Of a DNA stretch of 64,000 bases, positions 1 through 64,000 are shown piece by piece. The position numbers were made by a program, and so were the translations under genes. Location of the stretch: the NCBI GenBank assembly GCA_025769875.1, contig JAGFNK010000009.1, forward strand, positions 186,001 to 250,000, given 5' to 3'. The DNA comes from Russula earlei (Eukaryota > Basidiomycota > Agaricomycetes > Russulales > Russulaceae). Numbering within the stretch: the stretch's first letter is position 1; each line of letters starts with the position of its first letter. A model generated the notes under the pieces. It did no database searches, had not been told where the DNA came from, and saw only the letters and a program-made list of their open reading frames with translations.

Positions 1-805
1 GAGAGCAAGCCATGCTTATGTCGATCAACAACCAAAGAATCATACCGGGCCGAAGCTCATTGAATGATTTGATATCTAGAGAGCCAACAGTTGGGTTCAG
101 CTCGCGTCCAATATAAAACTATAAACGCATGTCAATAAGGGTTGGAACAACGGCGATGACATGGAAACAAACATCATAGATAAAATTGCCACTGTTACCA
201 CCAAGGGCTAGCAACTTTCCCTCTTTAAAGGATAGCGCATACCAAAGGACACCTTGAAGGAAGGACATCGACAAAGCTGCGCTCACAAAGCCAGCCCAAT
301 GGTCATAAAAGAAAGTGAACGACTGGACTCCAAATCGTAAGATGTAACCGGTCGAGAGGCCGAGTGCCAAAAGACCCGTGGAGAATGCTGACGTGGGCCG
401 CTATCGTCAGTCAAAAAAAATTCCGTGAGAAGAGAAAATCGTACCATTAATCTTGTACTGTTGGTACTTTCCGTCTCTCAGCTGGGTTCCTTGAACCCAG
501 TCGCCTGGGAGGACTGCCCAGGCGATCAGACAAAACGCATACCAGCTGTAATAGACGGAAAAGGCTTTCGGATCCCAGAGTTTCCACCAGAAGGCAGGAT
601 CAGAAAGTGCTTGGGCTAGAGATGGATAGAGGGTCTGAACGGGAGGTGGACATCCCCCGGACGAATCGTTGCAGGTAAAGAAGAGGACGTAGGTTAAAAC
701 TGGGACACCGAGGGTGATGGCGAGGGCGCCAGGGGGACCAAGAAATTCGTATGATGCTGATTGAGGATTGAGAGGGGCGTTGTCCGAGCGTTTTGAGTTG
801 GACAT
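1..805 (-). CDS. ERG24: Delta(14)-sterol reductase, 5' part (runs off left edge)
   Basis: Probable sterol C-14 reductase. Family knowledge: it reduces the C14=C15 double bond made by lanosterol 14-demethylase, using NADPH, in the ER membrane during ergosterol synthesis. Visible exons are 805-445, 387-173 and 118 to beyond 1, joined by introns of 57 and 54 nt (444-388, 172-119). The start at 805 (MSNSKRSD) was preferred over an in-frame upstream ATG at 856, which lengthens the protein with sequence atypical of the family. Family signatures are LGPPGA near residue 20, a first membrane helix, KINAFSTGLLAL across splice 1, GNSGNFIYD, and FYIGRELNP directly after splice 2. The frame is intact throughout. 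The C-terminal half, with the NADPH-binding and catalytic residues, lies outside the window. The gene is divergent from the one at 994, with 188 bp between starts. An ERG4-type reductase is the only realistic alternative. Confidence 0.9.
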
Positions 806-993
806 GATGGCGTTGGAAGGTGTGTGAAGCGCGTTACGGAGGCGCGTCACCATCACGTGTACAACGCGGAAGCCGGCCGAGGCCCTGAAGGGAAGGCCAG
901 GTCAAGGAGGGACTCGGAGGACGATCACATTCTCCTCTCCTTCTTTTATTACCACGATCGCCCCGCCTTGTGCGCTGGAGTGCGCTTGTACTT

Positions 994-2983
994 ATGGGTT
1001 TCTTCTCTTCACGACGGCACGATACCAACAGTACCTCGAACTCTCCTGGTGCTCAACCACAGAGCAGTCCGTCTTCCCCAGCAGGAATCATTCGCGCTCG
1101 CTTCGTACGTATCAACCTCGCACACGTCCTCCTTTTTTCATGGCTTTTCTTGTACCTCTGCTTTCGCTATGGAACAGTCTAGCAGAAACAAGGGTAAAGC
1201 GCGCGATGCGAATCTCTCTCTCAGTCGAGGGACGGCCTCTCCCTTGGCAGAATCGAGAAAGGAACCGATCTTCGATGACACCTCTCGTACTATCAATGGA
1301 CGTCGTACGACAAATGACAGCGGAGAAGGAGTTGCCTCCGAGTTGTCGTCTTTGCAGTCGCCTTCCCCGCAGCAGCCATCGGGCCCCGGTCCTGCCAATC
1401 CACGAGTTTCTACAGACGCGACAACGCATGTTACCCTCTCACCGTCACAAATACACCCACGACTGATTTTTTCTCAGGGTCGTGCTTGCCCAACGATTGG
1501 CCGAACTGGCCTCGGCTAACGCAGAGGGTTTGCTCGAGTACGTGATGATTGATGAATCGCCACCCTGACCTCGGATTAAACCGCAAGTTAGCGATGACGA
1601 GTATAGGCTACTCCGCCAGAACCTATTTGAGCGATTTGGCAGTTCAACAATGTCTCAGAAGAAACCTGATTCCATCGCTGGTCCAGCTCGTCCTCAACCT
1701 CATGAGAGTGTGTCTCGCCTTCCTGATTCAGTCCCCAGTAACTGACCTCTTTCTCAGCCCATAAACGCAGCAACTCTCTTCGCTCTCCTTCCCTGCAGTC
1801 TAAAGGGACGATATCTTCATCCGTCTCGGGCCTTTTCAGGCGACCAAGTAAAAGAAACATTTCCACCGATACCGACACCCTGCACAGTGATTCGACCAGC
1901 TTACTCTCCACGGGCTCAAATTCGCCGAATACATTCACCCACCGCCTCCTTCGATTATCATTACAGAAGAAGAGCAGTCTCTTCTCTTTAAGACTCGACG
2001 GTACAACAACGGGGCATGGCAATGGATCTACAGTCCACATTGCGGACACCAGCCGTTCTGATGGCCCTAGTAATTCCATCACTCTCTCGCGGTCATCTAC
2101 TACACGAAGTAGACGAGGGACACCGCCGCCACCACCCTCATCTTTTCATCATCGAGTGAATGGGCTCGACCAAAGACGAGTACAACCGGGAATTTTAGAC
2201 GACGACCTGGATGACGAACTCAAGTCTTCGAGGGAGATTCGCGCGCAGATAGAGGCGGTGGAGGCGGAAGGACGTAGACTCATGGACGCTTTCAACGGTC
2301 TTGAGCTGACCGCCCTGACCCGAAAGTCTCAATCAAACCATATCGCTACCCTCCCATCGACCACCCATTTCCTTCAAGGACTTGATTCGTTTGATCATGC
2401 TTGGTCATCCCAGTCTTCGCAGGACCCTGATGTAGCATCTATGCGCTCGACGACATCAAATGGGACGAACCTGTCAGCATATCGCTCTCCAGTTTGGAGC
2501 CCCCGGTCTACACAGAATATGCCGCTTGTTTCCCAGCCTGTCTCACTGGGTCGAAAGTCCTCTCTGTCGTCAATTTCGTCGAAGGGACGGAGCGGTGCAG
2601 CCACAACCACTCCTTACCTACCTGCTTTGCCATCATCGCTCGGCCGCCTGCTGTCTGGTAGTTCTTCTAGTATCAACCTGATACGCAGCACGAGTCATTT
2701 GCCGTTGGCACCGGTGGCAGAAGGCGATAATCCCAACAGCATGGAAGCACATCACCGCCACCTGCACCTGGACACGTCCTCGGCGCTCTTACGGTCAACA
2801 CCTGCATCTCCGCGGAAAAATGGGGCGATGGGCGACGATTGGAACATAACAGAATTAGAAGCGGAGATGGCGGAGATTAGGCGAAGACGCGCAGAGGTGA
2901 TGGCACGGTACGAAGAACGGCTGGGGTACTTGAGGGCCAAGTTGAAGGGAGCGGAGCTTCATGAGAAGTTATTACGACGGTAG
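994..2983 (+). CDS. Conserved-looking hypothetical protein, Ser-rich, C-terminal coiled coil
   Basis: Not recognised. The model uses exons 994-1104, 1178-about 1443, 1478-1537, 1592-1707 and 1758-2983, giving about 592 aa with all phases agreeing. The gap 1444-1477 would be only 34 nt, too short for a comfortable intron, so that junction is uncertain; the other introns (50-73 nt) have good GT..CTGAC..AG signals. The protein begins MGFFSSRRHD. It has a short acidic/Leu-rich helix (LLRQNLFERF) near residue 150, then about 300 residues rich in Ser, Thr and Pro with arginines, suggesting disorder and phosphorylation. It ends in a charged helix of about 50 residues starting ELEAEMAEIRRRRAEVMARY, a likely coiled coil. 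An upstream helix (SREIRAQIEAVEAEGRRLMD) could pair with it. No catalytic motif or membrane segment is seen. It could be a cytoskeletal or scaffold protein, but nothing proves this. Confidence 0.7.
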
Positions 2984-3234
2984 GACGACATGTTCTGCTG
3001 CAGCATAGGAGAGTACTTATATCTTGTGTTATTTTACGAGTATATTCGCGACCTAATCACTCTTATTAAAACAACTCGCAGTGCGTGTCCCACAACCCAC
3101 CCAACTACTTGTGGCGCACCCGGGCCGTCCCCAGTCCAGTCCCGGGGGGCCCGGCCGCGGGTTGCCGTGAGAGTGGATGTTAGGTGTGGAAGCAGCGCAC
3201 CACCTTGGTACGCCATCTTTCCTTCTCCTCACCA

Positions 3235-6200
3235 ATGGCCGGCCAGCAGCCTTCTGAGCCATCCGTTGGAGGTGACGAAATTTCTCCCCCACCACAATCT
3301 CCTTCATACGGATCCAGGATCCCCCCTCATCGTAGCGCCAGCCATGGTTCCCAATGGATGCCTACCGACATCCCTTCGCATCATAACGCAGGCACCTCTT
3401 ATTCCTCCCAGTACTCACTTTCTATATCTCCGAGCCCACGGCGCAAGAATTTAGGGAGAGGGCCCTCAGGAACAAACACTAGACGTCTGAGAGTACGTAC
3501 CACCTCCATCACAAGTTCGCGTGTACGCGAGCGCGACAGTGGTCTGCTGAGCGAGGACGACGAAGAGGAGCACGAGGAACAGGCCCTTGAGGCGGAGCAG
3601 GAGGACGATGCACGTGGGAAAAGAGCGGCGGCGCCCACCGATGGATCCTCTGGCCACACCACTGAGGATGACACGGACGACGAGGATCCGATCACGCTCA
3701 AGGACCGCCAGTCGCTCATCAACGTAGAGCACCCGTTCGGTCTTCCCATATGGAAGCCAGCATTGTACAAAAAGTCCCGGTCCGTCACTCGAGACGCTGA
3801 TCAAGCCCTTCATTCCATCCCGTCCGCGCAAGTTGAGCGACACTTGATCCCGGGGAACATCCTCTGGGCGCTGCTCTTTGGATGGTGGCTTGCCCTCGTC
3901 TGCTTCGTCATCTCGGCGTTCCTTTGGATCGTGCCAAGAGGCGGAAGGCATTACTCTTCACTGGTGTACGGGCTAGGATGGTATCTTGGCTGGCCGTTTG
4001 GGAAATATGTGGAGGGCCAGATAGATGAACCACACGAAGAGGGTAAGAGCGCCACAAGCCCGGAGGGCGATAGTGCGTTTCACACCCAAAGCGGCTCTGA
4101 CAGCGAAACCATCCGTGGTCCCACCCATTTACGCGAGAGGCAGGAGGATGACTCGCTCGCTCGAGGTTCCTCCATCCAATATACACCTCCGGATACCGTT
4201 TTCGTGCGTACCCAAAGTAGTTCGTGGTCGGATGTGCCCATCCCAACCGAGACGTCGAGTTTACTCGGTAGGGGTCGATCCGGTGGCGTTCCACTGGGCC
4301 GGTCCAAATCATACGGCGCAACATATTCCTCAGTCACTGGAGAGTTCATTGAGCTATCGAGAAAGGAAGACATGTTAGGCTGTATCTGCTTCTGGCTCGC
4401 TTTGGTCACCGTGATTGCGCCTCTCATGTTTCTCGTCTGTGTCGTTTGCTGGGGTCTGATCATAGCCATCCCTATGGCCAAGCTTAATTGGGCACTTATC
4501 AAGTATCTTTTTCGGCATCCGACAAGTATTCGCTTCTGCTCGGCTCCGTCTATCGTTTTGCTCCCCCTGGAGGGTGACTCCCCTGCGGACGCCGGCCAGA
4601 ATGGAGGCGCCTCTACACCTATGAGGGTCAAACCAAGACTTTCGGCGGGTCAAGTCGCCCCTTCGGGTGCACCATCCTCCAAGGTGCTCCTCTGCATTTA
4701 TCGCGCAATCGGATGGAAATTCTACAAGTACACCATCGGCGGAGTCAACATTTTCTTCATCAATCTCCTCCCTATCGTTTTCTTTGTCATTTTCGACGGT
4801 CTGTTCCTTTATCCAATAGTCGAGGAACGCGAGCGTACGGGTGAACCCATCCCCGCTCTCCTCGCTATCCTCGGCTCTCGGCCTCTCATATTCCTGCTTT
4901 CCTTGCTCAGCGTCATCCCGCTTTCATATTTCATTGGCATGGCTGTCGCGTCCATCTCTGCGCAGTCGTCTATCGGAATGGGTGCGGTTATAAACGCAAC
5001 CTTCGGTTCCTTGGTCGAGATCATACTGTATGCATTTGCGCTCACGGAACGCAAGGGTCGTCTCGTGGAAGGCTCGATTGTGGGGAGCTTGTTGGCTGGT
5101 GTTTTACTCATGCCTGGCTTGAGTATGATCTGCGTCGCCGTGAGACGGAAGGAACAAAATTTCAACGCTAAGAGCGCTGGTGTAACGAGTACAATGCTCA
5201 TCATGGCCATCATCGGGACGCTCACGCCAACGCTATTCTATCAGACTTACGGCAATGTGCGTCCCTGCGTATCCAGATATGCGGATATATCTTATCATTA
5301 CCTCTCCACAGTTCCAATTAGTCTGCGAGGGTTGTCCAGATCAACCTCTCCCTAATGGTAAATGGAAATGTCGACATTGTTCTTATCAGCATCCGGACCC
5401 TGTGAATGATCCATTCTATCAGTCCACTGTGAAATCTCTCATGTATTTCTGTGCTGCCATCCTTCTCTTCGTAAGTTCATCAATCCATCATGACACGTCA
5501 TCATATGATTTATCCTCAATACAGTCTTATCTCGTCGGCCTTTGGTTCTCGCTCCGCACACATGCCTCGCAAATATGGCAGAACCCTCAACAGTTATTAC
5601 ATCCCCATGAGTCGGGTCGCATGTCACTGTATCATAAGATAGCTCCACCGTCCAATCTCATCCCGGGCGTATCAAAGCAAGGACCACCGCGAGACGGAAG
5701 CACGATTCATGCAAAGCCGAGCTTCGCCAGCGCAGAAGCTGTCAGCTCGGGCTCTCACGGCGCCGCCACGAGATTCCAATCCGCCGGTGTTGCGCTGGCT
5801 GAACCCGCTACTGACGCATCCTCATCGACACAATTCAATTTACAGCGCTCCTCGTTCTCCATTCCGCCCGCGAGCCCCACGCCCGGGTCTCTCGTTCCGA
5901 TTCTCGAAAGCGTCGACCATGCGCTAAAGGATACGGGTTTATCGCCTGCGCAGGTCCCTCCTGACGATTTCACTCGCGCCGTTGCCGTTGCTACCGTGTC
6001 TGCCCTGCGGCATCAGCAGGTGCAGGCACGGCGGGCGAGAAGCGTGCAGCTTGGGGGAGACGAGGAAGACCCTGCCGGACACGGAGGACACGAGGCACCC
6101 TCATGGAGTCGCGCGGTAAGCGCGAGTGTGCTGTTGGCATGTACTGCGCTGTATGCACTCATCGCCGGTACGTGTCCAGACGCTATCCTTCCTTCTCAGC

Positions 6201-6977
6201 GTGCTTCGCATTGCTGAATCGCCTTCTTACTGCTGACCACACAGAGCTCTTGGTGAATGTCGTGGACGTTGTGCTTGATGGGTCAGGTATCAACGAAAAG
6301 TTTCTCGGAATCACACTCTTCGCACTCGTGCCCAACACGACCGAGTTCATGAATGCGATGTCGTTTGCTATTAATGGCAACATTGCCCTAAGGTGAGTGT
6401 TGTTCCGTCCGATCCCAACATTTGTCTTCAAGGGGGTGCTGAGCAAAAGGACAGTATGGAAATTGGTTCAGCGTATGCTCTTCAAGTTTGCCTATTACAG
6501 ATCCCGGCGATGGTTGCCTTCTCGGCATGGTACGATCCCGCCCAGATGGGTAAATTCGCCGACACTTTTACGTGTGTTTTCCTATTCTTCAGGATCTGGG
6601 CCCCACATCCTGAGGTTGCCTTTCTTTTTCTCAAACTAGGTTGATCTTCCCTCGCTGGGATGCGATTGTCATCATATTGTCAATCTTCTTATTAACGTAC
6701 ACATACATCGAAGCGAAAGCTAACTATCATCGCGGGAGTATCCTCGTCTTGAGGTTCGTTTGCTCATCTCCCTGGCGCTACCATCCTAGCGGACGCTATT
6801 GACCGCTACTGACGCAACTGTTCTTCCCTCAGCTATCTAGTCCTTACCGCAGGTTTCTTCTTCGCACCAAATCGTAAGGGCAGCGACGGCGAGGATAGCG
6901 TCACCACCGTCCTTGGACCCATGGTTACCGTGCGCAGCCTCTCCGAGTCCTTGCGCCTGTTCTGGGCTGCTTCGTGA
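3235..6977 (+). CDS. VNX1: Vacuolar monovalent cation/H+ antiporter, CAX family
   Basis: Likely VNX1-type low-affinity Na+/K+ : H+ antiporter of the vacuolar membrane, a Ca2+/cation antiporter (CaCA/CAX) relative. Seven exons fit without phase conflict: 3235-5256, 5312-5470, 5525-6167, 6245-6392, 6455-6571, 6640-6753 and 6833-6977, giving 1115 aa. The N-terminal 200 residues are acidic and Ser-rich (cytosolic tail). The first CAX repeat carries GAVINATFGSLVEIILYAFA (about residue 580) and the second carries FALVPNTTEFMNAMSFAING; the Glu-containing helices are the ion-binding repeats. Between them lie exon 2, with two Cys-x2-Cys pairs (CEGC and CRHC), and a long hydrophilic loop. The start at 3235 was chosen as the first ATG of the exon's long frame. 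The gene is convergent with DDB1, with 260 bp between stops. Substrate assignment follows yeast VNX1; a Ca2+/H+ exchanger is possible. Confidence 0.85.
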
Positions 6978-7237
6978 ACAAAGCAAGCACTTGTCCCCAA
7001 CTCTTTTGTAACTTATAGCTCAACATTACCGCGCCACTCGGCGTTGATGATCATTTACGAGCGTATATCTCCCTTTTAAGCGCCCCCGTATATCCGTGTG
7101 TCTTTTGCCTGAGTCGCTATCTGCTATCTCCACCCATAGTCGTCGTCCTGCTGTTTCTCATAGTCATTTGGTTAGGAAAGGAATGCCTGATGAAATTATG
7201 CACCAACGTAGTGATACAAAACGTCCGCGCTCGATGC

Positions 7238-10200
7238 TCAATGCAGCGCCTGAACCGCCTCCAACGTCTGTCTGATCTCCCCGTAAGTCTGTTTGAGCTT
7301 CTCCGGAGGGCTACCTCCCGCCAACACCCGCTCCGTCTCCGTCGACGGATGGTGATATTCCAAGAATTTCTCCAGCAAGTCCCCGTCGAGGAACCCGTAC
7401 GCGGCCGCGTCCGCGTCGCATCTCCCCCACGCGCCCACGGGCGCACGATACTTGGCGTGCGACGCATGCGCGACCTCTGTGGCGACCTTGCGCAGGTTGC
7501 GCTCGACGGCTGTCAAGTGGAGCGAAAGCTCGGGGCCCACGTCGACCACTACCCCGATGCGGCCGGAGGACGTGAAGAAGAGTAGTCGGGGGGTCAGACT
7601 TGTCGTCACGCCGGGGGTGGACACGGATCCGTTCGAAGACATGGAGCCTGCGGCGTCATCAAGTGAACGGGCGGGTCACGCGTCAGCGGATGGAAAGGAA
7701 ACAAGCGCGTCGGACGAGCCAGGGGGAGAAGGGATTCGGTGCTCCCTACCTGCGATAAATTTATTCACCACCTCGCCTAAGTTCCAGAAGCCATCGCGCT
7801 CCAAAGTGGTCTTGGTCTCCCCCCGTTGAACCGTGTAAGTGAAAAGGTTGCAGTCACTCTGTGAATCGGTGAAATGAGTCCGTCCGTTGTCGGCCGGATG
7901 AAGAAAGGTTGCTCACGTTCGCTCCGATGATTGTATCCCTATCCAGCGATTCGACCGTGACTGGCCAGAGCGGACTGAAATCCTTTGCGACAGACTCCAG
8001 TCGCCACTCGCCCCCTTCGGCCTGGACGAGGTCTATGATAGATACCGAGCAAATCGCGTCGCCGGCAAACAACCTCGATTCCCTGGCGACCAGACTCGTG
8101 ACGAGGTAGTTGTGGTACCATTCCGCGATTCGTTGGAAGCCTGTGCCGTCAACTTTGTACACAAAAACCTGGCACAGCTCCGTATCCAGCAGAACACGAG
8201 GCGAGGATGCGACTCACTGACGGACCTACAGCAGCAGCTAATAGCCCGTTCACACGCGCCAATGCATAAACGCAGCCCTTGACGTCCAGCTCCGATATCT
8301 GCTTCAATTGATGCTTATTGCTGGACAGTCTTGTGTCCAATTCCGCATGGAAAAGAAGTAGACGACCTTGACTGGGCTCCTTCTCTCCAAATTTATGAAA
8401 TACGGTGCCGATGCAAATAGCCGTGTCTCCTTTCGGCGATGGCATCATCTGAATCGTCGTGACCTCTTCGTCGTTCATGCACGTGAATTGACAGAGTACT
8501 ATTCATGGAAGACATTATGGGTCGACCGTAGGGCTGGTGAGGGAGATGAAATGAACGTACAATCGAATGTCTTATCGTCCAGCAATTTGAGACTGCTCGT
8601 AGAGGTTTCCTCTTCTCCTACACGACCGGGCTCGTTTCGTACGCATGCCACCGCAAATGCGTGAAGACTTCCGTCGTGATCTAAAGATCGGGGATTGTCC
8701 AATCCTAATGGGACCTAAGACGGCAAAGTTCAGCCGTCTTCTAACAAAATAAGGGGAGGGCTCACGGTCCGAATATGCATCTTATCGAGATCTCGGACCC
8801 TTCCAACAACGCATCCAGACGACGTCATCAAAAGCAAAGAGGACGACCACTTCCGTGTGTTGATCGTCGCGCTTGCAAAAACGCTCTGTTCACCAGAACA
8901 GCGTAAATGGAGCCGTCTTAGATGATGGCAAGTTTACCTTTATGAAGATTGAGGAATGATGCAAGGTTTCCCTCTCCAAGTAAAACAAAGCTGCTCTGCT
9001 TCCGTTTGCGATCACCACCTTCTTGCTGTCCATTTCTAACTGCGTCAGCCCCACTGGTTCAGTACCAAGTGAGAAAATACGCTTGTCCTGCAATTCATTT
9101 TTCTCAAAAGTGTATGCCACAAGGGTTCCGTCGCGCAAACCAACCAACAGCTGTGGAGTATTTCCGAAGTCATGCAGAAGAAGGGAGCGTGGGAGAGCAG
9201 GGAGGGAAACTGAGTCGCAGACAGGCTGAAAAGCCTCCTCCGTAGAAGCGACTGAGAGGATGTCGACGACATGTGTAGACCAATAGCCTACAGCGACGTA
9301 AAGGGAAAACATCTTCGTCGTGTCAAGGGGTGTGCAGGAGAGTGCAGAGATCTCCTCCTGCAAGTCCTTCGACCTAAGCGACAGCATGTCAATTGAGTCG
9401 CCATAAACAAAGAGAGAACGGAATACCGGAAGATCTGAAATTTTTGGTTCTCGTCTAGGCGGAGAAGGACAAGACGCTTCCTGCTCAGACCCAAGACAAA
9501 CTGGCTCGGGTTGAGCGCAGCAGCTACAATTGTGCGATCCGCCCACCCCTCGCCCAGCTTATCGAGCCTCCACGAGGTCAAAACGTTATGCGTTTGCAAC
9601 ACCTCGTCATACTCTAGAAGTAACACGCTCTTCTCGGTCACTTGAACGACGAGTGATGAGTCTTCGTACGACGTTCTTCCAGCCCGATTTCTACACAGCG
9701 CAACGTTTGCGGCGGCGAGAGTTGGGGACGGGTTAAATCCAGCTGCCTCCGTAGAAACCACGGAGACGATATCTGGCTGATCAAGGCTGAAGAGTACAGT
9801 CTCCACCGAGTTTGTCGCCAGGATGTGACTGTCAAATCTGCAGAAGGCATTATGGCAAGACTCCAGAACGTAGTCGGCCACATACAAATCGTGAAAACGG
9901 GATCGTATCGGCCAGAGCTTCCCGAAGTTCCCGAAATTCTCTATGACGGCAGCCTTTTGGAAATCTGCGCCGTTCTGGATGATACGTAGGCTACCGGTAT
10001 TCATGCCTCCTGAAGCGGTTACGATGCGCGGCTGCGCAGACGATTTTCAGCATTAATTGAAAGCTGTGAGCGAGACCAATATCACCTGACCGCTTCCATC
10101 TATATCAGCCAATACTGCGTCCAGGATGGGCCCGATATTCTGCCAAGTGTCAAGGACCTCGATGAAGGTGCCATTTAATGCAAGTACGCGACCCTCGCCC

Positions 10201-11702
10201 TCTCTATCAGTCTCCCAGGCGCGTCCCTTCCCTTTGCCGCTGGTTGGGAACGAGCTAAGCTGCACGGTTAATACATCAACAGGGATTGGGAGGGTCGGAC
10301 TGTTGATATCAGAGATGGGTGACGTATGTATTCTAACAAGTTGGCTGTCACCGAGATGAGAACCGATAAACAAAACTTGCGAATCGAGGTAAGTCAAAGC
10401 GGTGGGCGGAGAAACCTAAAAACGAAAGATTAACAATAAATTCCGAGTAATCCGAAAAGATGACACGTACCTCGCCCAGTGGGATAACTCCAAGAGTACG
10501 TTCGGCTGTAGCTTCTAATGTTAGCAAGGCTAAACGGCCATATGAGTCGCCAACAAAGAATCTTGTCCCTTCATCATTCGCGGGAGTCCACCTGAAATCT
10601 GTTAGGACAATTGAAGAAGTAGTGGTATGGACATACGCAGTGACTTCGCGCCACGGCCATTCAACAGTAGCCTTCGCCATTCGCTTCTTTATTTCGCGTC
10701 CCTTTTGCTCCTCCTTTGCCTTGGCTCCCAGGGATAGACCTGAATTCTTTTTCTGACACTCTCGCTTCAGTTGTCGCCTGCGGTATTTATCTTTCCATTC
10801 TTCTGAGGAGAGCTCGAAAAATCGGATCTTACGTCCACCGAGAACGACGATGCCACCAGGGATTGACTCTTCCATGCCATTCGACTGCTGGGTAGGAATT
10901 GTCACAAGACACGGAGGGGCTTCAGTGAGCGCGAGAGCAGACGAAGAAAGAATTGTTGGTGGCAGAAGCAGAGATGGCTCGGGAGATAATTCGCGCTCCG
11001 AGAGAATGAGATCGCGTGCGAGGAGCTGAAGGTTCTGATTGTGATCCAGATGGAGGATTGAGATGGAATGATTGCCAGTACCGACAGGGAGAAAGGCCAT
11101 GGAGAGAATGTTTAACTCCGCTACCCTGAAATCGTTGGGTCATGGTGAAGGGTGATCACCCTCGGTAGAAGAACTCACATAACATCGAAGTCATTCACGT
11201 ACAAGCCATCTTCGAGTTCCACGACCTTTATTTTCCCTGTGTAGCAGTTGACAAGGGCGACTTTTCCCGATGGGTCCACCAAGACAGAGTGTAAAAACTC
11301 AGAAGGACGAGCGTGGTGGTAGTATAGACTCAAGGTCTTCACCGCTCTCAAAAACGGACCACAGGAAGACGGTGTTAGATAAGAAAAGAAGATGAGCCTA
11401 GGTTCAGGGTGGTCGGTCAGCAACAACAGGTTATCCTTGCTATGCTGCTATAGCAGCATCAGCGACACATAGTGAAAGATAGATCAAGGCGTTACGTGTG
11501 TTGGAACAGCTCTGACTGTCACGATCCTGCCCCATATTTCTGTTCCGCACTCGTACCGGAGGCCACTCGGCTGCACAGAATAGACATCGAGTCGGTTAGG
11601 CTTTGAGACGACAAGGTGGATGAACGAAGCGTCCGAGGTTAGGTGACATTTGATCGCATCCGTCACCGAGGACGGTGGATGAAAGGTGCTGATAACCCTC
11701 AT
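7238..11702 (-). CDS. DDB1: DNA damage-binding protein 1 (CUL4 adaptor)
   Basis: DDB1 homologue. Family knowledge: three WD40-type beta-propellers that link CUL4 ubiquitin ligase to substrate receptors in nucleotide-excision repair and replication licensing. The start at 11702 (MRVISTFHPPSS) is internal to a longer open frame but reads as a family-like N-terminus. Exon 1 is 11702-11496. Exon 2 starts at 11447 with QHSKDNLLLLTDHPEP. Further exons cover LGDSQLVRI near 10330, a central propeller at 8900-10004, GCVYALARVNGLLAAAVG near 8250 and DRDTIIGANVSNL near 7930. The C-terminus runs from a frame starting at 7642, with SGRIGVVVDVGPEL, GFLDGDLLEKFL and the terminal helix ending EAVQALH, matching the MMS1/CPSF-A domain end. 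At least nine introns are present; I did not fix every border. No in-frame lesion was noticed. It starts 118 bp after the DPB3-like stop on the same strand. Confidence 0.88.
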
Positions 11703-11819
11703 GGTTTGCGACAAGATACTCCAGGGAGTCACTCTCACACTTGTGTTCGGGTTGCAGGCATCGGAGGTCGAAGGAGACAGTCCAACCTGGATGCCGGCCC
11801 GCGTGTGATGCAATTATTA

Positions 11820-12577
11820 TTATTCCTCCTCATCCTCGTCACCGTCATCTCCTGTCCTTGCAGCTACCTCCATTGTCCCATCCTCATTCATCACTACATC
11901 TACTCCAGGACTCTTATGCTCTGACCCCGCCTTTGACGTCACAAAGTCAGACATTGATTGATTCCCATCAGTCGATGTCCCCATGGACCTCACAGGTCCC
12001 TGCAGCTTTCTCCGCGGAGGGGCTTCGGACGTGTCTGGCCATGGTATGATTTCTTATAATAGAAATTGCGATCTCAGTCATCAGCGATAGTCTTGATAAA
12101 TGTCAATTTCTCACCGTCCAAGAACAAGAATTCATCTGTCCTGCGAGTCACGGAAGCTTGTTGTTTGCTTTTGAGGAACCAAGTACACGATATTTGAGAA
12201 ACAAAGCATCTCACCGACATCTCGTTGCTGCACCGTTACTCGCTTTTCGCGATGTGCGATATGATGGCTAGCCTCTGATAGCCTCTTGATAAACTCTTCT
12301 GTTGCCAACGATATAAGAAACGCGGCCTCCTTCGCAACAAGGGGTAGCTCCTGAAACGATGTTAGATCACCTGCATGTAGAGTGTGATGGCATGTACTTT
12401 GTCTGCCTTCATTATCTTTTGCACACGCGAAATAGGTAGCAAAGATTTTCCAGATTCCCGAACAAGCCGCACTGTCGGCCTGGCAGCAGATTTGCCCTTT
12501 GGCCGGTTAGAGGAATTGTCCTCTGGGAGAGACGTGCCACTGCCTGCTTGATCTACATCCATCTGAACGTCGCTCAT
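11820..12577 (-). CDS. DPB3/POLE4-type histone-fold protein
   Basis: Small acidic histone-fold protein of the CBFD/NF-Y/HMF family, most like the DNA polymerase epsilon accessory subunit Dpb3/POLE4 (or CHRAC). Exon 1 starts at 12577 (MSDVQMDVDQ) and ends in LLPISRVQKIMKADK. After an intron beginning GTACAT the fold continues with LVAKEAAFLISLATEEFIKR, then EASHHIAHREKRVTVQQRDV; together these cover the alpha1-alpha2-alpha3 helices. A short exon (RRTDEFLFLDG) and a last exon from about 12045 follow, ending in an Asp/Glu-rich tail and TAA at 11820. Family role: a heterodimer with a Dpb4/POLE3 partner that binds double-stranded DNA behind the replication fork and helps histone transfer. Transcription starts away from MCMBP across a 178-bp interval with MCB sites, which fits an S-phase gene. 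DPB3 and CHRAC1 types cannot be separated by eye. Confidence 0.8.
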
Positions 12578-12646
12578 TATGTGCGTTTGTTCGGGGTCGT
12601 TGAGAGCGCCTCTGTGCCCTGCTGCCTGGTATCAAGCAAGGTGAAG

Positions 12647-12652
12647 ACGCGT
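12647..12652. promoter_or_regulatory. MCB element (ACGCGT), DPB3-proximal
   Basis: Exact palindromic ACGCGT, 70 bp upstream of the DPB3-like ATG and 104 bp upstream of the MCMBP ATG. It matches the consensus of the MBF cell-cycle box. Function is inferred from sequence and context only. Confidence 0.6.
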
Positions 12653-12694
12653 CCCAGGCGAGGCGCCGCGTCTGTCGCGCTCAAAATCAGATTG

Positions 12695-12700
12695 ACGCGT
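12695..12700. promoter_or_regulatory. MCB element (ACGCGT), MCMBP-proximal
   Basis: Second exact ACGCGT, 56 bp upstream of the MCMBP ATG, followed within 20 bp by a GGCGCGTCA near-match. Paired MCBs in one short interval are typical of strongly G1/S-regulated fungal promoters. Confidence 0.6.
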
Positions 12701-12755
12701 CGCTGCGAGGGCGCGTCACTTCCACACTCACAACAACTTTCCACCATTATTTGCA

Positions 12756-14745
12756 ATGGTTTCATCTCTCCTAGTCGAAGCTCTTAGTTCTCCCACTGAT
12801 GTGTTGGTTTCATTTTATGACACATACGATCGCGAGGCAATCAACGAGTTCCCTAAAGCAGTGGCTAGGTATTTCTCAGACATCTTCAGGACAGAGGAAG
12901 CGCTACTGGAGGTGCGTATCCGCCCCCGCCTCAAAAAGCTGATTCACAGATCATAATCCTAGATCCCTCCTCTCATTCCTTTGCGCTCCCTCTCGTCATA
13001 CCACGATCGCGCCCTTGTTCGCTTTCGTGCCTTAGTCCAAGACACTTCTCCTTCGCCCGAGATGTATTTGTCCAAGTTTAGAGATGGGAGATGTGGGGGC
13101 TGGGGCCTTTTAGATTCCTCCCAAAGCAATGGGGACGACACAGAGTTTGACTATAATGATTTGCGAGATTGCACTGTCCTATGGGCGGTCAGCGTTCCTG
13201 GAGAGACGGTGTGGTATCAGACGGTGTCAAACGGGGACGTAATAGATCAAAGTGAGCTCCCAGTTACTATCTCCACATTGTGTTCAAAAAGGCCAGCAGG
13301 AGGTCAGCCTGATGGACTTCTTCGTGCTCATAAATATCCCATCCCGAAAGAAGCTCATTGTGGAGTGCAGATCAAGGTCATCTTTCCCGACCAATGCCAG
13401 TGACCTTGTTACTCACTTCAGGTGCTAGATGTACGGCAACATTGGAAATGACGTCCCAAAGACCGCTGATGTTTTGAACTTTGTTGGTATTCTGAACAAC
13501 GAACCGCAAGTGTTCCTATTATTTCCCACCTCTCTTTTCCCTTGTCCTGATAGTCTCGAAGGCTCGTCGCAGGTTCAGATGAAGCGATGATGGTGCCGAC
13601 TCTCCACGTTCTATTCACTCGCGACCACCGGCTCGGCATCCCCAAGGCACCAGAAGACCTGACCCAGCAACACATCGGGGAGGAATTGCTCGACTGGATT
13701 GCAGACGAAGCTCTCGGAGGCGATCGCGATGCTGCAGAATGGGTCCTGCTCGCTTGTACTTCCCGGGTGTGCGCCTCCACCAATTTCTTATGTCGTCGAC
13801 CGTCGTTAATCTCCCGTCTAGCCAATCTCGCGCGCGTTCACTCAACCCGCTCTCCTTGACTCTTGCGCACTTCCCATCCCCAATGTCTTCTCCATCCGCG
13901 GTCCCCACACTCTCTCGTGTACTCTCTCTCCTTCTTCCCTTGCAAGTGACGCTTCCCCTCTCCCTTGATCTGCTCAATTCCGTGCCCTTCGCACCCGAAA
14001 GTGTGAACGAGGACTTACACTCCGGTTACCTTCAGCTTGCACATGGTACAACGATGCTCATGACTGAGGGTGGGATACAGGAGGGGAAACTAGTCGAGCG
14101 AGGAGTGCTTAACGTGCGGGCCATCCAGCAAGTGATAAGCACCCAAACTCTCGCCTATAAATTTCCCTTCAGCGAGTTCTCCTTTCCTACGGATATCAGT
14201 TTCGTGATTCTCGCACAGGGAACAAAGAGTGCCCTTTTCCAGGTACGAAAGCTTTGAATTCTCGTAGCGTAACCATTGTCGATCTTGCCTCAGACAGACT
14301 TTACCTTGCCCCTTAATCCATCTTCTACAAGCGATCTGTACAAGCCAAAATCCAACATCAAATTACCCTCGGTGGACAAGTTGGATGCCTTCCGGCGCCT
14401 GGTTCTGAGTGCGAAGACGGGAAACATCGAATTGACGGAGTCAATTTCTGAAGTACGAGCCTGAGTCGTTCGTGCTCCAATCACTGATTTTTGGTTTCCA
14501 CACAGCATATCCAAGAAGACTTTGTCAAACAGAGAAGGGCAGACAATGCCATATCGCCAGAAGATTTGAAACAAACCATCACACTTGCTCGGTCTGCTCA
14601 CTTCTATCTATTCAGCGATACACGTATATACTGACGGGACCATGCTAGACTGATTGGTCTTACCAAGCAGGAGGGCGTGGTCACACTTGAAGGATGGGAG
14701 CATGCAAAAGAAATGAACAAACGGAGAAAGGCACGATTCACATGA
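12756..14745 (+). CDS. MCMBP: Mini-chromosome maintenance complex-binding protein
   Basis: MCMBP/ETG1 homologue. Family knowledge: it binds MCM3-7, promotes unloading or assembly of MCM complexes and supports sister-chromatid cohesion. Exon 1 is 12756-12911 and exon 2 starts at 12963. The signature RFRALVQDTSPSPEMYLSKF is in exon 2. After further short introns come MYGNIGNDVPKTADVLNFVG, TLHVLFTRDHRLG, the conserved GDRDAAEWVLLACTSRV, GYLQLAHGTTMLMTEG, FPFSEFSFPTDISFVILAQG, and a basic C-terminus ending at TGA 14745. The order and spacing match the family along the whole length. A stretch at 13250-13310 may be a retained in-frame intron or normal variable sequence. The gene's stop lies only 35 bp from the PGM2 stop on the other strand, so the 3' ends must overlap as transcripts. 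Confidence 0.87.
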
Positions 14746-14780
14746 CCCCTTTTAGCAGAGATTCGGTGGTCCCACCGTCA

Positions 14781-17639
14781 CTACGGACGTCCTAGCCCGT
14801 TTAGGCTCACTTGCATCCACTCGTCACCTAGTTCCGTCACGACCTCCCTCAACACATTCTGGACGGCATCACGGTCTTGTCCACTTCCTTCCAAGTAATA
14901 CTTAATCTGTTGAGAGATTATATCGATTTCTCTTCTGTATTGATATGCCATCATACACACCTTCGGCTCCGTTCCGCTCGTTCTTGCTGTCAAGACGATC
15001 TTGGTCCCATCCTTCGAAGCTGCTCGAAATTGTATCATGTAGCCTGACGACAGCGGCAAGCTCGGCTTGTATGTGGGTGGGTTTGTGCTGTCATAGCCCA
15101 CGGTCAAGTCCACGACGCTAGTTACCTCCAAACCCGCAATAGATCTGGGATAGCTTGGCTCCTTGCTGGAGTCCTGGAAAGAGGCCTTCATCATTTACAG
15201 AATCACAGTGTAAAAGGAAAGTTTAACCTGTCCATCATAGTTTCGAAGCCGTGTGAAGATTTGGTCGACGACTTGTGGGTCGTCACAAATGAAATAGCTG
15301 TTGTTGGTCTTAACGCAAATCAGAGTCATGGTACCGATTCGCGCCAAAAAATGACATACTTGGAAATAACCGTATCTAGCAAAGGACAGGACCAGCAAAA
15401 GTCGCTGAACGATACCCACAACCAGTAATTACATACCTGTCATACAATTCTTGAAGGAAGCTGCTTGCGGTCTTTCCCTCTCTATGTAGCAATGCGACCA
15501 ACTCGGCGAAGAAAACCTTGACATAGTCAGGGACCGCCTCGGGACGCTATCTATGGTAGGATCTATACCGCCGCAGCGACACCATCCTTGTCACGAATCT
15601 CGGATCCGATCATGAAACCAATGGCCTCTTCGTACCCGAACGGAACCTCGAATCCCTGTTCGACCAAAGCTAAGGCGGTGTTGCCAATGTATTTGAAACC
15701 TGAGCTTCACTCATTATATCATGAACGTGACCACGCAGACGAAATACGAACCGGTGAGACACTCGGTAAACTTGAATCCCACGGCAGCTGCCATAGCCTC
15801 AATCATTTTGGAGCTTACGGTAGACGCCACCATGGAGAGTGTATCTGTACCATTTTGCAGCGAGAGCGAGTGCCTATTGGTACAACGTGGAGGGAAAAGG
15901 TCATGACGGGAACCTACTGAGCGGTTTACCCGACATCTTGTACACCTCCAGCGTTCTCCCAGCGAAAAGAGCGCCTAGCTGGTCTCCAGAAAATATCACC
16001 CAGGTCCCGTCAAGCCTGAGAAGACCTTGTATAGAGTATCAAAACATCTCATATCATAATCGTACCTTCTTTCTGCGGCGGAAAACCTATCTGCGTCAGG
16101 ATCCTGTGCGAGGACATACGTCGCGCCCGTGGATTCCGCGGTACGAATGGCAAGGTCCTTTCATCGCCCTTTAGCACCGTGCCCCGAATATAAGGCTTCC
16201 ATTTACCAGAGCTCCTAGAACCAGATCACGAACGTTGAACCGTCAGTCACGGGCAAAATACGGGGCATACCGGACTCTTCTGGATTCGGAAATTGGACCG
16301 AAGGGAATTCTGGATCAGGGTGTTGCTGTTCTTTCACGGGAATGAAAGGGTTGAAGCCAAAGCGCTCGAAAGCTCCGACTAACAAACACATCGCCGACGC
16401 CATGCATCGAAGTGTTGACAAATTTGACATCCGTAGATGCGTTGAGAGCTCTGGGACAATGCAATTCCAGCACGACGGGAAGGAGAGTTGTTTCGCCTTA
16501 CTTGTGCTGACTGAGAGAGGCTATGTAGTCGAAGTAACCTTCGACCATCTCACGAGTACGATCGATGCATAGTGGATCCGTAAGCACTGAGTCCGCATCC
16601 CATCTCCTCGGCTCTAGATTGGTAAGGATAGACGCTGAGATACCTGCGTCATGTGGACTGATAATCTGAGTAGTGCATGGGTTCGATACTAGTCTCCACC
16701 AATCCATTAAGGACCTACCTGGACTCCGTTCTCCCAGTATACCTAACAGGATGAGGAGTGTCTTACGAACACCGCCAACATATGCTCACCTTATAACCAT
16801 TGTCATTCTACGTCTACGTAAGTACATTATCGTTTGCCAGAGACATGATTACCTTTGGATTATGGCTGGCTGTATGATGCGATCAGTTACAGAGTGGAGA
16901 CAAAGATCGATTCAGGGACCTGTGATCATTATGCCACAGGATGCCTTCAATCTCTTCACGCCGAAAGGTACCCTAGATTCAGTGAGGCCACCATCGCGGA
17001 ACGCCATAAAAACACGACTTGCATCGGGGTGTGCACAAGGCCGCGATAGAGATAGGTCTTGATTCCTTTATCGATGAAAGCAGCAGCAGTCAGCCGGGCC
17101 CATCTTTCTGAGTTGTGTCTATGGTCATATCCGATAACTGCTCCGCGATCCCGAGCGTTCTCAACGTGCTCTAAAACGTAGGCAGCCAGGCCCTAAGGTC
17201 GTCTCTGTGTTGGACTGTTCTACTTTGGGGTACTGGATCATTTTAACGGACCTGCGAGGCCTGTATGACAATCAAATCATTCATGCGTGACCAACCTGCT
17301 TCCATCCGGCCACGAAGACCTAGAAAGGTCAGATCATCAGTGTCGATTAATTCTTCGGAATACGTTCATGTTTGATCAGACCTGCGGTTCCAAACGCTAT
17401 GCGAGAACTGATGCGTAAAAATTAGATGTGATCCAAAAGAACCCTAAAAAAAATGCATACCCAAGCCTTTTCTTCAATTCTCCAGCATGTCCTGCAGTCC
17501 ATAAATCAGTGATCTCCTGTTTGGTGCGAGGGTTCTTGACGTCCGTGATTTAGTAACATCACGTTAGAGCATGATTCGCACTTACTTGGTCGATGCGTAG
17601 CCACTCATGGACTAGATCTAGTAGCTCCTGAGTAGTCAT
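14781..17639 (-). CDS. Phosphoglucomutase/phosphopentomutase, PGM2 type
   Basis: Alpha-D-phosphohexomutase of the PGM2 (phosphoglucomutase-2/phosphoribomutase) branch, interconverting glucose-1-P and glucose-6-P or ribose-1-P and ribose-5-P in the cytosol. The start at 17639 ([18 protein letters not shown]) precedes about a dozen tiny exons. Substrate and catalytic motifs are present once introns are removed: [24 protein letters not shown]; the phosphoserine loop TASHNP, split over three exons near 16970-16830, followed by [14 protein letters not shown]; the metal-binding DPDADR region near 16100; [20 protein letters not shown] near 15620; and the phosphate-binding RTSGTEPK near 14960 joined to IKYYLEGSG. 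One intron (17022-16973) starts GC instead of GT. No disabling lesion was found. A decayed copy of its 5' half lies at 26150-27055. The exact pentose or hexose preference cannot be read. Confidence 0.85.
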
Positions 17640-17865
17640 CGTCGGTGAGTAAAACACTACACTCGGCGTATTTCGTATTTCGATTGGGTTCACCGGGCCG
17701 GCGTGGGCCTACAGATATCCACACGTTTCTGGTTTCTGTCCTAGGCATGGAATGATGAAGGTCATTCAGCACTGCCCCCTTGTAGCACTGCATCCGCAGA
17801 GTCGCTCTCCTTGCTTCAAGTTGTCCTCTTCATGAACACCCTCTCGTCCTCCGTCTGCTGAAACA

Positions 17866-20800
17866 ATGTCCGTCATCCTCCAGCCAAGCTATGCACTTGC
17901 GTTCAATCGTGCGTCCCTCTCCCTTACCTAGTCTCTTCCCTCACATCTCCTACCCGAAGGTCCTTTTATCAAGAACGTGATGCGTCCCCTTTACATCACA
18001 AATCCTAATGCCGATCCCATACAGTTCAAAATTAAGACGAACGCACCCATGGTGTGTCCATCTCCTGTTCAAACCACCCTCGCTTCATGTATCTCCCAAG
18101 TTGTATGCCGTACGACCAAACCAGGGGAGGGTCAATCCTGGAAAGGCCGTTGAAGTTCTAGGTGCAATATGTCTTCTAGTATTCGACGCGACGGGCTAAT
18201 GCGACGTGTCCCAGTAATGCTCCGAGCGAAAGAAGAGGAACCACCACTTGATGTGAAATGTAGAAACAAGTTTCTGGTCCAGAGCATCTTGATTTCCCCA
18301 GAGAAGACCTCCGTCCCTCTCGTTGAACTGGTGGGTCGTCTAAATGAAAGCTGGTCGTCACCTGACTTGGTATCCATATTGTCGCAGTGGTCTACACTCC
18401 CTATTCGCTCTCACAAACTTAGGGTTAACTATCTTCCACCCGAAGGTCACCCTCTCGACTCGTCAGGCCATCCTACTACTGTGCCAGGTGCTACACTCGA
18501 ACCTCCCCTTACAGACCCACCGTCAAAGCTGGAACAGCTACCGGAGAGATCCTCTAACGGAGCATCACCTTCTCTTGTTCCACCTGATACCGAGCCCACT
18601 TCGGCCACAAGAGTCGCGCCTGCTCATAGATCGGATATTGTCTCACCTCCAGAATCCCCTTTGACCGCGCTCATAGAGGAACCCCCTGCGTTGAATTCAG
18701 TGTCAAACGACTGCGCATACAATGTCTCACACCCTCCAGAATTCTTCAGTCGTGTTGAGATGGAGTACGCTGCAGACGCGACCCTGCCAGTTCAGCAGTC
18801 CGACGGGATTACATCGCATGGGACAGATGAACGACAGCTACTGACCGACATATCATCTCAGCGTGAAGAGGCATTTGCATACCCTATGATCTTCGACCCT
18901 CATAGATATGTTGCCAGGAGAACGAGTAGAAAGACAAAGTCTTCTTCTCCCAACTCCGTGTTCATCGATCATACTTCATCTTTCCTAATGGCCACGGGGA
19001 CTCTGCCCATGAATGTCGATGGTGCAAGTAGCACTGGTACGACAATCCCACCGCAGGACAAAATAGGACCTTGTGAGGAAGGGGCTGCTATACTCGTCAC
19101 TGGTAGCAGGTGTGTTCGCTACTACGTGAAGATGATGCTTGGCCATGACGACATTTACAAGGTCCATGGAAGATAGATTATTTGGTCATTCATCCGAGGG
19201 CATGCAATCTGCCTGGCAACCATGCGTGGCGGAACCGATTACGTTCTCAGATCCAGAGTGAGAGAAGTTTTCTTGTGCTATGACTCTCAATGTGACGACA
19301 TTACCAGACCTGTTTCAACGGGAGCTAGTTCAAGCAATTTTTGGGATGTACCATCAAGTGATGTGCCTCTCCCACGACCCCAGGAGGTTGGATGGCCTAT
19401 GTGAGTCGCTCTTCTGCTTAGAAATTCAAATCATTTTATTGAATACTTAAAGGCGGATTCAAAGAGTGCCTTCAGACCACCATGACGCAGGAAATAGCGA
19501 TGGCTATTCATCTGGAGCGTTTTTCGGGTATGACACAGGAACAGAGTACGTGAACGCACAACTCCCAACGGTATCTCCGTGTTTATTGTATATAGCGAGC
19601 CGCGTCCCCTTCCACAACCGCTTACAACTTTCATCAAATGTGCTCTGAACCACGGACAGACCCAGTCAGCACAATCAGGCTTTATTCTTGCCTCGCTAAA
19701 TGAGGATCTTGTATTACCTGTGCCAACGCGTCAGTTCACTAGCGTTGATTGGCAAGAATTTTCATTACCAGATGGCACCCACTACTTTGCAAACTCTACT
19801 CTGCATACGATCACGGATGTTGATCTGCGCAACACTGAAAAGTTAGATGCAGTCACGAGATTCCTTGATAGGTGTGATAAGGAAGACCTACCACCGCCAG
19901 AATGGGAATTATGGCTCCGTGATGGGGGTGAGCCAACGACACTTTTTATCCCACACAGAGCCTGGATACACCACGGGTCGCGGATGGTGGTGTTCGAACG
20001 TCCTCCAGGTATAAGCAAAGATGTTGATAGTACGTTGCGGAGACACACATGCGTCTATGCTGCTTGGATTGATAATTGTGCAGAGATAGAGTCGGAATAC
20101 CAGTATTGGTTATTCATGGGGTGCCATCCCCTTCATACGCCGCTCCCGCCAGGATCTATTGATAAAGCCATCAATGCTCTGGCGTGGTTTTATGCCAGTC
20201 AGTTCGTTTGTTCACTGTTGTTACCATTCATTCATCTTGTGTTAGGCCCGCTAAAACTGTCGTCCCACCATCGCCCATCCCCATTCAGTCAGGAGGAATG
20301 TCAGGAGTTGCTTACGCAACTTCGTTCTTTTAGCCGTGAGCCTCCTCGCAGTGATGTCTGGCCTCCTGACGTACATCCCACCTAGACACGCCTACACACA
20401 GCGTGTCACTTGTTCGCACACTTGTCGTGTCTACAACGCTTGGGCGGATTGGTAAGCTTTTGCCTAAGCGTGCAAGCTATCGGTCTTACCATGTTCAGTT
20501 GCATGGAGGCAAGGTCGTCGCTGGGACGGTGCGACATTTCAAGGTCCACGGAAGAATGACAATACTCCTTCAGCTGGCATCTCGCTTTTCCGTACTGCGT
20601 CTGACCCCTTCTTTTGGTCTGGCCTCCCTGGTGTTCCCTGGAATGATCACATCATCCCCGTTTCGGCACGGGAAGTGGTGTGCGGTGTGCTGCTGCTAGT
20701 CCTGTCCTTGTCAGTGACTATCGCGCTTGCTTTCCTGATTTGGATGCGTGATAGATAATTCAGATTCGGATCGCTATCGCTCTTTGTGCCGCACTGCAGT

Positions 20801-21366
20801 CCCACCCCCTAACACTTCTTCGTGTCAGCAACGCTTCGAGTGCGGGTTTCCCTGCCAGCTTTCTTCGCCCCTATTGCTGTAATCTCATCATTTGCCTACA
20901 AGTCGGGTATCGAAGACTTCACAGCGATCACTGGTAGGGAGGAATCAGATGTTCTATGGTTAGGAGTCGTTTGAAAGTACTTCCATTCATAACTACGTTT
21001 GGCCGACTCTGTACTCCTGAGGTGAACACAAAGCAACCACGCTTGGATGCCCTTTTCAGTCTGCATAAACGACGCATCTGGTTGGCGATAACTCATAACG
21101 AAAATATTGAATAAGTACGATTTTATCTTGTTATTCTTTCATGCTGTGTGATGATATGGACCTCATCTTTTCTTTCTGGCGGCTTGACTTCTGTGCACAC
21201 ATATTCCCTCGTCATCCGTGATCCCATCATGCTTGTCGAAAGCAAAAGGACAAGCATCTTCTTGTTCATCCTCATGTGGGTGTTCTCTTTCGACAAAGAT
21301 TGCCGGGCCACATATTCACAAGTTGATGTTTACGCTCGAAGAGGTAGTGGGCCGGTGGGTTCTTAG
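17866..21366 (+). CDS. MSP-domain (VAP-like) plus WW-like membrane protein, copy A
   Basis: The best-preserved copy of a four-copy family. The N-terminus (MSVILQPSYALAFN, then PLYITNPNADPIQFKIKTNA, YAVRPNQGRVNPGKAVEVL and KEEEPPLDVKCRNKFLVQS) is an MSP domain as in VAP/Scs2 ER-contact proteins that bind FFAT motifs. An open Pro/Ser-rich linker of about 280 residues follows (18330-19080). A 52-nt intron (GTGTGT to ACAAG) leads in frame to a second module: acidic N-part, WW-like WQEFSLPDGTHYFANSTLHT, WIHHGSRMVVFERP, EYQYWLFMGCHPLHTPLP, a hydrophobic helix before 20260, and after two introns AWRQGRRWDGATFQGPRKND and a strong membrane helix (20660-20750). This second module matches an agaric WW membrane family. 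Alternatively these are two genes: another frame gives a hydrophobic tail ending at a stop at 19129, 15 bp before an ATG at 19145. The 3' end is uncertain. Confidence 0.5.
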
Positions 21367-22506
21367 ATACTGACGAGACCAGCAATCTGTCGTAGCAGAA
21401 CGTATTCTTTGCACGGATGGGGTACAACAAGATGCCGGAATATCTAGCACTTGTTCCCGGCCACAATTCATGTATGTAGACCAGCGGCTGTGCTGTAGCA
21501 AAAGCGAGTGGCTATCTCCGAAAGGTCAGTATCATACGCGAATCAAAGGCTGACCAGACACGTCACATCAACTAGTATCGGGTTGTCATCTCACCGTCGT
21601 CTCTCGATTACGGATGTGCCCTTATCCTCTCTACCGAAACATGTGCGTCGTCCTCCTCGAGTTCATCGTGGCAGCTCGTATCGCACTCGATGCATGGCCA
21701 TTCCTGTTGGGAGCGCTTTCCGAACAAGTTCTCTGGGGCTGGAGCTAGCGGGAAACGAAACGAATCGTGGCGGTGGAACAGAATAGTGGTAAACCTGCCG
21801 TGTACTGGTAATGAGAGATTGTGAACCAAGATGAGCGAGGCGCACGTGCGGAACAACTCTCAAAAATAAAACAGTGTGTGACCGAACGCATCAGTAAAAA
21901 CCTCCTTTGCTAGCGAGTGATAATGTGGAGATAACAACGTGATTATCTCCGGCTAACCTCTCGCTACAGTAGCCCTCGCTAGCCCTCGCTAGCAAAGGAG
22001 GTTTTTCCTGATGCGGAGAAAGGGCACCCGGATCCGAATGTTAGCGGAACCCATTGATGTCATCCTTGTTGCCTCATGCTCATGTCCTTCATCGGTCTGT
22101 TGCAGTTGCCCAATGGTTGCTGGACCAGTTCAGACCAATTTACAACCAGTCCAGACCACACAGTTATAATAATGTAATATTATGTTATTGCGGCGCAGGG
22201 GTGTGGTATGTATACAGATATGAACGCGTAGTTTATTATCTCAACTCCCTTCCTCTCATCCTCTTCTCTCTAGTGCTTGCATATAAATCTCCTCAGCTAC
22301 TTTTGAACAGGATTCCTTATTCCCTTCAGGAGTTCTTGTTTTGACGTCTCACTCAGGCTTGCTCACCTCTCTTTCCTTGGGTGTGCACTAGATCCCAAGC
22401 CAAGCTTTTAGCCTTACAAACTTAGTGTGCCCTTCCCAGGTTCACTACAGAACAGACAGAATACAATCACATCAAGAGTAGGCCAGATGAAGGGGAGAAA
22501 AAAAGC
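21367..22506. other. No gene seen; contains a MITE-like element
   Basis: Only short frames without family resemblance. The first 120 bp (to about 21480) still resemble the corresponding 3' part of copy C near 39010-39160, so the duplicated unit probably extends this far. A small inverted-repeat element sits at 21888-22014. The stretch 22050-22350 is AT-richer. Confidence 0.5.
21888..22014. mobile_element. MITE-like element with 30-bp terminal inverted repeats
   Basis: 127 bp bounded by inverted repeats of 30 bp with one mismatch: the left begins GCATCAGTAAAAACC and the right ends GGTTTTTCCTGATGC. The interior holds AT-rich sequence and extra GCTAGC repeats, and no coding potential. No unambiguous target-site duplication is visible, so superfamily is unassigned. 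A terminator-like or extruding hairpin of other origin is possible. Confidence 0.55.
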
Positions 22507-22666
22507 ATGCGGCACGCACATACACATTATAACCTTGGCAGCTCTCAATATCACATGCTGAGGCCCAGTCGAGATGAAGGCGATGGCGATCTCACTCTTC
22601 CTTCACCATCCCTTCGTGACCGCATACCCTCAGAACTTCTTCCTCCTCCTCACCCCGCAGCACCCT

Positions 22667-22969
22667 CTAAACGCACCGTGCATCTTTGTGCCATTCCTCC
22701 ACGGCATCCTGCCCGCCGTGCTCTGCCACGCACGCCCTGACTCCGCGCCAGACAATCACCGCGTGGGCTGCCATTGCCCCGATGACGGCAACGTGGAAGG
22801 ACCAGTGGGGAAGGGCTGCGCCAACAAGACACACGGCGCCTAGGAAGAACCCGAGGTGGGCACAGGCGGTGTGGGCGTGGTGTGCGAGCCGGGGCAGGGG
22901 CGTGCGAGGCGGGCCTGTACATGCGTACAAGCGGCGAAAGGGCGCGCGGATAGGGTGTGATTGCCGCAC
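22667..22969 (-). CDS. Hypothetical hydrophobic protein fragment
   Basis: Open frame of about 100 codons on the minus strand encoding one strongly hydrophobic stretch (HLGFFLGAVCLVGAALPHWS, then further small hydrophobics) and a hydrophilic end rich in His, Glu and Arg, ending at 22667. The DNA is markedly GC-rich relative to its surroundings. A further hydrophobic run reads LIFFLPWGLAVGAA in another frame upstream near 22990, suggesting an exon. No family recognised. It may be the 3' exon of a small membrane protein, perhaps joined to the open frames at 23259-23817, or chance. Confidence 0.25.
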   Translation of the reverse strand: MRQSHPIRAPFRRLYACTGPPRTPLPRLAHHAHTACAHLGFFLGAVCLVGAALPHWSFHVAVIGAMAAHAVIVWRGVRACVAEHGGQDAVEEWHKDARCV

Positions 22970-23258
22970 CGACAGCGAGGCCCCACGGCAGGAAGAAGAT
23001 AAGGCGTGGGAGGAAGGCGAGGGAGATTGAGAGGCCAGGGGGTGGTCACGGTGCCCCGGGCGGTGCTGGATTGGACACAGGCCCGAAGGCGGCAGTTACA
23101 GGGCTGGCTGGTTCGGATGGTAACGTACCGTGTGTGCTGCGCCGAGTAGGCGAGCGTACCATCTGCGACGTGCGGGTTTGCAAATAGTGAGCGTCACAGG
23201 GCAAAATGAACCTAATGTAAGTGATAGGTAACTATGCGTACGGGAGATCGTACCTGTG

Positions 23259-23817
23259 CTAAGCGAGGCGTGTCGTTGATTGGGACGTTGGGGAGGCTGA
23301 AAAGGGACTACGGCATTCGGTCACAAAGGTTGTGGATTTAGAACCAGATGAAGGGTGGCTCGCCTGAGAAGGACGTGGCTCAACCTCCGATGAGCCGTTC
23401 GACTCAGACAGCTTTGGCTCGTCATCGTCGTTGAGCACCATGCCCGTCGTTAACTCACGTGTCCGTGCAATCCCGTCTCTTCCGCTTTCTCAGACGAAGT
23501 AGAACTTGTCTTGCACGCCATACGTTGCCGCGTGAGAGGTTCTTTGTCACAGGCTTGAACGGCCGTGAGTCAGGCTGATGCTTCCCGTACATGAGCGGAT
23601 TTGCGGGAGTCGAAAAATGTGGCGGATCAAGCAGCGTTACGGGGATTGAAGAGGACGGAGAACTGGCTGTGCTAGCCAGGCCACCGGGGGAGACCTCTGG
23701 TACAATCAACTCAAGCAGCGAGACGAACCAGAGTGAGCGACGATGAGGTAGGACAAGGGAGAACTTGTGATGTGAATTGTGAGGGTGAGGGGAAGGCTTC
23801 CGAGCTGCAGAGTTCAA
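23259..23817 (-). CDS. Hypothetical open frames, unassigned
   Basis: Two adjacent minus-strand frames (23817-23455 and 23441-23259). The first is 120 codons, Pro/Ser-rich then strongly basic at its end (RLRKRKRRDC). The second is Ser-rich. They could be exons of one gene together with 22667-22969, since splice-like AG|GT signals occur between them. No motif allows a function. Weak support. Confidence 0.2.
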
Positions 23818-23854
23818 ATCGAGTTTGAAAGAATATAATGGTGGCTACATGTAA

Positions 23855-25650
23855 TTGACTACATACAAACTCCTTTCAACCTTCCCGATTTTCATTTATT
23901 CTGCATTCGTGGAGAGACCTCCTGTTTCCAGGTCATCAAGACGTACGTGTCTCTTTCAAACAATTTCTGACTGGTGGTACTGTGGTACAAACAAGTTCCT
24001 TCACTACCGGGCTGCTGAACCAATTGCACTTACCCGCATCCGTGCGTCTAGTCGGGGGTTGCTAGATAGGATGCAGGAGCACCTGGTCGACATAATTGAT
24101 GAAAACTACGCAGAGACTGCAGCAGGAACCAATTTCCCAAGCACCATAGGTCCCATCACACCCCAGAGTGTTCTACATCAACTCCGACTATTATGTCTGA
24201 ACACCGAGTTCTGTACTAACAGTGAAGCATCATTGGGGATCATCGCGCAATATCTCTCCCTCCTGGTCGGAGACAGTTACCATACCCTTACAAATGATGT
24301 GCTGCACTTCCGATCCCAAGAGCCTTCGCAATATTGAAGCGTGATCACTGATCACAGTTACCGGCTAGGTGATGAAATAACAATCCTATGGGAGGATACG
24401 TCCTCCCACATGTTCGACAGTTTCATGAGCGACCTCATGACTCAGCTGGGAACGAACAAAGTGTTAAATCCATACCGGGACTCATCAAACAAATACACTG
24501 GTTACGAGGCCATCCTGGGCAAGGTTCATGTGGTTGCCTCTTCAGTTGTCCATTATCTGAATCAATCTGTACTTGTAACTTGTGTGCCATGTGGGTGACA
24601 TCGTTTCGGATGGATCATACTGGCGCATTCGTTGGGCAGTCGTCTTCCGTGGATTGCACTACACCATAATGTATATTCCACGGACGCCAGGGAGACCTCG
24701 GGTCTACTGCTCGCCGATCACCAAATTCTGTCTTCCGCCTGGTGATAACGAAGGACAACTCCCACCTATCTGGAGCATGTTGGTGTACATGCTGCTCACG
24801 GAAGTCAGGGACATCGACGACAAGGTCTCATACAAAGATTAGGTTTGAGAATCCCCACAGAAAAGCGGTCTTCGCCGCTAAAGGGAAGAGAGCAGACCGA
24901 GCACGGCATGCGATCCGCAAGGTTGTGGTCCAAAGGGATGCGAGGGGGTTCAAGTGCTGGTCCTTCAAACGTACCAAGAGGAGTTAGCAAACCCTTTTCT
25001 TCCATTCGTTCACACATGGTCTTGACGAATCTGCCCAGACTCGCGCGAACCTTGTCATTCAATGCCTTGATGGCCTGCCAATCGAATTCACCCTCATTGA
25101 CGCACCCCTCTCTCAACTTGCCAAGCAGATGTGCCACCAATTCATACACCTTGACGACTACCTTGGAGGGGGTTGGTCCTCTGTGTATGCTTCGAGAAAA
25201 TGGCATGTCGTCGTCAAGTTCGCTACCGTACCGAAGAAAGACAAGGCCATGCTCGAACGCCAGCTGACGGACCGCGTATCATAAGCTGAGCCGCATCGCT
25301 GGATGGGTGGTCCCTCTCCATTATGGGGAATATAAGTGGGACGGCGGACGCGCGATTATCCTTTCTGATGAGGGTCGGTCCTTGTCACATCTCGAAACGT
25401 TCACATCAGTGTCATTTGTGGAGAGGTATGATTTGCTGTGATTCGAAGAAGATTGCGCTGACTTTTTTATGGCAGACTTATCATTTTTTGGGAGCTGTAC
25501 TGCATCCACTTGCTGGGAGTCGAGCACGGGGACCTTGAGCCACGGAATGTGTTGCAGAACAAGTGGGCCCGTTTTCCGAAGATCATCGACTTTGGGTTTG
25601 CGAATATCAACCATTCAATGGCTCCAGCCGGGACATGAATGGCATTCATG
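23855..25650 (+). pseudogene. Fungal protein-kinase-like gene, frameshifted
   Basis: Kinase-fold gene of the type common in agarics, with a long N-terminal region of unknown function followed by an aminoglycoside-phosphotransferase/FunK1-like C-lobe. The N-terminal part reads openly at 23855-24337 (LCLNTEFCTNSEASLGIIAQ), 24341-24598 and 24582-24842. The C-lobe shows the Lys strand HVVVKF (near 25205), VVPLHYGEY, IILSDEGRSL, an intron, the catalytic loop GVEHGDLEPRNVL and IIDFGFA (near 25590). A one-base frame slip between ERQLTDR and AYHKLSR near 25270 and a palindromic insertion at 25619 break the frame. Earlier segments change frame in ways that may be introns or lesions. It is probably inactive. 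It is flanked by two copies of the MSP/WW duplication. Confidence 0.55.
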
Positions 25651-25665
25651 TCCCGGCTGGAGCCA
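25619..25665. repeat. 47-bp near-perfect palindrome (inverted duplication)
   Basis: Two 23-bp arms, TGGCTCCAGCCGGGACATGA... and its exact reverse complement, separated by one base. The right arm continues the kinase reading after IINH as expected, so the left arm looks like an inserted inverted copy of about 26 bp. This is the footprint of template switching at a break or fork. The insertion introduces an early stop. Confidence 0.8.
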
Positions 25666-25711
25666 ATGTGGGGAGCTGAAAGACGTGTGGCGTATGCCTC
25701 GGGTTGGATAA

Positions 25712-26149
25712 GATGGATCTCTGGTTGAAATGTCGGGTGCTAGAGAGGTTCAAGATCACACCGGTGACAAGTAGCCTAGTAGAGATCATCATCGCTTGCC
25801 CCTCATGATATTCGTTTTCATCCTGGCCGTGTTGATCATGAAGTGGGTACAATTGTGAGGCAGGATTCCTGCTGAAGTGAACGAACGGAGACGAGTCGGC
25901 CCCGATTTGCAGCTGCCTCCCTCTAAAGGCCGGGACAGGCTCCAGCTCTCCGGAACATGAACGTGGATCTTAGATATGACCGTCGTGTGCCCGCGGCAAA
26001 GGGGTAGAATGTCTCAAGTGAGGAGTTTCTGGTAGGACGGAGAATAGTTGAGACACAGCTATGGTATTATACCGTACAATTTGTGCGCGATTTTTTTCTG
26101 ACATAAAGTTTGTCCCCACAGTTCAGGCTTCCCGTGTTCTGGACCCCAT
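25712..26149. other. No gene seen
   Basis: No frame with family resemblance on either strand and no repeat structure noticed. It lies between the kinase-like relic and the left limit of the copy B duplication. Confidence 0.5.
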
Positions 26150-27055
26150 TCTCTGAAAGAATGACTTGCTACAACACAGCAACGACATGGGTTCACCATA
26201 TAACCATTCCCATCCCACGGCTACGTATGCATTGTCATTTTAGAGATGGAATGATCTTCGGACTACGGCTTGCCGGGGTGACTCCGTCACGGTTAGTATA
26301 AAATTGATTCTAAGTTGAACACATATGCTACAGGTAACCTTCAATCTCTCGACGCCGATAGAAATTGTAAATTCAGTGAGGCCATCGTCCGGGAACCCCA
26401 AAGTACACGACTTGTGTTTACAAGGCCGCAATAAAGATAGGTCTTTACTCCTTTATCGATGAATGCAGCGGCAGTCAGCCACGCCATCTTTCATAGTGGT
26501 ACCTATGGTCCGATAACTTCTCCGCGATCCTGGGCGTTGTCAACGTCTCGAGAACGTAGGTTGCCTCTAAGGTCGTCTTTCTGCTGGCTTGCGGTACATT
26601 TTAACGGACCTGCGAGGCCTGTATGACAATCAAGTCATTTATGCGGGACCAACCGGCCACGAAGTAAAAAGTAAAAAAGTGAGATCGTCAGTGTCGATTA
26701 ATGCTTCGGAATACGTTCACAGTCGATTAGACCTGCGGTTCCGAACGCTATGCAAGAACTGATGCATATATGAAAATCAGATACGATCCCAAATTACGAA
26801 TGCATACCCAAGCTTTTTCTTTAATCCGTGGTCCATAGATCACCGATCTCCTGTTTGGTGCACGTCGGTGACATAGTGTTGAGACTTGACGTTGGGACAT
26901 TATTTGGTCAATGCGTAGCCAAGATCTACAAGCTCCAGAGTAGTCTCAGAATTCATCGTCAGTGAGTAAAGGACGGTAGGCAGAGAGTAATTAGTTAGAG
27001 CGGGCCGGGTTTGGCAAGGCCGATGTACTGCCTATTTATTGCCTTCCCGTGATAT
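26150..27055 (-). pseudogene. Decayed 5' half of the PGM2-type gene
   Basis: Nucleotide-level resemblance to 16740-17650 in the same order and orientation, including the N-terminal coding region near 26950, the intron preceding RIAFGTAG, the GYDHR region around 26490 and the ATAACCATT stretch near 26200. Internal deletions, frameshifts and a deleted stretch around 26860 remove any open frame. Position and orientation relative to copy B are the same as PGM2 relative to copy A, so one duplication event carried both. No function is expected beyond perhaps serving as promoter for copy B. Confidence 0.8.
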
Positions 27056-27135
27056 GTCTAGAGCACTGCCTCCCTAGAGTCGTTCTCCTTGCTTTCCCCC
27101 ATAACCATACTCTATTTCTTTGCTTTCACTCGAAA

Positions 27136-29877
27136 ATGTCCATCATTCTCAACCCAAGCAAGTCTCTTGGATTCAATCGTGCGTTCCTTCCCTATATTTT
27201 TTCACACTCTTGCCTCTCAACCTCACCTCAAAAGGTCCTTTGACTCGGAATGTGACCTGTTTCATAAATGTCACAAACCCCAATGCTCATCCCGTGTATT
27301 ACAAATTCAAAACCACTTTACCCAAGGTGTGTCTCTCCGTGTTCAAATCAACTTGGGTTCATGTATCTTCCAAGGGGAGTACCGTACGGCCCAACCCAGG
27401 GAAAGTCGATCCAGGTCAGACAGTTGGAGTTCGAGGTACTATATTTATTCTGGTATTCGACTTAGCGGGCTAACCTCATGCGTCCAAGTAATGCTCCTGG
27501 CGTTAGAAGAGGAACCGCCTCTTGATACGATATGTAGAGTCAAGTTCCTGGTCCAGAGCATCTTGATTCCCCCAGAGCAGGTCACCGTCCCTCTCCATGA
27601 ACTCGTGTGTTATCTAGTGTGTAAGCTGGTCGTCACCTGATTTAGTATCCTTATCTCCCAGTGGTCTACACTCTCTATTCACTCTCACAAACTTAAGGTG
27701 AACTATCTTCCCCCCGAAGGTCACCCTCTCGACCTTTCAAGCCATACTACTACTGTTCCAGGTGCTATATCAGAACCTTCGAGCACCGTTTCACCATCCA
27801 AGCTAGAAAAACCACCAGAGGGAACCTCCAACGGACCATCAACGCCCCTCGTTCAACCTATCCCTGTACTAAATTCTGACACAGAGGTCGCACACGCCCA
27901 CAAATCGGATATCGTCCCACCTCCAGAGTCGCCTTGGACCCCGCTTTATGAGAACCCCCCTCCGCCATATCCAGTGATGCCGATGGACCCCTCGACCGAC
28001 ATATCGTCTCAACGTGAAGAGGCAATTGTGGCCCCGATGATCTTCCACGCTCAAAATTACATCGCCAAGAGAACGAGTAGGAAGATGACCTCTTGTGCCA
28101 ATTCAGTGTCCATCGATCATACGTCATCCTTCCTCATGGCCAGGGGGACTCTGCCCATGGAGACTGAAAATGCGTGTAGCAGCGGTACGACAATCTCCAC
28201 GCAGGACTCTGTAGGACCTCGCCAGGAAGCGGTTGTTGCCCACGTTGCTGGTAGCGGGTGTGTTCATTGCTATATAAGAATGCTTCCCAATGACAACATT
28301 TACAAGGGCCATGGAGGATAAACCTGCTAATTCATTTGAAGGTGTGCAATCTGCTCCGGCAGCCCACACAGCAGAACAACCACTTGTCCCAATGCCCGGG
28401 TGAGATAATCTTTCTTGTACTTTCGTCCTGATGTGGACGGCATTACCAGAGCTGCTTCAATCGGAGCTAATTCTAGCAATTTTTGGGATGTACCACCAAT
28501 TAATGTTCCCCTCTCACCCCAAATGGAAGTTGGATGCTCTGTGTGAGTGGCTCCTCTACTAATGAAATTCAAATCAATTGATTGTATTCCTCAAGGTTCG
28601 TTCAAGCAATCCCTTCAGACCACCGTGCCGCAGGAAAAAGTGACAACTCCTCATCTGAAGAGTTCTTCGGGTATGACACAGGAATAGAGTACGTGAACGC
28701 AAGTCTTTCAAAGATATCTTCCCCCTTATCGTAAATAGCGAATCGCGTCTTCGACAACCATCTACCACTTCCGTCACAAATACTCTCAATCACAGACAGA
28801 CCCAGCCTGCACAATCAGGCATCGTCATTGCCCCCCAAAACGAGGCTGTACCAATGCGTCAATTCACTAGCGTTGATTGGCAAGAATTTTCATTACCAGA
28901 TGGCAACCGCTACTACGTAAACCTTACTCCGCACACGATCACGGACGTTGATCTGCGTAACTCTGAAGGTTAGATGCAGTGACGAGATTCCTTGATAGAC
29001 GTGATATAGAGGACATACCACCACCAGAGTGGGAATTATGGCTCCGTGATGGGAGTGAACCAACGACAGCTTTTATCCCACACATAGCCTGGATACACCA
29101 CGGGTCGCGGATGGTGTTGTTCGAACGTCCTGGATTACATCCAGGTATCAGCAAAGATGTTGATAGTAGGTTGCGGAAATTCACGCGTGTCATGCTTGGA
29201 TTGATAATTGTGCAGAGATGGAGTCGGAATACCATTATTGGTTATTCATGGGGTCTCATCCTCTTCATGCCCCGCTTCCGTCAGAATCCGCTGCTGAAGC
29301 CATCGATGTCCTCATGTGGTTTTATACCAGTCCGTTACTTTGTTCATGTCGATATCATCCATTCACGTTGTGTCAGACCCGCTACTATCTTCGCACGATT
29401 CCGCATCCCCGTTTAGTCAGGAGGAATGCCAGGAATTGATGTCGCAACTTCGTTCTTTTAGCCGTAAGTCGCAATTTAAGTAATATCTGGCCTTCTGACA
29501 TGACATACATCCCATCTAGACATGTCTGCACACCCCGTGTCACTTGTTCGTACACGTGTCGTATCTTCAATACTTGCTCGTGTCGGTAAGTTTTGGCCTT
29601 CCTCCTTCCTACGAGCTGTCGGGTCTTATCAGATTATTGTTTAGTTGCATGGAAACAAGGTCGTCACAGGGACGGTTCTACACTGCCAGGCCCACGGAAG
29701 AACAACGATGACCCTTCAGCTGGTGTTCCGCTTCTCCGCACTGTGGGGAACTCTTTCATTTTTTCTGGCTTTCTTAATACTCCCTGGGACTATCAAATCA
29801 AAGCTTTGGCACGGGAGGTGGTGCACATAGCGCTGCTGGCCTTGGGCTTGTCATTATTGCGTTTGTTTGTTTGATCT
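27136..29877 (+). pseudogene. MSP/WW family, copy B (frameshifted)
   Basis: Collinear with copy A from the MSP start (MSIILNPSKSLGFN) through EEEPPLDTICRVKFLVQS, the linker, the acidic N-part of the second module, WQEFSLPDGNRYYVN, EYHYWLFMGSHPLHAPLP, AWKQGRHRDGSTLPGPRKNN and a final membrane helix ending at 29877. Lesions relative to A: one extra base near 27620 (stop at the TGA of 27638-27640), one base lost near 28968 (TAG follows), and a deletion near 29195 that shifts frame in the WIDN region. The splice signals equivalent to A are kept, and one is better (GTAAGT after FS near 29464). It is inferred to be a non-functional duplicate, though short truncated MSP proteins could still be made. 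Confidence 0.75.
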
Positions 29878-30937
29878 TGGCTTAGATTTCCTGGCTACGT
29901 GACGTGGCGATGCCGCAGTGACATTCATAACACTTCTTAGCATCGACGCTCCAAGCGTGCGGGTTCCTGTCATCATTCTCTCCACATCTACCTTGGGTGT
30001 AATCTCATTATTCAGTTACCTTAAGTGGTCAGACTGAAAATTTTCATAGCGAATTGCGGAGAAGGGCCAAGCCTTCCTTTGCTGAGCCATTATAAAAGTG
30101 CTGACTCTCACAGGCTATGCTCCACCTGATGTGAGCAAATGGATTTTAGGTACGGGCCAGGGAGACTTAAAAATGCGCTATCCAAACAAAACACTGATGA
30201 TTCAGTGATGACGGGCAACCAAGTCACGACAATTCTCAGTACATTTTTATCATTATCACAGTTCTGTTAGTCAAATCGTCCTTTCATTCGAAAGTAAAGC
30301 ACGCATGAGGCGAGTGAACCAACAAGAGTTGGCCTGATGGCGAGCCAAGGCAATTGTACTGGTACCATGCTGTGCGAACACGAAGCAACTCAAGGACCAG
30401 GCCATCACGGGGGCACTGCTTGGTGATAAATTGTGACTGAATACAGTTTATCTTGCCTTGTGTTTTTTATACTGTATGGTATAGACTTGTGGTTTTTCCT
30501 TTCAGGTTGTTTTACTTCAGTTCCCTCATGCATGATTCTACTATCGTTAGGATGATTGGCCGCGGAATCGCGCAATACTTCCCCTCCCTCTTTGCTGCCT
30601 TGCCAGTGCTTGGATTCCTTTTCTCCTTTAGTTCCTCACTTTGCATACAGTGCTACCACTAACAGATGTTCCTGTGCCGTGTTTCGATTAGATCATTCGC
30701 TAAATATATTATATGTGCCCCAGACCCGGAGGTGTTGGACCCACTGCATCGTTCGGGCAGGGACGACGTTGCAAATGCCCTCGACTTGTGAAGGCGCTAA
30801 TTGAGTCGCGGGTATGGTTATGTATTCAATGACGCCCGCAAGGTGCACCGTCACGAGTCAATTTCATCATTTGTAACGACGCTGACAGACCGACCCTCTC
30901 CTTATCGTCCGACAGATCGAATACACATACAGTCTCC
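29878..30937. other. Decayed 3' tail of copy B, otherwise nothing
   Basis: The segment 29930-30010 resembles the membrane-helix exon of copy A near 20830-20900 (ISLFSY-like end), and 30430-30660 loosely resembles the last hydrophobic exons of A (21118-21300). No open frame links them. The rest shows nothing recognisable. Confidence 0.45.
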
Positions 30938-32043
30938 ATGAGTTCTGTTTCAGGCGTCCCATCCGACGCGCCGAACGAGCGCCGTTCGCGGAGGCCCCAC
31001 CCATTCTCGCGTGCCGAGACACCGAACGTCGGATGGAAAGTCGGGGATGGACTTTCAAAGACGCCATTGGGGCAAGGTTGGAACGGACAAGGAGCTTGGA
31101 TGGAAGACTTGGGATATGGCACAGACATCGACTCCGAAGCGTATGAACTCCACCCGTGTTCCATCCTGCTCAACTGAGAGCAGACACGCAATGGCCACCC
31201 AGGGTTGCAAACCCAAATACTTAATTCCACTGTAGTCCCGCGGCCGATTGCATTTGTGTCCACACTGTCGGTAGAAAACAACCTAAATCCCACGCCATTC
31301 AAGCATGACATGTGCAGTGCATTCTGTGCTCCGAAGCGGAGTGACTAAATGGTTAATCCGTGTATCACAGTTTTTTTAAATGGTGAGTGATGAAAGGGCT
31401 GCGCCTTGATTCTGACTCATCAATGTTCCAGGTAGTCTACAACCCCTCGATGATAAGGCTCACCTTCAGACTTTCTCCTCGGAAGCCCAAGGACACGCGA
31501 GACAACATTCTTGCGACTAAACAATTCATGGTGAACTTGATCAGTGAACCATTCATCTGCCAAATGTGACATCGGTTGAGGCCCCACGGACGTCAGCCAG
31601 TGGAACATCTCGGGCCAAACGCAAGAACCCAGGAAACGATCATGATCTAGCAGAGTGACTGGTCTCATCTAGGTGCACGTCAAGCCAGCGCGAGTGAGGG
31701 AGAGCGCCGTCAGTCTAGAATGTGAGGTAGATACAACATAAGTTGTTCTGCACCCGTCTGTTCATCGATCGATCACCTATGTTAGCTATTCCAATGACGG
31801 GATATCTTTCCCGACGGTTCCACGGTACCTTCCGCAGCTCTTCTCGGTCGAGTGAAGTACGTGCATATCCGTAATTCTGTCCTACGACCGGACGGACTGC
31901 GAATCGATCCTGCAGAACTACGGCCGATATCTAGAATTAGTGGAGTGACTTATGCAAGGTTGGGGGAAGGCTTTGACATCAAGAGACCTGAATGGAGTGA
32001 TGTCAAGTCGATTCTCGAAAAACAGCGTCTGTCACCGGAGTAG
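30938..32043 (+). pseudogene. Flavin-reductase-like (DIM6/NTAB, FMN split barrel) pseudogene
   Basis: Pieces of one flavin-reductase-like protein occur in order but in changing frames: a start at 30938 (MSSVSGVPSD) with TPNVGWKVGDGL and GWNGQGAWM; STVVPRPIAFVSTLS near 31250; YNPSMIRLTFRLSPRK then DTRDNILATKQFMVNLISEP near 31530; NVTSVEAP near 31580; DVSQWNISG near 31600; VHVKPARVRESAVSLECEV near 31700; and a C-terminal exon near 31852-32043 (LRPISRISGVTYARLGEGFD). At least two single-base slips near 31563 and 31590, together with missing sequence after VVPRPIAF, break it. The family binds FMN and supplies reduced flavin or acts as an oxidoreductase. It is inferred to be inactive. Confidence 0.65.
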
Positions 32044-32762
32044 TCGGTGGAGTGGAACTGTTAGGTTTGGTCATTCAGACACGGGGTGATGATATCGCAG
32101 CTGTAGAAGGGAGACATATATATGTTGACATCATCATAGGGGCCAGGAGCATCCGAAATGATCAGACGCCTCCAGCATTGTGAAGTGACGAAGGGACGAA
32201 GCGGGGACGTGGGAGCTAACGCTCGTCCCGAGTAAGAGTGCCCCGACACATGTCAACTAGATCACAAAGAATGTTAATTTGCATGGTTTGGCGGTGTAAG
32301 CGGTGAGTCCGGCGCATTGGCGTTGGCAGGGAAATGGAACTAGGTGTGAGAGGAGAGGTGAATGTGTGCAGGGTCCGTTTTTCTTTGGGTTATCGGGACA
32401 GCAGAGATCAATCAGTTACAGGTAAGTATTGGATGACAGGACACGTTGTTGGAATGGCGAGTCGCGCTTTGAGGAACGAGTTCATAATGTGTGGGGTGCT
32501 ATGCTGTGCACAGTGACCTCGTGTAGGCAGAAGGAAACCAATTATTTACCGCGGTTCACCGCCTACTCCCTCTTATTCCCCAGTTTTCTCCCTTTTCCAT
32601 TCGTCTCTTTCATATATCATATCCATTGCAGCTCCCCTTTCATACCCTCAATTTCAGAGCCTTTTTTTTTGCCCTCCTAAACCGTGCCTACTCAATTTCC
32701 AACGAGGACTGTGCCTCGTATATTCCAACTGCCTCTATTTGATTACCCCCGTCCTTCCGAAC
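32044..32762. other. No gene seen; probable promoter of the next gene at its right end
   Basis: No supported frame. The right 200 bp are pyrimidine-rich (CT tracts at 32570-32690) directly before the ATG at 32763, as is common in fungal promoters. Confidence 0.4.
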
Positions 32763-35700
32763 ATGGAGCCATCGACACCAGCTGAGCAGCGCGCCTTTGC
32801 CGTAGCCAGAATCAAGCGTACCCCTTCTCATCCTCGCATGAAGGATGGTCGAAGACCGCCTACGCACGTCGAAGCCGTCAGCGAAGGCGAAAGAGTACAA
32901 CTCGAAGCTCTGATGTTGGCTGCTCGCATGATGTCCGAAAGCCAGCACATAGATCATGATCGCCGATCCCATGTCGAACCAGAACCAGAACCGGAGCCAG
33001 AGCCGGAGGCCGATACAGAACATAGCGTGGCCAAAGTCGATTGATCCGAAAACTGAACAAGTACCCATCATCTCCCCCTCTGCGACACCCCTACTATCCG
33101 AAGGTTTCTCAGCCAAGCCGAGACGACGTTCGCGCACCCGTTCAAGGGGTCGAAGTTCCCAGGATTTCGCAGGCAAGACAAAGGTTACTCTCTACCCCAC
33201 AAATGCTGCGCCTTCTGCCAATGAGTCCTCACCTCATGAAAGCCCAGTCTCTTCCACTCCCCAACCGACTGCCTTGACCTCGCCGCCCCCCGTACCCCCA
33301 ATCCACGCTAATTTCGCTTTTCTCCAAGCTCCTCGTATATTCCCCTCTCCTGAACCCGGTACGATTTATCATGGAAGGCCACCAAAGACACCGGGGCCCG
33401 AACGCGCCCCATGGGGTTTGTTCCAACCATTGGCTGGGCCGGACGCCTATGATCCTTTACTTGCTTCGCCTCCAATCACACCACCACCACTTCCAGGGAA
33501 ATTATTTCGTAACAACACCGCCGGTGGAAGTGGGGGCGAGCGCATTGCAGCCCGCAAGGTGATGATGCGTCAACTTGGCAGACGTTTGAAGGAGGCGGAA
33601 GCAGAGCAGACAAGCGGAGGTGAGGACTCTCAACCCGCGACAACTGCACGTCGTAAGCAACGAGCAATACAACGCCTCCCTTCGACCCGGTCGACTGTGG
33701 TTGAGAGCCGAACACTTCCGAGCCACTATTGGGTCCCCCAAGTTACTCAGGATGGTCAGCAGGTAAGCCGTTCTTATATCTCTGCCTCTTCGTGGCTTAT
33801 ACATTCTCGATCAAAAATCCTTTTTTTGTAGATATACTACGTCAATACCCAAACCGGCCAACATTATATTCGAGACCTTCCCATTGACGCCGAGGGTGAC
33901 CTCTCGGAAGTCGATTTTCATGCGTCCTCCTCTACTGTGGTTGATGGTCGTGAATCACCATCCGCGGCGTCTCCGACGACCCCCCTATCCCCATCTGCAG
34001 CTGCCGATCACGGTCACGGTCAAGCCTCCCCCATCCCACGTTCGACGTACAATGGCCGCTCGGACAGACCTCCTCGAATCGCTTCTCCCCGTCCGCCTCA
34101 CGCTCCTGGTGTGCTTTTAAGTACATCGTCAGAGTCAGCTGATGCTTCCGCACCCGCCTATCTGTCGGTCTCTTCCCAAGAGCAACAAGAAGTATTTCCA
34201 ACTTCCCCTTTCGCCACACCATTGCGTGAAAAACAAGGCTCTGATGAAGAAGAGGACGCGCGTACCGATCATGAAACAGCGAGGCGTTCGCCTTGGAACG
34301 ACGCATACGACCGAGAGATTAGTTGGGTAGCTGAGATTGGTCAATTCCCTTCGGTTTGGTGCTCTTCTATGTTACTATGTTACTCATGACGTCCTCTCCA
34401 ATAGTGCCAGACCACATCCCTGTTCACGACGATAACGACAATGACGACCCGGACAATATGAACGAACCGAGGAATCATCCTTCCGTTGCGCGGCATCACG
34501 GTCACGGTCAAGCCTCCCCCATCTCACGTTCGACGTACAATGGCCGCTCGGACACACCTTCTCGAATTGCTTCCCACCGTCCGCCTCACGCTCCCGGTGT
34601 GCCTTTAAGTACATCCTCAGAGTCAGCTGATACTTCCGCACCCGCCTATCTGTCGGTCTCTACCCCAGAGCAACAAGAGGTATTTCCAACTTCACCTTTC
34701 GCCACACCTTTGCGTGAAAAACAAGGCTCCGATGAAGAAGAGTACGCGCGTACCGATAATGAAACAGCGAGGCGCTCGCCTTGGAACGACGCATACGACC
34801 GAGAGATTAGTTGGGTAACTGATTTAGGTCAGTTCCCTTCGGTTTGGTGCTCTTCTATGTTACTATGTTATTCATGACAATAGTGCCAGAACGTATTCCT
34901 TTTCATGACGATAACGACTATGACGACCCGGACGACATGGACGAACCGAGGAATCATCCCGATAATGAAACGGCGAGGCGTCCACCTTGGAACGACGCAT
35001 ACGACCGAGAGATTAGTTGGGTAGCTGAGCCTGGTCAATTCCCTTCGGTTTGGTGCTCTTCTATGTTACTATTTACTCATGACGCCCCCTACAATAGTGC
35101 CAGAACGCATTCCTGTTCACGACGATGACGACTATGACGACCCGGACGACATGGACGAACCGAGGAATCCTTCCGTTGCGCGGCATCATCCAGATCACGA
35201 CGAGCACGAGCATGAGTACGATGATGATTCGTTACCGCGTGCATTCCACTCGAAGAACCTTGTAGTAGACATCGAAGCCTCTCCCGAGGCACCGAAACAT
35301 TCTCAAATACCGCCATCACCGTCATCCGCTATTGTTCTTCCCAGACACCTCAGCAATGATTCTCGTATCTTCCCGGCCCATCTTTCGCTTTCATCGCCTA
35401 GTCCTCCCCAGCTCCCCTCTCCGAATACGGAGTACCTCGAGTGGGAGGAATCTTTACGCGTAATCGTCCCTGACACAAAGCCGAAGAAAAACGGAGAGAG
35501 CTCCCAAAGCCGGTGGGACAAGGTTAAGAATGCGATTGCGCGACTGGGGCCGCGAAACAATAGCATTAAGGAGCGAGCTAATAACACTGATTCTAGCACA
35601 AGGATGGAGAACGGTGCAAGCTTGACAGGTGCTTCCAAGCCAGACAAAGGTAATGAAAGATCACCTAGTGTTATATGTGCTTGTCTGATCCCATCGATCA

Positions 35701-36741
35701 TTATCAGAGCTTCGTTCTTCGTATTTCTCAAGTTCTTCTGGCGCTGTGTCCCCTGTCCCCCCGGCGTCCAGCGGGACTTTGCAAAAGTACGGTGGTGATG
35801 CAAAATTATTCCCTTTCCCTGGAATAAAGAGATTGGAGGAAGAGCGACGGACTCGTGGTGGTGGTGGTCTGTCGCTCAACGCATCTTCCCCTGATATTGC
35901 ATTGCCTCCTACTCTAGATGAATTTTCTGCCATAAGTTCTGGCTCGGCGTCATCGCGTACCCCTCATGCTTCTCCGGAAGTTCCTCGAGATCGGAAGTTA
36001 TCGCGCCGGGCATCGGACACACATCTTTTCCAAAAGTTCAACTCAGCGAACACTCCGCCAGCGTTGTCCTCACAATCGACTTCTCCATCTCTAGACCCCA
36101 CTTCTCCCTCCACTAGTAATCTTGACCGACTTGCTGGAACGTCACCTACAAATCGAGAGGGCGTCAAGACATGGCTCCGTGCGAAGAATCTTTTCCCGTC
36201 TCAGTCCTCCCAGCCCTCATTTTCTGGTTTGCAACAACCAGTTTCAGCTCCTGTCGTCATTACGCAGTCGGGATCGACTGACGAGAGCAGAAACCTCCCC
36301 GATCTTCTCGATGGCCGGAAAGAGAGGAGGGTCAATTGGGAGGACATCTGGACTCCGACCACTACCAATGGGAGTGCCGCGCAAAGTAGGCAGACTCAGA
36401 ACGTACCTGAACCCGAATCCTCCACACGAGAACTTCCATCTGCGGGATCTTTGACGCTGGAGACACCAGCTCGAGGCAGGTCATCCTTTAGTGAAGAACG
36501 TATCATCACTTCAAAAGGAGACGCCCAATCTGTGATGTATCCCACCCGGTTCATTTCGCCCACTCCAGACCCTAATTTGTCCGCTACGCCCAACCCAACG
36601 CCATCATTAGATGGTTACGCTAGCCAGTCCTCGCCCTCATCGTCGTCTTCGGAGCGCTTTTTGGAACCGACAACTTCGCGCACACCAGAGGAGATGATAC
36701 TCGAGCGTTTGGAACCTGCAGATGTCACACGGGTCACTTGA
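32763..36741 (+). CDS. WW-domain protein with duplicated exons, 3' end replaced by copy C
   Basis: Starts MEPSTPAEQRAF at 32763. A region rich in Glu-Pro pairs (32970-33012) is followed by a frame change near 33040 that needs an unseen intron or is a lesion. The continuing frame holds a basic Arg/Ser segment, APWGLFQPLAGPDAYDPL and, split by an intron 33762-33831, a WW-like domain (LPSHYWVPQVTQDGQQ + IYYVNTQTGQHYIRDLP). Then come three near-identical units (34009-35190), an acidic His/Asp stretch, WDKVKNAIARLG, another intron (35649-35708), KLFPFPGIKRLEEER and a Ser/Pro-rich tail ending MILERLE. Directly after LERLE, at about 36715, the sequence becomes copy C and stops at 36741. From memory, the tail resembles the part of agaric Sec7/PH-domain ARF-GEF proteins just before the PH domain; this is a weak inference. 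The normal C-terminus is missing. Confidence 0.55.
34009..35190 (+). repeat. Intragenic tandem duplication of exon plus intron (2 full, 1 partial unit)
   Basis: Unit 1 starts at 34009 and unit 2 at 34497 (period about 487 bp). A third, shortened unit re-enters at about 34955 (GATAATGAAAC...; 207 bp after its counterpart in unit 2). Each unit ends with the same exon end (PWNDAYDREISWV), an intron beginning GTCA.TTCCC and ending CAATAG, and the next exon start VPE/DHIPVHDD. Introns 34340-34404, 34828-34883 and 35034-35097 all split the codon after base 1, so every duplication keeps the frame. Confidence 0.9.
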
Positions 36742-39159
36742 TCCAACCGGCTCTACGTTCGACAGAACTGAACAAAGTGGGACGGATGTACGACAGTTCC
36801 CGATCAATATATCGTCTCAGCGTGAAGAGGCATTTGTGGCCCCTATGATCTTCGACCCTCACAGATATGTTACCAAGAGATTGAGTAAAAAGAAAAAGGT
36901 TCTCTTCTCTCAATTCAGTGTCCATTAGCCATACGTCGTCTGTCCTAATGGCCACAGGTACTCCGCCCATGAATGTCAATGGTACAAGTAGCATTGATAC
37001 GACAATCCCACCGCAGGACAATGTAGAACCTAGCAAGGAAGGGGTTGCTGTGCTCGTTTCTGGTAGTGGATGTGTTCGGTGTGTTCGTTGCTATATAAAA
37101 TTGATGATCGGCCATGACGACATTTACAAGGGCCACGGAAGAAACATCATTCGAAAATTCATTTGAGTGTGTGCAATCCGCCTTGGGACAGTGCGCGGTG
37201 GGGCCACCTACGTTCTCAAATCCGGAGTGAGAGAAGTTTTCGTTTTCTTGTGTAATCACTCTCGATGACGACATTACCAGACCTGTTTCAACGGCAGCTT
37301 GTACAAGCGATTTTTGGGAACTAGCACCAATTGATGTTCCTCTCCCACCCCCCCAGGAGGTTGAATGCCCTATGTGAGTCTCTCTAAAATGAGACTTAAA
37401 TCATTTTATTGAATACTTCAAGGCGTATTCAACCAGTGCATTCAGACTACCATGTCGCAAGAAATAGCAACGACTATTCATCTGGAGAGTTCTTCGGATA
37501 TGACACAGGAGCAGAGTACGTGGACGCACACTTTCCAATAGTATCTCCAGCCTCATTGTTAATAGCGAGTTACGTCCACTTCCACAACCGCATACGAAAG
37601 CCGCATCGAAGCGCGGACAGACCCAGCCTGCACAATCAGGCATTGTCCTTGCCTCCCAAAATGAGGCTGTACCAATGCGTCAGTTCACTATCGTTGAATG
37701 GCAAGAATTTTCATTACCAGATGGCACCCGCTACTACGTAAACCCTACTCTGCACACGATCACGGTTGTTGACCTGCGCAACACTGAAAGGTTAGATGCA
37801 GTGACGAGATTCCTTGATAGACGTGATATAGAGGACATACCACCACCAGAGTGGGAATTGTGGTTCCGTGATTCGAGTGAGTCAACGACAGCTTTTATCC
37901 CGCACAGAGCCTGGATACACCACGGGTCGCGGATGGTGTTGTTCGAACGTCCTGGATTACATCCAGGAAGCAAAGATGCTGATAGTACGTTGTGGAAACA
38001 CACATGCGTCCATGCCACTTGGATTGACAATTGTACAGAGATAGAGTCGGAATACCATTATTGGTTATTCATGGGGTCCCATCCCCTTCATGCGCCGCTC
38101 CCGTCAGGATCTATTGCTGAAGCCATCGATGCTCTGGCGTGGTTTTATGCCAGTCCGTTCGTTTGCTCGTTGTTGTCACCATTCATTCATCTTGTGTTAG
38201 GTCATCGCCCATCCCCATTCAGTCAGGAGGAATGTCAGGAGTTGCTAACGCAACTTCGTTCCTTTAGCCGTGAGCCTCTTTGCAGTGATATCTGGCCTCA
38301 TGACGTACATCCTACCTAGACACGCCTGCGCACAGCGTGTCACTTGTTCGCACACTTGTTGTGTCTACAACGCTTGGTCGCATCGGTAGGCTTTTGCCTA
38401 ACAGTAGAAGCTATGGTCTTATGATGTTTAGTTGCATGGAGGCAAGGCCGTCACTGGGATGGTGCGACATTCCCTGGTCCACGGAAGAACAATTCTTCAG
38501 CCGGCATCCCGCTTTTCCGTACTGCGGGTAACCTTTTCGCTTGGTCTGGCCTCTCTGATGTTTCCTGGAATGATCGCGTCATCGTAGTTTCGGCACGGGA
38601 TGTGGCACTCCTCGTGTTGTGCTTTTCATTATTATTGCGCTGGCTTTTCTGATCCTGGGTTATATTCTGCCTACGTGACCTGGTGGCAATTCTGCCTTGG
38701 ACTGTTATTGCTCTTAATGTGACATCCATCACACATCCTAGGGTCAGCGACGCTTCCACTGTTGTGGCTTTTCCTATCATTCTTCATAGTGCATCTGTCT
38801 TAGCTGTGAACTCATTCTTCAGCTTCAGGGTTTTATATACTCCTCTTCGTCATTGTATCTGTCTGGAAGTTTTACTTCTCTGTGCATGCGTCTTCATGGG
38901 TGGTTCCATTACCCTTGTCGAAAGCGAGGACGGGCATTTCTTGTTCATACTTATGGTTGTGTTATGCATTATCTTATTCGAAAAGGACTGCCGGGCGACA
39001 TATTCACAAGTTGATGTTTACACTCGACGGTACCCTCAGGTAGGCAGGTCGGATCATAGATTCTGGCGAGACCAGCGATCCGTGGCAGTAAAACATATTC
39101 TTTGCGAGGATACTGTACACCATGGCGCGGAATATCCAGCTTGTCCACAGTTCATGTAG
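36715..39159 (+). pseudogene. MSP/WW family, copy C (5'-truncated, fused to upstream gene)
   Basis: Homology to copies A and D begins at a PADVT/PADAT-like stretch directly after LERLE of the preceding gene, so the MSP domain and most of the linker are absent. The linker end reads SSQREEAFVAPMIFDPHRYV but slips frame near 36900 and stops at the TAG of 36926-36928. The second module is intact: acidic N-part from about 37120, WQEFSLPDGTRYYVNPTLHT, WIHHGSRMVLFERP, EYHYWLFMGSHPLHAPLP (frame 37675-38319), the intron after FS, the next exon from 38320, and a membrane helix near 38600. The last hydrophobic exon extends to 39159 (ATYSQVDVYTRR). The WW half could be expressed if it has its own promoter; as a whole the copy is truncated. 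Confidence 0.65.
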
Positions 39160-39945
39160 GCACGGTTGCGCTGTAATAAGAGGGGGTGGCCATACCAGTC
39201 TATTTCATATACGGATTCCAGGCTGCTGACCCAGACACGTGGGTTTAGCCTTGGCTGGTTGGGTGGGGGTTGGGGGAGGACTTTGACTTCCTTTCGCATG
39301 TCTGCGCTTGCTTTGGTGAGAGGCTGGTGAGGCTGGTGAGCATCTGTAGAGCGTTGAGTTCTTTGGCAGGGCGGGGGTCCCAAAGGGTAGGGACTGTTGT
39401 GCAGCATAGAGCACAGCTAACAGGCCAAGCAACCCACCTTAGAGGTTGTGCTAATGCTCAAGTGATATTGGGGTGTAGAGCGATATGTATACTTGTCTAC
39501 ATGTATGGTATTTATACCTCTATGACCTAGGGCTGTTCCTAAGTCTGAAAGAGGTGACGACAGGTGTCCACTATATCATGCACTCAGTGATGTGTGATGT
39601 GGAAATGTTCTAGATGCAGCATAAGGCTGTATCTTGTGATAGATAGCATAGTATGTGTAACCCTATTGCCATAAGTGCATATGCTAAAGTTCTGTCTAAC
39701 ATGTAACATCTATGAGTGGATCTTGAACCTTGTATGAAGGTCTTTGCCTTCTTTGATCCGTTCGGGTTCCGGTTCAACAGGGACACAATGAGAGGGTTGT
39801 TTACAAAGGGCTTTAGGATGTGGGCAGTGGCCCAGATGGACTCATCAGAGTTTCAGGTAAGCAAGAGCCAGGCCCAAGATGCTTGCCAGAGAGTCATGAC
39901 TGGGAGGAAGTAGCTGGGTACATTGTGGCCCTAGAGGGGGCACAA
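39160..39945. other. No gene seen
   Basis: Sequence between copy C and the gypsy relic. There are G-rich stretches (39245-39275) and no supported frame. It may include the remains of another element, because the gypsy coding sequence stops abruptly at about 39946. Confidence 0.4.
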
Positions 39946-40122
39946 AAGCATTTACCATCTTTCTTTTTTATCAGGAAGAACCCACTAGCATAGGGTGAGT
40001 TGGACCTTCATACATGTTTCAGTCTTAAATTCTGTTCAAGAAATTTTCCTTGTTCTTCCTTTTCTTTAGGTGAAAGAGGGTAGACTCTGCAATTTATTGT
40101 TGTTGGGGTGTCTGGTTTGAGG

Positions 40123-40368
40123 TGTTGGACGTGCAGCCGCTAAGTGCCGCGCGAACGGACAACCCGGACCGTACATGTAAATAATTCGAATTTAGTTATC
40201 GTTTGTTTTCCTCAGTCTTTTACACACAAGACTGGGGTCAGTACTACACCTTCCTTTACATTCCTTTATAGCTAATACTGTACATAGCCCTTATTCCATA
40301 GGTTAGCATACTAACCTGAATACAGTCTTTTACACACAAGACTGAGCCCTTATTCCATAGCTCCAACA
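40123..40368 (+). repeat. 5' LTR of the copia element
   Basis: 246 bp, TGTTGG to CCAACA. It contains two copies of a hairpin motif, CAGTCTT-loop-AAGACTG (near 40233 and 40323), and a repeated CCTTATTCCATAG. It differs from the 3' LTR at a handful of positions (for example the duplicated hairpin ends GGGG here and GAGG there), so insertion is not brand-new. Confidence 0.93.
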
Positions 40369-40437
40369 GATTATGAGACCTGGTTGTCCCTGACATCATG
40401 AACTCCCACCAGCTTCCAAATCGCGTAACAAAATGCC

Positions 40438-41300
40438 ATGAGCACCCCCACAGCAACTGCAAACGTCGCGCCCTCGAGAGGCAGCCATGCTCCCACCGTA
40501 GGAGCCACGGGAAAAACTTACAAGGGCGGCCAACACAGTTACGACGGACCACTCTTCGAAGGTGGCACAGTCGCGTACACACAATGGAAAGCTAATATAG
40601 AGGCACTGTTCAAAACAAACGGCCTGATAGAAATCATAAATGGGACATACTCAAAACTGGACCCCAGCAATGACCCGAGTGGCTTCGCTGACTGGGAGCA
40701 GAAAGATTGCGAAGCACACGCCCATGTTTTACTCACGTTAAAAGGGCACGCTCTCGACACTGCCCTAGGCATTGCTGGAGCCAAACATACTTGGGACACA
40801 CTCGAAAAACATTTTGCAGGGAAGGGTGAGCAACACGTCGCACATTTACTTATGGACCTATGCTGGGTCACATTCTCCGAAACTGAACCCATGGCTCCTC
40901 AAATAATCTGACAGTTGCACGCCACCCGAGCCCTCGAAAAATTCGGATACCCCATCAACGAGAAAACCCTCATATGGATGCTAATTCTCACGCTACCGGA
41001 AAACATGGCCAAACTCAAGGCCACTCTTCACTCGACGCCACCCAGCCTGCTTACAGCCGAGCATGTCACAGACTGCATCCTCCATGAGGAGCGTCGGATC
41101 TGACCGACTGGTGACGTGGCTATGACTCACATTGCAAAGGCGACCCAAATGAGAAAGAGCCAGGAAATGCAAAGCAAGAAAGGTACAACATCAAAGTGCA
41201 CTCACTGCAGATGCAGGGGGCACAATACACACAAATGCTGGAAAATTCACGGAAAACCGCAGGACAAAGCAACAGCGGCAGTAGCAGCAACGACTGGCAC
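40438..41300 (+). pseudogene. Copia Gag (UBN2-like) with zinc knuckle
   Basis: ATG at 40438 opens 157 codons containing QWKANIEALFKTNGL, WEQKDCEAHAHVLLTLKG and TWDTLEKHFAGKG, typical of the UBN2 gag domain. It stops at the TGA of 40909-40911, resumes in the same frame (ALEKFGYPINEKTLIWMLIL), stops again at the TGA of 41101-41103, then gives the CCHC knuckle CTHCRCRGHNTHKC. Two in-frame stops make it non-functional as read. Confidence 0.8.
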
Positions 41301-41495
41301 GGGCGCACACAACGCAGTGACGCCCACACCCGCTGGGCCTGGCACAAGCACACGCAGTGCAGCGACACCAACGCTCGCAAGACCAGCCACCAGCCAGCGC
41401 TGCCATCGCATACGTCTCCACATCCGACAACAGCACTTCATTACTTCAGGCAATCAGAGATGAGCCAATCCGTGCGTCCACGACCCGAGAGCAAC

Positions 41496-41880
41496 TCCGA
41501 GCCGCTGATCTCAGAAATGGCTGGCTCCTCGACTCCAGAGCCTCAAGAATCATGACTCCCCACTCAAATTGGTTCACACATCTCACCCCGCTCGCATCGC
41601 CCATTCAAGTTGCCTTAGGCGACGATAGCGCAATAACCACCACCGGAACCAGACAAGTACTAGTCCGGATGTGTGCATGCGGCGTGTGGAGTACTGCGAT
41701 ACTCCGCGACGTCCTGCACATACCGGACCTCAATGGAAACCTCTTATCGGTCTCCCACCTCGCTCAATGCGGGGCAGAAGTGCGCTTCCAGGGGCAGACT
41801 TGCGGGATATACAATAAAGCAAACAAATTGATTTGTGAGGGAACATTACATGATGACTTGTACACCATGGCCATCCAAAC
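41496..41880 (+). pseudogene. Copia protease/GAG-pre-integrase region
   Basis: Shows NGWLLDSRASRIMTPHSNWF, VLRDVLHIPDL-like LRDVLHIPDLNGNLLSVSHL and LICEGTLHDDLYTM. In active copia proteases the catalytic motif is D-S/T-G; here it reads DSR, so Gly is replaced by Arg. The same open frame continues to 43312 through Pro/Gln-rich sequence without an integrase DDE core. Confidence 0.75.
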
Positions 41881-43029
41881 GCCAACACTCGAGTCGGCGC
41901 GCACAGCAACGCCACACCAACCCCTTGCGGAATGCGGCCACAAAACCAAAGCCATGCTTACTGCATGCGCGACGATCTTCCAGGCCTCCCCAGATACATT
42001 CTCCGAACAGGTTGCGACCCGGACAGACAATAAGCCGCAGAAGAAACACGCCGGCGGGCTGAAGCACAAGTTGAAAGCACCCCAGCACCCCAAGCCATCC
42101 GCTGCATGCAGCCCGAAGACCCTCCGATTACATGAAGGGGGCGAACCCACCGACATCGCAGAACGCGCAACCCAGACACCTCTTGACAGGGTCTGGGCGA
42201 CACATGCTGATGCAAACCTACCCATGTGCGCCTTGGACAATCTGACATCTGAAGAGGCCAGGAGCGGAACAACTCCTGACCCCTCTTGGTTGCAAGTCCT
42301 CACAACACGCATGTCTGCACACGCCCCGGAGAAGAGACTCACCAAACCGACCCGAAGGTTGCTGGTGCACGCATTCCCGGGCCACGCAAAGCACACGCAA
42401 CAGGCAGCCAAGCCTGCCCATTGCCCCACCCCTAGCACCATCACACCCCGCACCGTCATATCCGACGAAGGGGGCCCCATGTCGTGCATCGAACGCGTAA
42501 TCCTCGAATACGACAGAACAGCTGATAGAGCCAAAAATTGGGAAATGGTAATCAATTTGAGGGGGTGGCGGAACCGGTGGACAATGTGGAACAGCTGCCG
42601 CACGCGAAGCCGCAAGGCGTCGGAGCAGGCAGGGTCCTGCCCACTCAGCCTGAAACAGGTGGACAATGCAGAGCAGGCGCCGCACGCCGAACCGCAAGGC
42701 GTCCGAGCAGGCAAAGCCCTGCCCATTCAGCCTGAAACACCACACAGTGAGCCCTCAATTTACAAGGCAGAAAACATACCTTCGCAATCCACCACGGGCC
42801 AACCAAAGTGCACTACACGCAAGCTCACACTGGACCACGTTGATGAAGCAGAGGAGCTGGTCCAAGTGGAAGTACAAAGGCCTGAAACAAATTCAGCACA
42901 ACCCACAGTTCACGAAGTGGGAAACTCACCTGCACAGTCCACTACTGGACGCCCCAAACGTGCCACACGCGCACCCGTCTGCAACAAGGATGCTCATCAT
43001 CTTGCCATCCTACATGAGCTACAAATGAA

Positions 43030-43995
43030 ACGTACCGAGCAGGGAAAAGTGGCACATAAAAATGTAGCCACCAACCCCAAGTCCTACGCCGAGGCAACAG
43101 CCCGTGCAGATTCTGCCAAGTGGGCAAAGGCGTGCAACGAGAAACGCGTGTCCGAAAACACTAGCGTCCTCAAAAGCATGCTGCGTCCACAGAATGGAGA
43201 TGCAGCGGGGAAGCAAAGAGACCTTCCTAATAAAGAGGGGGTCAAACCACAAAAACCAAAAATGCAAGGCCCGCGTCATCACGCAGGGACTCACCTAAGT
43301 CGAGGACAATGACCCTGACAAAATTGTGCCACCAGAATACAGGCACTCCCTTGCACCCTGGCCCTTGCCGCAGAAAGGAGTCTAGCAGTCCATCAGATGG
43401 ACAACAAGTCCACCCACCTAAACGGAGAACTGACGGACGAGACCTTCTTGAAAGTGTGCCCAGGGAATAACCACCAATGCATGCGCGACCGTGCGACCCA
43501 GTACACCCAAGGTACGAGCGACCACTGCCCGACCTTCCAGCGCGACTCCGGCATCCAGCCGATCTCGGTCAGACACGTCGACCCCGATTGGACCAGAAAA
43601 GCCCATTCTGGACTTCATCTTCATGTTGACAGGTGGGGCCATAAACTGGAGCCAAAAGAAGCAAGCCCCAGTTGCACCCTTGAGCACCGAGGCAGAGCAC
43701 ACTGCGGGCGCACGCGCTGCCGAAGAAGCCGCCAGGCCGAGGCAACCACTCACTGGATTGGGCCAAAAGACCCATCTCCTCACAATCCCTCATGTTCATG
43801 TCGACAACCAGCCGACCATCACCATTACCAGGAACCCCGAGTTCCACGACTGCACCAGAACACACCGAGGTGTGACACCATTATCTTGCAGCAGAATGTC
43901 GACTTGCAGGGGACCAATCTTGCCTACACTCCATCAGAAGAGCCAGTAGCCAATGTATTGAAAAAGGGTCCCAGCTGCGAGAAGCACAAAGGTCT
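43030..43995 (+). pseudogene. Copia reverse-transcriptase start and RNase H end
   Basis: YAEATARADSAKWAKAC (near 43085) and CKARVITQG (near 43275) are the usual lead-in to copia reverse transcriptase, but no YVDD catalytic core follows. At 43615-43800 a second frame gives FMLTGGAINWSQKKQAPVAP, LSTEAEHTAGARAAEEAA and HVDNQPTITITRNPEFHD, the RNase H domain end. The roughly 250 residues between are deleted. Confidence 0.8.
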
Positions 43996-44042
43996 CACGA
44001 TGGAAATGGGAGAGAACGCATGCCACCCAGGCTGAGGGGGCG

Positions 44043-44288
44043 TGTTGGACGTGCAGCCGCTAAGTGCCACGCGAACAGACAATCCGGACCGTACGTGTAA
44101 ATAATTCGAATTTAGTTATCGTTTGTTTTCCTCAGTCTTTTACACACAAGACTGAGGTCAGTACTACACCTTCCTTTACATTCCTTTATAGCTAATACTG
44201 TACATAGCCCTTATTCCATAGGTTAGCATACTAACCTGAATACAGTCTTTTACACACAAGACTGAGCCCTTATTCCATAGCTCCAACA
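44043..44288 (+). repeat. 3' LTR of the copia element
   Basis: 246 bp, near-identical to 40123-40368. It is preceded by a purine-rich tract, CTGAGGGGGCG (44032-44042), the probable polypurine tract for plus-strand priming. Confidence 0.93.
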
Positions 44289-44728
44289 TGAGGTTGATGG
44301 TGTGGTCCCATTTCCTGGGTCCAGGAAATCTTTTGGATTCTTGTTCCATGAAGACCTGTCCATATTTGTAATATTGTTGAGGAACCATTTCTTGCCAGGT
44401 CTTCTGTTTGGTTTCCATTTGGGATTCCGCCAATTGTTGAGCTATAGTGGTTTTCCATGTTTGGGTTTGTATCCAGAGTTCATCTCCTTCTTCCCAATCT
44501 GGGAGGGCCTTTATCCATTCTGGTGTTCTCTGATTGCCCATCAGAGTGATTCTTCCCATTAGAGTTCCTTTGGACCAATTTATTTTAGGGTTAGTGGATT
44601 CTAAAAAGGGGTACCCCAATATTATGTTGTCTTGTCCTATGTCCACTATCAAAAATTGATGTGTGTGCTTTTGCCCTAGCAATTTCAGTTCTAGGTCTAC
44701 TGCTTGGGTAAATTTTCCTAGTTGATTA

Positions 44729-45245
44729 CTGTCGTTTTCACGTGACCTTGCACTTGCCATTTTTGGATGTCATTTCAAGTGTGAAATCAAAACTGCTATA
44801 TCTCAACAGTTTCTCAACAGATTGCCTTGAAACTTTGACAGTAGAACCTTATATACTGTATCTAGGTGCAGCTAAAATATGGGAGCATAATATTCAGTTC
44901 TTGAAATGTCGATTTTCGGGTGCTGACATGGGTGCAAAACTTTGAACTGCCATATCTCAACTGTTTCTCAATCGATTGACTTGAAACTTCGACAATGGGA
45001 TCTCATGTATTGTATCTAGGTGCGGCCCAAGAGTTGGGGTCTAATTCTTAGTTCTTGAAGTTTTGATTTTTGGGTATGATCTGAGTGCGAAATTTTGAAC
45101 TGCCACATCTCAACCATTTCTCAATAGATTGCCTTGAAACTTGGACAGTAGAACCTTATATACTGTGTCTAGGTGCAGCCAAAATATGGGAGCCTAGTGT
45201 TCCGTTCCTGAAGTTTTGATTTTTGGGTGCCAATCTGCATGCGAA
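44729..45245. repeat. Left terminal inverted repeat with 154-bp sub-repeats
   Basis: Sub-repeats begin with (G)AACTGC.A.ATCTCAAC at about 44787, 44944, 45097 and 45251, and each contains TTGAAACTT.GACA and TCTAGGTGC. The repeat is inverted and nearly identical at the right end. The fourth sub-repeat lies at the inner limit of the pairing. Confidence 0.85.
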
Positions 45246-46387
45246 ATTTTGAACTGCCATATCTCAACTATTTCTCAATGGATTGGCTTGAAACTTGGAC
45301 AGTATCATCTCATGTACTGTATCTAGATACAGCCAAATAATGGGTTTCACTTGTTGAATTTTCACGTTTTGGGGTGCTGACCAACCCCGAGCATGATAGG
45401 ATATCCCTACACATGACTATTTACAGCTGTAGCGTGCAACCACAGCAAGGAAAATACAGCAAGACAGACAGAAAACATCACTGGCAGGATGATAGCAGGT
45501 CTCCAGACTGTAGCGCACCAGGTCGGGCACGCGGAGTCCGTGGGGCTTGATCTGAGGGCAGGTAGGAGCGGAAGGGAGCAGGGGAGAGCAAGGTCGTGCC
45601 CTGGAACGCAACGCACGCACGTGCGAGAGAGAGGGTGTGTGTGTGTTCTTGAGGGAATGGTTCACACAGGCAGACGAGACGTTTTAACACAGAGGCAAAA
45701 GCTCCCTCCTATTCGAGACTGTAGCTACTAGCCTTAAATACTGTAGAAGAAAGGTGGGGTGAGAACTAGGTAATCAAAAACATGGATGAGAAGACAATGG
45801 CATAAGAATCCTACTGCTCCAACTGCAAGTCTGTGAGCGCAGGGCAGTGCGGCGAGGATGACAGGGTGAGGTGCTGTGGGCAGCAAGCCCTCGGATCGAG
45901 TGGCGATGACGTCTGTGTGTGCGTCATCCGAGTTTGTACGTATGCGTGTGGTGGGGGCAAGGATGATGCTTGAGAGACGATGATGAAAGGGGTGAGAGTG
46001 GGATTGAAAGGGAGTTGACGATGGACAAGAGCGATATGACAAAAGGGTGGGGAGCATGAAGCAGACAAAGATACTAGTGGCACAGGGGATGGATGTAGAT
46101 GAGGGAGCGCGAGGTGTGGGTGAAGTCAGAGGCGATCGAGCTGAGGTGTCGTCGCTGTTCCTGGGCGTAGAGTGTGCGATGCAAGGGAATGATGTCAAGA
46201 GGAGCGCGCGAGAGGTAAGTGAAAAGAGGGAAAGGAATGACGATAGTTGGAGGAATGATAGGAGGGGAAGGGAGACGAGAGACAAAGGGAAAGGAAGACA
46301 TGTGGGCGAGGGATGCGAGGGAGGTGGGGGCAAGTGCAAGTCATGTGAGTTTCCCAGTCAGCATGCTCAGACACCTTACAGGACTGC

Positions 46388-46717
46388 TTAGAGGAGGTTT
46401 TGCATACCGTCAGGGAATTTGAGGATGCGGGGTGCCATGGCATCTGATGGACCCTTCGTTTTTTGGATGGTCGAAGTCTTGACCTGGGGTCTGGAGAAGG
46501 CGACCTCGTGTGACTTTGTGGTTTGCTTGCTTTGCCACTCTCCTACAACAGCGGCATAAGAATGAAATAAGCTGAAAGGGTGTTTGCATTGACTTGCCTT
46601 GGCAGCCCGTTGAATGGCGACATCAGCCAACCCATGCAGTACCTCCCAGGGTGCCATGAGGCCAGAAGCTGGGAGCCCACTGCCATCGTCATCCTCGTCT
46701 GACGAGTCTGCGCTCAT
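46388..46717 (-). pseudogene. Fragment resembling a fungal Zn2Cys6 transcription factor gene
   Basis: 110 codons beginning MSADSSDEDDDGSGLPASGL followed by MAPWEVLHGLADVAIQRAAK. From memory, the second string is very like a segment found between the zinc cluster and the regulatory domain in many agaric Zn2Cys6 factors. No zinc cluster or fungal_trans domain is present. Read as a captured host fragment inside the TIR element. Confidence 0.45.
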
Positions 46718-47639
46718 TGTAGTTGATATTGGGAAGGGCCTCTTTAGAAGGGCACACTTGGGTTCATGGGGCCGGACAAGGACTGACCTTGCTTGACTCA
46801 GCGCAGGTCAATGTGTCGCCCCGGAAGCAAACAGGGTTAAAGGAAAATCTGTCATGGGTGGACATCAGGGAGAATGTCACCAGTCCTCCTGCCATTGCAA
46901 GGGGCATGAAGGAATCAAGCAGGGGCGAGAGGGGGGGTTCTGTATCCAAGTTATCGGTGGACACTTTGCCTTGAGTTTTGGGAGGTGGCACGATGATGCA
47001 CTCTTGCGTCTGGCACCGGGACCACCAGCGGCAACAAGCATGGAGCTGCGGCAACTGCTTGTGGGATCAACAGGAGAATGATTTATAACTCAAGTCAGCG
47101 CAGTTTGCGGCTGTCAGGGAGGGACGGTGAGGACGCATGCATATGATTTGGTGTATGTTTGCCACATTCCTTGGCTTGACATCTCCACGGAGGCTCAGGC
47201 GAGGTGACACGCTCATTTGGGTGCCTATGGGCGATATTGGAAGGCTCCACGACCTTGTGAGAGTGTGAGCGGAAGATGTGTGAGCGGAAGATGGTGGCGA
47301 GGGGGATGATCATAGTATGGAGGAAGGCCCATGACTGGGGATGAACAAGTTACCTGTGAGATTCATTAACTCAGTAGCGATTGCTAGTGCATGCTCTGTC
47401 AGAGGATCTAGAGTGGAACCTGTCCATGTTGCGAACAATATTGTTACTGCAAGTAACACATGGCATCTATTAGACCCTCCACATAGAGGCAAAGACAAGA
47501 GATGTAGTTGCCTACTTCAAGACAAACTGACCGATGAAGTTCACTGGGCTGATCGGCAATACTCCCTTCTTTGTTTGGTGATACATTGATCGAGGTAAGA
47601 TGTGGGTTTCATAATAAAAGACAGAGGAGTATCCTTGGA

Positions 47640-47765
47640 TGGCCTTGAGGGAAAGTAGCTGCATGGCGATCCGTTGATGCTGTCGCCTGCAGAGGAAACA
47701 TCATCCGCATGGCACTGTTGTTGACCAGCAAGTCAATTCGTGCATTCGAAATCACGACAAAGAGC
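47640..47765 (-). pseudogene. Fragment resembling a short-chain dehydrogenase
   Basis: Minus-strand reading gives ARIDLLVNNSAMRMM, which matches the structural NNAG strand (IDxLVNNAG) of short-chain dehydrogenases. The frame ends within about 40 codons. Probably another captured fragment; too short to be sure. Confidence 0.35.
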
Positions 47766-47884
47766 TGGTTACCCATCCAGATAGAGAAGAGTGGCCCATA
47801 TATCCTTGACCAGGCTCATAGAGTGTGCTCAGGATAAGAGCGAAGTAGTAACGAAGGAGCGGGCCAGGAGGGATCATATGGATA

Positions 47885-48422
47885 TGGCAGGTCCAAAATT
47901 TTGCATGCAGATCGGCACCCAAAAATCGAAATTTCAGGAACTGAACATTAGGCTCCCATATTTTGGCTGCACCTAGACACAGTATATAAGGTTCTACTGT
48001 CCAAGTTTCAAGGCAATCTATTGAGAAATGGTTGAGATATGGCAGTTCGAAATTTCGCACTCAGATCACACCCAAAAATCGAAACTTCAAGAACTAAGAA
48101 TTAGACCCCAACTCTTGGGCTGCACCTAGATAAAGTACATGAGATCCCATTGTCAAAGTTTCAAGTCAATCGATTGAGAAACAGTTGAGATATGGCAGTT
48201 CAAAGTTTTGCACCCATGTCAGCACCCGAAAATCGACATTTCAAGAACTGAATATTATGCTCCCATATTTTAGCTGCACCTAGATACAGTATATAAGGTT
48301 CTACTGTCAAAGTTTCAAGGCAATCTGTATCTGTTGAGAAACTGTTGAGATATAGCAGTTTTGATTTCACACTTGAAATGACATCCAAAAATGGCAAGTG
48401 CAAGGTCATGTGAAAACGACAG
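47885..48422. repeat. Right terminal inverted repeat
   Basis: Reverse complement of 44729-45245 with very few changes; the clearest difference is a 6-bp insertion (TATCTG near 48325). Near-identity of arms around 0.5 kb long indicates recent activity or gene conversion. Confidence 0.85.
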
Positions 48423-49979
48423 TAAATGTTCCATCAACATTTTTCATGTGTCATGTAGTTGATAGTTCTCTTGTTGACAGGTGAAGGTTTTTTTACTGTT
48501 TTAGGTGAAATGAAGTATTCAGTGGCTCCACTATCCACTAAAGCTTTCTTTTCAGCTTTGTTTGGTCCAGTGTAAATAGTAATCATGGTTTGTATTGACC
48601 TTTTCCTGGCTTTGTACACTGAATCTGTATTTAAGGCCCGAGCGATTGCCATTGCACCCAGGCATCTGAAAAATCCTGTTCTTTTTTTTTGGTCTTGTTG
48701 TTCTCCTCTGAGAGCATCCTAATAAAGACCTCTTTGTCTTCTTTAGACAGGGCTTTCATGGCATTGACAACTTTGATGGCTGCATTTTCTTCGTGATTTC
48801 CACCATGGAGGATTCAGATGTGGTGGTAGTGTCAGCAGCACATGCACAAGTGGGTTCATGTTTTGTTTTAGTGGGGCAGTCATGAGCTAGGTGTCCTCAA
48901 AGGGAGCATTGGAAACACCTTCCTTCTTCACAATGTTTCTGTTTCTCAGCCTCAGTTGTTGCCTTGTGTGCAGCACTGGCACTGGTGTCCATTGCATTTG
49001 GGTCATGCAGTGGGAGGCATGGACATGCAGGCATGGCATTATTCTGATTATTCCCATGGTTTTCCCAGTTCAAGTTTACTTAACAGCCCCAGGGTTGATT
49101 ATTCTGGAATTGAGTTTGGTTTCATCCATGTGTGCTAGAGTGATTGGACAGGATCACATGCTTGTGCATCCAAACCTGGTGGTGTTTCTGCATGGCTGTG
49201 ACCCAATCTGTAAAGGAAGTGGGGTCTTCTAAGTCAAGGCATGACTCAACCAGACTCCTTGGAAGTCCCCACATGAAAAGGGACATAACAGTGGGTTCAT
49301 CAACATCGAGTCTGGCATGTCTGGCCAACAATTGGAATTCCAAGATGTAGTCATTGAGAAGTCCATCCTTCATCTTTAGTTCTTTAAGTTTATCTTGGGC
49401 TTTCTTGCGTTCAGTGTAGTTGGTGAACATGTGAAGGAATTATTGTTGCATGGCCTCCCAGGCCATGAGTCCCATTGGCACATTTGTTGGGTTGTCTTGT
49501 ACATCTTTGAGCCACTAGTCCATGGCCTTGAGCCATCCTTTGACTTTTGGTCCTTTCATGAGTGAGAGGAAGTAGGCACACTTCTTGATGGGGTCCCTAG
49601 TGATCTTACTATCATGGTTCATAGACATGAATCCATTGAATGTGACTAAGAACACATGTGTGTGCATGTGATTGCTGTTGAAGAAATCTGGTGGGATTCC
49701 TTCCAGTTTTCCATTGTTGGATCCTCACATGTTGTGGTTGGTGTGGATATCATAGTCATTGGGGTCAGGGTCAGGACTGGGGGGACATCTTCTGCATCCT
49801 CTGAATCCTTGAAAAAGGGAGGCACAAGGAGGCACTTGTGCTGTTCCAGATGATGCGGGCTGTGGTTGAATTGGTTTGGGGTTGGTGGTGGTGACAAAAA
49901 TGTGTTGGATATACAATCTGTCATATAGATTAATCCATATTCTGCCTTAATGACATGCTTGCAATACCCCACTCAGAAG

Positions 49980-50892
49980 GAGTGGAAGGAAGGGTTAAAA
50001 AAATATCTTATATATCACATGTAAATTCAGCAAATCACACCAAAAAATAACTCATATCCGAAATAGACTCATATCCAAAATAGACTCATATCCAAAATAG
50101 ACTCATATTAGTTTATTATATCACTTACATCACACCTGTCATTCCCATCACTCATAGAAAATCCCAAAATCTAAGTTCAAGTTCAAGATTCAAGAATTCT
50201 TGGTTGGTAAAAGGGGCCTAATACATCAGTCATCCTATCAGTCAGCGATAACAAAGCATCAGTCAGCCAATCAGTAAGCAGAAAAGAGTAAGCAATCATA
50301 GGTAAGCAGTCAATCATGAGTGCAAGTTGAATCCTAACACAGTAGATACTTCAGTTTCATCTCACAGAAACTGAAGTAAGTACTTACTATCTCATGATCT
50401 TATCAGTAGCTGATTACATGTTGTAGTAACATTTTATTAGATCTATTATGATCTAATCTACCTTATCACTGTGTGATTCAACATTGTCAATGTGGCATGG
50501 TTGTGGGAAATCATCCAGAGTGTTGTTTCTGAGCACAAACATGACCACATGGTCTGTGCACAGCCACAGGGTATATAAGCACCCATGAAATGACTGCTCT
50601 TCCCCTCTGGGATTGTCCCACCACATGTAAATCTAGTATCAATAGTAGTAATTAGTACTTTCATTAGTTTATTTCTTCTTACTATCTATGTGGTGAAGAT
50701 ATGATACCCAGGTGGTGGGAATGTGCGAGTGGGCAAGATGGGCCAGTGGGCCATTGGCATGGCACAGAGTCAGGGATGCATGTAAACAACACAGAGCAGT
50801 GGTAGAGCACAAGAGGGGGACTTGTTTGAAGTGCATGCAAGGGATTTTCAGGAACAGGGAACATGACAACTGATACATTTGCAGGCAATAAG
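49980..50892. other. No gene seen; AT-rich, with a 17-bp tandem repeat
   Basis: Lies upstream of the gypsy Gag and may hold the remains of its 5' LTR, but no matching LTR was found on the other side. It contains the 17-bp repeat at 50050 and scattered TCAGTCA-like words (50220-50330). Confidence 0.4.
50050..50110. repeat. 17-bp tandem repeat, 3.6 copies
   Basis: ACTCATATCCRAAATAG starts at 50050, 50067 and 50084, followed by a partial copy at 50101. The copies differ at one base only. Confidence 0.9.
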
Positions 50893-51142
50893 TGTTGGAT
50901 GTGCAGCCGCTTAGTGCCACGTGAATGGACAATCCGGACCATACATGTAAATAATTAGAATAATTTAGTCATTGTGTTCGTTTCCTCAGTCTTTTACACA
51001 CAAGACTGAGGTCAGTACTACACATTCCTTTACACTCCTTTAAAGCTAATGCTGTACATAGCTATCATCCCTATAGGTTAGATAACTAACCAATACAGTC
51101 TTTTACACACAAGACTGAGCTATCATCCCTATAGCTCCAACA
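50893..51142 (+). repeat. Solo LTR of the same copia family
   Basis: 250 bp, TGTTGG to CCAACA, clearly the same LTR as at 40123 but more diverged. Flanked by the 5-bp duplication ATAAG (50888-50892 and 51143-51147). No internal sequence is present, so the element was lost by LTR-LTR recombination. Confidence 0.92.
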
Positions 51143-51147
51143 ATAAG

Positions 51148-52015
51148 AGGCTATTTTACATGTTTTACAAGTATGTTACTTAAGGAATAAAATAGGGGAG
51201 TGTTTTTAGGAGCCTTTTGGAGTCAAGAATGGAAGTAAGACAGGAATGAAAACATATAGTGGAAAGACTTCAGACTTCAATGGAAATAACACATTGCCTC
51301 TCTATGTGGCTGATGCACTTGTTCCGGTCTTAGTGTGTGCATGCAATTGAGTCACAAGTTTGCATTTTTCTTGGATATGGAGTTGTGGAGGCAGTATGGA
51401 ATGTTCTTGATTTTCAGTTTTGATGTGGGTCATACAAGGCCTGAGAAGGGTCACAGCAGAATGTATTTTCCCCTGAGGGGAGTGGAAAAAATTAGGGGAT
51501 CAAAAATGATCCCAGGGATGCGCTGTGTTGCACTTTTGCACTCCTCCGCACACGCCCCTGGCGGTCCAAAACCACCACTATGTAAGTATAGGTACATATG
51601 TAGTATATTATATATATTGTACAAGACTGGTTGCAACCAATTGCAACTGGTTTTGTACCAGTTTGCAAATATTTGAATGAATGTTGTAAGGCAACTGGCA
51701 ACCCAACTGACCTCAAAAGAGGGCAACTGCAACCAATGGTCCAGTTGGGTTTTGTTTTTTTTTTGGTCCACTGAACTGGACCTTTAAACACAAGCTGGGT
51801 GAATAGCATTTAGTCAGAGGGTGCTGAGATGGTTGTGGTGGAGGGGAGGAAGGACAGTTAATTTTGTGCTAGCAAAGACACACTATCACTGTAATAAACT
51901 GTTCAACTTGTTAACTTGCACAACTTGTACAACTTGTCCTGCCAAGCTTGTGATACTTGTGGCACTTTCCTACTGGTGCACCAGAGAAAAGCTTGGAAAT
52001 CCCTGGCAGTAACAT
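51148..52015. other. No gene seen; contains an interspersed repeat
   Basis: No supported frame. The segment 51464-51577 matches 56943-57042. The segment 51590-51740 has AT-rich and CAACTGG-type inverted words without coding sense. Confidence 0.45.
51464..51577. repeat. Interspersed repeat, copy 1
   Basis: Shares TATTTTCCCCTGAGGGGAGTG, the palindrome GGATCAAAAATGATCC and CTCCTCCGCACACGCCC with 56943-57042. It has internal palindromes but no coding capacity. Probably the end of an unidentified transposon family. Confidence 0.65.
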
Positions 52016-53383
52016 GTGTTCTTGCTGATGTGGTGTCGTCCTATGCTCGCGACATCTGGCTCTTTGTATCCAGATAAGCAATTTAAACGTGTTATGACCT
52101 CTACAATCATGTCCATTCTTTTCGACCACCCGACAATCGTGTCGGAGGAGGATCAGACTATCACACGCATTAAGGAATACAATGACCGCATCAGCCGTGC
52201 CGCGGTGCCGCGGTCCAATCTCGTAGATATATTCCCCTGGATGATACACATACCCAAGAGGTCTTTGGCCTTTCTTTAATTGTCTCGTGTATTCTGATGC
52301 ACGGCCAAATTAGGTTTGCGAAATGGAAGCGAGAAGGCATACGACAATTCAATGAAGACTATGCCATGTTCGCAGGCCTTCTCAATCGTGTCCGGGTTGA
52401 CATGGTATGTACTTATCTTGACTGTCTCACTTAAGTGACAGACGGCGTAGGCCGATGGTGGGAACCGACCAAGTCTCAGCGCGTCTCTGATACAGAACTC
52501 CGAACGAAATCGTATCAGTGAACCTGAGATGTTCCTCGTCGAATCGTTTTAGTAAGTGTGCATGGTTAGTTTCAGCTGGCACGTGAATATACGATGCATT
52601 TCAGCGCCGCAGCCGCCGAAACATAACCACCACACTTTCTTGGTGGGCTCTTGCTATGATTGCTCTTCCCGAAGTGCAGCGCAAAGCACAAGCAGAACTG
52701 GATACCGTAGTTGGCCGCAATCGTCTCCCGACCTTCACAGACGCTCCTCATCCATATTTGGGTGCGGTCATCAAAGAAGTCCTTTGGCGTCCTGTCTTGC
52801 CGCTTGGGGTGTCGCACGCCGCAACCGACGACTGGTACGAGGGCATGTTCATCCCGAAAGGTGCAATATGCCCACCCAATATTTGGAACTGTAATCATGA
52901 CCGGGCGGCATTCGGAGAAGACGCGGATGAGTTCCGGCCTGAGAGACATTTATTAGACAAGGATGAAGAACGATCGTCCGGTCACCTTAAAGCAACTCAG
53001 GCAGGTTACGTCACGTTTGGGTTTGGGCGACGGATCTGCGTGGGCAGGGACCTGGCTCTCGATTCGCTCTTCATCAACACCGCTCGGATATTGTGGGCTG
53101 CGAAACTGGAGCGTGGACGAAAATGGGATGGAGGTCCCACTGGACACGGACACACTCGCGGGCCCGGGCCTCCACGCGTGCGTAGCCTGCTTTTTATCAC
53201 AGCGGGTGTCACCCTAGTTTGATATTCTGGCCATGCAGCCACCCGGTTCCGTACCGTTGCGTCATCATGCATCACGCCTCGGTTCTCGGGGGTGGTGTCT
53301 ATTCTTGCAGAGGAACGCGAGCGCTTGGAGAATTGGCAATGAGGATCTCTACCAGATGCGAAGACCGGTCGTTTGAAGAAGGG
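52016..53383 (+). pseudogene. Cytochrome P450, truncated and frameshifted
   Basis: Fungal P450 fragment. 52080-52262 reads VMTSTIMSILFDHPTIVSEE and DIFPWMIHIPKR, then an intron and FAKWKREGIRQFNEDYAMF. 52656-53222 holds the I-helix end (TTTLSWWALAMIALPEVQ), the K-helix, PERH, and the haem loop FGFGRRICVGRDLALDS with its Cys. The K-helix reads KEVLWRP where the family has KEVLRWRP, so the ExxR arginine is missing. After AAKLER the frame slips by one base (the true continuation DENGMEVPLDTDT is in another frame), and the end ILAEERERLENW is in a third. The N-terminal membrane anchor and roughly the first 200 residues are absent. Not functional as read. Confidence 0.8.
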
Positions 53384-53673
53384 CCATGCATTCCGGGTGC
53401 TTCTTAAACATGATTATAGCTTGAATATGTCTTGTCCGTTGGCAATGCCCGTGGCGAGCAATTCGTTACCAGGACACAGGTTTGTCACGTGCGCACGCAA
53501 AGGCCCTCGTTCAACCAGTCCAGTTGTGAAAATACCGAGTGATAATGATAATTTATTAATTATCTGAAGAAGACGACGTGGAACTGCTCGCCGACGCACA
53601 GGCTTCGACGTTCGTCAACTATGTACGAAAGCATGAGGCGGAAGAAAGAAACGAACCTGTACAGCCGCTAAAA

Positions 53674-55746
53674 TTACCCTCGAACAGGCCAAGTGTCGGG
53701 GTAAAAGACGGCGTTCTTGTACTTCTTCTTAATCTCGGCCAGGAGCCACCATCCAGGAGTACAGTATGTAACGTGAAAACTTGTCAAGCCGCCTTTGTTG
53801 CGGCCAGAGTGGAGTTGGCCGACGATGCGAGCTTTGCCGTCCTTCATGTGCCAGACGAGAGAGCCCGAGTCTCCTTTATCAGCGAAGACTTCGACAGCCT
53901 CGATGCCAAGGTTGTAGATGGCGAGCTCCATGGATTCGACGCCATCTGCGTTGGTGAGAGATTCTAGGCCGGCGTAGCGTCCGACAGTGAGGTCGGTGGT
54001 GTTTCCGTCTTTGCCGACCATAAGGCATCGCTGGCCTTCATTGTCGAACTCTGTAGGGACGGCAAGGTCCTCCTTCGTAGCGCAGCCGAATATCTTGAGC
54101 TTTCTTTCCTCGAGATTCTTGAAGGTGGTCGGTCCACCACCCAGCGGATAAAACATATCCGTGAGCTGTGAAGAAGAATACTTAGATCCTGAATAAGGGT
54201 AAATTTCGTCAGACGAGGCAAAGGCGAGAAAGATAAATCGAAACGCACCAAGATCAACGACGTTTCCTTCAAATGCATCCTTGATCTTCGCCTCCTCAGC
54301 CAAGAACGCAGCCCAGTCCGCGGTATACTGTGTGCGGCCTTGGTCGACCTTAATGGCTGGGGCATATTCAACATGGCCGATGTTGCGGTCGAGCTTGATA
54401 TTCGACCAGTACTTCGTTACCTCGCCGTGGAGTCTCTGGAGATCGGTGATGTCTTTGATCTCGTCGTCCAACTGGCATCGAATCCGCTCCATCTCTTCCG
54501 CACTCTCCGGGCCCTGGTCCCCATTCGCTTGCAGTTTGATGATTTCTTGGGCATAAAGATCAGCGCAAACTACATGATGAGCAATGGCCTTCGTGACCTC
54601 GTCGAGGCCGCGCTGGAATCGACGCATACCACACACGCGCACGTGGTCCTTGGCTGCTCCACCCTTGTGCACGTAGTTGACGGTGGTGTTCTTGCGTAGG
54701 ACGTGACAGTTGCTGACCCCGTAAACCCTGTCGCTGGGGTTACCGTCGTCGTCTTTGTTCTCGTGAAACCAAAGGGTAAGCGTGCCTTGGGAATCGTCCT
54801 CCTCCATATCTTCAGTGGTAAGAGAAACGGCGAGAAGAGGAGTGAGGAATCGGCGAACATAGTGGGTGGCATCAGTGCTGTCAACATGTCACATGAGTGG
54901 GGGGCCTGCCAGCCTCAGCGCGACCGCCTCTCTCCATTCCACTACAACACCCTCGATTTCGTGCTTCCACAGAAGAGCAAGAATTTGCTGAGAGACATCA
55001 TGGGCAGTGTCAGGGGAGGTTGAACCAGGTAGGACGCCGATCCAGATAACAACTGGACCAAGACTCCCCTTCTCCTCTCCCGGCCCGACTGTGTGAAGAA
55101 GCGGGCTGGGTCAATGGATGACCACTGAATCTTCCGCGCCTTGATGATGTCGCGAATCTGGGGACCGACAGTATCCCAGACCTTGTTCAGTGGGGTACCG
55201 AAGACTCCGCGGAGTGACTTGATGGGGACATGGGCAAATCTGCCAACTGGCTTGGGGAATGGTGTAGTGAGGGAGTCGGAACGGTACACAAGTTCCGGGT
55301 GGTCGCCGTCCCAGTAATGCCATTATAATAGGACGCCACTTCATAGGCATCGGGAGCATGCTCGGAAACGACAGTTGTCTCGCTGGAGAAGGTGACAACG
55401 GAGAAATTGGACTTCATGTATGAGTCGCTTAAGATTGGGGAAGCTGGGCAAGCAGGGTGAGTGGGGCGAGCTGGGGCCCTTGTATTGCTGGCCCTGGAGG
55501 TTGATGCATTCAAGGGCGAACAGGGAGAGCTCTGGACGGAAGGTGGTAAGTGCGGTATAGATGCAGAAAGTTATAAAAGGACTTACTGAGCAATTCTGGA
55601 TGTTCTTTCATCGTCCGGGCCACCTGCGCGGCAGCTTCGGAGACTCCTGTACCAAGGAGGCCTGCTTTGTTCAGTTCAACCTCGGTGGGTGGAAAAGCTT
55701 CGAACCTCAGTGTGGAATACACAAAGGAAAAAATGATGGGACACAC
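53674..55746 (-). pseudogene. Trypsin-like protease-family gene with three lesions
   Basis: Member of an agaric-specific family whose C-terminal half looks like a chymotrypsin-fold serine protease: VYGVSNCHVLRK (candidate His) near 54715, and DKGDSGSLVWHM (candidate nucleophile Ser) near 53860. The 377-codon frame 54807-53674 is open, with an in-frame 63-nt intron ending at GSKYSSSQL. Upstream, FAHVPIKSLRGVFGTPLN, WDTVGPQIRDIIK and RKIQWSSIDPARFF are read from 55289. Compared with its own partial copy at 57114, it has lost one G near 55311 and one base near 55087, and has TGA (54891-54889) where CGA (Arg) is expected. A possible N-terminal exon starts at 55746 (MCPIIFSFVY). The full gene is broken; the C-terminal domain could be made from the ATG at 54807. 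Confidence 0.7.
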
Positions 55747-55899
55747 TGGGGGTATACATAACGAAGTTGAGTTGAGTTGAGTAAAGTTTGCAAATGGAGA
55801 CGCAGATTGGTTTGGGGAGAGATGAAGTGAATAGCGTCTCCGAATATATTATGATAGTGTATTTATATGGCTTCTTCTATGTCCGCCATTTCGGCGAGA

Positions 55900-56480
55900 T
55901 GTTCATGCGAACAAAGCGCGTGGATGTGTTGGTCTTCTGCAATCGACTGTGAAGGGAAGTTGGAATGGGAGCGACGATCTCCAAGTTGAGCTGTGACACC
56001 CAAACAAGGTTCGAAAGTGGCAAGTCACCTTCCCCAAATACTCCGGCTTTCCATGTTCGCTTGCTTGCGTTAGAGCAAACACAGAAACGAATCCCAAAGT
56101 GAATTCCTGGCATGCACTTGGCCTATCTCCTGGTCCACGGCCGCCAATGATTTTGTCCAGGATGACCATCGCCTGTTCGTACTCATCATTTAAGAAAGTG
56201 CAAGGAGAGAAGTGGCGAGTGCGATCGATACTCGATCTAGTTCTGGTAGGCATTTATTCGCCTTCTGGAGGCATCCAATGACTTTCTCAGAGGGAAGTGG
56301 GACGAATATCGCTTCTGTGTGGCGGAGAGTGGCCTCTTCGAGATCGTCCTGTTGTCTCTCGCTTCGTGCTAGTGCCAGTGAAGCGAGCCAGTCGGGGGCA
56401 CGCAGAGTTCGCAAGGCTGAACGGAGATCCGGAACAGTTGTCTTCGAGCCGAGGGGAGCAAGCGAGAGCGGGAGAGACGG
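55900..56480 (-). pseudogene. Fragment of an agaric TPR-repeat protein
   Basis: Minus-strand frames give DLEEATLRHTEAIF and LPELDRVSIALATSLLAL, then in the next frame NDEYEQAMVILDKIIGGRGP and ACQEFTLGFVSVFALTQASE. These resemble the TPR array of large agaric TPR/CHAT proteins as I remember them. Both ends are cut and the frame changes between pieces, so it is a relic. It lies between the protease pseudogene and its inverted copy. Confidence 0.45.
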
Positions 56481-56942
56481 AAAGGGAAGGTTGCAAACCC
56501 AAAGGATGAGGGGCCGAGCAGGAACGAGCGCGTGCCGCGATGCGAGAGGGCCCGTAAGTAAGGCGCTGAGGGAGTCGGAGGACTGGCGGCGACAAATGGA
56601 GAAGTACGGCGAGTTGCTAAACAGAGGAGCGAAGATGAAAAGGGGAGATGTCGAGAGGTGTTGAAGAGGGACTTGGACACTTGGTGTGGCGGCGTTGACA
56701 TTCGATCATCCTCTTGCCTTCAGCTAGGTCTCCAGTGATGACGAGGGTGATATGCGTCTCCTCGAGCTAGAGGAGGAAGGGGTTGAGAAGAAAAGTGTGC
56801 CACGCGACTGAGTTGTACGTATGCATTGATGGGAGACTCGAATTATTATGGAATGATTTCATTTGGAGTTCTTGGTTTTTGTTTTTGACTTTTTCAATTT
56901 TGATCTGAATGAAAACAAAGTAAAAAAGGAGTAAAGAGAATT

Positions 56943-57042
56943 TATTTTCCCCTGAGGGGAGTGCCAAAATTTCAGGGATCAAAATGATCCCGGGACGCGC
57001 CGTGTTGCGCTTTCGCGCTCCTCCGCACGCACCCAAAACCGC
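56943..57042. repeat. Interspersed repeat, copy 2
   Basis: Second copy of the repeat at 51464 in the same orientation, starting TATTTTCCCCTGAGGGGAGTG and ending in CCTCCGCACGCACCCAAAACC. It immediately precedes the duplicated protease-family segment, so it may mark a breakpoint of that duplication. Confidence 0.65.
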
Positions 57043-57113
57043 CATAAACCCCAATGACCACCCTTAGAGAATAACCATTCTGAGACCCACCATCTGACTT
57101 TGGCCCAAAAGTA

Positions 57114-57680
57114 GTGAACGCAATGGACTCCCATAAACCCACACCCACCCACCCAGCCCTCTCCGCCCTCACCTTTGCCAGCGAGAGGACCGTTGTTTCT
57201 GAGCAGAGGACCATTGTTTCTGAGCACGGTCCCGACGCCTACGAAAGGGCATCCTATTATAATGGCATTACTGGGGACGGCGACCACCCGGAACTTGTGT
57301 ACCGTTCCGACTCCCTCACCATGCCTTTCCCCAAGCCTGTTGGCAGATTTGCCCATGTCCCCATCAAGTCACTCCGCGGAGTCTTTGGTACCCCACTGAA
57401 CAAGGTCTGGGATACTGTCGGTCCCCAGATTCGTGACATCATCAAGGCGCAGAAGATCCAGTGGTCGTCCATTAGCCTGGCCCGCTTCTTCACACACGGT
57501 CCACCAGGAGAGGAGAAGGGGAGTCTTGGTCCGGTTGTTATCTGGATCGGTGTCCTGCCTGGTTCTACATCCCCTGACACTGCCCACGATGTCTCTCAGC
57601 AGATCCTTGCTCTTCTTCGGAAGCATGAAGTCGAGGGTGTTGTAGTAGAATGGACAGAGGCGGTCTCGCAGAGGCTGTGA
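57114..57680 (+). pseudogene. Inverted partial duplicate of the protease-family gene, N-terminal part
   Basis: One open frame of 188 codons matching 55410-54910 of the minus-strand pseudogene: ASYYNGITGDGDHPELVYRS, FAHVPIKSLRGVFGTPLN, KIQWSSISLARFFTH, LGPVVIWIGVLPGSTS, EVEGVVVEWTEAVSQRL, then a stop at 57680. Here the frame is intact where the other copy has two single-base losses. Everything corresponding to the protease domain is missing, so it can encode only the N-terminal domain. It could serve as a reference for the ancestral frame. Confidence 0.75.
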
Positions 57681-58146
57681 TACCGTGTGCCCGAATGGGC
57701 ATAAGAACGAGAATTCAAATCGTCCAGATGTACTTGTCTTTTCGTCTACCACATCGAAGTCTCTCAATGTTTCTCTCTCATTCTTGTCAGTTCGGTCCCT
57801 CAAATGTACTACTAAGTCCTCCTATGACAACTGCACCAAAGCCTCACTTGAGGTCAAGTCAAATCTCCTGTCTAGTTATCTTCCAATTGACTCCTTTCCC
57901 TCTTATGACCCTTAGTGCGCCTTCGCCTCGCCTCGCCTCGCCTCGTCGCTTTCTCCTCAAGAGCTGTTGTAGGGTTTCGTGATTGGTTGGGAAGCAGTCT
58001 CTGATGTCACAGGTGCGGTAGTCATGTCCCACTTCATTTCATGCGATCTCGATTAGTCTTGGTCCATTGTCTTCGTCTATCATATCTTCCGGTCTCGACT
58101 CCCATTCATATCCTGCTTTATTTTTCTCTTCATCTCATGTATATAA
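57681..58146. other. No gene seen; contains a CGCCT microsatellite
   Basis: No supported frame. A short CGCCT tandem run lies near 57924-57945. The N-terminal 170 residues expected for NOG1 are not found here. Confidence 0.5.
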
Positions 58147-59844
58147 TCTCCTAGGTATGTGTCTCAGTGGCACATACCGCGTTTGCCACCCATTAACCCG
58201 AACTAAATCACTCTTTGTGGAGCACCTAGACTTCAGGCACCTTCGTTGGAAGGTCATCGACACGCCTGGCATCTTTGACCATCCATCCGAGGAGATGAAC
58301 ACGATCGAGATGCAGGGCATCACGGCGTTGACTCACATGAAGAGCTGTGCATTGATCAACGTGGGTATACCGTCAAAGTACAAGTACGTCGTCATCCGTC
58401 TGTTATCATGCGCTACTTTGTGACCTTGATTCACAGCACAGTGTAAGCTATTCCATTCGACCAAATCCTCATTTGCAGGCAAATCCATCATCCTTGTTAT
58501 CAACAAGATCGGTGTCACACGCCTCGAAGACCTTGCCCCAGATAACCAATCCTTTGTGCAAGAAGAGGTCATTGACACTGAGGGTTTGCGATGCGTGCAA
58601 CTGTCGTGTTATCTGTCATGGACTCCAACAATAAGGCCTGCGACGCCCTCGTGCAGCGTGTCGACGCAAGTCTCAATTGCAACAAAATTGATGCCATTAT
58701 CAACTGCATTGACCGGAGCTGCGTGATGATGTTGTCCTCGAACCGTTTATCCCAGAAACGGTCAAAGTACGACAAGAACGACCCCGATCGTCGGAAACTT
58801 GAGAGATATCGAGTTAGAGGAGGGCGGTGCCGGACTCTACAATGTCAACCTCAAAAGTGCGTATAACGCTTTTACAGCGCCGGCGCGATATTGAGGGTAG
58901 CGAAGAGGACTACATGCTCGCGAGCGACGAGTGCAAGAACGACGTTATCCCGAAAATCATGGACGGCAAGAATATTGCCGGTTTCATCAATCCCGACATT
59001 GGAAGCCCTTGAGCGTGAAGAGAAAATGCTCGAGGCTGAAGGCTATTACGATGAGCACGAAGACATGGTCAGTCCTGTTTCCCTCAAATTTGCATCACGC
59101 CCAAGAAAAGCGCACTGACATCGACTTGACAACAAATGCTGTTGGCAGTTCGACTCGGGAGATGAGCTCGAAGCAGCTGCGAAAAAGACCGCGCTCAGCC
59201 ACAAGCTGGAGGCACAGAACAAATAGAAAATGAAGAACAAGGCGCGCCTTCCACGCACCGCGCGCCTTGGCACACTTACAGACCCTGACGGTCGACCAAA
59301 GTGGGCGTCGACCCGAGACGCGTGCAAGAGCGCGCCGTGATGATCGCCAAGTGCGCGGCGCGAGCGCAAGCGCGACGAGGCCGAAGATGGGACGGACGTC
59401 GACGGGGTCGATGCGCGTGCGCCTCGCTCCAATCGACCGATCACGGGCTTGCGGGACGAAGTCCTACGTCGTCGTCTTTCCTCTCCCTCTCACACACACA
59501 CTCGTCTTTTCGATGACAAAACTGATTGAGCATGTTTTTCTTTTCAAATTTTTTATTAAAGCTGGCTTCGTGCACACACGCATAGCAAGCTTCCAGGGCC
59601 GCATGATTACGCAACCTGGGTCTGCTCGGGCGCGACATGCTCACGAAAGCGACCCCGCGATCAGGGTAAAAATGGTGCGTTTTGTCTCCTCGCTTGCCCT
59701 AGCTTGTTTATCTCTTGGCGACGCGACGTTCCATGTTGTTGTCTCCATTTCGATGTTTTCTCACTTTTCTTGTTGACCTTTGATTTTTAGCCCGGACATC
59801 TGTTCTTTGGGAAACGGAAAGGATGCAAGACCAACCACCGATAG
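58147..59844 (+). pseudogene. NOG1: Nucleolar GTP-binding protein 1, 5'-truncated pseudogene
   Basis: NOG1 is an essential GTPase of 60S ribosome assembly in the nucleolus. Pieces in order: [20 protein letters not shown] then [18 protein letters not shown] (G3 region), SIILVINKIGVTRLEDLAPD (G4 NKxG in place of NKxD), a frame slip, KYDKNDPDRRKLE, DDKNA-like KIMDGKNIAGFINPD, FDSGDELEAAAKKTA, NKARLPRTAR, VDPRRVQERAVMIAK and the C-terminus ESDPAIRVKM + PGHLFFGKRKGCKTNHR ending at TAG 59844. The N-terminal domain and the P-loop are absent. There is an in-frame TAG after EAQNK near 59224 and several frame slips. A functional copy must exist elsewhere because the gene is essential. Confidence 0.82.
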
Positions 59845-61529
59845 GTGCCACTACCACTTTGGTAGACCACGGCGGCCTCTTGTATACCGTACTCACCCAC
59901 ACACATTACGACGCTCTTCCTTTCCATCATCAACTTCATTTCATGGGACGTGCACAATGCAACATTCCGCACTTGGTTTCATCACTCGCGCGCCAGAATA
60001 TTGAGTGAGGTACGTACACGACGGAAATCTAAAGTGCGCAATCTTTTTGACTATTCTGTGTCATTGCTATCGATATCATCGCACGTTCTGTGTAGATCAT
60101 AAATCGATTGTGAGGAAGAGGCAGGAGAGAGGTAAATAAGATCTAGAAGAATCGTGCGAGGGCACGGAATGTAATAAGAAATGTGTTAAACAAAGTGATC
60201 GTACGAAGCGTATATCACAACAGGAAGCGAAAGGGGCTGGGGATATTCACAAGTTGTTCACCTAAGAGTGCCGCCCTGCGATAGTGTCCCCTGGGATGAA
60301 CGGGACGTTGAGATTGATAATGTAGATATAACCATATAAATTAGACAGCGAAACGAGCAAAGCAAACGGGGTGCGCTGTGATGTTCAAAGGGACGGAGGG
60401 AAGGTCAGTGGAAAGGTTATCAGGTCAAGTGTGAATCGGAGGTACTGGCCGAAGAGCAGAGTGCCCTGCGCTGGCCACAACGGATGAAGTAGAGAGACAA
60501 GGACGAGGACAGAGGACAAAAAAAATGTGGCCCCCGCCCCTCCTCCTTGTCTCTTTACTCTCCCCAACTGATGACGACCCCGCCTGGTCCCACAGACGCT
60601 ACGCCGATCAGACGCTCCGCCCTCGCAGCGTAAATACTTGAAGGCACACTTGTCGTCCGGAAGATGACCCATGACCCTCGATGGCGTCAAGGCACTGGCG
60701 ATGGTGTCCGCGCAACCATCCCTCCTCCTTGCTGGCTGAGCATATCCTCCAGCACCATATGCGTCTGGATCGGCACGCACGTCAGCCGCTCGAAGCCGAG
60801 CCAGCTTTGGTCAGACCCTGTGTGCTTGGTCTGCACATCGTGCATGACAAGAACGGATCCAGTGTGAATGCCGAAATTCTCATCTTTTTTGTTCGATTTG
60901 GCGGGTCAGGTGGACGTGCGTAGGTCAGAGGCGAATGCCTACAATAACTGGGCTCGCTGGTGAGAACGTGGCCACGCATCAGAGGCACACTGGTGGAGAC
61001 ACGACGGAAACCTATTGAACGTTCCCACAACATGGCCAGTTCCATGCTGTCGATCAGTTCGCAAGCAATGTTGACCAAAAGGTGGATCACTCACGAGGTA
61101 GGTCATGCCGTCCTGCCACAAACTCTTCCTCACAAGGACATCCAACGATTGCGCACCTGTGGTACCCTGATAGCGGCAGCCCCCCGAGGGGGTCAGGTGG
61201 CCGGGTTGCAAGGAAACCGCGTGGGTACGATGTTTGAGCTGTGGTGCAGTCATTCCGAGGGTCGCCCGGCGAAGTGTCCGTAGCTTTTGTATATAAGAGA
61301 CTTGGCTTGAGAGTCCAACCTTTTCATCGCACCCCAATACGAGTCTCTCTCTCTTTTGCTCCCTCATTCACCTTGAGCGAACATGTGATCTAACACGTGA
61401 TGTGAAATTACCATATATAGAAGAGGGGGGGGTCTATTCCACGCTTAAACAGCGTCCGCCACCCCCTTGTTCAGAGCATGCGATTTCGCCGCGCAGAGAA
61501 GGCTGCTGTCCCTCTTGATTTACTCGGGT
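59845..61529. other. No recognised gene
   Basis: Several open frames of 60-140 codons on both strands (for example minus 60780-60385 and plus 60960-61283), but none shows a motif or convincing splice structure. G/C-rich stretches and a poly-G run near 61425 were noted. A gene of unknown family cannot be excluded at 60600-61290. Confidence 0.35.
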
Positions 61530-64000
61530 CGTCTACTGTGATTCCAGTCGTCATTCGTCACCTGACATGGTGTTCTCATCGATCCCCCCAATCAGGAGTC
61601 ACTAGGGATTCACACTCAGAGAGTAAATGGCGAGCATCTTCCTCCAGAAGGCCACCCGCTCGAAGTGGAAGATGAAGATGGGTTCCCCCACCGGATGCCG
61701 GTGATGGCTGACGTTGCCCTTGATAACGCTGTAAGCAGACACCTATAAACAGCTTGCCAGTGACTGACCATTCGGTATCCATCGTTCGGCATTGTCAAGG
61801 GAAGACTCGGTACGCACGAAGCCCTTGGAGCCCAATCCTCGGTCATCCACGAGCTCTCGCGCCCCGCCCCGCCACTTGACTCCTATGCACAGTGGGAAGG
61901 TGCAGACTCTGCAGGTGGGGTGGGTGTGATTGTGCACTCGCCATACCCCCTTCCTCCTGCGGCCACCCTGGTTGCGCCCGTACGCTCGGAGCCCGATCCA
62001 GAGTTCGTTGAAACGTACAAGGAAGAATTCCCAACAGTGAGCGATGTACTCGCTGCCATCCCCGACCCTGTCCTGGTCGGAGCCGCACCCTCAGAACCGG
62101 ATCCGGAATTCATTGCCAAGCCCAAGGACTATCTGGCAGAAGTTCGACGGCTCTTTGATCTACTCCCTGCCACCCTCGAACCCGCCCCAGGCGAGTCTGC
62201 ACTCTTGGAACCCGATCCAGAGCTCGTTGTCAAGTACAAGGACGCTCGGGAAGAAATTCAACGGTTGCGCGCGATACTTGCTGCCCTCCCTTCCTCTAGC
62301 TCCGTGGCGAGCAGCAGCACAAGTCCTACAACACTCCAGGAGCGACACTATACCACTCAGGCGCAAATTGACAAAGGCACCATCGTTGGCTCTGAGACAA
62401 CGGACGCTTCCTTTCAGTCAAATGGTGTGCCACCCCAAGCTGTTGTCATTCCCAGTGATAAATCCCCTACACGTGAGCATGCTGTATTCATGTCGGAGTC
62501 GACGATGCCGCCGGAACAGTCAGGCCATTCTACTGCTGATCCTGGTACTACCCCAAAATCTCCCACTACATACCCACCGTCAAAGCCGGAACAGCCACCG
62601 GAAAGATCCTCCAACGGAGTATCAACTCCTCTTGTTCCGCCTGTTCCTGAACCCACTTCTGCCACAAGAGTCACACCTGCCCATAGACCGGATATCGCCT
62701 CACCTCCAGAATCCTTCAGTCGTACCGAGGTCGAGTACCCGGCAGACGCAACCCCAGTTCAGCTGTTCGGCAGAATCGAACAGCATGGGACGGATGAACG
62801 ACAGCTGCAAACTGACATATCGTCTCAACGTGAAGAGGCATTTGTGGCCCCTATGATCTTTGACCCTCACAGATATATTTCCAAGAGAATGAGTAGAAAA
62901 GTTTCTTCTCCCAATTCAGTGTCCACCGACTGTCATTCATCTGTCTTCATGGCTACTGGGACTCCACCTATGAATGTCGATGATGCATGTACCACTGGTA
63001 CGACAACCCCTCTGCAGTACTGTATAGAACCTTGCGAGGAAGGGGTTGCTGTGCTCGTTGCTGGTAGAGGGTGTGTTCGTTGCTATATAAAGATGACGCT
63101 TGGCCATGACAATATTTGCAAGGGCAATGAAAGATACATCATTCGGTGATTCATCTGAAGGCATGGAATCTGCCTGGGAATCGTGCGTGGTGGAACAACC
63201 TACGTTCCCAAAGCCGGGGTGAGAGAAGTTTTCTTGTTCTCTCACTCTTGATGTGATGACATTACCAGACCTGTTTCAACGGCGGCTAGTTCCAGCAATT
63301 TTTGGAATGTAACACCAATCGATATTCCTCTCCCACCACCCCAGGATGTTGGGTACTCTATGTGAGTCGTTCCCCTATTAATGAGATCCAAATCATTTGA
63401 TTGTATACTTCGAGGCGTATCCAAACAATGCCTTCAAACCACCATTCCGCAGGAAGTAGCGACGACCATTCATCTGGAGAGTTCTTCGGATATGATACAG
63501 GAACAGAGTACGCGAACGCACACCTTCCAATGGTATCTCTTTGCTCATTGTAAATAGCGAGCTGCGTTCATTTCCACAACCACCTACAACTTGCATCGAC
63601 AATGCTCCGAATCGCGGACAGACCCAATCTGCACAAGCAGGCATTGTTCTTTCCTCGCAAAATGAGGATCTTGCGGTGCATGTACCAATGGGTCAGTTCA
63701 CAAGCATTGATTGGCAAGAATGCTCTTTACCAGATGGCACCCGCTACTACGTAAACCCTACTCTGCACACGATCACGGATGTTGATCTACGCAACACTGA
63801 AAGGTTAGATGCAGTCACGAGATTCCTTGATAGGTGTGATATGGAGGACGTACCACCACCAGAATGGGAATTATGGCTCCGTGATTCGAGTGAGTCAAGG
63901 ACGGTTTTTATCCCACACAGAGCCTGGGTACACCACGGGTTGCGGATACTGGTGTTCGAACGTCCTGGATCACATCCGGGTATAAGCAAAGATGTTGATA
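61530..64000 (+). CDS. MSP/WW family, copy D with new N-terminal region (runs off right edge)
   Basis: A degenerate MSP end is visible at 61540-61640 (EHLPPEGHPLEVEDEDG corresponds to LPPEGHPLD of copy A), followed by an intron starting at GTAAGC near 61730. The open frame 61764-63149 encodes a novel segment with three related blocks around EPDPE (SEPDPEFVETYKEEF, SEPDPEFIAKPKDYL, LEPDPELVVKYKDA) and a short helix EEIQRLRAILAAL. It then joins the family linker (PPSKPEQPPERSSNG, SSQREEAFVAPMIFDPHRYI) and, across the same GTGTGT...GCAAG intron in frame, the second module. WQECSLPDGTRYYVNPTLHT and WVHHGLRILVFERPG are open to the window end. No lesion is seen after 61764. The start is not identified. 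Confidence 0.5.

Follow-up and report, generated by a model that had tools for sequence, protein, structure and literature searches.

NLRs with integrated domains join one constant part to unrelated host domains. Excerpts of two earlier reports describe chimeric genes that arose by tandem duplication or from transposon-carried gene fragments (PMC5460883, PMC1947982), and MSP domains are described in an excerpt of a further paper as binding FFAT motifs (PMC11944328). The VAP/Scs2 family (PF00635) comprises tail-anchored MSP proteins, and the Russula earlei gene described here, copy A, resembles them in its N-terminal MSP domain with most of the conserved residues and in its one C-terminal hydrophobic helix; moreover, its head is derived from the VAP gene of R. 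earlei itself. Unlike in VAP/Scs2 proteins, the coiled coil and anchor are replaced by a linker, a WW-like module and another helix, and the VAP's own C-terminal tail anchor is absent, the homology stopping just before it. The best explanation, to which we assign a probability of about 0.68 from sequence comparisons, is that 5′ heads have been swapped onto a shortened tail, copy A being a VAP in which stalk and anchor were exchanged. Copy A lies in the window, the whole 64,000-nt stretch analyzed (contig C9, 186001-250000, of a 66.6-Mb assembly), and its parts are as follows.

17866-17908, 17960-18051, 18101-18161 and 18215-18330, plus strand: exons 1-4, the MSP head, a VAP-derived copy that retains the VAP intron positions
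18388-19109, plus strand: exon 5, the end of the VAP part (to LPPEGHPL, about 18456) and then the long tail-family linker, in a single open frame
19110-19161, plus strand: intron 5, GTGTGT...ACAAG, inside the old tail family
19162-19545, plus strand: exons 6-8, linker leading into the module
19596-20335, plus strand: exons 9-11, paired WW-like module and helices
20386-20758, plus strand: exons 12-13, ending in one hydrophobic helix, followed by the stop codon TAA

The model of copy A (window 17866-20758, plus strand) is open from the ATG at 17866 to the TAA at 20758, with no internal stop; it has 13 exons, 12 GT-AG introns of 47 to 57 nt and 759 codons, and it ends well short of position 21366, to which a preliminary description had extended the gene. 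A Pfam scan placed the MSP domain at residues 3 to 97 with an E value of 1.2e-17, above the PF00635 cut-off (scored on a provisional exon joining, the MSP part of which is identical to that of the final model), and searches against the PDB matched VAP/Scs2 structures, down to 1.3e-15. The proposal that MSP and module form one fused gene is supported by this MSP score, the open model and Ka/Ks intervals below 1 in all MSP pairs and in seven of ten linker pairs. By a simple hydrophobicity scan, the single C-terminal helix covers residues 736 to 754 (about 20684-20740) and sits in tail-family DNA, not in VAP anchor DNA; both VAPs scanned in the same way also show one C-terminal hydrophobic helix. 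The second half of the model is 98.8% identical to a public R. earlei protein, P0001, over 401 columns, 4 of which are gaps from one splice choice.

Linker, junction and module of copy A all match a tail family of the Agaricomycetes. The module region has 35 database relatives of 502 to 1,247 residues, and the precomputed annotation lists PF00635 in none of these 35; at least 150 residues precede the module in 29 of them and 74 to 129 in the other six. Within the R. earlei genome, ten DNA alignments with paralogs run continuously from linker into module, and the gene at C76:42k retains the full ancestral form. Linker and module evidently belong to one old protein, found in MSP-free relatives across the Agaricomycetes. 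The longest relative, P0073 of Bondarzewia mesenterica, is a 1,247-residue model with an Rce1-like protease domain, which is either a fusion or a merged gene model.

The name WW for the module has partial support, the predicted structure being suggestive and the sequence profiles staying below threshold. In the predicted structure of P0001, the linker is poorly modeled, and the module, with pLDDT values mostly at or above 85, forms two three-stranded sheets followed by helices. A Foldseek search with this model gave nothing at an E value of <0.001; the top 12 rows (E = 0.03 to 0.29, with poor overall superposition) were chains of NEDD4-type ligases, MAGI2, KIBRA, PRPF40A and Prp40, all of which we take to be tandem WW domain proteins. 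The VIA rows of the structure comparison cover chiefly the helical part, residues 241 to 321. Of the two HMM scans that had been suggested, the one for Motile_sperm thus found its domain in copy A, but Pfam WW had no match in the module at E values up to 10. Among ten relatives, two modules matched WW at 0.022 and 0.053, both below the cut-off. At E values up to 1, WW was found in 11 of 43 family members, and the best match (6.3e-11) is the N-terminal WW domain of P0003, which lies outside the module.

The C-terminus differs within the family. By the same simple scan, copy A has one hydrophobic segment and P0007, P0070, P0074 and P0086 have six to seven. A new C-terminus, consisting of a WNDH-I-like motif and then one helix, is present in copy A, P0003, P0009 and P0012 and absent from P0006, P0007, P0008, P0010 and P0070. 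Matches of copy A to the ancestral membrane region lie partly in a different frame from the last exon of the model, and therefore, the single helix may have arisen there by a frameshift. Decayed matches to the ancestral multihelix C-terminus are also seen at or beyond the tail ends of copies B, C and E (29912-30019, 38428-38829 and L027 795-953). In a tree of the module built on 17 of 19 loci, the derived tails fall into one clade (100/98) with P0010 of Russula dissimulans and P0012 from JGI, to which C76 and R. compacta do not belong; this grouping and the shared new C-terminus indicate that the derived tail is probably older than R. earlei. P0012, a member of the derived clade with 381 residues, is read without introns from a 1,310-nt JGI contig, as expected of spliced RNA.

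The preliminary description had taken the GTGTGT...ACAAG intron as the link between the fused parts. This is contradicted by the relatives: since MSP-free proteins already carry linker and module together, the intron is older than the VAP fusion and lies inside the old gene, and splicing across it alone would not prove the fusion. The intron itself is real and is 52 nt long in copy A, as had been stated, but our model places it at 19110-19161 instead of 19093-19144. Its ends and phase, reported as shared by copies A to D, are indeed the same in A, B and D and also in E (52, 49, 52 and 52 nt); in copy C, however, the aligned donor is AT, with a GTGTGT about 10 nt downstream. The public proteins of copies E (P0002) and D (P0005), compared by eye, read across this intron.

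The VAP donor is found elsewhere in the genome. R. earlei has its own intact VAP on the minus strand of contig C77, with MSP domain, stalk, coiled-coil region and anchor, and this gene was the sole report of a whole-genome search with the MSP profile, which scores exon by exon. DNA homology between copy E and the C77 VAP begins about 100 nt upstream of the VAP ATG and ends at the QVVVT codons; past this point, the chimera carries the tail motif, which in the C76 gene begins at the Met of MPSPVAESPAREA. The pentanucleotide TGTCA occurs in one and the same codon phase in the C77 VAP, in copies D and E and in the C76 gene. Judged from these alignments, the true joint lies upstream of the named intron, where a duplicated VAP gene was apparently severed immediately ahead of its tail anchor and fused to the PSPxxESPxRE motif. 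The VAP stalk and coiled coil before the anchor are deleted in A and B and retained in D and E; after the fusion, the stalk would have been lost in frame from A and B and most of the MSP domain from D. A fusion search with P0002 gave 56 matches among 7,992 scored candidates, and, judged by length and precomputed annotation, all matches other than P0002 are MSP proteins of 315 to 436 residues. The proteome search that had been suggested for MSP plus this tail thus returned P0002 itself, but no VAP-tail fusion was recognized outside R. earlei among these candidates, and the VAP fusion appears to be known from this one genome only.

As had been described, the window holds four copies, with starts at about 17.9, 27.1, 36.8 and 61.5 kb; a fifth, copy E, lies just outside at about C9:251.3-254.8 kb. 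The parts beyond copy A are listed below.

27136-29823, plus strand: copy B, with MSP head, linker and module; a single missing base in exon 9 (near 28967) breaks the module frame
33964-36759, plus strand: fragment of the C63 gene upstream of copy C (DNA 86 to 88% identical), at present in a frame different from that of the tail
36757-38605, plus strand: copy C, linker and module without MSP, with a one-base insertion in the linker
61480-64000, plus strand, onward to about C9:250.8 kb: copy D, in which the VAP stalk and a repeated coiled-coil part are kept, followed by linker and module

Contrary to the claim that all four copies carry the MSP domain, only A and B do so in the window, and E does outside it; of the MSP part, D retains only the 3′ end, together with the VAP stalk, and C lacks it entirely, carrying instead the fragment of another gene, which overlaps its tail by at most 3 nt. 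Measured as net length per aligned exon, frameshifts relative to A affect one exon in B, two in C and three in E, and from exon 5 on there are none in D, the last exons of which are also open. With B, C and E frame-broken and most of the MSP domain lost from D, decay of the array may be under way. The C9 copies cluster together in the module tree (100/99). The flanks upstream of A (16930-17653) and B (26324-26970) are 71% identical over about 0.7 kb, indicating that the duplicated unit extends past the gene. A and C also share a flank (21163-21515 and 38850-39193). The C63 fragment, 2.8 kb long, has internal tandem copies at 34007-35188. Further repeats in the window are two inverted pairs (44726-45263/47881-48425, 96% identical, and 54910-55369/57216-57677, 90%) and a three-copy direct repeat at 40122, 44042 and 50892 (86 to 98% identical). 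In copy E, the splice sites of the first VAP intron (L026 7342-7440) are gone, and P0002 has 13 extra residues there.

The preliminary description had overlooked that other loci of the genome bear this tail behind different heads. Genome searches gave 54 matches with the module and 30 with MSP plus linker, which we treated as 19 loci after allelic-looking contigs had been set aside. Seven head types are recognized (excluding the heads at C61:68k and C37 and the loci C61:110k and C413:46k), and five of the seven are in frame at the joint, meaning that the head end and linker share one open frame there, with phases checked by hand. Those out of frame at present are the C63 head of copy C and a C13-related head at C61:83k. 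Heads outside the C9 array include the following.

C61:101k, also C1295: homeodomain head (3.2e-17 once its two exons were joined manually), the second half of which opens the linker frame; C49 has a related gene
C61:89k, also C413: eIF4G head, matching eIF_4G1 at 6.4e-16 after manual joining of exons (the part of eIF4G known to bind eIF4E); C104 has a related gene
C61:114k, also C1301: ILEI head (1.9e-22); second copy at C61:105k
C75:77k and 82k: WW heads (7.2e-10 and 3.3e-12); further copy at C75:86.8k

A C2 match (8.6e-7, pieces joined by hand) lies upstream of the WW head at C75:77k, and P0003 is the public single-protein model of this chimera. One stretch after the homeodomain head at C61:101k resembles C134. 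At C61:119k and 124k, the N-terminus looks ancestral by eye. In the C61 array, an 89%-identical duplicated block of 3.7 kb ends at C61:114,143, and tail homology begins at 114,147; this position of the ILEI joint fits the formation of chimeras at duplication breakpoints.

Constraint on the chimeras appears mostly weak and purifying and is absent in some parts. There are no stops among the aligned codons of A to E. For the MSP domain, Ka/Ks is 0.55 (0.30 to 0.94) between A and B and 0.35 (0.20 to 0.62) between A and the C77 VAP, and all six pair intervals lie below 1; Ks among the MSP copies is 0.5 to 0.8. The linker gives 0.37 to 0.74 over ten pairs, with the interval below 1 in seven and including 1 in three (A-D, 0.51 [0.32 to 0.83]), and the module gives 0.24 to 0.55, with the interval below 1 in nine of ten (A-D, 0.49 [0.30 to 0.81]). 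In exons 6-8, the values are 0.55 to 1.05 and all ten intervals include 1; at the C-terminus, they are 0.37 to 0.87 and several intervals include 1. One pair of eIF4G heads shows no constraint (1.76 [1.00 to 4.03]). Across 55 database MSP rows, 67 columns are conserved, of which A and E each keep 49 and B keeps 46; of 24 variable columns, 8, 8 and 9, respectively, are identical to the C77 VAP. Copy A retains K40, T41, K84, F85 and L86, and N replaces T42 in an otherwise invariant column; these are columns that we take to form the FFAT site.

The arrays could be a nonadaptive by-product, that is, graveyards of gene fragments in which joints are accidental and open frames are remnants that have not yet decayed. 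We regard this as unlikely, though worth serious attention. The broken copies B, C and E, the loss of most of the MSP domain from D and the two out-of-frame head types would all be expected, as would the eIF4G-headed copy at C61:96k, which is in frame at the joint with its linker frame broken further on, the eIF4G pair with Ka/Ks above 1 and the values of exons 6-8, which are compatible with neutrality. However, accidental joining does not sit well with five head types in frame, with copy A entirely open despite a Ks of 0.5 to 0.8 between MSP copies or with intervals below 1 for the MSP domain and nine module pairs. VAP and eIF4G are housekeeping genes, and this, together with the VAP 5′ flank carried along (100 nt or more), would suit a related idea: promoterless tails survive once a gene with constant expression has supplied promoter and start, the head being passive baggage. 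A passive head is, however, hard to reconcile with copies A, B and E, which keep conserved MSP columns far more than variable ones, or with the MSP interval below 1 between A and B, and we consider capture for expression rather improbable as the explanation.

That a VAP-like gene and a module gene are merely neighbors, joined in appearance only, is suggested by P0001, the public model of copy A, which spans the module half only and starts within exon 6. Against this, exon 5 contains both the VAP part and the linker, leaving no intergenic space, and the linker is part of the tail family in paralogs and relatives; the two-gene reading is largely excluded. A bolder guess is that the tail family is a fungal analog of immune receptors with integrated decoys, with the tail as a constant reporter and the VAP, eIF4G, C2-WW, homeodomain and ILEI heads as baits that duplicate host proteins exploited by mycoviruses or other parasites. 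The guess draws on how mixed the heads are and on the use of yeast VAP by a tombusvirus, a plus-strand RNA virus, described in an excerpt of PMC4199759. We consider it very improbable; if true, fungi would have a new form of defense.

In our preferred model of head swapping, an ancestral Agaricomycete gene of about 900 residues would have encoded a long N-terminal part, the paired WW-like module and several membrane helices. In Russula, a duplicate of this gene would have acquired a shorter C-terminus that ends in one hydrophobic helix. The arrays are unstable, and segmental duplication together with ectopic end joining may then have repeatedly swapped the 5′ end of the tail for the 5′ part of other genes; in the C9 array, the VAP gene would have served as donor, with the joint immediately upstream of the VAP tail anchor. 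If transcribed and translated as one protein, copy A is predicted to be tail anchored. Its VAP-type MSP head would lie in the cytosol and could bind FFAT motifs, and the WW-like module would offer a further protein-binding surface close to the membrane, so that the protein would amount to a VAP whose stalk and anchor have been exchanged. Such a protein might tether membranes, titrate FFAT proteins or have no action; all three are possible. Copy A is a natural experiment in which an MSP head was moved onto another membrane protein. More broadly, one mushroom genome records how one conserved membrane gene has again and again given rise to chimeric genes in frame, and with donors or relatives locatable for most heads, the mechanism and fate of domain shuffling become testable.

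Copy A shares linker, junction and WW-like module with the uncharacterized Agaricomycete family of about 900 residues (P0007, P0074, P0086 and the C76 gene); unlike in that family, its N-terminus is replaced and its C-terminus is cut to one helix. Like NLRs with integrated domains, the tail is one constant part combined with unrelated host domains in unstable arrays, but the constant part in R. earlei is a membrane WW-like protein and not an NLR. Unlike in transposon-carried chimeras, no mobile element was noticed in the sequence comparisons at the joints. What sets the head-swapped tails of R. earlei apart, as far as the sequences tell, is that the tail of one membrane gene stands in frame with several unrelated heads, the VAP fusion among them.
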